Source: Thereva unica
Taxonomy: Eukaryota; Arthropoda; Insecta; Diptera; Therevidae
Direction: 5' to 3'
Assembly (NCBI GenBank): GCA_949987705.1
Contig: CATLJY010000890.1
Span: forward strand, 51,926-115,925
Length of the DNA: 64,000 nucleotides
The position numbers were made by a program, and so were the translations under genes. The notes beneath the pieces were generated by a model, which was not told the DNA's origin, did not search any database, and was given only the letters and a program-made list of their open reading frames with translations. This document shows, in pieces, positions 1-64,000 of the stretch; position 1 is the stretch's first letter; each line of letters begins with the position of its first letter.

Positions 1-410
1 TAAACAATTGTTTTTTTTTTAAGTTAATTTGATTAATGTTCCTTATTTTTGTGTTTACAATTCAAAATTTAGAGGGGACAGAGTCCCAGGTTAATAATAT
101 TTTCATTGAATTACTTAAAAATATTGGTTAATTATTATTGATAGGATAATTTTGTTTTTGTTTAATAGGATTGTAATCTAGTGTTGTATACCCTAGCAAC
201 TTTCTGCGCCGTGGCAAATTTTTTTATGATTTTGTGATCATTGCTTTTGTGTGTGACTTTAAATCATTGATTGTTGGTTTTTGTTTGTTGAATGTTGTAC
301 ACAACGATTTTCTTCGATAGTTATTGTCTGCAATTTTCTTTTTTTCTTTTCAATGTTTGTTAAAGTATGTGTTAACAGGAATTGACATTGTTTGTGAAAG
401 GAGACGCGTA
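1..410. other. AT-rich sequence without a gene
   Basis: No coding region, RNA gene or repeat boundary could be supported here. The stretch is AT-rich and leads into the inverted-repeat element that starts near 411. Confidence 0.6.
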
Positions 411-429
411 CTGGCCAGTAGTGATGAGC

Positions 430-660
430 AAACGCAAGAACAAGACAAGACTAATCTAGTCTTGTTCTTGTCTTGTTCTTGTTCAGTCTGTCTTGTTCTT
501 GTTCTTGCAAGCATAGCTAAGTCTTGTTCTTGTTCTTGTTCTTGCAAACATACCTAAGTCTTGTTCTTGTTCTTGTTCTTGCAAATATACCTAAGGCTTG
601 TTCTTGTTCTTACTAAATGTGCAAGACCAAGACAAGGCAAGACAAAACTGCAAGGCCAAG
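430..660. repeat. CTTGTT(CTTG)-type pentamer/hexamer array, left
   Basis: Repeats of cttgttcttg, with a short CAAGAACAAGACAAGACT stretch at its outer edge that is complementary to the following block, so the array can fold on itself. Short spacers such as caagcatagctaag, caaacatacctaag and caaatatacctaag punctuate it at about 45-bp intervals. The apparent reading frames on both strands are a by-product of the repeat. Confidence 0.8.
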
Positions 661-1424
661 GTATTTTCTCGCATGTAGTAGGTATTGTATGTTGATTTTA
701 TAAAATGGTTATTGAAAAAAACCTAGACTTTAATAAAAAAAATTATATCCAAACAACAAAATGCAAAAATTGATTTTAAAACTATTATAATTTTAGCGTC
801 AGTCAGTCAGCGCCAAAAGTTTGTATACACCGAAAATTTACTACCTTTGAGGTGAGAATTCCACCTGGCTTTTTTATTAAACAAATCAGTTTCACGACTG
901 CTCTTGGTGACGTTATTATGTTTGCGCCCCTGAAAAATTACATACATATGGGAACAAGTTAGGCGTAGACATTTTTCTGTCAAGTGTGTAAGCAACAAAT
1001 TACAACGGAAATATTTTGAAGCAAAAGTAAACTAGTGTTATACCCATTACTTATTATAAAAAATTAGGTTGTTCAAGTATGATTCATTAAAGAAGAAATG
1101 TCGTGTATGGGCACAAAAAATTATTAAATCCCTTTGCAGCAATACAAAAACTGGCCCACGCTCCTGTCGTTCTTACGATGCGATGTAACCAATGTGGAGG
1201 CCTTGAAAATATTACATACATTGAGAAAAGTCCGAGTTTCCTTGCCATCCAAAAAGCAAAAGAGGTTACTCAAAAAAGAATTTTTTTAGAGCATTTTTTC
1301 TTTTCTAATAAACTACTTGAACTACTGAATACTGACATCTAAGGTTTGATTTTGCTTCAAAATATTTGCGGTTTCTCACCTAGAAAATGTTTTTAATAGA
1401 ATGAATTTAGGTGGAATTTTTGCA

Positions 1425-1570
1425 AGAATCTTGCAAGAAATCTTGCTCTGGGTCTTGTTCGTGCAGAGTTAGTCTTGTTCTTGTTCTTGCAAGCATAACT
1501 AAGTCTTGTTCTTGTTCTTGTTCTTGCAAAATGTACAAGAACAAGACAAGACTGCAAGAACAAGACCACT
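1425..1570. repeat. CTTGTT(CTTG)-type array, right
   Basis: Second array of the same motif, again with a CAAGAACAAGACAAGACT block, lying just inside the right inverted repeat. With the left array it makes the element largely self-complementary near its ends. Confidence 0.8.
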
Positions 1571-1784
1571 TTTGCTCATCACTACTGGCCAGGACGGGTT
1601 TTTTTCTTTTTTTCTGTCAGTTAGTTCATAGCTGTCGACTTTTGTCATAGAGTTAGTTGTTCCTCTTTTTGTGGCGTTTATTATACATGTGCTGTTAAAC
1701 AGAAAAGGAAAAAAAAACATTGATGAAGTATAAATAAAAAATAAATCTTTTAAACGAATTAAAGTAATGTTTCTTAAGGAAAAA

Positions 1785-2240
1785 AATTTACCATTGGAGA
1801 TGATGGAGGGCTAGAGTCCTGATGGCTTAGCGGTGGACGATGGTTATCTCTCCGGAACTTTTTTTCAGGTACCCGACTCGATTAATATAGGCTCTCGACG
1901 ATCGCCTTGAAGGGAGGCGCTCCTGTCTGGTGGTGATGCAGCAAGTTGGATGGTACTTCCGGGTTCTCACCAACCCACGACCCCCCCCCCCCGGCCAGCC
2001 AGCCCTACTCTGGAGGCCCGGAGTACTGTCGGTTTAATTTTCAGGTGGTTTTTTGGTGAAAGTTTTGTGTCCAACTTGTTTTTTTTGGGTGTGGATCTGA
2101 GGTTGGCCTCTTCGGGCAACCAACTCTAGGTTCACATTAAAGCTTGTTAAAGAATCTAGGCTATCCCGCACGTGTGGCCTCGACCCACCTGACCCTGATT
2201 AAGCGAGTATCATGCTCTGCCAACTGAGATAGCCGGGTTC
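1785..2240 (-). mobile_element. tRNA-derived SINE (tRNA-Lys-like head)
   Basis: On the minus strand the 5' head at about 2240-2162 is tRNA-like: the stretch GGCTATCTCAGTTGGCAGAG fits a D-arm/A-box, followed by an anticodon-region CTTAAT and GGTGGGTCGAGGCC in place of a B-box, closest in pattern to tRNA-Lys. It is followed by about 350 bp of unrelated body containing a C/G homopolymer run near 1980-1992. A real tRNA is unlikely because of inserted bases in the anticodon arm and the attached body. Boundaries are approximate. Confidence 0.55.
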
Positions 2241-2342
2241 CTCGAAACCGTTAATACAGAAATGGCGTAAAAGGCATTGTTTCAAACGGAAACGTAAAAA
2301 TATAAAATAGTAAAAAAACGCACGTGCAGTTGGTATTTCAAT

Positions 2343-2348
2343 TTTATT
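2343..2348 (-). terminator. AATAAA polyadenylation signal candidate for the hairpin-array transcript
   Basis: tttatt on the plus strand reads AATAAA on the minus strand, about 240 bp beyond the last hairpin and about 850 bp downstream of the minus-strand TATA box at 3199-3206. Such hexamers are common by chance in AT-rich DNA, so this is only suggestive. Confidence 0.35.
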
Positions 2349-2585
2349 CAATAAGTGTACTTCAATATTTGCAAACTTACAACCTAATCATGCAACTTAT
2401 GCTAATATATAAATATATATTGCTAATATAAAATTATATTAGTTTAAATAAACTGCTTGCTGCAATGCCTTTGGTGTCGCTGGTTCGTCGTAAAAGTGCC
2501 AGTCCTGCGTCTCGGTGGTTCGTTGAATGTTGCCCTTAATGCCCTGGATATTTCCTTTTACTGCGTGCTTAAATATACTTCAAAT
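2349..2585. other. AT-rich spacer between poly(A) signal and hairpin array
   Basis: No open reading frame of note. The part at 2460-2580 has higher GC and may be the 3' part of the putative minus-strand transcript. No repeat of the hairpin unit is visible here. Confidence 0.5.
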
Positions 2586-3158
2586 GCAGGCAGAATTCCG
2601 GCCTTCCAATAAATGGTATGCACAGGAATTCACTGCGATTGTTTGAATTCTATAATTTTCTAAGGACAAACAAGCATGCAGAATTTACCACCTTCCGCCA
2701 GTAAGCGGTGTGCAGAAATTCACTGCTAAATTCTACGACTGTAAGATACGCGAACACAAACTTAATAGCAGACAAATTCTGGCCTTCCACAAAATGGTAT
2801 GCGCATGAATTTACTGCTATTTATCTATTCTACGTAAGACGAAAACAAAGTGAATAAATTGCAGGCAGAACTTTAGCCTTCCACAAAGTGGTGTGCTTAT
2901 GAGTTCACTGCGCTTTATAAATCAAATCTACAATACAACAAAAACGTGCATGTAAAATTTTCCGCCTTCCACGTTGTGGTGTGCGCGAAAATTTGCTGCC
3001 CGCTACCAATATCAAACACAATACAACAAAAGTGCATGTGAAATTTTCAGCCTTCCACGTAGTGGTGTGCTTGAAAATTTCCTGCTTGCTATAAAAGTTC
3101 AGGTTTAATATTTGCATGCAAAACTCTCACCTTCCAAATGGTCCGGAGAGTTCTCTGC
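2586..3158 (-). ncRNA. Tandem array of seven structured hairpin units (possible ncRNA)
   Basis: Seven related units start near 2586, 2674, 2768, 2861, 2948, 3034 and 3114 (spacing about 80-94 bp). Each folds as: outer GCA/TGC closing pairs, a 5-9-bp variable AT-rich stem, a conserved asymmetric internal loop (CCTT side and GTRTGC side), an inner CCA(C)/(G)TGG stem and a short loop. The variable stem stays paired while its sequence changes: GAATTCC/GGAATTC at 2593/2625, GAATTT/AAATTC at 2681/2716, AAATTC/GAATTT at 2774/2807, GAACT/AGTTC at 2868/2902, AAATTTTC/GAAAATTT at 2955/2987, GAAATTTTC/GAAAATTTC at 3040/3073, AACTCTC/GAGAGTT at 3122/3146. The inner stem also covaries (CCGC/GCGG in unit 2, CCAC/GTGG elsewhere). 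Transcription from the minus strand is inferred from the TATA box and AATAAA. I recognise no known RNA family. Confidence 0.6.
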
Positions 3159-3198
3159 GTATCTGAAAATTGAGAGACCGAATAAGGATGCGTCCGCG

Positions 3199-3206
3199 TT
3201 TTTATA
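3199..3206 (-). promoter_or_regulatory. TATA box upstream of the hairpin array
   Basis: Reads TATAAAAA on the minus strand, about 40 bp before the first hairpin met on that strand. A start site near 3170-3178 would put the whole array in one transcript. No clear TCAGT initiator is seen at the expected distance. Confidence 0.4.
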
Positions 3207-3207
3207 G

Positions 3208-4020
3208 TCCAAAGATAACGGTATCCTTTAGGAAATTTTATTTCCTTGTTGCGAACTGCCTTATCGGCAACGTAAAATTATTAATTTTCTCCGAATTTTG
3301 AGGCCAATTGTATAATAATTATTTGTAATGTATTTAAATAATTATTTTAATTTGTCTTTATATTTTTTCGACTGTTTTTTCTCTTTTTTGTCGATTTTTA
3401 TTGCAGGGATATTTTTATTCCCTAAAATGGCCATGAATAATTTCCCTTCTCCATTTTGTACACAACTATTCTTGTCTCGCTTTAATTTTATAAGTTTATT
3501 TTCTCTTTCTTTCTCCTTAACCTTATGGAGAAATATTATTATTAAAATATCTTTTTACACGTATCTTTTTCGATGTTTTTAATGTCACCATTAGAATCCG
3601 CGCGAAATTCTACATAAGTTTCATATGTCATTTTCATATGAAACATAAAATTTGACGTTTCTTTGCCGGGCGAAGTTTTGTGTATGTCGCGAGTGATATT
3701 TTAGTGTTTTTCACCTGTTTTTCCTGACCTTTCAGGTAAGTAACGTGATGTGGTGTGTTTATTGTTCACCTGTGAAAAGTTGTGTGTGTTGTAGGTGTGG
3801 GAAATTGTGTTTTCTTGTGTGAAAATAGGTGGATAAAAATGATAGGTTATATCCGTCATTTTCCACCTAAAAATGCTATTTTTCACCTGTAATCTGTGAA
3901 ATAGACACATATTGTACAGGTGAAATGATATGTAGCACATATTGCGCAAGTTTCCTTAACTTGGATGTGCTTTTTATATGTTATTTAGTTAAATTCGGTT
4001 TGTGCGATCGATCACAAAAT
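3208..4020. other. AT-rich region upstream of the Helitron gene
   Basis: No gene supported. It contains a perfect 10-bp inverted repeat, GTTTCATATG at 3618-3627 and CATATGAAAC at 3635-3644, and several copies of ttcacctg between 3710 and 3920. It may include the 5' end and promoter of the Helitron, but no unambiguous Helitron terminus was found. Confidence 0.45.
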
Positions 4021-6672
4021 ATGCCTCGAAAAAAATACTCGATAGCGCAAAAAAAAGAAGCAGCCGAACAACGTCGTACTCTTCGCACCGCGTCGCAGCG
4101 AAATAGACGTAGTAATAATGAATACCGTCACACAGAACGACAAATAGATGCAGAAACTCATAAAATTGCACGTGAGCATGAGCATCGTCGTCGGCAAGAG
4201 CAAGAACGAAATACTGAGACCCACCGACTTGCTCGCAATGATGAAGATCGCCGTCGACAAGAGCAAGAAAGAGATACTGTAGCCCGCACATTTGCTCGTA
4301 CGGATGAAGATCGCCGTCGGCAAGAGCAGAACTTAGATACTCAAGCCCGCAGACGTGCTCGCAATGACGAGGATCGCCATCGGGAAGAGCAAGCTCGAAA
4401 CACTCGAGCACGTCTACTTAATCGAGAAAATTTGAACCAGTCCTGGCACAGTGCCAGTTCAATTTTTCTTAATACGATCAAGGAAGGCCCAACAGTATCA
4501 TGCAATTGCTGTGAAGGACTTTCGTTCGCACGGTCTATAAAAACAATGTCCTTACAGCAGCTTGAAACTAAACCAGCAGATTTCAAAATTAAAATTGGAT
4601 TTATATCCCAGTCCAAAGGGTTATATAATCTATGTGGGACGTGTTATTCGGCGATTAAAGGGAACAAAATTCCGAATTTATGCCTCACTAATGGTCTTTC
4701 ATTTCCATCGATCCCCATTGAAGTCTCACGCCTTACTAAGCTCGAGGCACGGTTAGTTTCACCTCGTCATGTGTTTCAATGTATTTGGGCTGTTTACGGA
4801 ATTCGTGGTCAATATCAAACTAAGGGGCAGTTTGTAAATGTGCCTGTCTCTATTGACACGACTGTCTCATCATTGCCAAGACAAGTCAATAACTCGGGGT
4901 GCGCATTCATTCGCCTTGCCAGACAAATGCATGTTTTGTCAAACTATGCTCCAAAAATATACGTCCACAGCTCGTCTATGATGCTGCTCGTCGCCTCTCA
5001 GCTTCACCTCTTTATCGAGAGTACGGAATTTCACTTAGTTCCAACTGGATGCAAGAAGTTCAAAGAGTTGGTACACAAATTCAGGATATCGATGGAATTT
5101 TATTAGGATCACCATGGGCTGAAGAAGGCAATGCAAGTGTTGTAGGACATAATATTCAAAATATTATGATTGAGGCGCCAGATGATAGTGAGGAATTAAA
5201 TCCGGGCGGTACTGAGACATTGATATCTGCTGAGATTCAACAGTTGGACTGTGTAGAAGGAATTCGTTTGGCTCCTGCCGAAGGAAATCGGCCGATTTCT
5301 GTACTTTTCGATAAAGTTTCTCCGTTTTTAGCATTTCCAAAACTATTCGGAGGGGAAAGTTTATCAGGCAAAATTAACGCTGCAGGAAAGGAAAAGGAAC
5401 TCAGCAAAACTGAACTCTTTAAATCTTTGGTAAGGAGATCAGACAGAAGAGCAGCTGAATCAACTGAATTCATTCTTTATGCTGCAAAAGTTCTTGAAAT
5501 TAGTCGAATTTCAAGTAATCACCAAATTTGTCTTCGTAAAAGAAGAAATACTGGAGAGCAAGTTGTCACGGCAGCACAAATTTCTAATCCCGACTTTGTG
5601 GATGGTATGCTGCGTGATGACAATGCATATCGCATTTTTCAAGGAATGAGGAATTCCTGTCATCATTGGCATCAAGAGGGACTGAGAGTACGAGCAATGG
5701 TCCGTCAATTTGGTTTACCGAATTTGTTCCAAACTCTCAGTGCTGGTGAAATTAAATGTCTGGAACTTATTGTTATCCTTAAGAAAGTTCTTGACGATGA
5801 GGAGATATCTATAGAACAAGCAGGTGAAATCACTAAGCATGAAAAAGAAATTTTAATTCAGCGTGACCCTGTAACTTGTGCAGTGGTAAACATTTCTCAG
5901 CCCTGCTGGGAAGTGCGCCTTCTGTGTTAGAAGGGAAACTCTATATATGTATATATATACATATATATGTATATATATATATATATATACATATATATGT
6001 ATATATATGTATGTATGTGTATGTATATATAGATTTTCATGCTTAGCTGAAAAGTGCGCCTTCTTTGCTAGAAGGGTTAACTCTTGCTTGAGAAGATACT
6101 TTGACAACCGATTCCAAGCGCTAATGAAAACGTTCAAATGTTCAGAAGGCCCTTTAGGAAATCGAGAAATTCTCCACTACTTCTATAGAGTGTAATTTCA
6201 ACATAGAGGCTCTCCTCATGTTCACATGATTCTCTGGGTCGGTAACGCTCCCATTTACAAAGAAAACGATGTTCAAAATGTTGAAGCAATATGTCAATTC
6301 ATAGATGAACTGATCTCATGCTCAACAGACTATCCTGAAGAGGACCCTACTCATCAACTCTTGCCTCTAAATACACATCGTCATACTTCCACATGCAAGA
6401 AGAAAAGTAACAGAGGAATAAAATGTCGGTTTGGAATTCCATTCTTTCCTATGGACCGCACACGAATTCTTACTCCTCTTCATATATCAGAAAATGAAAT
6501 AAGGAGTTGTAAAAGTAAATTAAAACGGATCAAAATATATCTTGAGTCAGATGGACCTCTTGCATTAACCTCTTTCGATGAGTTTCTTAGAGCTCTTCAT
6601 CTTGACAAAGAAACATATATTAATATAATCCGTTCTTCACTAGCGAGAGATAAAGTCTTCCTGCGTCGCCGG
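4021..6672 (+). pseudogene. Helitron Rep/helicase, broken N-terminal half
   Basis: Starts MPRKKYSIAQ at 4021. An Arg/Glu-rich repeated segment (residues ~40-130, several imperfect copies ending RRRQEQ) is followed by the conserved cysteine block CNCCEG...LCGTCY and VSPRHVFQC seen at the N-terminus of insect Helitron replicases. The Helitron-like N domain follows, with the HUH nickase motif as RGSPHVHMILWV at about 6205-6240. Lesions: a frameshift near 4955-4965, a ~210-bp insertion at about 5885-6095 carrying an AT microsatellite, an in-frame TAA at 6193-6195 just before the HUH motif, and loss of everything after 6672, where a SINE begins. The Rep catalytic tyrosines and the PIF1-like helicase are absent. 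Helitron identity is firm, and the copy is dead. Confidence 0.85.
5885..6095. mobile_element. Short insertion (MITE-like) with internal AT microsatellite
   Basis: Interrupts the Helitron reading frame between codons that are adjacent in related proteins. It carries the motif AAGTGCGCCTTCT twice (about 5911 and 6052), flanking a TATATGTA microsatellite at 5940-6030. A relative of its left part occurs in reverse orientation at 63180-63235. Exact ends and target duplication are unclear. Confidence 0.55.
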
Positions 6673-7138
6673 CCTTTTTTTTATGTGAAAGTCTAGAGTC
6701 ACAGGAATACGCCCTTTATACTGTGTCGACAATCTATTTTCTTCATATAGAGTGCAATGTCGAACAGCAGCTCTAGTCGGGGAAGAAAGGAACTGTCACA
6801 ACCTACCAGCGATATTTTTGCAGTCCACCTACTCCCAACCATTACTGGCGACTTTGTCATCGGGGCATCGAGAAACAACTCGCTGGAGTGTTATGCCTCC
6901 TGAAACGAGTTGAATCTCATCAAGCAACCGATGACATGCGCTTTGGTGAAGCGGGGAAGGGCTATGGAAGGCTATGACAGAAGGAATCAGGAATGTAAAG
7001 AGGGACGAAGAAAGAAGGAAAGTTATGTAGGTGGGAAAGTGGAAAAGGCGAAGGATCGGTGGGCTGGCCGGGATTCGAACCCGGGACCTCTGGGATAGTA
7101 GCCAGACGCCTTACTCCCTAGGCTACCGAGGCCTTGTG
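6673..7138 (-). mobile_element. tRNA-derived SINE, minus strand
   Basis: On the minus strand the head at 7138-7070 contains an A-box-like GGTAGCCTAGGGAGT and a B-box GGTTCGAATCC, followed by a ~350-bp body and ending in an A-rich tail (t-run at 6673-6682 on plus). A second copy of the same family lies in plus orientation at 37190-37622, sharing the B-box, the body (for example CTCGTTTCAGGAGGCATAAC) and the tail. It truncates the Helitron pseudogene. Confidence 0.8.
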
Positions 7139-7154
7139 AGATATTCATTAACAT

Positions 7155-7906
7155 TTCATTTTTATTCTAAGCAGAACGCGATGGCAAAGACTCAAAACTG
7201 AAAAATACACGCACAAAATAACTTAAACGTTAATATTTCGGGTATTTCGCTAATTTGTTGCGGACTTTCACAACCTGTCCCAATTGTCACGGATATGTAC
7301 AGTCGAGGGAAAAAAGTATCCCCAAAGTAACAAATAAAAAATCTTTTTTTTAATTCAGATAATTCTCAATTTATGTAACCACATAGCGTAGATGCCATAA
7401 GGAAGTGCTGACAGACACAGGTCGAGTCAGCTCTGCCAGTAAAAAAGACGTGCCATTTCTATTATGAATATATTATTACAGTTTGATTTAGACTATTATA
7501 TTAGTGTTCTCTTTTTTCCTTTTTATTTACGAATTAACATCTATAACAATATTCTAGTTGTGCCACTTTCAACATTTTCCAAGAAATCGAACTAGAATTG
7601 TTTTCAGAAAATATCTTATTATTTTCTGTTGTTTTGTTTGGTCGGAACAAAATTTTTTACAGAACAGAATTTCGTTTTGTGTTCGATTTTTTGCTATTGT
7701 ACGTTTTGTGTTTAAACAGGGGCCCACTAGTTTATTACATTACACTAGCACTAAATTTAAAATTTATTTTCCAGATATCAATAATAAAAATAAAAATTAT
7801 AAAGCAATTTTTTGTTTTGCGGACCATTTGGCGCCGCTTTGTGAGTAGCGCCCGGGGCATGAAGCCCCCCTGCCCCCCTCGCTTCTCCACTGTTTGTAAT
7901 GTATAT
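7155..7906. repeat. ~755-bp direct repeat, copy 1
   Basis: Nearly identical to 8664-9417, starting at taacatttcatttttattc and ending at tttgtaatgta. The two copies differ by a handful of substitutions and one- or two-base indels. The right part includes GGCGCCGCTTTGTGAGTAGC and a C-rich stretch before ctccactg, which resembles the CAGTGGAG start of a hAT-like element in reverse. The pair could be LTRs of a small non-autonomous element or a tandem duplication. No coding capacity. Confidence 0.7.
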
Positions 7907-8663
7907 TACTACTGTTAAATAACGCATCAGTGAAGAAAATATAAAAAGAGAACAGAATGCAGCTTATTTGAGAAGACAACAAGAAGGTGAAAAAATAATT
8001 GTGTTTTTAAATTTATAGGTTTTAAATCTAAAAGTAGAAAACCAATTTGCAACCAGCCAAATCTTGCAACTAAGGTTTTATATTCATTCCAATCAACTGT
8101 AAAGCCAAATTAAGATAAGCTCAGCTTAACTATAAACTATACTTGAAAAGACGATACACTGCAAAAAAAAGTGAGTTTAGGTAGTTTTATCTTAATTTTC
8201 TATAGAGTTCGTAAACTATCTTTTTCTAGTTAAATTTAAAATTAAACTAAGGTAGGTTGTTTAAATTGGTTTTAAGAAACGTCAAAATCCAATGCTTTTT
8301 AATGTGATAGTTTTGACAAGCGTAGAAAAAAGTTGCTGATTTTAGGTTGTCCCCCAGATAAGCCATATTTACGATTAATTAAGAATTCTTAATTTTTATT
8401 ACTATAAATAGTATTAAAAATTGAAAATGCCTATTTCTTCAATTGTTTTATTGAACACTGTTAACAATTTTTTTAATTTTTTCACTGAAATTTTCTCACT
8501 GAAATTTTTTCATACCTATACACCGTCGAGTAGATATAGTAAGCAATCTTATTTGTTTTATTACTTACCAAGAATGCTTTGAACTTGAAAGGTAGTAACA
8601 CAGTGAAATATTATGTATGTACACTATAATTCATGGTAACATTTAACTTATAACATATAACAT
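7907..8663. other. Spacer between the direct repeats
   Basis: AT-rich, no convincing reading frame and no recognised domain. If the flanking repeats are LTRs this would be the internal region of a non-autonomous element. Confidence 0.4.
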
Positions 8664-9417
8664 TTCATTTTTATTCTAAGCAGAACGCGATGACAAGGAC
8701 TCAAAACTGAAAAATACACGCACAAAATAACTTAAACGTTAATATTTCGGGTATTTCGCTAATTTGTTGCGGACTTTCACAACCTGTCCCAATTGTCACG
8801 GATATGTACAGTCGAGGAAAAAAGTATCCCCAAAGTAACAAATAAAGAATCTTTTTTTTTAATTCAGATAATTCTCAATTTATGTAACCACACAGCGTAG
8901 ATGCCATAAGGAAGTGCTGACAGACACAGGTCGAGTCAGCCCTGCCAGTAAAAAAGACGTGCCATTTCTATTATGAATATATTATTACAGTTTGATTTAG
9001 ACTATTATATTAGTGTTCTCTTTTTTCCTTTTTATTTACGAATTAACATCTATAACAATATTCTAGTTGTGCCACTTTCAACATTTTCCAAGAAATCGAA
9101 CTAGAATTTTTTTCAGAAAATATCTTATTATTTTCTGTTGTTTTGTTTGGTCGGAACAAAATTTTTTACAGAACAGAATTTCGTTTTGTGTTCGATTTTT
9201 TTGCTATTATACGTTTTGTGTTTAAACAGGGGCCCACTAGTTTATTATATTACACTAGCACTAAATTTAAAATTTATTTTCCAGAAACCAATAATAAAAA
9301 TAAAAATTATAAAGCAATTTTTTGTTTTGCGGATCATTTGGCGCCGCTTTGTGAGTAGCGCCCGGGGCATGAAGCCCCCCTGCCCCCCCTCGCTTCTCCA
9401 CTGTTTGTAATGTAGGT
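8664..9417. repeat. ~755-bp direct repeat, copy 2
   Basis: Second copy of 7155-7906. Its right end abuts, and seems to truncate, the Bel-Pao protease coding sequence that runs on the minus strand from about 9420 upward. Confidence 0.7.
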
Positions 9418-9419
9418 AG

Positions 9420-11610
9420 GTTGTCAGCTAAGCTTATTTGTCCAACTGCCATGAATTCAGTAAAATATTCGGCTCCTAATAATACATCAATTATCCCTAT
9501 TGATTGAAGTTAGGATCAGCCAGTGTAATATTTTTTGGTATTGCCCAGTTGGCAATATTAAAATGTTGGGCTGGTTGTGGAGAAACGATGTCGGGAAGAA
9601 CGAACGCCTCTAGCCGTGTAGAATATCTATTTACTTTAGATAGTAATCTTACATTGATTCGTCGATTGGATTTTTGTTTCACTTGATTAATGCCCCGAAT
9701 GGGCATTTTATCTGAGTTGGTTGCCGCCTTCAGCCGATTGATCATCCTTTCAGTGATTACGTTCACCTGGGATCCATTGTCTAAGATTGCCCGGCACTCT
9801 ACTTCGTTGCCTTCATTCGTCACTATTTTCATCATGACTGTGCTCAAAAATACGTACTTCCGAGCTTAATACTCATCTAATGCTGCTAGGATTAGCATCA
9901 GCACTGGTGTTGCTACCTTCGTTCGTGATACCTCTTGAAGAGCCTGGATTTACTGCTACGTCAGTCTTGCGTCCTTCTGGTTTTTCTCTTGAGCCTGATG
10001 TGAAGTGTAGCAATGTATTGTGTTTTTGATTATATTTAAAACAGGACCGGCATTGTGTCCAGATTTGAGACAATTGGTGCATAAACCATATTTTTCACGA
10101 GATTCAGCCGTTCCTTGGAATCTAGGTTTCTGAATTCCTTGCAGAAGTACAGGGGATGCTTGTACTTGCATAAAATACAGCTGGAGCTGGCTTGTTGCTC
10201 TGTTGAGAGAGCCAAGGTCAATGACTTAGTTATGCTTGGCTTTTTTATAAGGTCACTCACTCTTGGAGCCTAATGCTTCCAGCGATCGAAAGCGTGTTTC
10301 TAGAAAATCTAGTAGTTGTTTGATAGATGGCACTTCCTTCGGATTCTTTAGAGATTGCTCAAACAGCATGTGTGATTCACGATCCATCTTCTTTATTAGT
10401 ATGGGCAACAGTAACAGGTCTCAGCCTTCCACCTTTATTTTCAGGTTTTGTAGTCCCAGGAGTTCCTTGGTGGTGTCATGGAATGCCTTAAGGTTGGTCG
10501 CTGAAGGATGATTGTGGCTTGGTTGTGCCAGTAGCTGGTTTACTAAGGCTGAATCCAACAGTCTGTTGTTGTTGTATCTGTCTTGTAGGATTTGCCAAGC
10601 AGTATTATAATTTTCTTCGGAGACAGTGAAATGTCTCAATAATCTTTCTGCCTCCCCGGCTAGGTTTGTCTTGAGGTGCCACATTTTCTTGCAACTGGAC
10701 ATATCTTGACAATGCACCAATTGTAGGAAGAGGTCGTAGAATTGTCGCCATTTGGCATAGTCTCCGTCGAATTTAGGCAAGGTTATTTTTGGCAAGCTTG
10801 GAACTACACTAGTTGTGTTCAATGGAGAGAGTTGGTTCGAGATCTCCTATGAATAACCTTCAAGCCTTGAGGAAAGTAGTACTATCAAGTGCTGAGTTTT
10901 TTGTTCAAAATCAAGGAAGCTCTGATTGTTGTAGCTCCACTCTGTTGGATTTTCACAAAGTTCCCAAATTGTTTTTCGTATTCTTCTACTTGATGCCACT
11001 GTTGATTAACGACCTTAAGCTGATACCGGTAGTATGATTTTCTTTGGTTCTCTGTTGAGGTGGCTCCCATAATCCTATTGAGCACTTCAATGGTACGTTT
11101 TTGACCTCCTATGGCTTTAAGTAATGTGTCCTCATCGATTTTCATCATTTGTCTTGAGGAAGCCCTTGATTCTTGTGGTGGACTATCCTGTGGTGTCTTG
11201 GATGACGATGCTGTGCCTGGCAAGTTTTCATCAAATTGCTCGTGTAAATGCGCTGCTTCGGAATCTGTATTGCAGTTCTCAATGGCTAACAATTCATCAA
11301 TCCTTTTGGAAAAGTATCCAATATATTGATTAACTACTGCCTTGATTTTGTTGTAATACTCGTCCGTGAAGTATTTGTGGTTTACTTCTTCCTGTGGTAG
11401 AGTTTTCATTTCCACGTCGTTTGCTGCAAAAGGATCCCAAGCTTCTTGAAGGCGGCGAATCCGTTCCTCATAGTAAGCGACCGTCTTTCTCGCTGTAGAA
11501 TCCTTCCTGTAATTCTTGATGATTTTCTGGATGTCTTCTCCAAGCTTCGATTGATGATGGGCGAGTTCCTCCAGGCGGGTAATTTTGGATATCTACTCGT
11601 CGTGCTCCTT
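9420..11610 (-). pseudogene. Bel-Pao retrotransposon gag and aspartic protease, degenerate
   Basis: Minus-strand fragments appear in the expected order. A gag N-terminal helical region lies at 11600-10885 (…EERIRRLQEAWDPF…). A DUF1759-like gag core lies at 10822-10421 (LPKITLPKFDGDYAKW, LLDSALVNQLL). Cysteine/histidine knuckles follow at 10260-9950 (CILCKYKHPLYFC; CTNCLKSGHN), then a retropepsin with DNGSQVNVI at about 9780 (9847-9497). The frame then shifts and runs on as LLGAEYF…ADNLPTLQ to about 9420, where the direct repeat cuts it off. There are at least four frameshifts or stops, and RT, RNase H and integrase are missing. Confidence 0.8.
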
Positions 11611-11672
11611 TCAGGTAGGCTCTAGTTATTCGTAAATGTTAATTGATGTAGGTTGGTGATCGAGTGTTGCAC

Positions 11673-11692
11673 CCGATCACGTCGGGTCACCA
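11673..11692 (-). other. Primer binding site of the Bel-Pao element
   Basis: On the minus strand TGGTGACCCGACGTGATCGG follows the LTR end ...TAACA after three T residues. TGGTGACCC is the form usual for Bel-Pao primer sites. It confirms the minus orientation of the element. Confidence 0.7.
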
Positions 11693-11695
11693 AAA

Positions 11696-12540
11696 TGTTA
11701 AAGGAGGGATTAGTTTATCCCTACTGATTGTGGTCAGGGCGATGCGCCGTGGCCTAGTGTTAATGAGTAGATATCAAACGGGACTTGAACCGAGATGTCT
11801 TCGTAGAGAGTAGAGGAGTTGCGATGATTCGATATCAAACGGCACTTGAACCGAGATATCTTCGACGACAAGTAAAGAAAACACCTTTCTTGGTTGGTAA
11901 ATTTCAACTCTCATTTATTCATTGATTTTAATCGATTTATATACAATTTTTATTTCACAAAAAAAAAAAAAGAACAATTCTAAAATGAAAATAAACATTG
12001 GTGAAAAAGTCCACTCAGCAAACCCGGCCATTGACATTACCGGTGAATGAATTATTATAAAAATGCAAGCTTAGCATTTCACAATTAACTTGGATAAAAT
12101 TGCATTACGAATAATAATGCAATGACCTCAGATTTTCAGAGTGGATTTTTAACATTATGATTAACCTAATTATGTGAATAAAACTGTGACTGTGGCAAAT
12201 TCCACAGCGGACGTTAACATAAGCGTTGTTAATATACCCTCATCTGTTATTTAATAAATTTTTTATGATAACAATTTATAACAATTTTGCTTCATTGAAA
12301 AAAACAATAAAATTTGGATTTCAAAATTATTTGTGCAAGCGTTTTTGTGTTTCAAAATTATTTGTGTTATGATAACAATTTATAACAATTTTGCTTCTTC
12401 ATTGAAAAAAACAATAAAATTTGGATTTCAAAATTATTTGTGCAAGCGTTTTTGTGTTTCAAAATTATTTGTGCATAACAAAAATTAAAAAAAAAAAAAC
12501 CATTATAAATTAAATTAAAATTATTGTTTACATTGTTTCA
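11696..12540 (-). repeat. Bel-Pao LTR (5' LTR on the minus strand), outer end uncertain
   Basis: Begins at the TG of 11696 (CA on the sense strand), directly next to the primer binding site. It contains two copies of a ~50-bp unit GATATCAAACGGGACTTGAA at 11776 and 11840, and an internal ~100-bp duplication (about 12265-12360 and 12370-12475). No second LTR is in the window, so the outer boundary is a guess. Confidence 0.5.
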
Positions 12541-12584
12541 CTTCGTAAACACCTTGCGATCTTTTAATGCGATGTACTAACCCC

Positions 12585-13060
12585 TTTCGGCTTAATGGCC
12601 AATTGCAGTCATCTTGGAACTCTGAACTGGAATTTTTAATGAGCCTTTTAGTATGAATTAGTGTATTATCCTGCTGAAGGACCATATCCCTGAACCTATT
12701 ACATTATTACCAGCAATGAAAACCTACTTGTTTAAAATCTCCAAGTACACATTGAATGTTAGTTTCTCAGGAAGTATCAATAGAGGTCCGATTTCATTGA
12801 ATGTCGCTTGTGGATAATTTGATTTTTTTTTCTGAATTTGTTCAAGGAAAATGGTAACCCGCCTGTCCACAAAATTTTTCTCCAAAATTCAGCTTGAATT
12901 GTTGTAGACGAATTTTAAACACTTAGCCCCATCAAGTACAAACTACTTCCAATGCTGCTTGTTCTCCGTGACAGAACCAGATGCGGTTTTCGTTAATTCC
13001 ACCTTCGTTCATCATACACCATGTGGACCGAAGTTTTCGTACCCACATCCCAACTTGTTA
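12585..13060 (-). pseudogene. Tc1/mariner-type transposase remnant
   Basis: Conceptual minus-strand translation in shifting frames gives scattered blocks typical of a Tc1/mariner DDE transposase. An INENRIWFCHGE-like segment and a MVLQQDNTLIHT block lie near 12680-12640; the Asp of QQDN is the expected second catalytic residue. There are many stops and frameshifts, and no termini could be paired with confidence. Short identical strings around 13010-13073 recur in inverted order at 35010-35050. Confidence 0.5.
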
Positions 13061-13073
13061 ACTTCCCAGTATA

Positions 13074-13544
13074 GGAAGTTATTGTAATCGGTCCGAAAAT
13101 CGAAATCGAAAATTTCGACGTATTTTCATCTGTCAAGGTCCCAGGAGCATTTTAAGCAAAAAATTGGAATGAAGTATGTGTGTATGTGTGGATGACCACA
13201 TCCATTTTTTCCTGCACGATATCGCGCGAACCAAAAAAGATGTCGACTTCGTTGAGGTGTCGTTTGAAGCGTACATATTAACCGAAATATGATCTGAAAA
13301 GATTTTCATAAAATTCGGTCGAGCCGTTTTTTTTTGTTTAACCGACGTTTATGATTTTTGTACCTGCACGATACCGCGCGAACTAAAAACTATATCGACT
13401 TGATTGAGGTGCCCAAAAAAGAATATTAACGAAGAAATGGTCTGAAAAAAATTTCATAATATTCGGTTGGGCCTTTTTTGTTTAAATAGAAAAACTTCGG
13501 ATAATTGTCAGAAACACCTTAAATTGAGAAGTTTCGCTAATCCT
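13074..13544. repeat. Diverged ~170-bp repeat pair, leading into the duplicated block
   Basis: Two related units, each with CTGCACGATA(T/C)CGCGCGAAC, then TCGACTT.(G/A)TTGAGGTG and a TTCATAA.ATTCGGT block, at about 13210-13335 and 13360-13480. The part from 13244 onward is repeated nearly exactly at 31408-31706. No coding potential. Confidence 0.65.
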
Positions 13545-13812
13545 TTCTAATATTATAAATGCGAAAGTAACTCTGTCTGTCTGTCTGTCTTTCTGTCTGT
13601 CTGTCTGTTACGCTTTCACGCCTAAACCGCTGGACCGATTTTGATGAAATTTGCTACAGACATAGTTTATACCTTGGAGACGGACATAGGCTACTATTTA
13701 TGGAGAAAAAAAGGGTTGAAGGGGTTGAAATGGGGTAAGTAAGGTAATAAGTAGTAAGGGGATTTTTTTTCTTTCCTTTTTTTAATTGTATAAAAAGTAA
13801 CTGACTGACAGA
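13545..13812 (+). mobile_element. 5' part of a minisatellite-bearing Helitron-like repeat
   Basis: Begins CTAATATTATAAATGCGAAAG, then a (CTGT)n microsatellite at 13572-13609, then TTACGCTTTCACGCCTAAAC. The same head occurs at 31708 and 40752, each followed by an array of ~118-bp units. Two of the three arrays end at GGCACGCGGGTTTTATGCTAGT (34395 and 42651). The layout (short head, GTCY-type microsatellite, tandem block, CTAG|T end) resembles DINE-1/Helentron-type non-autonomous Helitrons. Confidence 0.6.
13807..13812. repeat. Polinton target-site duplication, left (GACAGA)
   Basis: GACAGA directly precedes the terminal AGTAGTAGAG of the element. The same six bases follow the right end at 29804-29809 and occur once at the matching empty site 31972-31977. 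Confidence 0.95.
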
Positions 13813-14352
13813 AGTAGTAGAGCTAGGCCGGTTCTGGGCCACCTCTCAGGTGGCCCCGTAACCGCCTAGGATTTGGGGGGGTCTGAAAGCTCTTTATGTA
13901 CGTGTACGAGGTGTTTTAGGTTTGTGTCTTGGATAAGGTGGCTTAGAGTTGGTGTGTGGAGATGGGTGAAAGCTCTTTATGTAGGTGTACGAGGTGTTTT
14001 GGGTTTGTGTCTTGGGTAAGGTGGTTTGAAAGCTGTATATGGAGGTTGGGTATCTTGGATGGGGTGGCTTGGAGTTGGTGGGTGGAGATGGGTGAAAGCT
14101 CTGCATGTAGGTGCGTGAGGTGTTTTGGGTGTGTGTCTTGGATGGGGTGGCCCAGAGTGGGCATGGGATTTGGTGTGGGACCAGCGTGGGATTTGAATGC
14201 TGTGTTGTTGAGTGCCACCTGTGGGAAGCTAGTTGAATTTCGGTGTTGATTTGGTCCAGAGCTGGCATGGGATTTGAGGTGTGACTTAAAGCTCTGGATG
14301 TATGTTTCTTGGATAGGGTGGCGCAGAACGGGCATGGGATTTGGCCCAGAGC
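13813..14352 (+). repeat. Polinton left terminal inverted repeat (540 bp)
   Basis: Reverse complement of 29264-29803 with three mismatches by eye, at positions corresponding to the a/g in gggtatctt, the c/t in gtgcgtgagg and the a/g in gttgatttgg. Identity stops at 14352/14353. The repeat is built of internally repetitive T/G-rich modules (gcatgggatttg, gaaagctct.atgta). The apparent long minus-strand reading frame through it is mirrored on the plus strand of the right repeat and is not a gene. Confidence 0.95.
13836..13856. other. Perfect subterminal hairpin in the left TIR
   Basis: GGGCCACCT ctc AGGTGGCCC: 9-bp perfect stem with a 3-base loop, 23 bp from the element tip. The mirrored copy lies in the right repeat at about 29760-29780. 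It could be a site for integrase or terminal-protein recognition; that is inference. Confidence 0.6.
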
Positions 14353-14538
14353 TGTCATGGGATTTGGGGATGTGACGGAAGGCTCTGGATGTATCTTTGC
14401 GTGGCCCAGAACCGGCATGGGATTTTGGATAAAAAGTTGGTGCGAGATGTGAGCGCCAGCTGTGGGAAGCTAGTTGAACTAAGAATTAAAGAAGCTCTTG
14501 AGGGATCTTTTGTAATGATCTTTGATTCAATTATTATG
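14353..14538. other. TIR-proximal spacer
   Basis: Contains degenerate copies of TIR modules (GGCCCAGAACCGGCATGGGA, CAGCTGTGGGAAGCTAGTTG). No gene supported. Confidence 0.5.
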
Positions 14539-14573
14539 TATATAAATCCTTGAAAGGGGAATGTTAGGTTAGT
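14539..14573 (+). promoter_or_regulatory. TATA + initiator for the left-end Polinton genes
   Basis: TATATAAAT at 14539-14547 and an initiator-like TTAGT with its A at 14571, a spacing of 32 bp. It would start a transcript that contains the three small plus-strand frames at 14592, 14777 and 15052. Confidence 0.55.
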
Positions 14574-14591
14574 TTTCTTCCGGTTGCGGTG

Positions 14592-14774
14592 ATGAACAGT
14601 TATAAGGATTCTACCAGATTGCTTGAGGAAAAGGGTGATAAAGGAAGCAAAGTAAAAGAATTAAAATATCAACTGAATTCTCTATCAATTAAATCGAAGC
14701 AATCATCATCATCATCATCTGAGAGTAAAGATACTTCTTCATCCATAAGATATCAGCAGATAAAAGATAAGTAA
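14592..14774 (+). CDS. Small Ser/Lys-rich protein, unknown function
   Basis: 60 residues from the ATG at 14592, the first ATG after the predicted start site at 14571. It is charged, with a heptad-like stretch LEEKGDKGSKVKELKYQL and a run of eight serines (tcatca codons), and no recognised domain. It ends 2 bp before the next ATG at 14777. Three small frames in three different registers (14592, 14777, 15052) follow each other here. They may be separate products of one leader, exons of a spliced gene, or a decayed single gene. I cannot tell which. Confidence 0.4.
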   Translation: MNSYKDSTRLLEEKGDKGSKVKELKYQLNSLSIKSKQSSSSSSESKDTSSSIRYQQIKDK

Positions 14775-14776
14775 AT

Positions 14777-15079
14777 ATGAACATACCAAAATTTCTCGAA
14801 GAATATTCTAGTATACTGTTGGAGGAGCATAAGGATAAAATAGAACAACTCTATAGATATGTTCAAGAATACGAAAATGCTGGAAAAGTTTATTCTATAC
14901 ATGGAGCACATTACAAGAACTGCCCATGGTCGAACGATAAAACAACTTGTGGACCAGATACATGTGGATGCTGTTTTGTGGAGCGGTACAAACGGGAAGT
15001 TCAACGCCTAGTAAATTTTTATGTCCGGATCACCAAAAGCAGCTGTAGAGAATGCAGAAAAGGGTTCGATTTACACTAG
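14777..15079 (+). CDS. Cysteine-rich 100-residue protein, unknown function
   Basis: N-terminal ~45 residues are helical and charged (FLEEYSSILLEEHKDKIEQL). They are followed by a compact cysteine/histidine block, HYKNCPW...CGPDTCGCCFVERY, and a final CRECRK, which could bind zinc. Not recognised. It overlaps the PPP1R15-like gene by 28 bp in a different frame, so translation of both would need a second transcript, leaky scanning, reinitiation or frameshifting. The neighbour context suggests an accessory, perhaps host-interacting, role; that is inference. Confidence 0.45.
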   Translation: MNIPKFLEEYSSILLEEHKDKIEQLYRYVQEYENAGKVYSIHGAHYKNCPWSNDKTTCGPDTCGCCFVERYKREVQRLVNFYVRITKSSCRECRKGFDLH

Positions 15080-15282
15080 CGCCTGAATTACACATTATGC
15101 ATGTATGGGATTTCGCTTATAGAGCTAGCCGTATGGGACAATGGTATATAAGTGCCCTTGATAGATGCAGATTTCAACAGAGAGTCATCAATACTGGCAA
15201 AATCCTAGAGCCCATATTAAACCAACATCATCGTGAAAAAATATATAGCACAAGATTTGAAAATAAAACAAATTTGTTATAA
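15052..15282 (+). CDS. PPP1R15/GADD34-like PP1-eIF2alpha phosphatase cofactor
   Basis: 76 residues from ATG 15052; an in-frame TAG sits two codons upstream, so this is the natural start. Residues 4-7 are RVRF, a PP1-docking RVxF motif. V18-W19 follows at the right distance. Then come R27, G29, W31, A35, D37, R38, R40, F41, R44 and V45, which reproduce the spacing R-x-G-x-W-x3-A-x-D-R-x-R-F-x2-R-[IV] known from the eIF2alpha-engaging part of PPP1R15 proteins and their viral mimics (herpesvirus ICP34.5, African swine fever virus DP71L). Family knowledge: these recruit PP1 to dephosphorylate eIF2alpha and restore translation. Length is like the short viral forms, just the core. The WDFAYR block is reminiscent of insect PPP1R15, suggesting host capture (inference). 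An AATAAA follows at 15262. It converges with the integrase gene. Confidence 0.8.
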   Translation: MQKRVRFTLAPELHIMHVWDFAYRASRMGQWYISALDRCRFQQRVINTGKILEPILNQHHREKIYSTRFENKTNLL

Positions 15283-15303
15283 AAAAATGTCTTTTTATTT
15301 AAT

Positions 15304-16230
15304 TTATAATACATCATTAGCATTTATCCAAGAATTATGTTCTCGTGAGAACCCCAACCATTTAACATAAACTTTATCACCGCTCTTTTTCAATATTTTT
15401 TCAACTAGGTAGAGATCTGAGTGTTTAACTTTCTGCAATTCCTTTTCATAGAATCCACCTTTAATGGGGTTGCCCTGGTAGTCCTCAAGTTGATATGTCG
15501 GTGGATTAGTCAGTTGAACCTTGGAGATTTTAAAGATTTCAGTTGTCCAGTTTGGTGTGTAGCCTTTTTCAAATAGATGTTTATATTTGCTTATGCGGAC
15601 GCGGTCTCCTATTTTATATGCAGGTGAAGGGGCAATTTTGATGTGATTATAGGCTGTAGCAAGAAGTAGCTTTTCATTTGTCCTATTAACATCACAGGGA
15701 CGCATTTTAATTGTTCGATGTTTTTTTGCATTGTATTGTGATAGCAGTTTTTTCATCATAGAAATCCATTTGTAGGATCCATTCATGCTAAATTCCTTCC
15801 ACATCATGCTCTTTAAAGTTCGGTTGAATCTTTCCACTATTGATGCCTTAAGCGATGTATATGTTGAGTAGTGGTTGATTTTATATTTGCTCATTAGCTT
15901 TTGAAAGTGAGAGTTGTAGAATTCCTTACCATCATCCGTTTGCAAATTGTTAGGTGTGCGCCCATCTTTAAATATTGATTGCATCGCTTCTGTGACTTCT
16001 GGACCGGTTTTTCTTTTAATTGGCATAGCCCAGGCATATTTAGAAAATGCATCAATTACAGTCAGTAAGTAGCGGAATCCTTTGTTTACATGTTTATATG
16101 CATCCATTTCCACGAAGTCAGCCTGCCACAAATCATCCAGACCTTTAATGATAACTCTCCGCCTAGAAAAATTTCGATGAGCAGGTTTGTGAAGCTCATT
16201 TACTACTTGCCTCTTACTCAGAGATGCCAT
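15304..16230 (-). CDS. INT: Polinton integrase (RVE family) with C-terminal chromodomain
   Basis: 308 residues, ATG at 16230. It inserts the element and makes the 6-bp duplication. The N-terminal LHKPAHRNFSRRRVI segment precedes the catalytic core: D38 in QADFV, D99 in LQTDDGKEF and E133 in VERFNRTLK, the DDE triad. A basic SH3-like region (YKIGDRVRISKYK, ~225-237) leads to a chromodomain at about residues 272-308 (YLVEKILKK...VYVKWLGF...SWINANDVL), which in related integrases targets chromatin. Length is usual for Polintons and the frame is undamaged. The start overlaps the end of the collagen-like gene by 17 bp on the same strand. Confidence 0.95.
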   Translation of the reverse strand: MASLSKRQVVNELHKPAHRNFSRRRVIIKGLDDLWQADFVEMDAYKHVNKGFRYLLTVIDAFSKYAWAMPIKRKTGPEVTEAMQSIFKDGRTPNNLQTDDGKEFYNSHFQKLMSKYKINHYSTYTSLKASIVERFNRTLKSMMWKEFSMNGSYKWISMMKKLLSQYNAKKHRTIKMRPCDVNRTNEKLLLATAYNHIKIAPSPAYKIGDRVRISKYKHLFEKGYTPNWTTEIFKISKVQLTNPPTYQLEDYQGNPIKGGFYEKELQKVKHSDLYLVEKILKKSGDKVYVKWLGFSREHNSWINANDVL

Positions 16231-16570
16231 TTTCAGCCTTCTTATTAATTATGTGTGAGAATATATAATTTTCGATCTTCGCAATTTCGCGATAAATGAA
16301 CATCGTTAGATTCTCTACTGCTTTGTCAATGCTTTCCCGTATTTCTTCGTCGACATAGTTTTTGGTTGCAGCGTCAGCATTTTCTTTTGGATCACCTAGG
16401 TCTTTGATTCTTTTCAAGGTAAGATCATAGTCACCATCTGATGTTAAATTGAAACCGTTTCCTTTTGGTCCAGCAGGACCGTCTTTTCCAGGAATTCCAG
16501 GTGGACCGCGATCACCCACTGCTCTAAATTTTTGCCGTTTAAAAGATCGACCAAACTTGTCAACGCTCAT
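16214..16570 (-). CDS. Collagen-like small protein, candidate fibre/attachment protein
   Basis: 118 residues. A basic N-terminus is followed by seven Gly-X-Y triplets at residues 19-39 (GDR GPP GIP GKD GPA GPK GNG). Next come an LKRIKDLGDP...DAATKNYVDEEI segment (about 51-77), a pattern common in trimeric phage and virus fibre proteins, and a helical C-terminus (78-118) with spaced hydrophobics. A short collagen triple helix plus a trimerising coil fits a virion spike or fibre; that function is inferred. Its promoter (TATA and CATTT initiator) lies only about 10 bp before the ATG. It overlaps the integrase start, so both may come from related transcripts. No signal peptide. Confidence 0.65.
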   Translation of the reverse strand: MSVDKFGRSFKRQKFRAVGDRGPPGIPGKDGPAGPKGNGFNLTSDGDYDLTLKRIKDLGDPKENADAATKNYVDEEIRESIDKAVENLTMFIYREIAKIENYIFSHIINKKAENGISE

Positions 16571-16578
16571 TTCCGAAA

Positions 16579-16612
16579 TGTTAATAGTTCTATGTGGGTG
16601 GGAATATTTATA
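16579..16612 (-). promoter_or_regulatory. TATA + initiator for the collagen-like gene
   Basis: Minus-strand TATAAATA at 16612-16605 and CATTT with its A at 16579, 33 bp apart, leave a 5' leader of about nine bases before the ATG at 16570. Confidence 0.5.
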
Positions 16613-17495
16613 CTATAATGTCAGCTTCCCGCAACTCCTCAATGATTGACACTATTTCATTACTATGGCTATTATTTCCTGCTTGCTGCGATGCTATCAA
16701 TATTCGGAGCCTATCAACTAGCTCATTGGGGTCATCCCAATATATGTAATCGATATTTTTCTTTGGAATTTGCATTATTCCCGTTCCAGTATGAGGAGTG
16801 TGAATCAACTTTTTTATTATGTTTCTATATTTGAAGCTATTTGTTCCTTTTATTTGCTGGTTTTCCTTAAAATCACGTCTGTGGGTGCATGTATCATTTA
16901 CAATTTTTTGATAATTGGACAAGTCTTCTTTTGAGTAGCCTCGAGGCTTTTTCATAAAAATTAATTCAACTAGACCTTCAGTTATCTTGTACCGCTTGCC
17001 ATCTATAAGAAAGTATTCTTTATCAACTTTTAATCTTGAATTACCAATATTCCACATATCGTTCTTATAGTACGCTCCATACGTTTTATCAATTCTCGTG
17101 CTATCATTTTCCAGTAGTTGTTTATATTTGTTTAGTATCTGGTCTGCAGACTCTAATTTTGGTTCTTTTGTAGGTGTGACAAACTGATCATCATCATCAT
17201 CATCATCATCATCCTCAGAATAACTCGGTGGCTCTAGCTTTAAGTATTTACGTGGTGGTGGTGGTGGTGTGTATGCTTCTTCATTGCCCTCGTGCTTAAT
17301 TTCATCTTCTTCTTCTTTTGGTTCAAGTTTCACTGATGCTGCTGTTGTTGTGAGCTTTTTCAGCGTGTTGGTTATAGGTTTAAATGTTTCCTCTAATTGA
17401 GCTTCAGATTCAATTTTACCAGTCTTGAGAGCTTTATATTTTCTTCGTATAGCCTCACGTGTTTTTATAATATCCTTCATCAATTTTTCATTCAT
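16608..17495 (-). CDS. Conserved Polinton protein of unknown function (DUF8207-like C-terminus)
   Basis: Read from the ATG at 17495 (MNEKLMKDII): an ATG at 17549 exists, but the TATA box at 17556-17548 with a TCATT initiator at 17524 would place transcription start after it. About 295 residues. A basic helical N-terminus (IKTREAIRRKYKALK) leads to an acidic, proline-rich linker with nine consecutive Asp (gat/atc repeats at about 17190-17215). The conserved C-terminal domain runs YGAYYKND.W.IG...IDGKRYKITEGLVELIF to IDYIYWDDPNELVDRLRILIASQ and a final NEIVSIIEELREADII. That C-terminal block is frequent in arthropod Polintons; its role is not known to me. Confidence 0.8.
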   Translation of the reverse strand: MNEKLMKDIIKTREAIRRKYKALKTGKIESEAQLEETFKPITNTLKKLTTTAASVKLEPKEEEDEIKHEGNEEAYTPPPPPRKYLKLEPPSYSEDDDDDDDDDQFVTPTKEPKLESADQILNKYKQLLENDSTRIDKTYGAYYKNDMWNIGNSRLKVDKEYFLIDGKRYKITEGLVELIFMKKPRGYSKEDLSNYQKIVNDTCTHRRDFKENQQIKGTNSFKYRNIIKKLIHTPHTGTGIMQIPKKNIDYIYWDDPNELVDRLRILIASQQAGNNSHSNEIVSIIEELREADIIV

Positions 17496-17523
17496 GTTGC
17501 TACACGTGTGGTTACAGCTACAA

Positions 17524-17556
17524 TGATATACAGCTATGCTAATAAGCATTTATATA
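17524..17556 (-). promoter_or_regulatory. TATA + TCATT initiator
   Basis: Minus-strand TATATAAAT from 17556 and TCATT with its A at 17524 (spacing 32 bp). It decides the start codon of the neighbouring gene (17495 rather than 17549). Confidence 0.55.
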
Positions 17557-17561
17557 GATCC

Positions 17562-18412
17562 AGACGTACCAGGCAGGTCAACCAGATAGATCAGCCAGAC
17601 AGACCAGCCAGACAGACAGACAGACCGACCAGCCAGACAGACCAGCCAGACAGACCAGCCAACCAGCCAGACAGACCAGCCAACCAGCCAGACAGATCAG
17701 CCAGACAGACCAGCCAACCAGCCAGACAGACCAGCCAACCAGCCAGACAGACCAGCCAGACAGACCAGCCAACCAGCCAGACAGACCAGCCAACCAGCCA
17801 GATAGACCAACCAACCAGCCAGACAGACCAGCCAGACAGACCAGCCAACCAGCCAGACAGACCAGCCAACCAGCCAGACAGACCAGCCAACCAGCCAGAC
17901 AGACCAGCCAACCAGCCAGACCGACCAGCCAACCAGCCAGACAGACCAGCCAACCAGCCAGACAGACCAGCCAACCAACCAGACAGACCAGCCAGACAGA
18001 CCAGCCAACCAGCCAGACAGACCAGCCAACCAGCCAGACAGACCAGCCAGACAGACCAGCCAGACAGACCAGCCAACCAGCCAGACAGACCAGCCAACCA
18101 GCCAGACAGACCAGCCAGACAGACCAGCCAACCAGCCAGACAGACCAGCCAGACAGACCAGCCAACCAGCCAGACAGACCAGCCAACCAGCCAGACAGAC
18201 CAACCAACCAGCCAGACAGACCAGCCAGACAGACCAGCCAACCAGCCAGACAGACCAGCCAACCAGCCAGACAGACCAGCCAGACAGACCAGCCAACCAG
18301 CCAGACAGACCAGCCAACCAGCCAGACAGACCAGCCAACCAGCCAGACAGACCAGCCAGACAGACCAGCCAACCAGCCAGACAGACCAGCCAGACAGACC
18401 AGCCAGGCAGAG
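17562..18412. repeat. ~850-bp minisatellite of 21-bp and 13-bp units
   Basis: Irregular mixture of GACAGACCAGCCAACCAGCCA (quoted unit is 21 bases: GACAGACCAGCCAACCAGCC plus A) and GACAGACCAGCCA. Nearly pure purine-C sequence on plus, with no T except rare substitutions, hence no stop codons in several frames on both strands; the long reading frames through it are artefacts. It separates two co-directional minus-strand genes and may be unstable in length. Confidence 0.9.
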
Positions 18413-18447
18413 CTGAAAGACCTGGTCAGCTGATTAGGTGGGCTCCT

Positions 18448-19131
18448 TCATAGGCTCATGAATACATCGAAGCCTTTTCGATATCGACCTTTGCCCATGG
18501 GGCTGTCCTTATCAATTACTAAGAATCCATATTTGTCTTTCCAACAGTTTGCACACGCTTTTCTGAACTTTGCGAATTTCATATCACTATTCACATGATC
18601 ATTGTATACATGCTTCAGGTTCAAATCATCTTGTTTGAATATGATCAGAAAGTTTGCATTATCTCGGATTAGATGCTTTGGTATATGAGTATAAGTTTGA
18701 CAGAGGTAAAAGCTGTCAATGTCGTTATGCCTCCCCATACAAAAGTAGGCTCTAATATTATTTTGTTTATCGCAGGCTACATCATCAAAGATGAAAATTG
18801 AGTTTGGCTTTGCTTCCTCCGGTGGTATAACATCGTGGTTGTTAGAAAACGTATAATAGCCCAAACCTGATATGTGAGCTACAACTTCTCCTAAATACTC
18901 GTATTTCGGCTGACTTAGCGACTTTGAGTAAATGTATATATTCTCGAATCTCAGACCGTTAGGATGCTCCAGTAGACTTAGCATAACATTTGTCTTGCCA
19001 CAATTCGACGGTCCAACAATAATACCTCTTATACTGTTTGGTAGCAGCACCCCATGCTTCTTTGATGTACTTGTAATTTCCACATCAGTATTTCTAACTG
19101 GTAGACACGCTTGTTGCTTGATAAACTTCAT
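18448..19131 (-). CDS. ATP: FtsK/HerA-family genome-packaging ATPase
   Basis: Begins at the ATG at 19131 (MKFIKQQACL); the upstream codon in frame at 19140 is GTG. About 227 residues. Walker A GPSNCGKT lies about 40 residues in, a Walker B SIFIFDDV about 70 residues later, and a sensor-like YLCQTYTHIPK follows. This is the A32-like packaging ATPase of Polintons and adenovirus-like elements, which pumps the genome into capsids. The length is normal and the frame intact. It is transcribed divergently from the PLA2-domain gene from a shared ~50-bp promoter, with a leader of only about ten bases. Confidence 0.93.
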   Translation of the reverse strand: MKFIKQQACLPVRNTDVEITSTSKKHGVLLPNSIRGIIVGPSNCGKTNVMLSLLEHPNGLRFENIYIYSKSLSQPKYEYLGEVVAHISGLGYYTFSNNHDVIPPEEAKPNSIFIFDDVACDKQNNIRAYFCMGRHNDIDSFYLCQTYTHIPKHLIRDNANFLIIFKQDDLNLKHVYNDHVNSDMKFAKFRKACANCWKDKYGFLVIDKDSPMGKGRYRKGFDVFMSL

Positions 19132-19140
19132 GTTGCACAC

Positions 19141-19187
19141 TAACCCAATCCCTATAAATACCCGTACTTTTATAGGTTTTAATCAGT
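19141..19187. promoter_or_regulatory. Divergent core promoter, ATPase (-) and PLA2-domain gene (+)
   Basis: Plus: TATAAATA at 19153-19160 and TCAGT at 19183-19187 with its A at 19185, 32 bp apart. Minus: TATAAAAGT at 19174-19166 and TTAGT with its A at 19141, 33 bp apart. The two TATA boxes face each other in an imperfect palindrome (CTATAAA...TTTTATAG). TCAGT is the arthropod initiator consensus. Confidence 0.75.
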
Positions 19188-19206
19188 CTTACAGTAAACC
19201 TATAAA

Positions 19207-20040
19207 ATGATTGACCATAGTAAGAAACGCACCATTCATCGAAGAGCTGCCAAGGGGGGAGGACTGTTAAACACTGTTATAAATAAGTTACCGCTTGAGC
19301 TTCATCTACCGGGATATCAATACTGTGGTCCAGGAACAAAGTTAGCTAAAAGACTAGCCCGCGGTGATCCTGGCATCAACCCACTAGACGCAGCCTGCAA
19401 ACAGCATGATATTGCATATCGAGATCATAAGGACTTAAGCGACCGACATATAGCTGACCGTATTTTAGAAGAAAAAGCCTGGCAACGAGTAACATCTAAA
19501 GACGCTAGCTTTGCAGAACGTGCTAACGCGCTATTAGTAACAAACGCCATGAAAGCTAAAATTAAAGTTGGAATGGGTGTCAAAGCAAAAATTACCTGCT
19601 CGAAGAAGAAGAAGAATACGTTACGTCCATCATTCCGCGAAGCTGTACGTAATGCTAGAAAAGTGTTAAAGCTGAAAAAGCCGAAAGACCTGTTGGAAGC
19701 TACTACAATTGCCCTAAATGCGGCAAAGAATGTTATCAAGGGGAAGAAAAAATCTTACACTACGCCTAGAGTGATACCAGTACCTAAAGTAGGAGGAGTT
19801 TTACCGTTCCTCATTCCACTTTTTGCAGGTCTTTCAGCCGTTGGAGCGCTATCTGGAGGTGCGGCAGGTATAGCTAAAGCTGTAAACGCCGCAAGTGTCG
19901 CACGTCGGGAGCTGCAGGAAGCGAAACGTCATAATGAGACAATGGAAGCTATAGCGCTAGGAAAACCTGGACAAGGATTATTTCTAAAGCCATATAGGAA
20001 AGGACTGGGACTTTTTCTCAACACCCAACCAAAAAACTAA
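19207..20040 (+). CDS. PLA2-domain minor virion protein (VP1/pVI-like)
   Basis: 277 residues. Residues ~30-95 form a parvovirus-VP1-type phospholipase A2 domain: the Ca2+-loop YCGPGT (39-44), then PLDAACKQHDIAYRDH with the catalytic His-Asp pair (about 67-68), and a later conserved Asp. A Lys-rich middle is followed by a hydrophobic, Gly/Ala-rich segment (VGGVLPFLIPLFAGLSAVGA, ~194-215) that could perturb membranes, and a C-terminal GLFLKPYRKGLGLFL motif typical of insect Polintons. Known role of such domains: breaching the endosomal membrane during entry. It starts 22 bp after the TCAGT initiator. Related proteins often continue into the protease; here the stop at 20038-20040 lies in a different frame from the protease region. 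Confidence 0.85.
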   Translation: MIDHSKKRTIHRRAAKGGGLLNTVINKLPLELHLPGYQYCGPGTKLAKRLARGDPGINPLDAACKQHDIAYRDHKDLSDRHIADRILEEKAWQRVTSKDASFAERANALLVTNAMKAKIKVGMGVKAKITCSKKKKNTLRPSFREAVRNARKVLKLKKPKDLLEATTIALNAAKNVIKGKKKSYTTPRVIPVPKVGGVLPFLIPLFAGLSAVGALSGGAAGIAKAVNAASVARRELQEAKRHNETMEAIALGKPGQGLFLKPYRKGLGLFLNTQPKN

Positions 20041-20390
20041 TAAAGTCGCTACCCAAAAGAGCACTCAATGAAAATGATCTGCGTAAATATGCACAGCATA
20101 TAGCCCACTTTAGAGGAGTATTTATGCGCGATCAATTACCTAAAAAACCATGGAGAAATGAGAACGGAATTATAAATCTAGATGTTTCATCTGGACCTGG
20201 AACGCATTGGGTAGCGTATAAGAAGAATGGAGATATCATAAATTACTTTGATAGTTTTGGAAATCTGCAGCCACCTCGGGAAGTTGTAAATTATTTGGGA
20301 GATGCAGTCACATACAACTATACAGCTCATCAAAATTTCAACTCAGTGATTTGCGGACACTTATGCTTAGAATTCTTACATAATGTATAA
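20031..20390 (+). CDS. PRO: Adenovirus-type cysteine protease; start uncertain
   Basis: The protease reading frame is open from before 20001 and shows family-like sequence from about 20031 (KSLPKRALNENDLRKYAQHI, FRGVF), but its first ATG is at 20124. The catalytic residues all lie after that ATG: His in GPGTHWVAY, Asp in YFDSFG, and the nucleophile Cys in ICGHLCLEF, matching adenain (maturation protease) order. Starting at 20124 would drop about 30 conserved residues. The frame is offset from the end of the PLA2 gene, so expression may need a frameshift from that gene or a non-AUG start, or an indel may have separated a fused protein. Ends just before an AATAAA at 20390. Confidence 0.8.
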   Translation, partial: KKLIKSLPKRALNENDLRKYAQHIAHFRGVFMRDQLPKKPWRNENGIINLDVSSGPGTHWVAYKKNGDIINYFDSFGNLQPPREVVNYLGDAVTYNYTAHQNFNSVICGHLCLEFLHNV

Positions 20391-20419
20391 ATAAAGGCCT
20401 TCAAGTGCAAACATAGACA
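20386..20419 (+). promoter_or_regulatory. TATA box for the minor capsid gene
   Basis: TATAAATA at 20386-20393 overlaps the protease stop codon. A CATTT initiator-like site has its A at 20419, 33 bp on. The ATG of the minor capsid gene follows at 20437. The same bases contain AATAAA (20389), a possible poly(A) signal for the upstream gene. Confidence 0.5.
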
Positions 20420-20436
20420 TTTCATAACAAGTAGCC

Positions 20437-21147
20437 ATGTCGATAACACTCTCTCTTACTGGCAATGCATCGGTTCTCACCGCTGAATACTTTCCCCCAT
20501 TGGAATTAGCTGGAGACTACGTTTGCGGATTAATTGACTTTCAAACATACAATTCTATACCGAATATTGATGACAGCAACAACTTAATGCATGTGGGAGA
20601 TGCGTGTATCGAAATACCTGTGGCATCATACGAGATTGATGACATAGCAGCTTCAGTACAGCAAAGCTTAAATAAGAGCAGCAGCAAGGCAACAGTCTTA
20701 ATAAGGGCAAACAATAATACCTTGAAGAGTGAAATAAAAGCTACTGAAGTTATACATTTTGATAAAGAGCGATCTATCGCACCGCTGTTGGGATTTGGAA
20801 AACGTGTTCTGGATGCAAATATATTACATACATCAGATCTACCCGTCAATATTATAAAAGTTAATACTATAAGGGTTGAATGTAACATCATATCAGGCTC
20901 ATATATCAACAATAAACAGGTGCATATGCTGCATGAATTTGCCCCAACCGTGGGGCCAGGCTATAAAATAGTAGAGGTTCCAGCGAATGTGATCTATTTA
21001 CCGGTGAACGTCAAACGTGTTAGTTCGCTCACACTAAAGCTAGTTGATCAGGACGGAGATTTAATAAATTTTCGAGGTGAAACGATAACTATCAGACTAC
21101 ATTTAAAGCCACAGAATGATAGTCTACGGCAGCAACAGCAGCAATAA
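20437..21147 (+). CDS. mCP: Minor capsid (penton, single jelly-roll) protein
   Basis: 236 residues starting MSITLSLTGN, with a beta-rich sequence throughout: LAGDYVCGLIDFQTYNSIPNI, then LLGF, then INNKQVHMLHEFAP, and a final NVIYLPVNVKRVSSLTLKL...DLINFRGETITIRLHL. The order and ending are those of the Polinton minor capsid protein that forms capsid vertices. The tail is LRQQQQQ (cag/caa repeat). Located directly upstream of the major capsid gene as usual. Intact. Confidence 0.88.
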   Translation: MSITLSLTGNASVLTAEYFPPLELAGDYVCGLIDFQTYNSIPNIDDSNNLMHVGDACIEIPVASYEIDDIAASVQQSLNKSSSKATVLIRANNNTLKSEIKATEVIHFDKERSIAPLLGFGKRVLDANILHTSDLPVNIIKVNTIRVECNIISGSYINNKQVHMLHEFAPTVGPGYKIVEVPANVIYLPVNVKRVSSLTLKLVDQDGDLINFRGETITIRLHLKPQNDSLRQQQQQ

Positions 21148-21150
21148 GCA

Positions 21151-21184
21151 TATAAACAGGATGAACTTCACGGAAAACATTAGT
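21151..21184 (+). promoter_or_regulatory. TATA + initiator upstream of the major capsid gene
   Basis: TATAAA at 21151-21156 and TTAGT with its A at 21182. A transcript starting there would skip the small frame's ATG at 21161 and have the major capsid ATG (21271) as its first start codon. Confidence 0.45.
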
Positions 21185-21274
21185 CAACCGACAACCTTGA
21201 AGCGAACAAGACGTCAACTGAGAGCTGATAATATACAATTTCTAAAATCAATAGGACTAAATTTGAAGCAATGA
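21161..21274 (+). CDS. Small basic 37-residue protein overlapping the capsid start
   Basis: Begins at ATG 21161 and ends with TGA at 21272-21274, overlapping the major capsid ATG as ATGA. The C-terminal half, RRQLRADNIQFLKSIGLNL, resembles short basic peptides found at this position in other Polintons, so it may be a real core-type protein. Against this, a TATA/initiator pair would start transcription after its ATG, so it would depend on the minor capsid transcript. Confidence 0.45.
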   Translation: MNFTENISQPTTLKRTRRQLRADNIQFLKSIGLNLKQ

Positions 21275-22488
21275 ACAACATCTTGGATATTACTGAAGGC
21301 CCGAGCCATGACAATAGCATAACAAAAATTGACTACCACACTTACTCATCGTTCACCTCTTCATTTAAAAACAGTGATGAAACCCGCATTCCAGTGCAAT
21401 ACCAAGACCTGTATATCCTCCCAGCTGAAAGTTTCATATACATTGAGGGAACAGTAACTAAACCTGATGGAACAATATCCAGCACTGCAGAGCTAGTAAA
21501 TAATGCTGTAGCGTTTCTCTTTGAGGAAATTCGCTATGAAATCAATGGTGTGGAAATTGATAGAACTCGAAATCTTGGAATAGCAACAACACTAAAAAAT
21601 TACATATCATTAAACCAAAATGAGAGCCGCATGTTATACAACGCTAGTTGGTCGCCGGATAAATCAATTACATCCCCCCATGGATTCTTCAATTTCTGCA
21701 TCCCTCTAAAAACATTGCTGGGCTTTGCTGAAGATTACAAGAAAATTATCGCCAACGCTAAACATGAACTCATATTAATACGAAGCAGGATGGATGAAGA
21801 TGCGGTCATATCACCGACAGATGATGTAAACATCTCAATTTCGAAACTTCAGTGGCGCATTCCCCATATTAATGTTGCCGATCATGAGAAAATTGCTTTA
21901 TATAAAATCATTGAAAGCGGCCGTGAAATACGAATGCCATTCAGGAGCTGGGACATATACGAGTACCCCACGCTACCAGCAACGACTCATCACACGTGGT
22001 CTGTCAAAACGTCATCGCAGATGGAAAAGCCCCGATATGTCATACTAGCTCTCCAAACAAATCGTAAAAATGATAAAACAAAGGATGTCAGTAAGTTTGA
22101 CCACTGCAAGCTGACAGATGTTAAAGTGCACTTGAATTCGGAATCATACCCATATGATGACCTGAACTTGAAATTTGATGCTCATAAATACGCTCTCCTA
22201 TATGATATGTATATAAAATTCCAAACTTCATACTATGGACGTCAGTTGCAGCCACTACTCTCAAGGGAAGAGTTTATGCGTGATGCTCCGATCGTAGTCA
22301 TTGATTGCTCCCGGCAAAACGAAACCATTAAAACAGGTCCTGTGGATATAAGGTTAGAATTCAAAACATCAGAAAACGTTCCCACTAACACAACAGCATA
22401 CTGTTTATTGCTACATGATCGAATAGTGGAATATACACCTCTAACCAACGAAGTCAGGGGCCGGTTCGTGTATGGCGAACGACGATAA
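21271..22488 (+). CDS. MCP: Major capsid protein (double jelly-roll), 3' end altered by a MITE
   Basis: 405 residues. The start NNILDITEGPSHDNSITKIDYHTYSSF, written here in part as SITKIDYHTYSSF, and blocks such as RIPVQYQDLYILPAESF, LFEEIRYEINGVEIDR, ISKLQWRIPHI, SGREIRMPFRSWDIYEYP and the ending ENVPTNTTAYCLLLHDRIVEY are those of the Polinton double-jelly-roll capsid protein that forms hexon-like trimers. A 250-bp MITE entered the final codons: everything after ~22454 is MITE-derived and replaces only the last few residues. The jelly-roll core is therefore unaffected and the protein could still fold. Confidence 0.93.
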   Translation: MNNILDITEGPSHDNSITKIDYHTYSSFTSSFKNSDETRIPVQYQDLYILPAESFIYIEGTVTKPDGTISSTAELVNNAVAFLFEEIRYEINGVEIDRTRNLGIATTLKNYISLNQNESRMLYNASWSPDKSITSPHGFFNFCIPLKTLLGFAEDYKKIIANAKHELILIRSRMDEDAVISPTDDVNISISKLQWRIPHINVADHEKIALYKIIESGREIRMPFRSWDIYEYPTLPATTHHTWSVKTSSQMEKPRYVILALQTNRKNDKTKDVSKFDHCKLTDVKVHLNSESYPYDDLNLKFDAHKYALLYDMYIKFQTSYYGRQLQPLLSREEFMRDAPIVVIDCSRQNETIKTGPVDIRLEFKTSENVPTNTTAYCLLLHDRIVEYTPLTNEVRGRFVYGERR

Positions 22489-22707
22489 TCGAACGAAAAG
22501 AAATTGAAGTCGAAAAATTTTGTCGACGAAAATTTTAGCGTTCGCATAGGTCGAAAGAAAATTGTTCGTGTCCTAATGCAAAAACTCGATAACCCAAGAG
22601 CTTTCGAGTGCCTTTCGTCGGCTTCAGACGAAAATTTTCAATTTTTTCGACTTACGCGAACCCGAGACGAAAAAAAATTTTCGTTTTCGACATACACGAA
22701 CCGGCCC
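22458..22707. mobile_element. 250-bp MITE in the 3' end of the capsid gene
   Basis: Terminal inverted repeats GGGCCGGTTCGTGTATG...CATACACGAACCGGCCC, with a 3-bp CAG duplication at 22455-22457 and 22708-22710. The interior is rich in TCGA and AAATTTTCG and partly self-complementary. A 3-bp duplication with a GGG start recalls PIF/Harbinger-type MITEs, though CAG is not their usual TWA target. Confidence 0.75.
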
Positions 22708-22724
22708 CAGGAAAATTGCTTGAA

Positions 22725-23197
22725 ATGGATGCCATTATCATCGACATTCAAGGATTCAAATTACAAAACAATCAATTTATTTTCAAAGAACTGGCCATAT
22801 TAAATTGTGAAAATCAAGTGCAGCACTACATATTCCAACCACCATTTGCACATAAACAACTAACTTGATCTGAAAAGAAGCAAATTGAATGGCTCAGACG
22901 CAATCATCATGGATTCAGATGGGGTGATGGATACATTCCCTACCGCACACTATATTCAGTTGGAGATCTGCTGCATGATAAAATAATCTATGTTAAAGGA
23001 GCTAAAAAGAAACAATGGATTCAGGAATTATTTGGAGAGGAGCTAACCATATATGATGTAGAAGAGGAGGGATGCCCCAAACTATCAACAACAACAACAA
23101 CAACAACAAATGGCTTCTTATCCTGCATAATACACGAAGGCCGATGTGCTCTGAAAAATGTTTTTGTAATAAGGGAATTTTTAAATAAAACAAATTT
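22725..23197 (+). pseudogene. Conserved Polinton/arthropod protein, interrupted by one stop
   Basis: ATG at 22725 gives 47 codons, then an in-frame TGA at 22866-22868, after which the same frame stays open with family-like sequence (EWLRRNHHGFRWGDGYIPYR, KIIYVKGAKKKQWI, EEGCPKL, CIIHEGRCALKNVF). The pattern of an N-terminal DIQGF with FKELAI, a central IYVKG..K, and a C-terminal H..CAL.N reminds me of a DEDD-type exonuclease fold, but that is a weak inference. Low-complexity ACA repeats lie at 23088-23109. The frame runs past 23197 into the antisense of PolB without a natural stop, so the original 3' end is unclear. Confidence 0.6.
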
Positions 23198-23260
23198 TTT
23201 TATAAAAAGTTATAATTATTCTTTTATTCATACTATTTACATATTGCACTTGTGTGAGTT

Positions 23261-26200
23261 TTATTCTACATCCATGTCTTCTTGCTGCTGCTGCTGCTGC
23301 ACTGAAAAATGTCCCCATGGTAGAGTGTCGATCCCGTTGTCCATAATGCAGCGTTTATCATCCTGTGGGTTTAAAGCGATCTTTGCTTGGTTTAAAGTGT
23401 ACACTTTATGACTATATGAACGAATGCTTTTTTGCTCAGCTATCTTGCTTTTTGAATTTTGCAAACATTCAATATAGTCGCTAATCTGCAAAGTTTTCGC
23501 CACAACGTTCTTCTTTACCCCTTTTGCTTTCTTCACTTCATCAACACCATCTATTTCAAGGGAGTACATTTTAGACCTTAAGCCTACAAACAATGTCATT
23601 ATTCGGCCATTTAATTCATCTTTCATCAATCCAGGAACTTTTTTATTTGCTTGCGGCATATTAAACTGGTTGGTCATAGGATAATCACTAGTATCAAATT
23701 TATCTATGTTTTTCTTCATAATATTGTATATGTCAACATTTTTTATTTCATATACTAATGAATCCGTATCCATGTACATTATTTTGCATTTATCAGCATC
23801 CAACTCTTTTAGCATAAAGTCATAATGGAATTCGTACAGTGCTATTTTAGAAATATCGAGAATCGCCATACCAATGTATAATGGTTTATCGAATTTAACT
23901 ACCAGCTTTCGTAATTCAACTGCTACTAAATTTTCATTGAAAATTGCGCGACTATGGAAATTCGGTGCTGCAATGAGGTTTCTAGCGCCATACCGCCCCT
24001 CCCACTTTGTACATAGTTTTATATTTGAATATTTTCGCACATTTTCCATAGTTTTTCCGAAAACAGCATTAATTATTTTCTTATATTGGTTCTTCTCGTA
24101 GGCATTTTTGGCTTGTTTCCTTTTATCTGTATTTAAGTCCACATATGGTTTAAGCCATGGTGATTGATCGAACTGCAGAATGCGGCGAATTTTCTTGAGT
24201 ATTAGTCCATGTGATAAACATTGTTTTAGGTTGCGGTAATGTATAACATATTTTTCTTTGGTGTGTAAAGTGGTTAAAAGTTTGCCTTGTTTTGATCCTG
24301 GTGGTGCTGAATGAGTGGGGCAAAATGGAAAATCTTTATGCAAATTATGCAGCTCCTGCGGGTATTCAAGATCTACCTCCAACATATAGCCGATCGGTGA
24401 ATTATCATCAACACTCATAACATCAACATTATCAATCCATTTAAAGTTTCCGGTTGGAAGTGATTGCGACATGGCCCATCCATATAAATTATTCACGTCA
24501 TAGTACATCAGATATTTAGTTTCTTCATCCGGTTTAAAGTTTTTCATATATTTATTATTGGCTTCACTATATCTGCAGCAGCATTGGCTAATTCCACCTC
24601 GGCAAGATTTTTCAATAAATAAAAGAATGTCAACATCCATAATCCTTTCTAGGCGCACTCCCGTGTAATACAGCATCGCTGCCCATGTATATCCAGGCAG
24701 TGTGAAGACGTGTGCAGGGTCAAGTTTGTAAGTCCCCAGTCCCATAGCTCTAAAATTTGTAAAAATATCCGCCAGCAGAAGAACATCTGTTTTTAAATAC
24801 AAATCTGAATACTCCCCCAGGCTTTTTATGTTAAATTTTTCCCACACTTTTTGCGCATGTTCATAATCTTTTTCAGTTATCGGCTCATCAATCATTTTAT
24901 TATAAAAATGCTCCTTGCTAGGTAAACTATTACATTCCAACTTGTCCCAGCCATCGATGAAGTCATATGGGAAAACTCCTTTGCGCGTGAGAAGGTTGAA
25001 GCTTTCATCATCCAGGTGTTGCCATTGAGCTTTTGTAATTATTAATTTTTCCTTAGGCAGCAATCCGGCTAATTTATCCAAAGATTCATCCATAAATCTA
25101 TAGGAGTCGATGAATCTCAGCTTGATGGAGCTATTTTCAATGTGTTTGGTAAATGAAATATACCGCTCTTTGTTCAACGGTAAAAGATCCACTCTTCCTG
25201 GTATGGTTAATGCTACATCCTTGATTATGAAATGCGCATCATATCCTGATAAATTGTGGAAAATGACTGGGATGTTGCGACAATCATTATAATTGATGTT
25301 GCAGCTGTTGTGTGCTGGTCCACGATATTTGCCTGTGAGGTGGCAATGATCCCTCACTCTGGTTTCACCAAGCGCAAAGGGTTTCTCGCATATATGGCAG
25401 CATGGTTGGTTTAATTGAATGCACTTTTCCTGCGCTGATAACGGTGCTAGTGGTTTTATATCCTTTATTTGCTCTTCGGCTATATTTGCGATCTCCTGCA
25501 GCTGCAATGTAAACCACTGAAGACACGTTTTTCCACGATTTGATCGGTAAAATGATAAAGAGTCATCGTAGTAGCAGTGAAAATATAATCCAATACTATG
25601 AACTTCATGTTCTTGAATTTTTCTCGTTTTATCACCATTACTACCACCATCGGTAACAGGTATCAATACCGACTCCAAATCTGCATATACTGTAAATGGT
25701 ACCGGATTCTTGTAATTATAATTTTTAAAAGTGATAAATTTCTCCTTGTGAAAAGCAACTTTACAGTCATTCACCTTTTCACACTCAGACACATGCGCTG
25801 CGAGCATTTCTTCAGTATTAAAATAAAATAAACATCTATCACAGATATATTTTTTGTGTTCCTTTTTAGACGTCTGCCTGCTCACCAAACGTGATAAGTC
25901 TTTAATCCAGCAGAAATGATAAACAATATCACTATCACCGTCACTATCATCACCATCCTCACTGCAGTCATAATCTGACTTTATCATTAGCAGGTTGATG
26001 TGTTTATCCAATTTCTTCTTCGTTAAGTAAGCTGGAACAGTCGTGTATTCATTTGTCTTTTCCTTTTCCAGTATGAAAACATTAATCGATAATCCATTGT
26101 TTGCTTCAAATATTTTTATTTGACTCAGTGTAACTGGAAGAGTGATACCGCTCAAGTTTAGCACATTGTTGTAGTGCGGGTACTTTGATGTTCTATAAGC

Positions 26201-27022
26201 ATGATCCCCGTGCTCTACTGGATACAAAGCTGAGACCACTGCCCACGCAAAGCATGCATTATCATTATTTCTCACATTTACACATGCATGCTTTGCTGCG
26301 ATGCTTTGTGGCAATTTTATATAGGATGATCCTCTTAATGGTTCGTATTTGTTTATATTCACCATTAAGTTCACTATGGTATGTAAAGCCCAACCGCTAT
26401 CTTTCTCTTGGAACTCCTCAACCTGGGTCAATAGATCATCCTGCACGTTTTTCAAAAACCACTGTTCCAGATCATCGGAGCTCCCAATGGGCATAGTTTT
26501 GGTGTGAAAGTATTTTATGTCGCTTATAACATCACCATCATTGACACCATGCTTAACATACTCGCAGCTTAAAGTCGTTGATGTCTTGATGAAATTATGC
26601 TTCTTTAAAATGTTCTTAACGCGCCGCTCAAACAAAGCATAACCATCCTTTAGAAATTGCTTCACTTCGATGTGCTTTATATTAATGATGACGCCTGTCC
26701 TGATTCGTAATGCAAACGCATTATGCAGCTCTTCCCAGCGTACACGAGCACTTCTTTTTTCACTTCTTCCTCCTTCCTGCACACCTGCTCCATGGTGGCT
26801 GCTGCCAGCTTTCAACAATACTTGTAAACCTCTTAGTTGCGCAATACAATTTTGATAGTGTTGTTTGGTCCCAATCTGCTTTTCGGCCCTGCATGCTGCT
26901 TTTATTTTTTTAATGAATAAACTACACACTTTGGTAATAATTACACTTTGCGCAGCGTCTCTGTCTCTTAAGCAATCTGCGGCTTGCTTATTTAGTCCAC
27001 TCATAATGCTGCGTGTATCCAT
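23261..27022 (-). CDS. POLB: Protein-primed family B DNA polymerase (pPolB)
   Basis: First true ATG is at 27022 (MDTRSIMSGL), about 1,253 residues. Order: a charged N-terminal region; a segment with NNDNACFAWAVVSAL that resembles a papain/OTU-like cysteine protease start (weak); a C2H2-type finger CDRC...H...C (~394-414); exonuclease motifs ADLES (Exo I), HNLSGYD (Exo II) and YSDLYLKTD (Exo III). A CHIC...RDHCHLTGKYRG..H..C zinc/HNH-like insert lies between Exo I and Exo II. Polymerase motifs follow: DVNNLYG (A), INAVFGKTMEN (B) and YMDTDS (C). The C-terminal end is a CAG/CTG-coded glutamine run. It replicates the element from protein-primed ends. The entire frame is intact. The 3' end faces the plus-strand pseudogene. 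Confidence 0.95.
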   Translation of the reverse strand: MDTRSIMSGLNKQAADCLRDRDAAQSVIITKVCSLFIKKIKAACRAEKQIGTKQHYQNCIAQLRGLQVLLKAGSSHHGAGVQEGGRSEKRSARVRWEELHNAFALRIRTGVIINIKHIEVKQFLKDGYALFERRVKNILKKHNFIKTSTTLSCEYVKHGVNDGDVISDIKYFHTKTMPIGSSDDLEQWFLKNVQDDLLTQVEEFQEKDSGWALHTIVNLMVNINKYEPLRGSSYIKLPQSIAAKHACVNVRNNDNACFAWAVVSALYPVEHGDHAYRTSKYPHYNNVLNLSGITLPVTLSQIKIFEANNGLSINVFILEKEKTNEYTTVPAYLTKKKLDKHINLLMIKSDYDCSEDGDDSDGDSDIVYHFCWIKDLSRLVSRQTSKKEHKKYICDRCLFYFNTEEMLAAHVSECEKVNDCKVAFHKEKFITFKNYNYKNPVPFTVYADLESVLIPVTDGGSNGDKTRKIQEHEVHSIGLYFHCYYDDSLSFYRSNRGKTCLQWFTLQLQEIANIAEEQIKDIKPLAPLSAQEKCIQLNQPCCHICEKPFALGETRVRDHCHLTGKYRGPAHNSCNINYNDCRNIPVIFHNLSGYDAHFIIKDVALTIPGRVDLLPLNKERYISFTKHIENSSIKLRFIDSYRFMDESLDKLAGLLPKEKLIITKAQWQHLDDESFNLLTRKGVFPYDFIDGWDKLECNSLPSKEHFYNKMIDEPITEKDYEHAQKVWEKFNIKSLGEYSDLYLKTDVLLLADIFTNFRAMGLGTYKLDPAHVFTLPGYTWAAMLYYTGVRLERIMDVDILLFIEKSCRGGISQCCCRYSEANNKYMKNFKPDEETKYLMYYDVNNLYGWAMSQSLPTGNFKWIDNVDVMSVDDNSPIGYMLEVDLEYPQELHNLHKDFPFCPTHSAPPGSKQGKLLTTLHTKEKYVIHYRNLKQCLSHGLILKKIRRILQFDQSPWLKPYVDLNTDKRKQAKNAYEKNQYKKIINAVFGKTMENVRKYSNIKLCTKWEGRYGARNLIAAPNFHSRAIFNENLVAVELRKLVVKFDKPLYIGMAILDISKIALYEFHYDFMLKELDADKCKIMYMDTDSLVYEIKNVDIYNIMKKNIDKFDTSDYPMTNQFNMPQANKKVPGLMKDELNGRIMTLFVGLRSKMYSLEIDGVDEVKKAKGVKKNVVAKTLQISDYIECLQNSKSKIAEQKSIRSYSHKVYTLNQAKIALNPQDDKRCIMDNGIDTLPWGHFSVQQQQQQEDMDVE

Positions 27023-27174
27023 TTTAAAAGTTATAATAATTAATAACAAAAACAAAACTTTTCACTTAGCACTTGTTAAATTGGTTGGATGCTCACTGTT
27101 AAAATCACCAGTATTAGCAGGAGTAGTAATTAATAACACTTTACTAGTTAACTCGCGGGATGCTCGTTGTAAAC

Positions 27175-27207
27175 TGTGAAAATACTACTGTTACTGCTTC
27201 TTTTATA
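27175..27207 (-). promoter_or_regulatory. TATA + initiator for PolB
   Basis: Minus-strand TATAAAAG from 27207 and TCACAGT with its A at 27175-27177, 30-32 bp apart. The leader to the ATG at 27022 would be about 150 bases. Confidence 0.55.
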
Positions 27208-27257
27208 ATACCCTCAATTGCACAACATGAACAAGTTCGATCATGCAAATCTGCCTA

Positions 27258-27640
27258 TGTAGCAAATTCCTAACCCTAAGTGTTGTTTACACAGGTGCAT
27301 GGAACTCATGGACAAGTACAAAATTTACCAACTTCCGGTATCCGGCTGTCGTAGATGGAATTGCATCAGATGATCAGATGTAAAATTGATGATGATGATG
27401 ATGATGTGGCAAATTCCTAGAACCCCAAAAGTTGTTTACACAGGTGCATGGAATTCAATTTACCAACTTCCGGTCTATAGCTTTCTCACGCAGGTGCAAA
27501 AACTGCTGACGTGGCAAATTCCTTAACCCCCAAAAGTTGTTTACACAGGTGCATCATGAAAACTTCCGCCCCAAAGTTGTTTAGACAGGTGCATCTATGT
27601 GCTGCGGACTCATGGACAAGTTCAATCATGTCTCTAGATT
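27258..27640. repeat. Four imperfect direct repeats between divergent promoters
   Basis: A unit with GCAAATTCCT, GTTGTTTACACAGGTGCATG and, often, ACTCATGGACAAG or CCAACTTCCGG recurs near 27262, 27409, 27512 and 27571. It lies between the PolB promoter and the TATA box at 27646. These could be upstream regulatory elements. No gene is present. Confidence 0.6.
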
Positions 27641-27645
27641 TAGGG

Positions 27646-27681
27646 TATATAATGAGAACTGTGAAGGAGAACGCTAGCAGT
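27646..27681 (+). promoter_or_regulatory. TATA + GCAGT initiator for the right-end gene
   Basis: TATATAAT at 27646-27653 and GCAGT with its A at 27679, 33 bp apart, about 47 bp before the ATG at 27726. Confidence 0.5.
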
Positions 27682-27725
27682 TCAACCCCAACCACCTGGA
27701 GATCAACAGCATCAGCCCCAGAAAC

Positions 27726-28109
27726 ATGGATACAGCAACAGAACTCAAAAGCTTGGAATACTCACCATACTTAAGGATGTCCGACATGGAGTTTGGAACC
27801 CCATATAAAATAAAATCTGCAAGCAGGCTTGAAACGGGGTATGGTGTTCGGGTTCATCTCGAGTTAAAGGAGCATTAGCTTTTGCTACCAGCCAGGTACA
27901 GTTCACTTTCTGATGCAGCCTTACAAGACATCAGCAACAAAGGAAATTTCCACGTAATCAATTCTGGACCGCAGGGGAGGACATATATATTAAAATTTGT
28001 ACAAATTGATGCCGCCCCAGTTAATTATAGTTTTTATGCTGATAATTCAAGTGAAATCCCTAATTTTTATAATCCTAACAACAAGAAAAGGAAATTTCCA
28101 GGTGAATAA
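27726..28109 (+). pseudogene. Small Polinton right-end protein, interrupted by one stop
   Basis: ATG 27726; 50 codons, then TAG at 27876-27878 in the middle of an otherwise continuous frame that ends at 28109. Before the stop: YSPYLRMSDMEFGTPYKIKS and YGVRVHLELKEH. After it: LPARYSSLSDAAL, a block that matches the L-P-x-R-Y/F pattern of small OB-fold-like proteins often encoded by Polintons and other arthropod viral elements. A ssDNA-binding role is possible but inferred. A lysine-rich end NKKRKFPGE closes it. The promoter is well formed, so loss seems recent. Confidence 0.55.
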
Positions 28110-29263
28110 TAATAATACTGTGCTGTGTCTGAAATAAATAAATAATTGTGCGATTTATCAGAATAAAAAGCAAAATAATATGTGTTCTAATTAATAGTTG
28201 TTTTTTATTTGTAGCTATTACAACTACAACAATTCTTTTTAATACCTTAACTTAGTTAAATATTTCAGCAGTTGGCTTGGGTCTAATTAGCACTTAAGGT
28301 GATCAGTTTAAATAATAGTATTTATCCAATTCGTTCAGGATCGAATAATTATGGTATAAGGGAATCTTCATTGTTTTTAGTATGTGACTGAGTTTATGTT
28401 AAGTATTTTTGTGGCAGCTTATGCCACTTTCTAGTGTTTGCAATATTTGCGGTTTGTGAAGGGTATTTTAGTTTAAAGTATTCAATTTTATTCTTTAAAA
28501 ATATATCCAGCATGTTCAGGATAATAATAATTACATCATAAGTGTGATGAGAATGGGAATCTTAGCTGTATGGTTGTTGTTGTTGTTATCGGAAATATCT
28601 TTTTCAGATATGATTTTCTTGCCCACTTAGTAAGTTGCGATTGCTGTAATATCTGCGACTTGAGGTGAGTATTTTCATTAAGAATTCTTTGGAAGGTAAT
28701 AATGACATATGGTTGCAATCCAGATCTTAGCTTACAGATCGCACCGGGTTGTTGTCCAGACCCAATGCTGGATCTCAGCTAAAGCTTAGTGTTACTTGAA
28801 AGTCCAGTTCTTCACTGAATTATATGTATATTTTGCTCTAGAATCCAAGCTCATTCCATAGCCTAAGTTGCTACCAGAATTAATACTTGAAAAATATGCT
28901 GAATTTGTTTGCTCCTAAAACTATGCAATATCTTTTTCAGGTATGACTTTTTTAGTCACTTAGTAATTTCAAGTTGCGGTTGTTGTAATATCTGTGACTT
29001 GAGGTGGTATACCCAATGCTGGCTCCAGCTAAAGCTTAATTTAATTCTTAGTGTTACTTGCAAGTCCAGTTCTTCGCCAAATTATTTGTATATTTTGCTC
29101 CAGAATCCAAGCTCATTCCATAGCACAAGTTGCTACCGGAATTAATACTAGAAAAATCATCATCTCGAAACCAAAGCTCAAATCCCCCACAGCTCAGTTC
29201 ATAGTTCCCCCACTCTGGACCAAATTCCATGCCGGTTCTGCGCCACCTTCAAATCACATGCCT
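28110..29263. repeat. Non-coding right-end region with a ~300-bp direct duplication
   Basis: Two diverged copies at about 28600-28890 and 28928-29150 share CTTTTTCAG.TATGA, GTAATATCTG.GACTTGAGGT, CAGCTAAAGCTTA and ATCCAAGCTCATTCCATAGC. AT-rich and without coding potential. It precedes the right TIR. Confidence 0.65.
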
Positions 29264-29803
29264 GCTCTGGGCCAAATCCCATGCCCGTTCTGCGCCACCC
29301 TATCCAAGAAACATACATCCAGAGCTTTAAGTCACACCTCAAATCCCATGCCAGCTCTGGACCAAACCAACACCGAAATTCAACTAGCTTCCCACAGGTG
29401 GCACTCAACAACACAGCATTCAAATCCCACGCTGGTCCCACACCAAATCCCATGCCCACTCTGGGCCACCCCATCCAAGACACACACCCAAAACACCTCA
29501 CACACCTACATGCAGAGCTTTCACCCATCTCCACCCACCAACTCCAAGCCACCCCATCCAAGACACCCAACCTCCATATACAGCTTTCAAACCACCTTAC
29601 CCAAGACACAAACCCAAAACACCTCGTACACCTACATAAAGAGCTTTCACCCATCTCCACACACCAACTCTAAGCCACCTTATCCAAGACACAAACCTAA
29701 AACACCTCGTACACGTACATAAAGAGCTTTCAGACCCCCCCAAATCCTAGGCGGTTACGGGGCCACCTGAGAGGTGGCCCAGAACCGGCCTAGCTCTACT
29801 ACT
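29264..29803 (-). repeat. Polinton right terminal inverted repeat (540 bp)
   Basis: Mirror of 13813-14352 (three mismatches). Ends ...CTCTACTACT followed by the GACAGA duplication. Internal modules and the subterminal hairpin are the same as in the left repeat. Confidence 0.95.
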
Positions 29804-29809
29804 GACAGA
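29804..29809. repeat. Polinton target-site duplication, right (GACAGA)
   Basis: Second copy of the 6-bp duplication. The sequence continues cgcacaacc as in the empty site at 31978. Confidence 0.95.
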
Positions 29810-31407
29810 CAACGCACAACCTAAACCGCTAGAGCTAAAGGGCTTAGACAGTGCATCCCTATAATGATGTGGACATCCACTAAAGAGCGATTTTTCTAAA
29901 TTCATCCCCTAAGGGGGTGAAATGGGGTTTACCCAAACCGCAGGAGCTATAGGGCTGAAATTTTGACAGTGCATCCCTATAACGACGTGGACATCCACTT
30001 AAAAGCGATTTTTCGAAATTCATCCCCTAAGGGGGTGAAATGGGGTTTATCCAAACCGCTAAAGCTATAGGGCTGAAATTTCGACAATGCATCCCTATAA
30101 TGGCGTGGACATCCACTATTAAGCGATTTTTCGAAATTCATCCCCTAAGGGGGTCAAATGGGGTTTACGCAAACCGCTGGACCTATAGGGCTGAAATTTT
30201 GACAGTGCATCCCTATAATGACGTGGAAATCCAATAAAAAGCGATTTTTCGAAATTCATCCCCTAAGGGGGTGAAATTGAGTTTATCCAAACCGCTAAAG
30301 CTATAGGGCTGAAATTTTGATAGTTCATCCCTATAGTGGCGTGGACATCCACTATAAAGCGGTTTTTCGAAATTCATCTAAGGGGGTGAAATGGGGTCAA
30401 CTCAAAACCGCTGGAGCTATAAGGCTGAAATTTTGACAGTGCATCCCTATGATGACGTGAACATCCACATTTTTCGAAATTCATCCCCTAAGGGGGTGAA
30501 ACTGGGTTTACCCAAACCACTGGAGCTATAGGGCTGAAATTTTGACAGTGCATCCCTATAACGGCGTGGACATCCACTATAAAGCGATTTTTCGAAATTC
30601 GTCCCCTAAGGGGGTGAAATGGGGTCAACTCAAAACCGCTGTAGCTATAAGGCTGAAATTTTTACAGTGCATCCCTATAATGATGTGGACATCCACTAAG
30701 CAGCGGTTTTTGAAATTCATCCCCTAAGAGGGTGAAATGGGCTTTACCCAAACCACTGGAGCTATAGGGCTGAAATTTTGACAGTGCATCCCTATAATGG
30801 CGCAGACATCCACTATAAAGCGATTTTTCGAAATTCATCTCATAAGGGGCTGAAATGGGGTTTACCCAAATCGCTGGAGCTATAGGGCGGAAATTTTGAC
30901 AGTGCATCTTTTAATGACGTGGACATCCACTAAGAAGCGATTTTCGAGATTCATCCCCTAAGGGGTGAAATGGGATCAACGAAAAACCGGTGGAACTACA
31001 GGGCTGAAATTTTGACAGTGCATCCCTATAATAACGTAGACATCCACTAAAAAGCGATTTTTCGAAATTCATCCTCTAAGGGGTTGAAATGCGGTTTATC
31101 CAAAACGCTAAAGTTGTAGGGCTGAAATTTTGACAGTGCATCCCTATAATGGCGTGGACATCCACTATAAAGCGATTTTTCGAAATTCGTCCCCTAAGGG
31201 GGTGAAATGGGTCAACTCAAAACCGCTGTAGCTATAAGGCTGAAATTTTTACAGTGCATCCCTATAATGATGTGGACATCCACTAAGCAGCGATTTTTGA
31301 AATTCATCCCCTAAGGGGGTGAAATGGGCTTTACCCAAACCGCTGGAGCTATAGGGCTGAAATTTTGACAATGCATCCCCTTAATCACGTGGACATCCAC
31401 TAAGAAC
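29810..31407. repeat. ~118-bp minisatellite array (duplication copy 1)
   Basis: About 13 units with AAACCGCTGGAGCTATAGGG, CTGAAATTTTGACAGTGCAT, CCCTATAATG.CGTGGACATC, AAGCGATTTTTCGAAATTCA and CCCCTAAGGGGGTGAAATGG. Each unit contains the palindromic cccctaaggggg. No gene. Confidence 0.9.
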
Positions 31408-33574
31408 CGACTTCGTTGAGGTGTCGTTTGAAGCGTACATATTAACCGAAATATGATCTGAAAAGATTTTCATAAAATTCGGTCGAGCCGTTTTTTTTTT
31501 GTTTAACCGACGTTTATGATTTTTGTACCTGCACGATACCGCGCGAACTAAAAACTATATCGACTTGATTGAGGTGCCCAAAAAAGAATATTAACGAAGA
31601 AATGGTCTGAAAAAAATTTCATAATATTCGGTTGGGCCTTTTTTGTTTAAATAGAAAAACTTCGGATAATTGTCAGAAACACCTTAAATTGAGAAGTTTC
31701 GCTAATCCTTTCTAATATTATAAATGCGAAAGTAACTCTGTCTGTCTGTCTGTCTTTCTGTCTGTCTGTCTGTTACGCTTTCACGCCTAAACCGCTGGAC
31801 CGATTTTGATGAAATTTGCTACAGACATAGTTTATACCTTGGAGACGGACATAGGCTACTATTTATGGAGAAAAAAAGGGTTGAAGGGGTTGAAATGGGG
31901 TAAGTAAGGTAATGAGTAGTAAGGGGATTTTTTTTCTTTCCTTTTTTTAATTGTATAAAAAGTAACTGACTGACAGACAACGCACAACCTAAACCGCTAG
32001 AGCTAAAGGGCTTAGACAGTGCATCCCTATAATGATGTGGACATCCACTAAAGAGCGATTTTTCTAAATTCATCCCCTAAGGGGGTGAAATGGGGTTTAC
32101 CCAAACCGCAGGAGCTATAGGGCTGAAATTTTGACAGTGCATCCCTATAACGACGTGGACATCCACTTAAAAGCGATTTTTCGAAATTCATCCCCTAAGG
32201 GGGTGAAATGGGGTTTATACAAACCGCTAAAGCTATAGGGCTGAAATTTCGACAATGCATCCCTATAATGGCGTGGACATCCACTATTAAGCGATTTTTC
32301 GAAATTCATCCCCTAAGGGGGTCAAATGGGGTTTACGCAAACCGCTGGACCTATAGGGCTGAAATTTTGACAGTGCATCCCTATAATGACGTGGAAATCC
32401 AATAAAAAGCGATTTTTCGAAATTCATCCCCTAAGGGGGTGAAATTGAGTTTATCCAAACCGCTAAAGCTATAGGGCTGAAATTTTGATAGTTCATCCCT
32501 ATAGTGGCGTGGACATCCACTATAAAGCGGTTTTTCGAAATTCATCTAAGGGGGTGAAATGGGGTCAACTCAAAACCGCTGGAGCTATAAGGCTGAAATT
32601 TTGACAGTGCATCCCTATGATGACGTGAACATCCACATTTTTCGAAATTCATCCCCTAAGGGGGTGAAACTGGGTTTACCCAAACCACTGGAGCTATAGG
32701 GCTGAAATTTTGACAGTGCATCCCTATAACGGCGTGGACATCCACTATAAAGCGATTTTTCGAAATTCGTCCCCTAAGGGGGTGTAATGGGGTCAACTCA
32801 AAACCGCTGTAGCTATAAGGCTGAAATTTATACAGTGCATCCCTATAATGATGTGGACATCCACTAAGCAGCGGTTTTTGAAATTCATCCCCTAAGAGGG
32901 TGAAATGGGCTTTACCCAAACCACTGGAGCTATAGGGCTGAAATTTTGACAGTGCATCCCTATAATGGCGCAGACATCCACTATAAAGCGATTTTTCGAA
33001 ATTCATCTCATAAGGGGCTGAAATGGGGTTTACCCAAATCGCTGGAGCTATAGGGCGGAAATTTTGACAGTGCATCTTTTAATGACGTGGACATCCACTA
33101 AGAAGCGATTTTCGAGATTCATCCCCTAAGGGGTGAAATGGGATCAACGAAAAACCGGTGGAACTACAGGGCTGAAATTTTGACAGTGCATCCCTATAAT
33201 AACGTAGACATCCACTAAAAAGCGATTTTTCGAAATTCATCCTCTAAGGGGTTGAAATGCGGTTTATCCAAAACGCTAAAGTTGTAGGGCTGAAATTTTG
33301 ACAGTGCATCCCTATAATGGCGTGGACATCCACTATAAAGCGATTTTTCGAAATTCGTCCCCTAAGGGGGTGAAATGGGTCAACTCAAAACCGCTGTAGC
33401 TATAAGGCTGAAATTTTTACAGTGCATCCCTATAATGATGTGGACATCCACTAAGCAGCGATTTTTGAAATTCATCCCCTAAGGGGGTGAAATGGGCTTT
33501 ACCCAAACCGCTGGAGCTATAGGGCTGAAATTTTGACAATGCATCCCCTTAATCACGTGGACATCCACTAAGAA
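31408..33574. repeat. Second copy of the 2,167-bp tandem duplication, with empty Polinton site
   Basis: Repeats 13244-13812 plus 29810-31407 with very few differences. It includes the Helitron-like head at 31708, a (CTGT)n microsatellite at 31737-31771 and the uninterrupted Polinton target GACAGA at 31972-31977. Confidence 0.9.
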
Positions 33575-34030
33575 GCGATTTTGCGAAATTCATTCCCTAA
33601 GGGGGTGAACTGCGGTTAACCCATCCGCCTGAAGCTGATTGGCTTTTATTTTGACCGTGCATCACTATAATAACGTGTGGACATCCACTTAGGAGCGATT
33701 TTTTGAAATTTATTCCCTAAGGGGGTAAATTGGGTTAACCTAAAGCGCTGGAGCTAAACGGCTGAAATTTTGACAATGCATCTCTATAATGACGTGGACA
33801 TTCACTAAGAAGCGATTTTTCGAAATTCATCCCGTAAAGGGGGGAAATGGGGTTACCAAACTACTCGAGCTTTAGGGCTGAAATTTGGACAGTGAATCCC
33901 TATAATGACGTGGACATCCACTAAGAGGCGATTACTCGAAATTCATCCCCTAAGGGGATGAAATGGGGTTCACCCAAAACTCTGAAGCTGAAGGGCTGAA
34001 ATTTTGACAGTGCATCCCTATAATCACGAA
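33575..34030. repeat. Continuation of the ~118-bp array, diverged units
   Basis: About four more units beyond the duplicated block, more diverged and single copy in the window apart from the relatives at 41990-42290. Confidence 0.85.
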
Positions 34031-34395
34031 GAAATGAATGACTCGAAATTCACTTTATTTGATATTCATTTGTGATTGCTTCATAATTTCTTGCACCCAC
34101 GTAAATAGGCGAACAAACTTAACGAACGTTCGTCAAACCCTAAAATGTCACTTCTCTTGATGACATAATACATGCCAATCTCTGCTTCAAAACTTGCAGA
34201 TTTGTTGAGCAGAGGTGATATTCGCAGCAATTTGTTTACCATATTTATTAAAAAAATGCACTATAATAAAACCTTTTTAGAGATAATAACAGCTACCTTT
34301 TTTGTTTGTTTCTCTTTCTTTGAAGGAAAATATTGCACATATTAAACAGTTTTTATTTAAAGGCGTTGCAAGGCACGCGGGTTTTATGCTAGTAT
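34031..34395 (+). mobile_element. 3' end of the minisatellite-bearing Helitron-like repeat
   Basis: Unique 3' module ending GCAAGGCACGCGGGTTTTAT GCTAGT. It is shared with 42290-42651 (GAACGTTCGTCAAACCCTAA, CAGAGGTGATATTCGCAGCA). The CTAG|T ending suits a Helitron-type terminus. A T-rich 25-bp insertion distinguishes it from the second copy. Confidence 0.65.
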
Positions 34396-35268
34396 CTAAT
34401 AAACTCGATGGAATGAGACCCGTTCTAAACGAAGTGATCTTTTTTGGGTTCTGCACAGCGATAGCCTTCGAACAAAACATCATTTGTCAAAATCCGACAA
34501 CCTTTCAAAACCGTCCAAAAATTTCGTTACCTTTACAAACAGCGCGATTTTTTCAAACCTTGGATTAGCCCTTTTTGACGGGGAATTTTTTTCTACGCGT
34601 GATACAGTTTCAGGAAATTGCGGTTTATCCCGGGATTTCCAGTAGTTACCGCAAAATTTGTTCTTTTTGGTCAAGTCTGACAAGTACCTAACAGTTACAG
34701 TTTTGCTAATATCTCCGGAAAGCTTTGGAATTTCCAAATGAAGTCATTCGCTTATCAGTATGTCAATGGCGCTTCAGCACGCTCAATACGAATTTGAACA
34801 CTCGCTTTAGTGCAGCGAGCGAAATACTGAGGAAATGTTTGTTTGCTAAAGTTCAGGAAACACAAATTCTCTAGAAAAATCTTGTGGATTTACTACTATT
34901 ATAATTATTTGAACTAGCTTCTCTCGGGATTGCTTTGTCATCAGTTCTGATACTAGCCAATTTTCCACTAGTGCTAAACGTAACTATTTTGTAAGAAGTC
35001 AGTTTATTCCATCTTCGTTCATCATACTGGGAAGTTAATACATCCCAACTAGTTTATATTAAATGTTATCTTAGTTTAATCAACAGTAACTAATTCGGAG
35101 CCACCACACTACTCGACTACTTCTGCTAGCTTCTCAATTACTTCTGATCACCTCTCGTAATTTTTGATATTTTTTGAGGGGGGAGAGACCTTTTCCTTTA
35201 TCTCCGCCGTGGAGATGGACGATGGGTGCGTTCCGAAATTTGCTGCACGGAAGTGAAGAGTCTCAGTA
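34396..35268. other. No gene recognised
   Basis: Short open frames occur but none resembles a known protein. At 35010-35050 there is a short stretch (CTTCGTTCATCATAC, then gggaagttaa and catcccaac) related in rearranged order to 13005-13073. Confidence 0.5.
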
Positions 35269-35270
35269 TA

Positions 35271-35928
35271 GTCCAGGAGGGATAGCAAAAAAGTTGAAAT
35301 CAATCTACCCTGCGATTTCTCGAAGCTTTAATTAAGAGAAAAATCGTAGGAATTCAATGATTGTGTTGTGATGGGGTCGTAGAACAACTTTTTGCGAATA
35401 AATTAGGCTTTTCAAAATATCTCTAGGCTAGGACAACTGTGGGCCTTGTTCAACCTTTTTTCGCGAAACAGGTTTTTACATTTTTGAGATTTACTCGGAA
35501 AGTTACCATTATTTTTTCATGAAATTTTTATCGTAGGTTGGCACCATCAGTGGCCACAATTTAAGCCCTGACACAAGGTTTTACGATAATTGCACTCCCT
35601 ATAAATGGTTTTTAATGGTTTTTGAATTTTTCCGCAAAAACCTGTTGACCGATTTCAATGGTCTAAAACTCAGAATTTTCGTTTTTTAAGCGCTTTTATG
35701 TAGTATTTTTTGTTTTCCAAAACAACATTTTTTTCGTACCTAAATTGTGAAAAAAAAAAACGTGTGTTCGCTACTAATATTGGCTTTTAACCACCTGTCC
35801 CCCTGGACCAATTTTATCCAAAACACTTTCATTGAATTCCTACGATTTTTCTCTTAATTATAGCGTTGAGAAATCGCAGGGTAGATTTATTTCAACATTT
35901 AAATACTTTTGCGCTATCCCTCCTGGAC
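35271..35928. mobile_element. 658-bp MITE with ~100-bp terminal inverted repeats and TA duplication
   Basis: Starts GTCCAGGAGGGATAGC and ends GCTATCCCTCCTGGAC. The repeats extend about 100 bp inward (TCTACCCTGCGATTTCTC, TTAAGAGAAAAATCGTAGGA, ATTCAATGA). TA dinucleotides at 35269-35270 and 35929-35930 suggest a Tc1/mariner-type target. There is no transposase inside. Confidence 0.75.
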
Positions 35929-35930
35929 TA

Positions 35931-37185
35931 GTACTCTACAACGAGTAAAAATACATGTTCAACCGGTCACAGTGGCCTTTTCTAATTACATTTCATGTGA
36001 ATTTAAACTAATGCTCACAAATTCTTATTCGATCTAATACTCCTGACAGATAAATAAACATTATAAACTTAAAATCAGTTTTTTTCTATAGTTTCTAGAA
36101 CTAATTTTAGAAATCTGCATGAATTCCAAAACTATTAACATTAGAAGTGAACTACATAAAAGAGTTTACGTTCACAATTATTTAAAAAATATACTTCGAA
36201 AAAATATATCAGCTAGAGCCAAGCATCCTTAGGAATGAGTAACGATGAACCGAAACGATTTAATAGATTCTTAATTAAGGATAAAATAGCTTCTCAACGG
36301 GGCTATGATTTATAATGAGGGAGCATATTAAAAGTGTTTTGATGGGTCAAAGTTCACCTAGCCTGCAGCTCTCGTAGATAGAAAAGTTTATTACGGTGAA
36401 AACAAACCAGCCAAATGGAGAAAAGAATCCCAACATAATAATTTTCATCTATAACCTCACAGCATTTGCAATTGTACTTTAGCAATTACACCGCGCCACA
36501 TGGCCCCTCGCAAAACCAAAAAACCTTTTCTACTGCAGTTAGGAAACAAAATTCTCTGTTAAAACTTTCTTTTTGTTCATTAGAACATGATGGCTGGTAT
36601 AGCAAAGCAAATCTGGAGGTGTATAAGATCTTTTTCTCACGGCTGAGCCATTATTTCCCACGTACGTAAATTAATTTTAAATTCCAACCACTCCTAGTTA
36701 CTATAGTCCAGTGCAATTAGTGGGAATGAAATTGCATTTTACGATGTACTACAAAATTTTTCTTTTGCCATTTCTTCGGGTACATCAAATAATGAAAATT
36801 TGTGGGGTAGCAGTGGGTTTTGGGAAAAGTCGAAAAAGAGCCAGAGCTTGTTTATAATAAATAACTCGTTTGCATGCAGTGATAGCTGAAAATGATAAAT
36901 GACAAGGTTGTGGAGAATAAACTTATCTACAAAATGAGCCTTCAATGAACTAAGTTGATTTGGTTCAAAGTTATGTAGTGGGGGTTGAATGCAGTTCTTT
37001 GCGAGTAACTCATAAAATTTTATTTTTTCGACTTGATGTCCGCTGACAAGCTTCAAGTGCTAGTAATTACCTTTAGAATGAGCCCTTGTTCATCGTTCTC
37101 GCTGGTATAGTTATCAACGAATCAATTAAATATCTTTCTTATCATCTGACAAATAGATTCTTTTATCTATTTGTTGTTTTAAGCA
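35931..37185. other. No gene recognised
   Basis: AT-rich. A 105-codon minus-strand open frame at 36739-37056 lacks an ATG start (TTG) and matches nothing I know. No repeats with identifiable ends. Confidence 0.45.
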
Positions 37186-37189
37186 AATA

Positions 37190-37622
37190 CTACTATCCCC
37201 AGAGGTCCCGGGTTCGATTCCCGGCGGTGCCACGGTCCTAGCCTTTCCCAATTTACCGCCTAAATAACTTTCCTTCTTTCTTCTCCTTCTTTGCATTCCT
37301 GATTCCTCCTGTCATAGCCATCACTAGTTCTCTTCCCCGCTCCGCCAAGCGCATTTCATCGGTTGGTTGATGAGATTCAACTCGTTTCAGGAGGCATAAC
37401 ACTCCAGCGAGTTGTTCTCGATGCCCCGATGTCAGAGTCGCGAAATGGTTGGGAGTAGGTGAAACAAAAATACCGCAGCTAGGTTGTGACAGTTCTTTCC
37501 TTCACTTCTCTCTCTATTTTCCGACTAAAGCTGCTGTTCGACATTTCAAAAAAAAAAAAAAATTCATGGTCGACAGTACAAAGGGGCCTTCCCTAAGTCT
37601 CTAGTGTGTCACATAAAAAAAA
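37190..37622 (+). mobile_element. tRNA-derived SINE, plus strand, 5'-truncated
   Basis: Same family as 6673-7138. Begins inside the tRNA-like head (ctatccccagagGTCCCGGGTTCGATTCC), runs through the shared body and ends with cacataaaaaaaa. An additional A-run and about 50 bp lie near 37547-37610. Confidence 0.8.
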
Positions 37623-37625
37623 GCT

Positions 37626-37797
37626 ACGTTCGAGATCACGAAACCGGCGGGACCCAAGACGACAACGCAACAGATTCCCATCTCCATGGCAACGAACATC
37701 GGATAAAGAAGGGAGATGCTACTACCACCACAAGTTGGGTAACAAAGCACTGAAATGCGGGGAGCCATGCAACTGGCAGACGAAGACGGAAAATTAA
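37626..37797 (+). pseudogene. LTR-retrotransposon gag fragment
   Basis: Encodes an Arg-rich stretch followed by CYYHHKLGNKALKCGEPCNW, the C/H motif at the C-terminus of gag in some Ty3/Gypsy-like elements. Its 5' side is cut by the SINE. No ATG. Confidence 0.55.
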
Positions 37798-38156
37798 GAG
37801 CGCCGAAGGAAAACGAGGCGTTCCACAGTGGGACAAATTGCCAAAAAGCTGTATAAAAATCGAAGTTCGATTTCGAACTTTTTGCCTGATAAATATCTAG
37901 TGGGAGACCCCTGCCACACATTAAACCGGTTTATGGCGGTCAGGTGTCCTTTTTCTCTTCGCAGGATCGGTTCAAAAGTGACCGTTGCAGCAAGTGCTTG
38001 TGTGAATTTTTAAGCCCTCGGCGAAGCTGCTATTTGTTATGCGTATTATTCTACCGTGTGAAAAGTTATTAAATTAAAAAAAAAAAATGGACTCTGATCC
38101 TTAAGATATGTAGAAAACATTTCTACATATAAGCAATATTGTCTATTTTCATATCT
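37798..38156. other. No gene recognised
   Basis: Probably more of the same retrotransposon (the sequence after the gag fragment continues GC-rich to about 38035), followed by AT-rich DNA and a short inverted repeat AGAAAACATTTCT-like at 38111. No supported gene. Confidence 0.4.
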
Positions 38157-38871
38157 GTAACTGTCTGGAGTGGGTGTGCCATAGCACGAAGTCGGAAAAT
38201 AAGCACATCCCAATAAAGGATGTGCAAGACTCACCTTACACAAAAAAATAGAGAAAGGGGGCAGAAAGAGGGTGGCTGGGCAGGCTTGACCGCCGAGGGT
38301 GATTGCCGAATTTGTAGCATCCGCTAGCTCGCCGGATGGGGTGGGGTTCGCGGTACAGGGATGCCGAATGGTGACAGTTCAAACAAAACTAAAGCTCGTG
38401 CCTGTATACGAAAATTTAAAAGGAGCGGCAGTGGCGGAGAAACAAACCTACCGAGGCCAACAAGAGGGGGCCAGAAAACCAGGGGAGAGAGATGGTCACC
38501 TGTTACACTGCCATTTAGTAAGGGAATTCACAAAAAAAAATCATCTGGTTTAAACGGTAAGCACTTACTTTAACGAGGCACGTCCCGGGGCCTCACCCCT
38601 CCATTAGTGCTTCTTAGCCGACCATTTTTCCGGCTTTATTCTTTCGATGGGTTAAGTTTATATTTCTATTCATTTTGTTATTATTTCCTTTTGGTTTTAT
38701 TTATTTATTTTATTTCATTTTAAATTTACGATTTATTTTATTATAATTTCCTTTTTTTTTTGATTTTATTTATTTATTTTACTTCAGTTTATGTTTTTAC
38801 TATTTATTGAGTTATAATTTCCATTTTGGTTTTATTTATTTATTTTATTTCATTTTAAATTTACGATTTAT

Positions 38872-38885
38872 TCTATTATAATTTC
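38872..38885. repeat. 14-bp target duplication flanking the LINE insertion, left
   Basis: TCTATTATAATTTC here and again at 42652-42665, just after the end of the minisatellite module. Confidence 0.65.
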
Positions 38886-40765
38886 TAGACAAATACGTGC
38901 CGTTAAAGTACTACAGATCTAATAAAAAGGTGTGTCCTTGGTTTTCGCCTATAATTGAATCCCTGTTTCGACAGCGTGACAAAGCCTACGTTCACTGGAA
39001 AAAGTGCAAATCGAATGAAAACTGGACCAAATTCCGCTCGCTCAGAAATCGTACTACGAACGCAATAAAAAAAGCCAAATCGGACTATTACACAGCCAAA
39101 CTTGATGCTAATTTACCCCCTCAAGTGCTTTGGAAGAACCTTCGCAACATCGGGGGAGGGTTACCGGCAAACACACAAGTTGACATTGACCCCACTGTTC
39201 TTAACAACTTTTTTACGTCTGTTGGCTCTGCTTCCAGCGGCAACAGTGACATAGTCAACTCAGCTTCAATATCAGAATCCTCCAGCAGTTTCTCCTGTGT
39301 CGTTTCGAACATCGTTTCTGATTCCGGTTTTTGTTTTATGAGAGTGTCAGAGGAGAACGTCATTTCTGTCATCAACTCTATTAGATCAAATGCAGTCGGC
39401 GTCGACGGCATTAGTTTAAAATTTCTTCGAATTATTCTTCCCTCCATACTTCCTTTTCTCACCCACATTTTTAACTCCTGTCTAACGTCCTCTACTTTCC
39501 CATCTTTGTGGAAGAAAGCAAAAGTTACTCCAATTCCTAAAAAATCCAACGCCTCTCTTCCACAGGACTTCCGACCCATTAGTATCCTTTCTTGCCTCTC
39601 CAAAACTCTGGAAAAGTTAATGTACATTCAAATGGTCCAATACCTTGAATCTAATTCCTTTTTAACTGAATTCCAGCATGGCTTTAGGAAGAACCACAGT
39701 TGCAGTACTGCCCTCCTAAAATTAACTGATGATCTATGCCTGAACATTGATCATGATCATTTAACCATTCTCTCACTGCTGGACTTCTCGAAAGCTTTCG
39801 ACTCTGTAAATCATACGCTTTTATGCCAGAAAATTTCTTCTCAATTCAACTTCTCATCGTCCGCTGTCCGTCTTATTTGGAATTTCATAAGCGGTAGATC
39901 TCAAAAGGTTTGCACAGACAATTATGAGTCCAGTTTCTCACTCTTATCTAAGGGCGTACCTCAAGGTTCTATACTTGGACCGCTCCTCTTCTCTCTCTTC
40001 ATTAATGATCTCCCAAAAGAACTGAATTTTTGTAAAGCCCTGTTGTACGCGGACGATGTTCAAATCTACCTTAGCTGCCGACTTGGCATGATTGAGGATT
40101 GTATTTGGCGAATCAATAAAGACCTCGAGGCGATTTCTAGGTGGGCGAGAGGGAATAGATTGCAACTAAACCTTGACAAGTCTCAAGCAATAGTCATATC
40201 TAAAAATGTTATAAATACCAATGGATTCCCTGCAGTATTATTAAACCGTAATATCATTCCATTTTGTGATAAGGTAAAGAGCCTGGGGGTTTTTCTGAAT
40301 AAGAATTTAACATGGTCGGATCATATTAACTATATAATTGGCAAGGTCTATAACAGTCTACGAAAACTTTGGTGTACGTCGAACTTTATACCACTCCATA
40401 CTCGCTCAAAGCTTGCTAAATTTCTTTTAATGCCCTTAATAACATATAGTGATGTAATCTTCTGTAAACTCGATTCATTCTCCCAGCTAAAATTGAATGT
40501 AGCATTCAATTTTATTGTCCGATACGTTTATAAAATCCGCCGATTCGATCACGTTTCATCATATTCTCAAGATTTCCTTGGTTGTTCTTTCTCGACATAT
40601 CTTAAAATTCGGCTTATCGTATTCCTCTATAAACTCCTCGTTTCGGGTAAACCGCAATGTCTCCGAGAAAAACTCACATTCCTTCAATCTACTAGAACTA
40701 ATAATTTACTTATGCCCCATTACTCGTGCTTACAATCTAAACGCTTATCCTTACTAATATTATAA
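38886..40765 (+). pseudogene. 5'-truncated LINE reverse transcriptase (CR1/Jockey-like)
   Basis: The open frame begins without an ATG (first candidate codon GTG at 38897) and encodes ~620 residues. Reverse-transcriptase blocks in order: DFRPISILSCLSKTLEKLM, QHGFRKNHSCS, LSLLDFSKAFDSVNH (catalytic Asp), SKGVPQGSILGPLLFSLFIN, and the LLYADDVQIY box, followed by thumb and C-terminal sequence. The endonuclease and ORF1 are absent (5' truncation). The C-terminus runs into the CTAATATTATAAATGCG head at 40752 and is incomplete. Internally undamaged, so a recent insertion. Confidence 0.9.
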
Positions 40766-40778
40766 ATGCGAAAGTAAC

Positions 40779-40815
<37 letters not shown>

Positions 40816-42651
40816 TACGCTTTCACGCCTAAACCACTAAACCGATTTTGATGAAATTTGCTACAGACATAGTTTAGACCTTGGAGACGGACATAGGCTA
40901 CTTTTTATGGAGAAAAAAGGGTTGAAGGGGGTGAAATGGGGTTCAATAAGTTGTAAGGAGATTTTTTATCTTTACTTTTTTTTCTATTGTATAAAAAGTA
41001 ACTGACTGACAGACAACGCACAACCTAAACCGCTGGAGCTAAAGGGCTGAAATTTTGACAGTGCATCCCTATAATGGCGTGGACATCCACTATAAAGCGA
41101 TTTTTCGAAATTCATCCCCTAAGGGGGTGAAATGGGGTTTATCTAAACCGTTGGGGCTATAGGGCTGAAATTTTGACAGCGCATCCCTATAATGACGTGG
41201 ACATCCGCTAAGAAGCGATTTTTCGAAATTCATCCCCTAAGGGGGTGAAATGGGGTTTACCCAAACCGCTGGAGCTATAGGGCTGAAATTTTGACAGTGC
41301 ATCCCTATAATGGCGTGATCATCCACTATGAAGCGATTTTTCGAAATTCATCCCCTAAGGGGGTGAAATGGCGATTTTTCGAAATTCATCCCCTAAGGGG
41401 TTGAAATGGCTTTTATCCAAACGGCTAAAGTTATAGGGCTGAAATTTGGACAGTGCATCCCTATAATGGAGTGGACATCCACTATAAAACGATTTTTCGA
41501 AATTCATCCCTTAAGGGGGTGAAATAGGGTTTATCCAAACCGCTGGAGCTATAGGGTTGAAATTTTAACAGTGCATCCCTATAATGACGTAGACATCCAC
41601 TAAAGAGCGATTTTTCGAAATTCATCCCCTAAGGATGTGAAATGGGGTTTTTACAAACCGCTAAAGCTATAGGGCTGAAATTTTGACAGTGCATCCCTAT
41701 AATGGCGTGAACATCCACTAAGAAGCGATTTTTCGAAATTCATCCCCTAAGGGGGTGAAATGGGGTTTACCCAAACCGCTTGAGCTATAGGGCTGAAATT
41801 TTGACAGTGCATCCCTATAATGGCGTGAACATCCACTATGAAGCGATTTTTCGAAATTCATCCCCTAAGGGGGTGAAATGGGGTTTACCCAAACCGCTGG
41901 AGCTATGGGGCTGAAATTTTGACAGTGCATCCCTATAATGGCGTGGATATCTACTAAAAAGCGATTTTTTCAAAATTCATCCCCTAAGGGGGTGAAATGG
42001 GGTTAAGCCAAACCGCTGGAGCTAAACGGCTGAAATTTTGACAGTGCATCTCTATAATGAAGTGGACATTTACTAAGAAGCGATTTTTCGAAATTCATCC
42101 CCTAAAGGGGTGAAATGGGGTTACCAAACTACTGGAGCTACAGGGTTGAAATTTGGACAGTGCATCCCTATAATGACGTGGACATCCACTAAGAGGCGAT
42201 TACTCGAAATTCATCTCCTAAGGGGATGAAATGGGGTTAACCCAAACCTCTGAAGCTGAAGGGCTGAAATTTTGACAGTGCATCCCTATAATCACGTAGA
42301 AATGAATGACTCGAAATTCACTTTATTTAATATTCATTTGTGATTGCTTAATAATTTCTTACATCCACGTAAATAGGCGAACAAACTTAACGAACGTTCG
42401 TCAAACCCTAAAATGTCACTTTTCTTGATGACATATACATGCCAATCTCTGCTTCAAAACTTGCGGATTTGTTGAGCAGAGGTGATATTCGCAGCAATTT
42501 GTTTACCATATTTATTAAAAAAATGCATTATAATAAACCCTTTTTAGGGATAATAACAGCTGACTTTTTTGTTGTTTTTTTTTTAAGGAAAACATTGCAC
42601 ATAATAAACAGTTTTTAAAGGCGTTGCAAGGCACGCGGGTTTTATGCTAGT
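40752..42651 (+). mobile_element. Second minisatellite-bearing Helitron-like module
   Basis: Head CTAATATTATAAATGCGAAAG, (CTGT)n at 40775-40815, about ten ~118-bp units at 41030-42290, and the unique 3' module ending GTTTTATGCTAGT at 42651, directly followed by the 14-bp duplication. Same family as 13545...34395. Confidence 0.7.
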
Positions 42652-42834
42652 TCTATTATAATTTCCTTTTTTTGATTTTATTTATTTATTTTACTTCAGT
42701 TTATATTTTTACTATTTATTGAATTATAATTTCCTAATAAATAGCTATTTTAACATGTTTTAAAGCCAAAAATTATATTCGAAAGCTCTTTAATTTAGAA
42801 AATTTATTTATTCGTCGAAGAAATATTTTGGTAG

Positions 42835-43410
42835 GGGAGGCGAAAAGGAACAAACGGGGGCCTGGTTTGGTGATATTTTGGCCAACGCGTGGCTCACCCA
42901 CTCCCTGAGACAGAGGCTCATGTTCTATTCCCTGAGCTAGACGGGCTTTACTTGGTGGATTCGGGCTACGGGTCTACGTCATTCCGCCACGCCCCCGGAT
43001 GGGTTAAGTTCTAGCGACACCTATGTGAACGCTTCTACATTAAACACCTAATTGTGGAGTTCCTCGAGTATGGGCAATCGTCTCGGACAACGACGCTCGT
43101 CAACGGCCACGACTTGGTTTATCAATGTCGATTACACCATGCGCTCCCTAGTGAGTGTGGCACGAGAGACGTCTTGTTCCGTCGGGAGGAGTCCCAACTC
43201 TGCATATCTCTCGTGCTCTCTTAGGCGAGCGTCTTATAGGGTCGCTGGGCCTCATGAGTCTGGGATGTGTCTGGATTGTGGGCTCCATACTCGGGCGGAC
43301 CTAGTCCTGCTGGTGTTGGTTGGACATCAATGGCATATCTATCGGGTCTGGGAACCTCCCCTCCCAAGGCGAAGCGGGATTACTAAGACCATGTAGAAAA
43401 AGAAGGTGTA
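42835..43410. other. Internal non-coding part of the nested LTR element, with a tRNA-like stretch
   Basis: On the minus strand about 42955-42895 reads GCCCGTCTAGCTCAGGGAAT followed by an anticodon-arm-like GAGCCTCTGTCTCAG and GGGTGAGCCAC, i.e. a tRNA-like pseudogene. The purine-rich AGGGGAGGCGAAAAGGAA (plus) adjoins the left terminal repeat at 42834. No protein gene supported. Confidence 0.4.
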
Positions 43411-44090
43411 GAAGAAGAAGGTGTGAGAAAGAAACCTCCGCTAGGGGGACCGTGCGGTCATACTACCACGACTGGTCAGCGGGTGCCGCTGAAAGCCAGG
43501 AAGGCGGTCGACAGACAGTCCACAACCGGGATCGGACGGATCTTATACAACGAACACAATTGCCACCAGGCGAACCAAACAATCTGGCCAGATGAACAGC
43601 AGCCACCTGCAACCAGATCCCACCGAAAACACACTTCAATTAAACCTTTGGCACCAGACTTTTCGCAAGGTCAGGCGGTAAAACGCCTGTTAACCCAGAC
43701 GGTGAAAGCTCGGTGCTAAGGTGTCCGTCCGACCAAACTAATTAATGGACAAAGGAAAAGATGAGGGGCCGCTGTCAGTTCAGACCCGCACAGTGCCAGG
43801 CGATGTGACGCCTGTTAGCCAGCTTCCGGGCCAGCCTGACAGGGAGTGATTAAATGCGGAGGCTACCGCAAAAGATTAAAAAAGGTAAAATTATCGAAAG
43901 AGAAGAAGGATAGGAGAGCGGAAAAGAAGAAGTGACTTGGGCTAAGGCATCGCGGTAAATACCTTCGCCCTATTAGGCCTACTCAAGCTCAGGGTGAGGA
44001 GAAAAAGGAAAAAAAGTTGAGGCGACTGGGCTCCTGAGAGAACTGGTCTGGCAGCCTCAGTATAAATTCTAACATTGAAACTTGGTCCCA
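43411..44090. repeat. Inner repeat of the Gypsy element, left (diverged)
   Basis: Diverged relative of 49310-49870: ACCACGACTGGTCA, CCAGGAAGGCGGT, TCAGGCGGTAAAACGCCTGT and CCAGGCGATGTGACGCCTGT, GAGGCTACCGCAAAAGATTA, GGGCTAAGGCATCGCGGTAA, CCTTCGCCC. It could be an old LTR pair of the Gypsy element inserted inside the outer element, or repeated UTR sequence. Confidence 0.5.
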
Positions 44091-44243
44091 GACGACCAAG
44101 GAAAAACAAGGAGGTGTACCACCGCCAGAGAAGCTATCTAGCAACCTAAACGGATTAAAGGTACCCTATCAGTTGACCGGTGAAGCCGGCGAGATGCCTT
44201 ATTAGGGCGACTCGGATTTGCTTACTTCGATGACAGGTACTGG

Positions 44244-47200
44244 TCATCGACGAATGTCTTTCGCATGGTATATACCCAACGACCGTCCGGTGAAATCTTC
44301 TAATTCGTAACGGCTGTGTCCAACTTTTCTTTTCACTCGCGCCTTTAGGAATTTGGCTGCCAACTTCGCGTTAAACGCATCTGCCTTATTACTCACTGGG
44401 AAGGTTCTCCTGAACACTATCTGTCCTGGGTCGAAGCTAATCACTCGACATCGTAGGTCATAAGACTTTTGGTGACGCAGGTGTGCTTCTGCCAGCTTCC
44501 GTTCGACTCGTTCACGCAGTAATTGCTGCCGGTCAACCAAAGGAAGTACCGAAATATTCCCATCCTGCAGGGCCCCTAGTTTGGTTAACAACGGATATGT
44601 TGTTCCGTGAAGGATCATATGATATCCGAAAAGACTTGGTACGGAGACATTCCTATGGATTCATGGTGGGAACTGCGGAGTGCACATTCTATGGCTGATA
44701 GGTGGTTTGCCCACTCTCGATGGTCCTCGGACAGATAAGCTCTAATTGCGGCTAATACGGAGCGATTGACACGTTCAGAGGCGTTCGGGTGAGTGGAATA
44801 TATAGGTGTTCGCAGATGTTTAACCCCGTAATCATTCATCAGCTTTTCAAACTCTTTAGACGTGAAGTGTCGCCCGTTATCGGTGAATATTACTTCGGGC
44901 ACTCCAAACGCGTATAAAATACGGTGTTCTAGGAATTCAGTGGCCGCCTTCGACGTTTCTGATGTGACTGGATGAAGGAAAGGGTACTTGCTGAAGGCAT
45001 CTAGTACGACTAATACGGCGGTGTGTCCCTTCTTAGATCTGGGGTAAGGGCCTAAGTAATCAACATACAGAAATTGAAAGGGTCAGTGCGTTTCCATTGC
45101 CTTACCCATCGGCGGTCGTAGGGAGGTATTGGGAGCCTTGGACTCCTTGCAGACATCACACCGAGTGATATATTCCCGGACTTGACTTGCCATGGACGGC
45201 CAAAAATACTTTTCACGTAGCCGATGCAAGGTTTTACCAATACCGCCATGGGAAGCTTGTGGTGGGGCATGAGCAGACTCAACTAGGGAAGCAGTGAGTT
45301 CCTCCGGGATCCACAATTTCCAACTCAGGTCATCCGTTACGGGGTCGCCAGTACGTGGGGTCGAACGGTGGAACACGTATCCATCTGACACCTGGAGATC
45401 GGGAAACCGGCCAGCCTGCTCGCTGATTTGACCCGCGAGACGCTGGTAGTCCGTCGATCTGAAGGCGGCAGACGACAGGTCCACATCCCGACAGAAGGAC
45501 AAATCGTCCACGCAGTTGACGCGCGATAAGGCGTCCGGCACCACGTTCTGGCTACCCTTACGGTGCTCTATTGAAAATTGGAATCCCTGGAGTTTTAAGC
45601 TCCATCGAGCCAGTCGGCCGCTTAAGCCTGCCTGGCTCATAAGCCACTTCAAGCTAGCATGGTCCGTAATAATGGTGAAGGTGTGGCCTTCCACGTATGC
45701 TCTGAATTTTTTTACGCTTAAGACCGCTGCGTAGCACTCCAGTTCTGTTATTGAATAATTGCGCTGAGCACTATTGAGTTTTTTCGAAAAATACGCGATG
45801 GGGTGTTCGTCATCGCCATGCTTTTGGAACAAGACGCTTCCAACCCCTGTCTTGCTTGCGTCACACTGGATAAAGAAAGGACGGGTGAAGTCCGGGGTGA
45901 CTAGCAAGGGAGCTGACATCATCAATTTCCTCAACTCCGTGAAGGCCTGTTGGGCCTCGTCGGTCCAAGTAAATTTGGCAGCCTTCAGGCAGTCCGTGAT
46001 GGGAGAGGCGATGCTCGCATAGTTGCCTATGAATCGCCTATACCATCCCGTCATGCCTAAAAAGCGCCTCACCTGCTTGGTCGACCTTGGTGTCGGGAAA
46101 TCTCTGATGGCAGCCACCTTGTCCGGGTCTGTCTTGAGTGTTCCCTACCCAATAATGAAACCCAAGTATTTTACCTCCTTTACGCAGAACCGGCTTTTGG
46201 CCAGGTTCACGGTTAAGCCAGCAAGGCAGAGGCAGGAGGCGACTCGTTCCAGCAGCCTGACGTGCGTATCAAAGTCTGGGGATACTACCAATAAATCGTC
46301 CAAATAGACAAACACATTTTCCCGCAACGAGCCTGGGATGGCCTTGTCCATCAGGCGGCACATGCGCTGTGGCGCGTTGCACAGTCCGAACGGCATCACC
46401 GTGAACTGATACAACGGCCTGCCTGGGACTGTGAAAGCGGTCTTTTCCCTAGATTCCTTCCTCTAACGGAATCTGCCAGAAGGCATCCTTTAGATCTACA
46501 GCGGAGATATACTTAGTGTCCTGCAGACGTCCCAAAAGACCGTCGATGTGTGGCAATGGATATGCGTCCTTCACCGTAACTGCATTCACCTTGCGGGAGT
46601 CCAGGCAAAGCCGTACTTTGCCAGGCTTTCGAACCAGGACTACAGGTGAGTTCCATGGGCTGTTGCTCTCTTCAATCACACCTAGATGCGATCGACCTCC
46701 TCATACATGAGGGTCTGGATGGCAGGAGAGACTGGGTAGTGCCTCTGCTTAATAGGCACCGCCTCGCCAGTGTCGATAACATGCTGTTCCAAGTGTGTCT
46801 TGCCGAGGCCGCAGGTGTCCGAAGACGGAAACCGCGCCTTAGCCTGATTCAATCGCACCTGCTGGGCTTCCGCAAGGCGATGGCAGTTTGGATCCTGAGT
46901 GGGGCCTAGCTGTATTTCGCCAATTAGATGTGGGGCCAAGTTAAAGGCCTTCCAAAAGTCTATTCCAAGGTATAACCGCTGTAACAAGTTGGGGACTATA
47001 AATATATTCAAAAGCGAAGTGCGTGCCCCGTAAGTCACAGGGACTGTGATGTAGCCTACTATCCCTTTAGGGGTGCCGTCAGTCATTTGGACAGAGGTGT
47101 GCAAGCGGCGTAGCTGTGATTCTGGGTGATTCTGGAGGAACGACTCTACCCCTCTTCCCAGGCAACTCATGCTTGCCCCGCTGTCTAATAATCCAATTAT

Positions 47201-47689
47201 GCTTTCGCCCAAAATTTGGACTTTCATAAACGGCCGCTCATCGGCGACGTCATTAATTATAGCTGAAATAGCCTTGTTAGCCATTTGTTGTTTTTCAATA
47301 GCCCTTATGCGTATACGTGGGACCTTTACTGGTCGATGAACGTCGTCGTCTTCTTGGAAGATTCGTTTTCGGACCTTATGGTACTTGACCCATCGGTGCA
47401 TGAAGGAAATCTTAGCTTGTGGAGTAGGGAAGTCCGGTAAAGGTTCTGCGGATGGTGGGTCGGAACAGTCCGTCGTACAAGATGGTGAGACAGGTCTGGA
47501 TGAGAGAAAGTCAGGACTTATATCGGGCGCGGGTCTCTGCGAGGCCTCGCACCCTGGTTCGGGTTTCCCGAACACTTCGGACAAGTAGGGGTATAAACAT
47601 CTGGTCTGCCACACCGATAGCAGAATACTCTTCGGTCCGGAGAAGTGCACTCCGTGAAAGTGTGACCGTCTTGTCGGCAATTCCAGCAA
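44244..47689 (-). pseudogene. Ty3/Gypsy pol (protease, RT, RNase H, integrase), degenerate
   Basis: Order on the minus strand: protease with LLDSGASMSCLG (~47185); RT with SPVVLVRKPGKVRLCLDSRK, SAVDLKDAFWQIPLEE and VFVYLDDLLVV (YLDD box); RNase H (TRPFFIQCDASKTGVGSVLF, ITELECYAAVLSVKKF, ITDHASLKWL); the integrase zinc domain (HGGIGKTLHRLREKYFWP...CDVCKE); and the integrase core (FTDNGRHFTSKEF, NASERVNRSVLA), then a GPF-like tail FDPGQIVFRR. Lesions: frameshifts near 46680, 46450 and 44616, and in-frame stops at 46145 (TAG) and 45083 (TGA). The start overlaps gag by about 170 bp in another frame, as expected for frameshift expression. Confidence 0.92.
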
Positions 47690-48690
47690 TTAACTGGCCG
47701 TCTCACTACCTGGACACCCTTGATTTCATCGACGGTGGGTGATTGGTCGTACTCTTCATCCGGGTATGTGGGGACACATTGTCGCGAGTTTAAATTATCT
47801 AATTCATGTACTTTGTACGGGTGTCTCCCTTCTTCCTTCTTTGCTCGCTGCCACCTTTCCACTCGAATGCACGCTTCGCGAAGCTGGCGCATATTGTCAT
47901 ATGTTGACCCCATTACCGCCCCTAGGGAGGAACTAAGGTTGGACATGACAATCTGTACCAGCTCGGCGGAGGGCATTGGCCTTGATAAGCGATTCGAAAG
48001 TGCCAACATTTTGGCGGCGTATACATCGTAGGACTGACCCAATTGTTTGGTTTCCAAGAGTTCTTTAATAATCTGGTAGTCGGTCTCACGCCCACCGAAT
48101 TGGTCGAGCAGGCTTGTTTTAAATTCAGACCACATAGGATTAGCATGGTGTCGACGGAATTGGGTCCAGTACCAGTCTTCGGCGGGGCCTGACAGAAGAG
48201 CTACAATGTTTCGAGTTAGCTCTGAGTTTAAGATTTCCTCATCCCGAGCTCTAGCTTCGGTTCGGTAGAGAAATTCCTCGGCCAAGATTTCTCCCGGCCG
48301 ACCTGAAAACTTAATGTTCCATCCTACAACAGGGGATTTCCGCTTAAAGGAGGGTCCCGTCCTATCATATTGTAAGCTAGGCCGGTCACCTACACTGGAG
48401 GTGCGGTGGAGGATTCCAGTTTGCTCCGGCTCGATGGTGGCAGTACTATGGCGGTTCAGTGATGATGGTTCTCCCAGACTGGCGCGGTTTGGGCGTGATT
48501 GCGACATTTGTTCGTAACGGTCTTGCATTCTGCTCAGTTCTTGTTTCAGACTTGCCACTTGTTCGATCAGAGCCTCCAATGGGGCGTCATGATCAGGCTC
48601 ACCGGACTCTGCACCAGGCCGAGCTTCATCAGATGGTTCACCGTCGTCTGAGGGTGGAGCAGTATTTGCCCCTGAACGAGTAGTAGGCAT
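47518..48690 (-). CDS. Ty3/Gypsy gag
   Basis: ATG at 48690 (MPTTRSGANT); the frame is open upstream but with a GTG. About 390 residues. An acidic, coiled-coil-prone N-terminus (EALIEQVASLKQELSRMQDR) is followed by a capsid-like region (AEEFLYRTEARARDEEIL, GPAEDWYWTQFRRHH, FGGRETDYQIIKELLETKQ) and two zinc knuckles, CWNCRQDGHTFTEC and CYRCGRPDVYTPTC. Intact, unlike pol. It packages the element RNA in a capsid-like particle. Confidence 0.88.
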   Translation of the reverse strand: MPTTRSGANTAPPSDDGEPSDEARPGAESGEPDHDAPLEALIEQVASLKQELSRMQDRYEQMSQSRPNRASLGEPSSLNRHSTATIEPEQTGILHRTSSVGDRPSLQYDRTGPSFKRKSPVVGWNIKFSGRPGEILAEEFLYRTEARARDEEILNSELTRNIVALLSGPAEDWYWTQFRRHHANPMWSEFKTSLLDQFGGRETDYQIIKELLETKQLGQSYDVYAAKMLALSNRLSRPMPSAELVQIVMSNLSSSLGAVMGSTYDNMRQLREACIRVERWQRAKKEEGRHPYKVHELDNLNSRQCVPTYPDEEYDQSPTVDEIKGVQVVRRPVNCWNCRQDGHTFTECTSPDRRVFCYRCGRPDVYTPTCPKCSGNPNQGARPRRDPRPI

Positions 48691-49309
48691 AATGAAAGAC
48701 GTAGGCTGTTTTGGTCGCGAGGGAAATTTGCCACCACTATTACAAGCCAGTAAGGGTAGCACGGAAGATGAAGATTTTTAACCTCTTAAACGGAGTGTAG
48801 GTATTTAATATTGGCCGCAACCGATAATGGACACTACTCAGTCCTGTAATAATTTAGCCAAATTAGATGGTAGACACTACGCGAGACAAAACTAGTTAAA
48901 TTATTGTTGCCGCGGGGTTAACTGGCGTATTACGAATGTACTATAGCTAAAAAGCTTCTATTAAATTGAAAAGAGTATCTAATTTTATATCCATAAAACT
49001 TAAAATTTTGATGCAAAAAAAAATAAAATTAAAATATAATTGGTTTTTTTTTTTTGTTTTTTTTGGTTATGGTGGGAGATGGCCCCCCGATGCAGGATGT
49101 CCTCCCCAAGGCATCGCTGGCTGAAGGCGCCGGTGACAGGCGGCTTATCTTAAGACGCGTGTCACCCGCGTCGTCAGGCAACTAGTGCTTCCATTTATGG
49201 GATCGACGCCGAAGATGGAGACAGGCCAGTGCCTATCACCTCACCGTGGACTCCCCTACGACTAATTTTGGGAAACCCCTCTCGTGGCAGGTTCCCGGTG
49301 ACCGTCTGT
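48691..49309. other. Leader region of the Gypsy element
   Basis: AT-rich segment (48780-49070) with a T-run near 49035-49060, then GC-rich sequence. No gene supported. A primer site next to the inner repeat was not found. Confidence 0.45.
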
Positions 49310-49870
49310 TGGAGAAAAGAAGAGATAGAAGCCTCCGAGAAGTTTACTGGGACCATTCCGACACCCCACCACGACTGGTCAACACCCTGTTGATATCCAG
49401 GAAGGCGGTGTGTCGAAGTGGTCATTCAACGGGGGGGCGGGTGGATAACCAGGCCGTCGAACCTGTCGCATGGCCAGGCGATAGGACGCCTGTTAGCCAA
49501 GACGGTGCAGGATCAACGGTCAGGCACCCACTCACCCATGCTACTCAAAAAAAAGGAAGAAAAGGAAAGGAATTTGTAGTGTCCACGGTCAAAGCAGACT
49601 CGCGCAGTGCCAGGCGATAGGACGCCTGTTAGCCAAACTCCGAGTCCGCTTGACAGGAACTAATTAAAATAGGGAGGCTACCGCAAAAGATAATAAAAAG
49701 ATGAAGTTGTGGAAGCAGAAGAAAGATAGGAAAGATGAAAAAAGGAAGAAGTGAAAAGGGCTAAGGCACCGCGGTAAGTATCTTCGCCCAGGCCAATAGT
49801 CAGAGGGACTTGGATGGAGAAGTGAACTAAAAAGAAGGAAGTCCACTCATGACTCCTCTCACTGGCCTAA
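49310..49870. repeat. Inner repeat of the Gypsy element, right (diverged)
   Basis: Counterpart of 43411-44090. It carries two copies of CAGGCGATAGGACGCCTGTT AGCC (49472 and 49608), each an AGGCG...CGCCT hairpin. Confidence 0.5.
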
Positions 49871-50070
49871 GCCACATGATAAATATCAAAACAGTCGGCT
49901 GTATTATATAGGGGACTGATTAAGAAGGATGGCATGGGATGGAGAGTAAATGAATAGAAAAAAGGGAAATGCCGACGGGGAAAATTAAAGTGTCACTAAG
50001 TGACCAACAGACGTTCCCATGCCATCTGTCCGTTAGACTAAGGAACTCAAAGTGAATTAAGCTCCTTAGC
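49871..50070. other. Spacer between inner repeat and primer site
   Basis: No coding region. It would be the 5' untranslated leader of the outer element on the minus strand. Confidence 0.4.
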
Positions 50071-50086
50071 CCATCGTTGGGCGCCA
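50071..50086 (-). other. Primer binding site candidate
   Basis: Reads TGGCGCCCAACGATGG on the minus strand, seven bases after the terminal repeat. TGGCGCCCAAC is a typical retro-element primer site. It supports a minus-strand LTR element whose 5' LTR is 50094-51300. Confidence 0.6.
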
Positions 50087-50093
50087 TTTTTAG

Positions 50094-51300
50094 GTAACTG
50101 TCTGGAGTGGGTGTGCCATAGCACGAAGTCGGAAAATAAGCACATCCCAATAAAGGATGTGCAAGACTCACCTTACACAAAAAAATAGAGAAAGGGGGCA
50201 GAAAGAGGGTGGCTGGGCAGGCTTGACCGCCGAGGGTGATTGCCGAATTTGTAGCATCCGCTGCACCGTTCGTCGGCACGACGTGCGGTGCGCAAACTAG
50301 CTCGCCGGATGGGGTGGGGTTCGCGGTACAGGGATGCCGAATGGTGACAGTTCAAACAAAACTAAAGCTCGTGCCTGTATACGAAAATTTAAAAGGAGCG
50401 GCAGTGGCGGAGAAACAAACCTACCGAGGCCAACAAGAGGGGGCCAGAAAACCAGGGGAGAGAGATGGTCACCTGTTACACTGCCATTTAGTAAGGGAAT
50501 TCACAAAAAAAAATCATCTGGTTTAAACGGTAAGCACTTACCTTAACGAGGCCATACTACGTCCCGGGGCCTCACCCCTCCATTAGTGCTTCTTAGCCGA
50601 CCATTTTTCCGGCTTTATTCTTTCGATGGGTTAAGTTTATATTTCTATTCATTTTCTTATTATTTCCTTTTGGTTTTATTTATTTATTTTATTTCATTTT
50701 AAATTTACGATTTATTTTATTATAATTTCCTTTTTTTTTTGATTTTATTTATTTATTTTACTTCAGTTTATGTTTTTACTATTTATTGAGTTATAATTTC
50801 CATTTTGGTTTTATTTATTTATTTTATTTCATTTTAAATTTACGATTTATTCTATTATAATTTCCTTTTTTTTTTTGATTTTATTTATTTATTTTACTTC
50901 AGTAGATATTTTTACTATTTATTGAATTATAATTTCCATCTTGGTTTTATTTATTTATTTTATTTCATTTTAAATTTACGATTTATTCTATTATAATTTC
51001 CTTTTTTTGATTTTATTTAGTTATTTTACTTCAGTTGATATTTTTACTATTTATTGAGTTATAATTTTCCATTTTGGTTTTATTTATTTATTTTATTTCA
51101 TTTTAAATTTACTATTTATTTTATTATAATTTCCTTTTTTTGATTTTATTTATTTATTTTACTTCAGTTTATATTTTTACTATTTATTGAATTATAATTT
51201 CCTAATAAATAGCTATTTTAACATGTTTTAAAGCCAAAAATTATATTCGAAAGCTCTTTAATTTAGAAAATTTATTTATTCGTCGAAGAAATATTTTGGT
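50094..51300 (-). repeat. Right terminal repeat (candidate 5' LTR, minus strand)
   Basis: Counterpart of 38157-42834. The GC-rich part (50094-50640) is followed by an AT-rich block of about six ~95-bp units (ATTATAATTTCC, GGTTTTATTTATTTATTTTA, TTTTACTATTTATTGA). Copy number in this block differs between the two repeats. Confidence 0.6.
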
Positions 51301-52163
51301 GCGATACATAACCTTTTTTGATCACTTGTGAATAGCTTTTCCCGCCGCAATCACGATATGTGTGTATGTAGGTATGAATGTATGATGATGTATCACGCGT
51401 TATATCCACTACATTTATCCAATATCCTTGCCGTAAATTAAACACTCGAAACACAAGTACCGTGTGTACGTATATATACAATAGTGTCGGGCATATATCC
51501 GCTATAGCATAGAGACGATTCTGTTAATCCAGGATTCGTGATTGGATTATGCCCAGTAACGTGAAAATTGGTATATCCATGCCCTTTAGGGTGGTGCAGG
51601 TATATACATATATATATTTTTTTTCAAAATACCCACTACCTACCCCCACATACACTAACTAACCTTGCACAACGGTTAAACAATTATTTCTCTTTTTTAC
51701 ATCAATTAAACATTCAGTGGGCGGAAAAGGTTTCAATGGTTATCACTTCCAGCAACACCTGAAATACACAGCTGTGTGAAGTTGGCCCCCCGAATTGCGA
51801 ATTTCAAATTTGTACTGGGGGAATCGATTGACCATTTTTTGACCATTATTGACCACCACTAACTTTCGTTTGACCACCCGCCATTTTCGAGGACCAATCA
51901 AAACAACTTTGGGGGGCTAACTTCACGCTAGCCCCCCGAGTTTGATATTTCGATAATTTTAAATCGGAAAAGGATTGACCACTTTTTGACCATTATTGAC
52001 CACCAAAATATGTCGTTAGACCACCCTCCAATTTTACAAAAAAAAAAATTTTAATGTATTAGTCACCTGCGAAAGAATTCGCAATGCAACGAGCACTTTC
52101 TCCAAAATTTTAAGCGCCGTTCTCTAACATTTTGTATAATTAACTTGAATGTCTCATTTGAAA
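51301..52163. other. Unique sequence and degenerate GACCAC-rich region before the satellite
   Basis: No gene recognised. From 51780 the sequence becomes rich in TTGACCA, GACCACC and GGGGGGCTA motifs that recur in both orientations (GGGGGGCTAACTTCACGC, then tagccccccgag) and resemble a diverged form of the neighbouring 171-bp satellite. Confidence 0.5.
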
Positions 52164-53013
52164 TTGTTTAAAATTTTTATGACGCGTTTTCAGAGGTGGT
52201 CAAACGTCAAATTACGTTTCTAACGCCTTTGCGAAGGTGGTCAAACGTTTTCAGCGTTTGACCACTCGTCATTATCAAATTTCACTAGAACAACCGCGAA
52301 AAATGATCTAACTTCGTGATGCGTCTCTTTTGAAATTGTAAAAAAAAAATTTACGCATTTTGAGAGGTGGTCAAACGTCAAATTACGTTTCTAACGCCTT
52401 TGCGAAGGTGGTCAAACGTTTTCAGCGTTTGACCACTCGTCATTATCAAATTTCACTAGAACAACCGCGAAAACTTCGTGATGCGTCTCTTTTGAAATTG
52501 TAAAAAAAAATTTACGCATTTTGAGAGGTGGTCAAACGTCAAATTACGTTTCTAACGCCTTTGCGAAGGTGGTCAAACGTTTTCAGCGTTTGACCACTCG
52601 TCATTATCAAATTTCACTAGAACAACCGCGAAAAATGATCTAACTTCGTGATGCGTCTCTTTTGAAATTGTAAAAAAAAAATTTACGCATTTTGAGAGGT
52701 GGTCAAACGTCAAATTACGTTTCTAACGCCTTTGCGAAGGTGGTCAAACGTTTTCAGCGTTTGACCACTCGTCATTATCAAATTTCACTAGAACAACCGC
52801 GAAAACTTCGTCATGGGTCTCTTTTGAAATTGTAAAAAAAAATTTACGCATTTTGAGAGGTGGTCAAACGTCAAATTACGTTTCTAACGCCTTTGCGAAG
52901 GTGGTCAAACGTTTTCAGCGTTTGACCACTCGTCATTATCAAATTTCACTAGAACAACCGCGAAAACTTCGTCATGGGTCTCTTTTGAAATTATAAAAAA
53001 AAATTTACGCATT
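52164..53013. repeat. 171-bp satellite array, left block (five units)
   Basis: Units of about 160-171 bp with AGAGGTGGTCAAACGTCAAA, TTACGTTTCTAACGCCTTTG, CGAAGGTGGTCAAACG, TTTTCAG, CGTTTGACCACTCGTCATTA and AACTTCGTGATGCGTCTCTT. Short units lack an 11-bp piece around AAATGATCT. The block continues after the LINE at 58649. Confidence 0.95.
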
Positions 53014-53130
53014 TTTATTTATTTATTTATTTGCCAAAACAAGGCTCACTTAAACTAATTATTACATATGGTACTTAACATAACATATGGTACTTAAAGT
53101 AAGCACTGGCAGAAATAATCATAAGTTATA

Positions 53131-55980
53131 CTAATTGAGTTGTGCTGTTAGTAGGGATCTAAGTTTTTTTTTGTAAGAATGTTTGTTTATGGAGGGAGAG
53201 AAACATGATCCATAGAAATTAAAAACCATACAGCATCTGTTGACAGGCTCGTTCCTAGCATACTCCGTACGATGCGGATATTCCTTAAGCAGTTTTGTAT
53301 GTCTTGTTTGTCGAACATCATCATTAAATTTGATCATATCCGACAGACACTGCACTTTAATATTGCCATTTAGAACGTCAAGGGTGAGGCATGACGTGAG
53401 CAGCTTTCTCCTGCATGACAGAGGCATGAGTTCTAACACCTTTAACCTCTCCGTGTAGGGTGGAAGGCTATGATAATCATGCGGATCATGTAGATGCCTC
53501 AGCGCAAATAGAAGGAATTTCCTTTGAATTGATTCAATCCTGTTGCTGTGAACTTGAAATATAGGGTCCCAAATAGTGCAAGCGTATTCCAGGATTGGGC
53601 GGACTACAGAACAGAAAAGTGTCTTTGTGACCCATACATTGTCGAATTCTTTAGCCCTTCTCTTTATAAAGCCTAGAAGTTTATTGGCTCTGGCCGTGAT
53701 ATTATCATATTGCAGATTGAAATTTAGTTTGTTGTCAAGGACAACACCTAAATCCACAATATGATCAACATGGTTCAAAGTTTTGCCGTTGAGATGATAG
53801 GAGTGTAGCTGCGTGTCTTTTTTGCGTGAGAAGGTTATTGCATGACATTTGCTGGTGTTAAGATGCAATTTATTAGCTGTGCACCAGTCATGTAATGCAT
53901 CAAGTTTCGACTGGAAAAAGACTACGTCACTTTGGGATTTAACGGCGCTATATATTTTCAGGTCGTCTGCATAAAAGAGATGTGGAATATCTATTAACTT
54001 TTCAGATAAATCGGTGATGAAGATATTGAAAAGAAGAGGGCCTAGATGACTACCCTGGGGAACCCCGGAAGTTACTGCAATTTCATTAGAAAAAAACCCT
54101 TGAAATCTAACAACCTGAGTTCTTTCATTTAGATAAGATTTTATCCATTCCAGGGTAGTGCCTGATATACCGGCTCTTACAAGCTTTGCCATTAAGGTGT
54201 CATGGTCTACTCGATCAAAGGCCTTGCTAAAGTCAGTATAAACAGCATCCATTTGATACCCGTTTTCCATGCCACGCAGCAGATCAGAAGCTAAGACCAT
54301 AAGATTTGAGGTCGTCGAACGCCCTTTTCTGAAACCATGCTGTTGTTCGTTTAGCAATGGGTCAATAAGTGGGGCAATTTTGTCATAGACAAGTTTTTCG
54401 AAAAGTTTGGGAATGGATGACAAGATAGCAATGCCCCTATAGTTGCCCACCGAGTGCTTATCGCCTGCTTTATGTATCGGCGTGAGGAAAGATTTTTTCC
54501 ACATCGTGGGAAAGTGCCCTAATGATAATGATTTATTGAAGATAATGTGGAGAGGAAATAAGATCTGTTTTGCGAAGCACTGCAAAAAGGCAGGAGGCAG
54601 ATTGTCAGGACCGGGACCTTTTTTAGCATCAAGATTATTTAAGCCAGTCATTATGTCGTCAACGGATAGGGATAGATTATTTATTAGAAGTGAACTCCCA
54701 ATGTACGTATGTGTTGGATCGGTGAGCTCTGTATTCGATTTTGGGGAAAAGACTTCGCTGAACCAGGCAGCAAACATATTGCTAATTTCCTGTGGGCACG
54801 AGGAGTGCTTTCTACCGTTTGTCATAGATGTCGGATAGCCCTGGGTCTTTCGTTTTACATTAACGAAATCAAAGAATTTTTTTGGATCTTTTATAATGCT
54901 ATCTCCGATAGAATTAAGATAAGCAGTATAGGCCTCACGTGACCTAAGAGTGAATTCGGAGGCTAACTCACTATAAGCTAAATTCAATTCCGCGTTAGCG
55001 TTGGGGTTCTTTCTAATCATATGATACAATTTATTCCTCCGATTTCGAAGAGACCGCAAATTTTTATCAAGCCATGGCTCCGTTAATTTATCCCTTTTTT
55101 TAATTCTGGGTACATATTTGTCAATGGAATTGAAAATAATAGTATAGAAATGTGATACTATTTCGTCAATATCATTGCCTAACAGCCGATTCTCCCAGTC
55201 GACAAGGGATAATTCGGAGACGATGTTGGTATAATTTGCGTTCTTGAAATCATACACAATTGACTTGTTGTATGATTTGCGATGATTAGAAACTGTAGAA
55301 AAAAGCTCAAGAACCCATGCGGAGTGGTGGGTGGAATTTGAGAAAAGATTTTCCTCTGGGGAAGCGGGTAGAATGTTCACCTCCTCATACGAATTGGTGA
55401 AAATAAGGTCCAACCATTTACCACAGGAATTTGGACACCTAATAATTTGGTGGAGATCATTGCTATAAAAAGTGTCGATAAGCTTTATATCGATTGTGTT
55501 TATGACATTAATCGGAAGTAAGATATTGTCTTCCTCGTCTGGGATAAAAGATAGATTGGGGCGGTTAAAGTCTCCTAGGATAAACATATCGTCGTTACCG
55601 CATAGAGATTCGTTTACATCATCTAATATATGCAGTAAGTCATCATAATTAGATTCGTCCGAATTGGGAGGGATGTAGAAAGTGCCAATAAATATACTTT
55701 TTCCTCCCGAGTTGATTTTTACAAAAACGTTCTCGAAAGACTGTGAGCGACCGGTCGTGATAAGTTCACTCTTTAAGGGATCTTTGATGGCTATAAGGAC
55801 TCCCCCACCTCTTGAGAGGCCGGTAGAACTGTAGTCTCTGTCACATCTATAAATAGTCCAACTACAGTCTAAGATCTCTTCGTTAAGAAAGGTTGTATTT
55901 AACCATGTCTCGGTTATTACGATCACATTAAAGGGGCACGATTTAGAATCGATGAAGAGATTATTCAGTTTCCCTCTCAT
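53131..55980 (-). CDS. LINE ORF2: AP-endonuclease and reverse transcriptase
   Basis: 949 residues from ATG 55980. The endonuclease has ITETWL (E24), GGGVLIAI, FIGTFYIPPN and ILGDFNRPN (~134-142). The RT spans ~490-760 with GNYRGIAILSSIPKLFEKLV, QQHGFRKGRSTTSN, YTDFSKAFDRVDH (Asp583), SGVPQGSHLGPLLFN and YADD (670-673). A C-terminal region with RIESIQRKFLLFAL and NRCCMVFNFYGS follows. Undamaged. The endonuclease family normally starts a few residues earlier; here IRLFYHNCSG is encoded in frame just upstream of the ATG and downstream of the ORF1 stop, so initiation or stop readthrough is open. It acts by nicking DNA and priming reverse transcription at the target. Confidence 0.95.
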   Translation of the reverse strand: MRGKLNNLFIDSKSCPFNVIVITETWLNTTFLNEEILDCSWTIYRCDRDYSSTGLSRGGGVLIAIKDPLKSELITTGRSQSFENVFVKINSGGKSIFIGTFYIPPNSDESNYDDLLHILDDVNESLCGNDDMFILGDFNRPNLSFIPDEEDNILLPINVINTIDIKLIDTFYSNDLHQIIRCPNSCGKWLDLIFTNSYEEVNILPASPEENLFSNSTHHSAWVLELFSTVSNHRKSYNKSIVYDFKNANYTNIVSELSLVDWENRLLGNDIDEIVSHFYTIIFNSIDKYVPRIKKRDKLTEPWLDKNLRSLRNRRNKLYHMIRKNPNANAELNLAYSELASEFTLRSREAYTAYLNSIGDSIIKDPKKFFDFVNVKRKTQGYPTSMTNGRKHSSCPQEISNMFAAWFSEVFSPKSNTELTDPTHTYIGSSLLINNLSLSVDDIMTGLNNLDAKKGPGPDNLPPAFLQCFAKQILFPLHIIFNKSLSLGHFPTMWKKSFLTPIHKAGDKHSVGNYRGIAILSSIPKLFEKLVYDKIAPLIDPLLNEQQHGFRKGRSTTSNLMVLASDLLRGMENGYQMDAVYTDFSKAFDRVDHDTLMAKLVRAGISGTTLEWIKSYLNERTQVVRFQGFFSNEIAVTSGVPQGSHLGPLLFNIFITDLSEKLIDIPHLFYADDLKIYSAVKSQSDVVFFQSKLDALHDWCTANKLHLNTSKCHAITFSRKKDTQLHSYHLNGKTLNHVDHIVDLGVVLDNKLNFNLQYDNITARANKLLGFIKRRAKEFDNVWVTKTLFCSVVRPILEYACTIWDPIFQVHSNRIESIQRKFLLFALRHLHDPHDYHSLPPYTERLKVLELMPLSCRRKLLTSCLTLDVLNGNIKVQCLSDMIKFNDDVRQTRHTKLLKEYPHRTEYARNEPVNRCCMVFNFYGSCFSPSINKHSYKKKLRSLLTAQLN

Positions 55981-56073
55981 ACCACTGCAATTGTGATAAA
56001 AGAGCCTTATACTTTCAGATGGGGTTGGTTTAGGTTGGGTGGGGATAAGATTAGTCTTTGGGGAAGTGACTAG

Positions 56074-58233
56074 TTAGGGGCGATAATACCTAGACATATC
56101 ATCGCGGCTCTTTTGTAATTGAGATACGTGAAGCGATCTTACGTGGGAGGCATAAGTGGAGAGATCCTTGTCAACATCTTGGGATGGAATTTGATGCTGT
56201 TCGTGATACAAGGTAAAGAGTTTGAGTAAAGAGGAGCGATCAATAGGGAGACCTTCTTGTTGAATGGACACCATAAGGTTGGTCTTTGTTTTTCCATTTA
56301 TGCAGGTAGAATCTGGTGCATTGTGCATGTAGGCAAGAAAGAGCCTTACATTGTCAAAAACTCTCCAGTCTCTTAAACGAGACAGTAAGTACCGACCCTC
56401 TGTTGAATTTGCCGAAATTAGGGTGTTTTTTACAACAGGAGGCTGTAGAGGGTCCAAGAAAGGTTTTTTAACTGTGGGGGCTTCAGTTATATGACTCACA
56501 GGAGGGACAGCAATGGCATCCATGGGTTGTAGTTGAGGTTGTGAGATTTCTGTTGTGTGATTTGAAGGAATATCGTTGACGTCAAAGTAGGAACGATCGC
56601 CGACGATGATGTGGCTGCGCGAGAAATTTGGGTAATTTGATGAGTTCTTGGGGAGGGTTGGGGGTGTAGGGATAGTGGATGGTGAAGCAGGCAATTTATT
56701 TTTCTTAGGATTAGGTATGTTAGTTTTGGTGTTAGATAAGGGATTTACTGTTAAGGGCTTAGTTTGTACGTTAGATTTAACACTAATTTTACTACTATGT
56801 CTAAACGTACGAGACTTAACCTTGCTACTTTTTTCCTTCCATAGGCTAAGAGTTAGCTGCTTTCACTTGAAGACATCAGATTTCGAGTTAAGAAATAGCC
56901 ACTCATATTTGGTTGGCATGAGAGGCTTGAAATTCCTATTTGTTTTTCTGGATGAAATTATTCTGCAACCGCTTATCTTCACTGAAAATTTGTTTTTGAA
57001 AAAGTTAGAGACCCAGGACTTATCCGCTTGTGCTGGTGCGCCCTTGAGGAAATAAGCTGACAGCTCATTATCGGATAGTGAAGTGTTGGATAGAAAACGG
57101 GTTTCTCCTAATCCATTTTGAGATTGCTTTTTGTCCTTCATTTTTTTTGATGATTTTTCTGATGATTTTTCGTTGTTAGCAGCACTAATTCTCTTCAATC
57201 TAATATTCCATTCCTCTGGTGACCACGTTGTCCCAAATTTCTTTATTTGTTCTTGGGGTAAATGCAGCGGTGGTAGCCCACGGTGCAGCGGTGGTAAGTG
57301 GCGAGATGGGCTGGATGAGATTGAAAAGGATTGCAAGTGAAGGTTGGTTAAGTTAGGAGGACCCAGCGTAAAATTACTTCCACTGCCTATGTTACTTCCT
57401 CCGCATGCGTTCCTGTGGTAGAATGGTTGGGCGCTTTGTAGTTCTTCCGAAAGAGTAAGTGACTTTTCTTCTAAAGCTAGATTAGCATTATGACTCATTG
57501 CTTCGTCGCTGGTATTTAACTTTGAACATGCCAGTTCAGCTTCCAGATGATTAAATTGGGATCTCACGTCATTTTTCAAGTCCGAAATACCGTCAAAGAA
57601 GGTGGATAGCTTTTGAAGGCAATCGGAGACTCCCGCGACTAGATTAGACATTGATTCGTTGTCTTGTTTGCATTTGTTCCCTTCCGCAATGAGCTTAATT
57701 TTCTTAACTGTAGAATTAATCGAGTTAAGCTCGAATTTAATAAATTTATATAACTCCTCCACTAGATCGTTAATAGTGGCATTATCATTAGAAATTGAAA
57801 ACTTTTCCAGTTTCGATTTGATGTAGTCAAAATTTTTGGAGTCATTTTGAAGATCACATTCTACACGATCGACGGTGGCGGAAAGCTCATTAATATTTTC
57901 ATTAAGTAAGCTGATTTTATTTTCAACGTTATGAGCTTTGGCGTTGCAGGCTTCGAAACCGTTTTTAAGCTCATTGACAGAATCATTCAGGTTGGTTATA
58001 CTGTGGCTATTTGATTTAATTGCTAGCAATATGTGCGAGAGGTTTACCGACTTGCACTCTGGACAATAAAATTTAAACGTTTTTTTGTACTCACTCACAT
58101 ACTTCAGCGAAGACCGAGAAAGCCCAATGCATGTAATGTGGAATGAGTTGTCGCAGACCCCATTGCACGTAATCCATTCATCCACGTAATCGGATTTGGA
58201 CGCGGTGCATGTGCTTTTTCTGCATTTGCTCAT
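56074..58233 (-). CDS. LINE ORF1: PHD-like finger protein, single internal UGA
   Basis: ATG 58233. Residues 4-60 form a PHD-type Cys4-His-Cys3 pattern (C4, C9, C23, C27, H32, C35, C57, C60), typical of CR1-like ORF1. A long coiled-coil-prone region (~85-250) and a Ser/Pro-rich part follow. The frame meets UGA at about 56860-56862 (codon 457) but continues in the same frame without another stop to UAA at 56074-56076, giving ~720 codons in all; the downstream part has no ATG near its start. ORF1 binds element RNA. The stop may be a mutation or a readthrough site. Confidence 0.85.
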
Positions 58234-58648
58234 GTTGAAAGTAGAGCACTGTTATGTTGTAATTTATGATGACAAGGTCCAAAGTCCAAACCGATTACAA
58301 AGTTAATGATTATCTTTATAATATGATATTATGGGGGTGGAACACTATTACTGGGCACTGGTATATTATTTTTATTGCCACAAAATCACTTTGTCACAAT
58401 ATGTTTCTATTAGGGAAGTATTGATGGATTAATCAGCGGAATCACTTTTCAACAGGTTAACTCTTGTCAGTACCGTTTATTGATTTATTTAACTAAACTT
58501 ATAGGAAAAACTTAGTGCTAGAAACCTATGGAGCACTAACTATAACAGTTTACGTATTGGTCGGGGTAAGAAAAGGGCGAAAGAATTAAATTACTGTGAG
58601 CTCGCGACAACACGACCGGCACGGTTGACGGTTAACGTAAGTTTTTGA
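58234..58648 (-). other. LINE 5' untranslated region
   Basis: Between the ORF1 start and the satellite. No reading frame. No TATA is needed for an internal LINE promoter. Confidence 0.55.
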
Positions 58649-61600
58649 GGTGGTCAAACGTCAAATTACGTTTCTAACGCCTTTGCGAAGGTGGTCAAAC
58701 GTTTTCAGCGTTTGACCACTCGTCATTATCAAATTTCACCAGAACAACCGCGAAAAATGATCTAACTTCGTGATGCGTCTCTTTTGAAATTGTAAAAAAA
58801 AATTTACGCATTTTGAGAGGTGGTCAAACGTCAAATTACGTTTCTAACGCCTTTGCGAAGGTGGTCAAACGTTTTCAGCGTTTGACCACTCGTCATTATC
58901 AAATTTCACTAGAACAACCGCGAAAAATGATCTAACTTCGTGATGCGTCTCTTTTGAAATTGTAAAAAAAAAATTTACGCATTTTGAGAGGTGGTCAAAC
59001 GTCAAATTACGTTTCTAACGCCTTTGCGAAGGTGGTCAAACGTTTTCAGCGTTTGACCACTCGTCATTATCAAATTTCACCAGAACAACCGCGAAAAATG
59101 ATCTAACTTCGTGATGCGTCTCTTTTGAAATTGTAAAAAAAAAAAATTTACGCATTTTGAGAGGTGGTCAAACGTCAAATTACGTTTCTAACGCCTTTGC
59201 GAAGGTGGTCAAACGTTTTCAGCGTTTGACCACTCGTCATTATCAAATTTCACTAGAACAATCGCGAAAACTTCGTGATGCGTCTCTTTTGAAATTGTAA
59301 AAAAAAATTTACGCATTTTGAGAGGTGGTCAAACGTCAAATTACGTTTCTAACGCCTTTGCGAAGGTGGTCAAACGTTTTCAGCGTTTGACCACTCGTCA
59401 TTATCAAATTTCACTAGAACAACCGCGAAAACTTCGTCATGGGTCTCTTTTGAAATTGTAAAAAAAAATTTACGCATTTTGAGAGGTGGTCAAACGTCAA
59501 ATTACGTTTCTAACGCCTTTGCGAAGGTGGTCAAACGTTTTCAGCGTTTGACCACTCGTCATTATCAAATTTCACCAGAACATCCGCGAAAAATGATCTA
59601 ACTTCGTGATGCGTCTCTTTTGAAATTGTAAAAAAAAAAATTTACGCATTTTGAGAGGTGGTCAAACGTCAAATTACGTTTCTAACGCCTTTGCGAAGGT
59701 GGTCAAACGTTTTCAGCGTTTGACCACTCGTCATTATCAAATTTCACTAGAACAACCGCGAAAAATGATCTAACTTCGTGATGCGTCTCTTTTGAAATTG
59801 TAAAAAAAAAATTGACGCATTTTGAGAGGTGGTCAAACGTCAAATTACGTTTCTAACGCCTTTGCGAAGGTGGTCAAACGTTTTCAGCGTTTGACCACTC
59901 GTCATTATCAAATTTCACTAGAACAACCGCCAAAAATGATCTAACTTCGTGATGCGTCTCTTTTGAAATTGTAAAAAAAATTTTACGCATTTTGAGAGGT
60001 GGTCAAACGTCAAATTACGTTTCTAACGCCTTTGCGAAGGTGGTCAAACGTTTTCAGCGTTTGACCACTCGTCATTATCAAATTTCACTAGATCAACCGC
60101 GAAAAATGATCTAACTTCGTGATGCGTCTCTTTTGAAATTGTAAAAAAAATTTTTACGCATTTTGAGAGGTGGTCAAACGTCAAATTACGTTTCTAACGC
60201 CTTTGCGAAGGTGGTCAAACGTTTTCAGCGTTTGACCACTCGTCATTATCAAATTTCACTAGAACAACCGCGAAAAATGGTCTAACTTCGTGATGCGTAT
60301 CTTTTGAAATTGTAAAAAAAATTTTTACGCATTTTGAGAGGTGGTCAAACGTCAAATTACGTTTCTAACGCCTTTGCGAAGGTGGTCAAACGTTTTCAGC
60401 GTTTGACCACTCGTCATTATCAAATTTCACTAGATCAACCGCGAAAAATGATCTAACTTCGTGATGCGTCTCTTTTGAAATTGTAAAAAAAATTTTTACG
60501 CATTTTGAGAGGTGGTCAAACGTCAAATCACGTTTCTAACGCCTTTGCGAAGGTGGTCAAACGTTTTCAGCGTTTGACCACTCGTCATTATCAAATTTCA
60601 CTAGAACAACCGCGAAAAATGATCTAACTTCGTGATGCGTCTCTTTTGAAATTGTAAAAAAAATTTACGCATTTTGAGAGGTGGTCAAACGTCAAATTAC
60701 GTTTCTAACGCCTTTGCGAAGGTGGTCAAACGTTTTCAGCGTTTGACCACTCGTCATTATCAAATTTCACTAGAACAACCGCGAAAAATGATCTAACTTC
60801 GTGATGCGTCTCTTTTGAAATTGTAAAAAAAATTTTTACGCATTTGGAGAGGTGGTCAAAAGTCAAATTACGTTTCTAACGCCTTTGCGAAGGTGGTCAA
60901 ACGTTTTCAGCGTTTGACCACTCGTCATTATCAAATTTCACTAGAACAACCGCGAAAAATGATCTAACTTCGTGATGCGTCTCTTTTGAAATTGTAAAAA
61001 AAAATTTTACGCATTTTGAGAGGTGGTCAAACGTCAAATTACGTTTCTAACGCCTTTGCGAAGGTGGTCAAACGTTTTCAGCGTTTGACCACTCGTCATT
61101 ATCAAATTTCACTAGAACAACCGCGAAAAATGATCTAACTTCGTGATGCGTCTCTTTTGAAATTGTAAAAAAAAATTTACGCATTTTGAGAGGTGGTCAA
61201 ACGTCAAATTACGTTTCTAACGCCTTTGCGAAGGTGGTCAAAGTTTTTAGCGTTTGACCACTCGTCATTATCAAATTTCACTAGAACAACCGCGAAAAAT
61301 GATCTAACTTCGTGATGCGTCTCTTTTGAAATTGTAAAAAAAAAATTTTACGCATTTTGAGAGGTGGTCAAACGTCAAATTACGTTTCTAACGCCTTTGC
61401 GAAGGTGGTCAAACGTTTTCAGCGTTTGACCACTCGTCATTATCAAATTTCACTAGAACAACCGCGAAAAATGATCTAACTTCGTGATGCGTCTCTTTTG
61501 AAATTGTAAAAAAAAAATTTACGCATTTTGAGAGGTGGTCAAACGTCAAATTACGTTTCTAACGCCTTTGCGAAGGTGGTCAAACGTTTTCAGCGTTTGA

Positions 61601-62121
61601 CCACTCGTCATTATCAAATTTCACTAGAACAACCGCGAAAAATGGTCTAACTTCGTGATGCGTATCTTTTGAAATTGTAAAAAAAAATTTTACGCATTTT
61701 GAGAGGTGGTCAAACGTCAAATTACGTTTCTAACGCCTTTGCGAAGGTGGTCAAACGTTTTCAGCGTTTGACCACTCGTCATTATCAAATTTCACTTGAT
61801 CAACCGCGAAAAATGATTTAACTTCGTGATGCGTCTCTTTTGAAATTGTAAAAAAAAAATTTACGCATTTTGAGAGGTGGTCAAACGTCAAATTACGTTT
61901 CTAACGCCTTTGCGAAGGTGGTGAAACGTTTTCAGCGTTTGACCACTCGTCATTATCAAATTTCACTAGATCAACCGCGAAAAATGATCTAACTTCGTGA
62001 TGCGTCTCTTTTGAAATTGTAAAAAAATTTTTACGCATTTTGAGAGGTGGTCAAACGTCAAATTACGTTTCTAACGCCTTTGCGAAGGTGGTCAAACGTT
62101 TTAAACGTTTGACCGCTCGTC
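58649..62121. repeat. 171-bp satellite array, right block (about 20 units)
   Basis: Head-to-tail units, mostly 169-172 bp and highly alike. Each contains a perfect 11-bp inverted repeat GTGGTCAAACG ttttcag CGTTTGACCAC. Length variation is mainly in an A/T-run (gtaaaaaaaaattta). The final unit at 62060-62121 degenerates. Confidence 0.95.
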
Positions 62122-62960
62122 ATTATCGAATTATAACACAGTCAGATTTTTTAATATCTTCCTTTGTTGTAGACCCCCTTGGGTGTACCAATAATTTTGA
62201 GAGCCACCTTATGTATGTATATGTATGTTCGCAATAGGCTCCTATACCGTAAAACCGATGTTGATGAATTTTAAACCAAGTTCTATTGACAATAAAACTT
62301 AGAACATACGCTATTCTATTACTTTCTAAAGACACTCCTAGATGGCGCTGCATGGAGAGCTTCGTTGAAAATCATCGCAGACCTTTGCATTTCTGCATAA
62401 AGGTCCGTGGGGTCTCCCATGAAGCACCTCGAAGACCAATTTTCGAAATTCAAAATGGCCGTCGAAATATGATCAAGATTAAAAATGGCCACAGAAATAT
62501 GGTTGAATTTGCCAATTTTATTCCGATTCCAATGAAAGTGGGTATATAGAGGGTTTTTAGGTCGCAAATAACGAATTTGTGGTCAAAACTTATAGATTCA
62601 AAATGGCTGCCCCAATATGGCCGACAAATTTGCAAATTGTTTTCCGATTCCAATGAAAATCGGTATCCGGGATTTCTTAAGGTAGCAAATAATGAATTTA
62701 TGGTCAGAAGTTATGAATTCAAAATATCGGGGCCAATATGGCCGACGACTTAAAGGTTTTTAACGTCGCAAATAACAAATTTGTGGTCAAAACTTATGAA
62801 TTTAAAAAGGCCACGCCAATATTGCCATCGAATTTGCAAATTTTGTTCCGCTTCCAATGAAAACTTGCATTCTAAACCTAATGTCTCAGACTTTTATTAG
62901 AATAGTTGGTTATGTTTAATTTTGAAGATTTGGATTAATTTCAAATATTTTAATGTTGGG
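62122..62960. repeat. ~120-bp imperfect tandem repeats (AAAATGGCC type)
   Basis: Three to four units with AAAATGGCC, AATATGGCCG, AATTTGC(C)AATTT, TTCCGATTCCAATGAAA and CGCAAATAACGAATTTGTGG. Preceded by a module (GTAAAACCGATGTTGATGAA, CTAGATGGCGCTGCATGGA) repeated at 62975-63115. No gene. Confidence 0.65.
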
Positions 62961-63174
62961 TGCAGTGCAAAATATGTTCCGAACACGCTCCTACACCGTG
63001 CAACCGATCTTAATGAAATTTTAACCATGTGTTATTCACAATAAAACTTAAAAAATAGGTTATTCTATTACTTTCTAAAGCCACTTCTAGGTGGCGCTGT
63101 CATGGACAGCTTTGTTGAAAATTTTCTACAATTCGCCGATTGTATTCTATAATAATAATAATATATAATAATAT
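62961..63174. repeat. Second copy of the head module
   Basis: CGATCTTAATGAAATTTTAA, CAATAAAACTTA, TATTCTATTACTTTCTAAAG and AGGTGGCGCTGTCATGGA correspond to 62236-62362. It looks like the head of a minisatellite-carrying element. Confidence 0.6.
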
Positions 63175-63545
63175 AGTTAACCCTTCTAACGCAGAAGCGT
63201 AAGGCGCACTTCTCAGGTAGGCTAAGAAACATTTTACCACCGTCACGTGGGCTCAGCTGAGGCAAACATAAAAGTAACAAATAAAATTCAAATAAAAATG
63301 GAAAACGAAAAACAAATAAACAAAAAAAAACATTAAATGCAAACCACATAAGTAGTCACGTGAGATCAAAAAGACTCCTTTTAAGGACATCTTTACTAAT
63401 GCTCTCGCTAAAGACATTAATATTTTTATTCACGTTTATATGCAAGCGATTTACAGGTTCAAAACGACCGTAATTCGTGTTAGAGGTGTTGATATGTAAA
63501 AGAGGTGGCCCTCTCTGATTATAATCAGTCTCTTTAAACGACACA
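63175..63545 (-). mobile_element. MITE-like insertion related to the one at 5885
   Basis: In reverse orientation 63235-63180 shares GTGGTAAAATGTTTCTTAGC, AGAAGTGCGCC and TAGAAGGGTTAACT with 5885-5935 and 6044-6085. The remainder is AT-rich. The right boundary is uncertain. Confidence 0.45.
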
Positions 63546-64000
63546 CGGCGACTTAGACAACCGGAGTAGACCTGATTCTAATGAAAAACGGTATAGTAGC
63601 AAATAGCGAATTTATGATCAAAACTTATAATTTCCAAAAGGCGAGTCTAGTACGGCGGACGAATTTAGTCAATTGTATTCTGGAGGTTTTAAACTTTTTT
63701 AATTAAAAATGGCCGCGCCGATATCGGGAACGAGTCTGCCAATTGTTTTCCGATCCCAATAAAATTCGGTATAGTGAGGTTTTAAGGTAACAAATAACGA
63801 AATTATGATCAAAATTTATAACAAGTTTGGCTATTTGTCTTCCGATTTCTATTAAATTCCGAAACTGCCTTATTTATCCCAATTTGATAACATATGGCCA
63901 AGAGAAATTTGTTGGTATCGATATTAACGTACGAAAATAAAACATATCCAATTTGAAATTTTTTTCTGGTCTCCGAAACTATAAAGGCCGTAGATAAGTT
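63546..64000. repeat. Further ~120-bp repeats, same family as 62440-62960
   Basis: Contains AAAATGGCCGCGCCGATAT, TTGTTTTCCGATCCCAATAA and GGTAACAAATAACGAAATTA. Continues to the window edge. No gene recognised. Confidence 0.55.

Follow-up and report, generated by a model that had tools for sequence, protein, structure and literature searches.

Herpesviruses and African swine fever virus (ASFV) use a PPP1R15-type module to restart host protein synthesis, and relief of a translational block is the known role of PPP1R15-type genes in viruses. A further example, coGV-gp036, comes from an insect virus, and we take coGV to be a granulovirus. According to passages of PMC4394352, coGV-gp036 was aligned as a PPP1R15 protein, the conservation of viral PPP1R15 proteins is limited to a C-terminal core, and fragments of this core are enough to dampen the response of cells to stress. 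Here we describe a stand-alone frame of 76 codons from the fly Thereva unica (GenBank assembly GCA_949987705.1, contig CATLJY010000890.1) that resembles this core and lies within a Polinton. The window, that is the whole stretch of DNA analysed, is 64,000 nucleotides long, and the coordinates of its features are collected in Table 1.

Table 1. Features of the Polinton and its surroundings in the T. unica window (positions counted from the first letter of the window).
Feature	Position	Strand	Basis or remark
Left terminal inverted repeat, begins AGTAGTAG	13813..14366	+	554 nt; GACAGA at 13807-13812
Candidate TATA box of left-end cluster, TATATAAA	14539..14546	+	consensus match only
ORF1, 60 aa, Ser/Lys-rich	14592..14774	+	translation
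ORF2, 100 aa, Cys-containing	14777..15079	+	28-nt overlap with the 76-aa ORF, which is read in a different frame
PPP1R15/GADD34-core-like protein, 76 aa	15052..15282	+	homology searches, motif count, translation
AATAAA, candidate poly(A) signal	15262..15267	+	overlaps end of 76-aa ORF; consensus match only
Retroviral-type integrase (rve)	15304..16230	-	PF00665, E 1.3e-14
118-aa protein, collagen-like stretch and tail-fibre-like part	16214..16570	-	weak Pfam matches below cut-off
313-aa protein, no family	16608..17549	-	Pfam only E 0.06 or worse; NCBIfam none
A32-like packaging ATPase	18448..19131	-	PF04665, E 1.7e-8, above cut-off
Phospholipase A2-like domain protein	19207..20040	+	PF08398, E 1.1e-13
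236-aa protein, candidate minor capsid	20437..21147	+	suggested by position alone
Double jelly-roll major capsid protein	21271..22488	+	PF21738, E 3.1e-141
PolB-like protein, 1253 aa	23261..27022	-	motifs by eye
Right terminal inverted repeat	29250..29803	-	GACAGA at 29804-29809
Helitron/retroelement regions	3925-5930; 39338-40765; 45083-48690; 53131-55980

Translation of the frame confirmed every residue that the initial annotation had named, namely RVRF at 4-7, VW at 18-19, R27, G29, W31, A35, D37, R38, R40, F41, R44 and V45. An in-frame TAG (15046-15048) stands shortly 5' of the ATG at 15052, which makes this ATG the earliest possible start, barring a spliced message. Such a message would make the 76 residues the last exon of a larger protein that includes ORF1 or other upstream coding sequence and has the PPP1R15 core at its C-terminus, as in cellular PPP1R15; by eye, the TAG abutting the frame resembles a splice acceptor and a donor-like site, AGGTTAGT, lies near 14566. 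We consider this arrangement very improbable, as the ATG carries A at position -3 and is preceded by just one codon of open frame.

The search of 177,635 distinct PDB sequences with phmmer placed the protein next to human PPP1R15A (7nzm_C; E 1.2e-4), with an ungapped alignment across residues 3-65, and the second-best relative was ASFV DP71L (9nb9_B; E 1.2e-3), followed by PPP1R15B (4v0u_E; E 1.9e-3) and a further chain of PPP1R15A (4xpn_B; E 0.023). No other PDB sequence matched at E<0.05, the next match being unrelated (E 0.2). The converse searches were scored against the 695 window frames of at least 40 aa and against 72,630 control frames taken from 100 artificial windows, which a second-order Markov chain had produced. 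With the human PPP1R15A core as a single query, the 76-aa frame ranked first in the window at 28.2 bits (second frame 4.2; best control 11.2), and a PPP1R15B fragment gave 21.7 bits (second frame 4.8; best control 10.6). A profile of 28 PPP1R15 proteins, built without the 76-aa protein, scored it at 39.4 bits, which corresponds to E 1.5e-11 over the 695 window frames. The runner-up in the window had 2.6 bits, the best random frame 10.6 and the top-scoring shuffle of the protein, out of 20,000, had 12.9. The homology that the initial annotation had put forward is thus borne out by the PDB alignment, the PPP1R15A query and the 28-protein profile. The profile search that it had proposed as a check was significant with this profile and fell short with Pfam PF10488 (PP1c_bdg), where 20.4 bits (E 4.5e-4, profile positions 188-228 only) lie below the cut-off of 26.1, a gathering score that curators set for a model of 230 positions and that is not a biological trait. 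A PDB search with a three-row profile of the 76-aa protein and PPP1R15A/B adds no support for PPP1R15A/B, because the profile was built from them.

The shortness of the protein, the single example and the Pfam score under the cut-off could speak for a random ORF that resembles the core by chance, yet no control frame (0/72,630) and no shuffle (0/20,000) came within 26 bits of the observed score, and the motif RxGxWxxxAxDRxRFxxR, searched as written in DNA, had a single occurrence in the window and was absent from all 100 of its shuffles; we attach practically no probability to chance. The two halves of the protein contributed unequally to the profile score, as the residues after Trp31 alone reached 24.5 bits and those up to Trp31 8.7 bits. 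Other PP1 regulators, according to a passage in PMC4394352, do not possess the half that follows W662 of PPP1R15B, and the likeness therefore points to PPP1R15 itself rather than to PP1 binders at large.

The ungapped PDB alignment allows human PPP1R15A residues to be mapped onto the frame by subtracting 551 from their number. The RVxF motif (RVRF 4-7), the Arg-site arginine (R27) and the invariant tryptophan (W31) are kept in register, and W31 corresponds to Trp582. From the residues named in the parts of PMC8500838 drawn on here, the actin-facing Phe592, Arg595 and Arg612 correspond to F41, R44 and R61, and the eIF2alpha-facing Asp588 and Arg591 to D37 and R40, all of which are kept. The same parts describe R587 and R594 as forming salt bridges to eIF2alpha, and both arginines are replaced in the frame, by L36 and Q43; in the PDB alignment DP71L likewise has no arginine at the R587 position and keeps one at that of R594. 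DP71L requires its LSAVL motif, as reported in a passage of PMC5346070, and LEPIL (52-56) of the 76-aa protein aligns with it in the PDB alignment, both leucines being conserved. Of 18 columns invariant in an alignment of 17 vertebrate rows (17 of the 28 proteins entered it), ten are kept (F7, R27, G29, W31, A35, D37, R40, F41, R44 and R61) and eight are changed. An AlphaFold2 monomer model from an 18-row alignment showed helices at 10-52 and 58-75 with low confidence (pLDDT 63.6, pTM 0.31); as PPP1R15 is described as natively unstructured in a passage of PMC4394352, a weak monomer model counts neither for nor against the assignment. On homology, collinearity and the retention of most functionally tested residues, the frame is confirmed, as far as sequence comparison reaches, as a real PPP1R15-core-like gene.

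We judge it probable from these comparisons that the product is a minimal PPP1R15-type cofactor, which would recruit PP1 of the host, together with G-actin, for the dephosphorylation of eIF2alpha. The N-terminal half (RVRF, Arg27, Trp31) would wrap host PP1c and the C-terminal helix (Phe41, Arg44, Arg61) would dock G-actin, while the other face of the helix would present Asp37, Arg40 and the Leu-x3-Leu motif to phosphorylated eIF2alpha. Removal of the phosphate from Ser51 would let translation go on, and the element could in this way keep translation running when eIF2alpha kinases react to its replication. In insects the kinases opposed would be PERK and GCN2, as PKR is not known from insects. 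Complex formation, dephosphorylation, expression, a benefit to the element and an origin from a host or viral PPP1R15 are all points that we infer. The replacement of the two arginines by L36 and Q43 could also be interpreted as a working RVxF/Arg-site half whose specificity has shifted from eIF2alpha, making the product a recruiter of PP1 to another substrate. This outcome seems improbable to us, as it is the C-terminal actin/eIF2alpha half that scores better (24.5 vs 8.7 bits) and the counterparts of R591, D588, F592, R595 and R612 are kept.

The carrier of the gene is a young Polinton. Its two terminal inverted repeat (TIR) arms differ at 6 of 554 nt (divergence about 1%) and are flanked by a 6-bp target duplication. 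Within the left arm, an 83-bp tandem unit is present in 1.9 copies (13884-14044) and is mirrored in the right arm. The capsid gene has 1948 related proteins at E<=0.001 among 3735 candidates; the named relatives among the 120 matches listed are all from insects (Hermetia, Eupeodes, Episyrphus, Lucilia, Stomoxys, Chrysoperla, Trachymyrmex and Cyphomyrmex), and among these listed matches the closest named capsid is that of Hermetia illucens (67% identity) and the top match reaches 85%. These relatives point to an insect, perhaps a fly, as the host of the element. The integrase shows a weak chromodomain match below cut-off (PF00385, E 4.8e-4). The motifs YDVNNLYG and MDTDSLVYE in the 1253-aa frame are presumably of PolB type; Pfam gave no PolB match at E<=0.1 in this frame and placed an Endonuclease_7 domain at residues 533-588 (E 2.3e-5, above cut-off). 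The 236-aa candidate minor capsid protein had no Pfam family at E<=1 and one weak, unrelated NCBIfam match. The 118-aa protein, with collagen-like Gly-X-Y followed by a tail-fibre-like segment and weak PDB matches to a hyaluronoglucosaminidase and depolymerase/tail spike proteins (E 0.008-0.026), may be a virion fibre or spike. A long, GC-richer minisatellite with 13-, 21- and 55-bp periods occupies 17582-18411 within the element, and the 297-aa frame that spans it is encoded by the repeats and is probably no gene.

An adenovirus-type cysteine protease is common in Polintons, though not known from every one, and no such adenain-type protease was found among the element ORFs given to Pfam, which were those other than ORF1, a number of overlapping frames and the small frames at 27-29 kb. 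Of the initial description of the element as complete, young and capsid-encoding, the TIRs, the target duplication and the capsid stand, and the word complete has to be qualified for the protease. Elsewhere in the window we observed pieces that resemble Helitrons, a retrotransposon of the gag/protease/RNase H/integrase type and two frames for reverse transcriptase.

Three small plus-strand ORFs separate the left TIR from the integrase gene, which converges on them, and the 76-aa gene is the last of the three. The second, ORF2, has a Cys cluster, CPWSNDKTTCGPDTCGCC, and no convincing family, with only weak Pfam matches (E 0.089 or worse), none in NCBIfam at E<=0.1 and none in PDB at E<=1; it is possibly another accessory gene. 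The initial annotation had credited the gene with its own TATA/initiator. A candidate TATA box does exist, but it lies 53 nt ahead of ORF1 and 513 nt ahead of the 76-aa frame, and a search of the plus strand from 14300 to 15509 found no TCAGT initiator; placed ahead of two other ORFs, the box is better called a candidate promoter of the cluster. A second TATA box, TATATAAG at 15145, falls inside the 76-aa coding frame. TTTATT at 15294, a consensus match only, is the facing candidate poly(A) signal of the minus-strand integrase. The AUG of the 76-aa frame follows ORF1, ORF2 and additional ATGs, so that translation of the frame would depend on splicing, on an internal promoter or on reinitiation.

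Codon usage speaks weakly against coding, on 76 codons only. The frame scored 0.038 bits/codon in comparison to a mean of 0.045 for shuffled DNA, and among the five alternative frames over this stretch (range 0.014-0.142) four scored higher. The six element genes that trained the table ranged from 0.186 to 0.257 bits/codon, and two genes outside the training set gave 0.247 (118-aa protein) and 0.185 (313-aa protein).

This lack of coding support from codon usage agrees with the main rival to a working cofactor, according to which the element took up the terminal exon of a PPP1R15 gene from its host and carries it as a functionless passenger, still open as the insertion is young. A passage in PMC4394352 describes the PPP1R15 core as encoded by a separate exon, the TAG just before the frame could be an old splice acceptor, and the TIR divergence of only about 1% means that an idle ORF could remain open. 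Set against this, the ORF is compact, has a start and a stop codon of its own and is bracketed by a TATA box and a poly(A) signal, and its overlap with the neighbouring ORF resembles the arrangement in dense viral genomes. In addition, change at eight of the 18 vertebrate-invariant sites with most contact residues kept fits selection over time, although that time was possibly spent in the host gene. Taken together, we regard capture without function as unlikely, albeit less so than the other alternatives, and the cofactor as the preferred reading.

Searches for relatives of the gene covered several collections. The 76-aa protein alone yielded no candidate sharing three 5-residue words among about 5.8 billion proteins. 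When two human core fragments were added, 28 of 32 candidates were returned as relatives; they read as vertebrate PPP1R15A/B exons (one is named Jaculus jaculus PPP1R15A) and none looked like an insect or Polinton sequence, full-length cellular PPP1R15 being outside the length limit of this search. Short-pattern scans followed by tblastn confirmed no relative in a viral contig collection, whether the query was the gene, the capsid or PolB, and none in a genome contig collection, where the capsid was the only query. The pattern matches that failed tblastn numbered 2 and 19 for the gene, 0 and 21 for the capsid and 5 for PolB in the viral contigs, and 14 for the capsid in the genome contigs. The scanned collections seemingly hold no insect Polintons and the patterns were few and short, so these scans are silent on conservation. 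Five viral contig loci that matched in scans with two degenerate DNA motifs of the core (L001-L005; L003 over 1,108 of 68,567 bases) were rejected as chance, their frames scoring at most 9.7 bits, within the random range (10.6/12.9).

The initial annotation knew of no description of this module in a Polinton, and this still holds for the open-licence literature searched, in which no report of a PPP1R15 core in Polintons, Mavericks or adintoviruses was found, most subscription papers lying outside it. In the parts consulted, the main text of PMC11071296 contains none of six PPP1R15-related terms and PPP1R15 is absent from PMC8097293. Viral PPP1R15 cofactors are a known kind of protein, and the 76-aa gene resembles them in a carrier for which we came across no such report.

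A gene of a type known in viruses for relieving a translational block is most readily understood if the element runs into such a block during the expression of its genes, a hint that elements of this kind may face antiviral defence as real viruses do. The wider proposal is that animal Polintons carry a dedicated eIF2alpha-phosphatase cofactor for counter-defence, since they replicate as viruses in cells that respond with translational shut-off, the stand-alone PPP1R15 core having been recruited once more, by an integrating DNA-virus lineage. We advance this proposal tentatively, holding it to be nearly as plausible as its opposite. The gene itself would extend the PPP1R15 core to a further carrier and would offer a simple biochemical test, actin-dependent dephosphorylation of eIF2alpha-P, for a Polinton accessory gene.

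In comparison to the described systems, the carrier resembles Polintons/Mavericks and adintoviruses in its TIRs, 6-bp target duplication, rve integrase, PolB-like protein, A32 ATPase and double jelly-roll capsid, and differs in its PPP1R15 core, for which the literature searched gave no counterpart in such elements, and in that no protease was recognised among the ORFs scanned. The 76-aa protein shares with the PPP1R15A/GADD34 and PPP1R15B/CReP core (7nzm, 4v0u; PF10488) the collinear RVxF, Arg-site Arg and Trp, the actin-facing Phe/Arg/Arg, the eIF2alpha-facing Asp/Arg and Leu-x3-Leu, at 32% and 35% identity to two human PPP1R15A/B fragments; its length from RVxF to Trp equals that of PPP1R15A, the PPP1R15B rows being 5-6 residues shorter. 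Unlike these cellular proteins, which exceed 600 aa according to a passage in PMC4394352, it has 76 aa and no N-terminal membrane or repeat region, and it has other residues in place of R587 and R594 and of the Pro and Glu on either side of the Trp. Herpes simplex virus ICP34.5 and coGV-gp036 also contain the core by the description in PMC4394352, but their carriers are a herpesvirus and what we take to be a granulovirus. ASFV DP71L (9nb9) is likewise a short, stand-alone viral core, a 71-aa chain that keeps Leu-x3-Leu; unlike the 76-aa protein in its match to PPP1R15A, DP71L needs gaps between RVxF and Trp, and its carrier is a large cytoplasmic DNA virus whereas that of the 76-aa frame is an integrating element.
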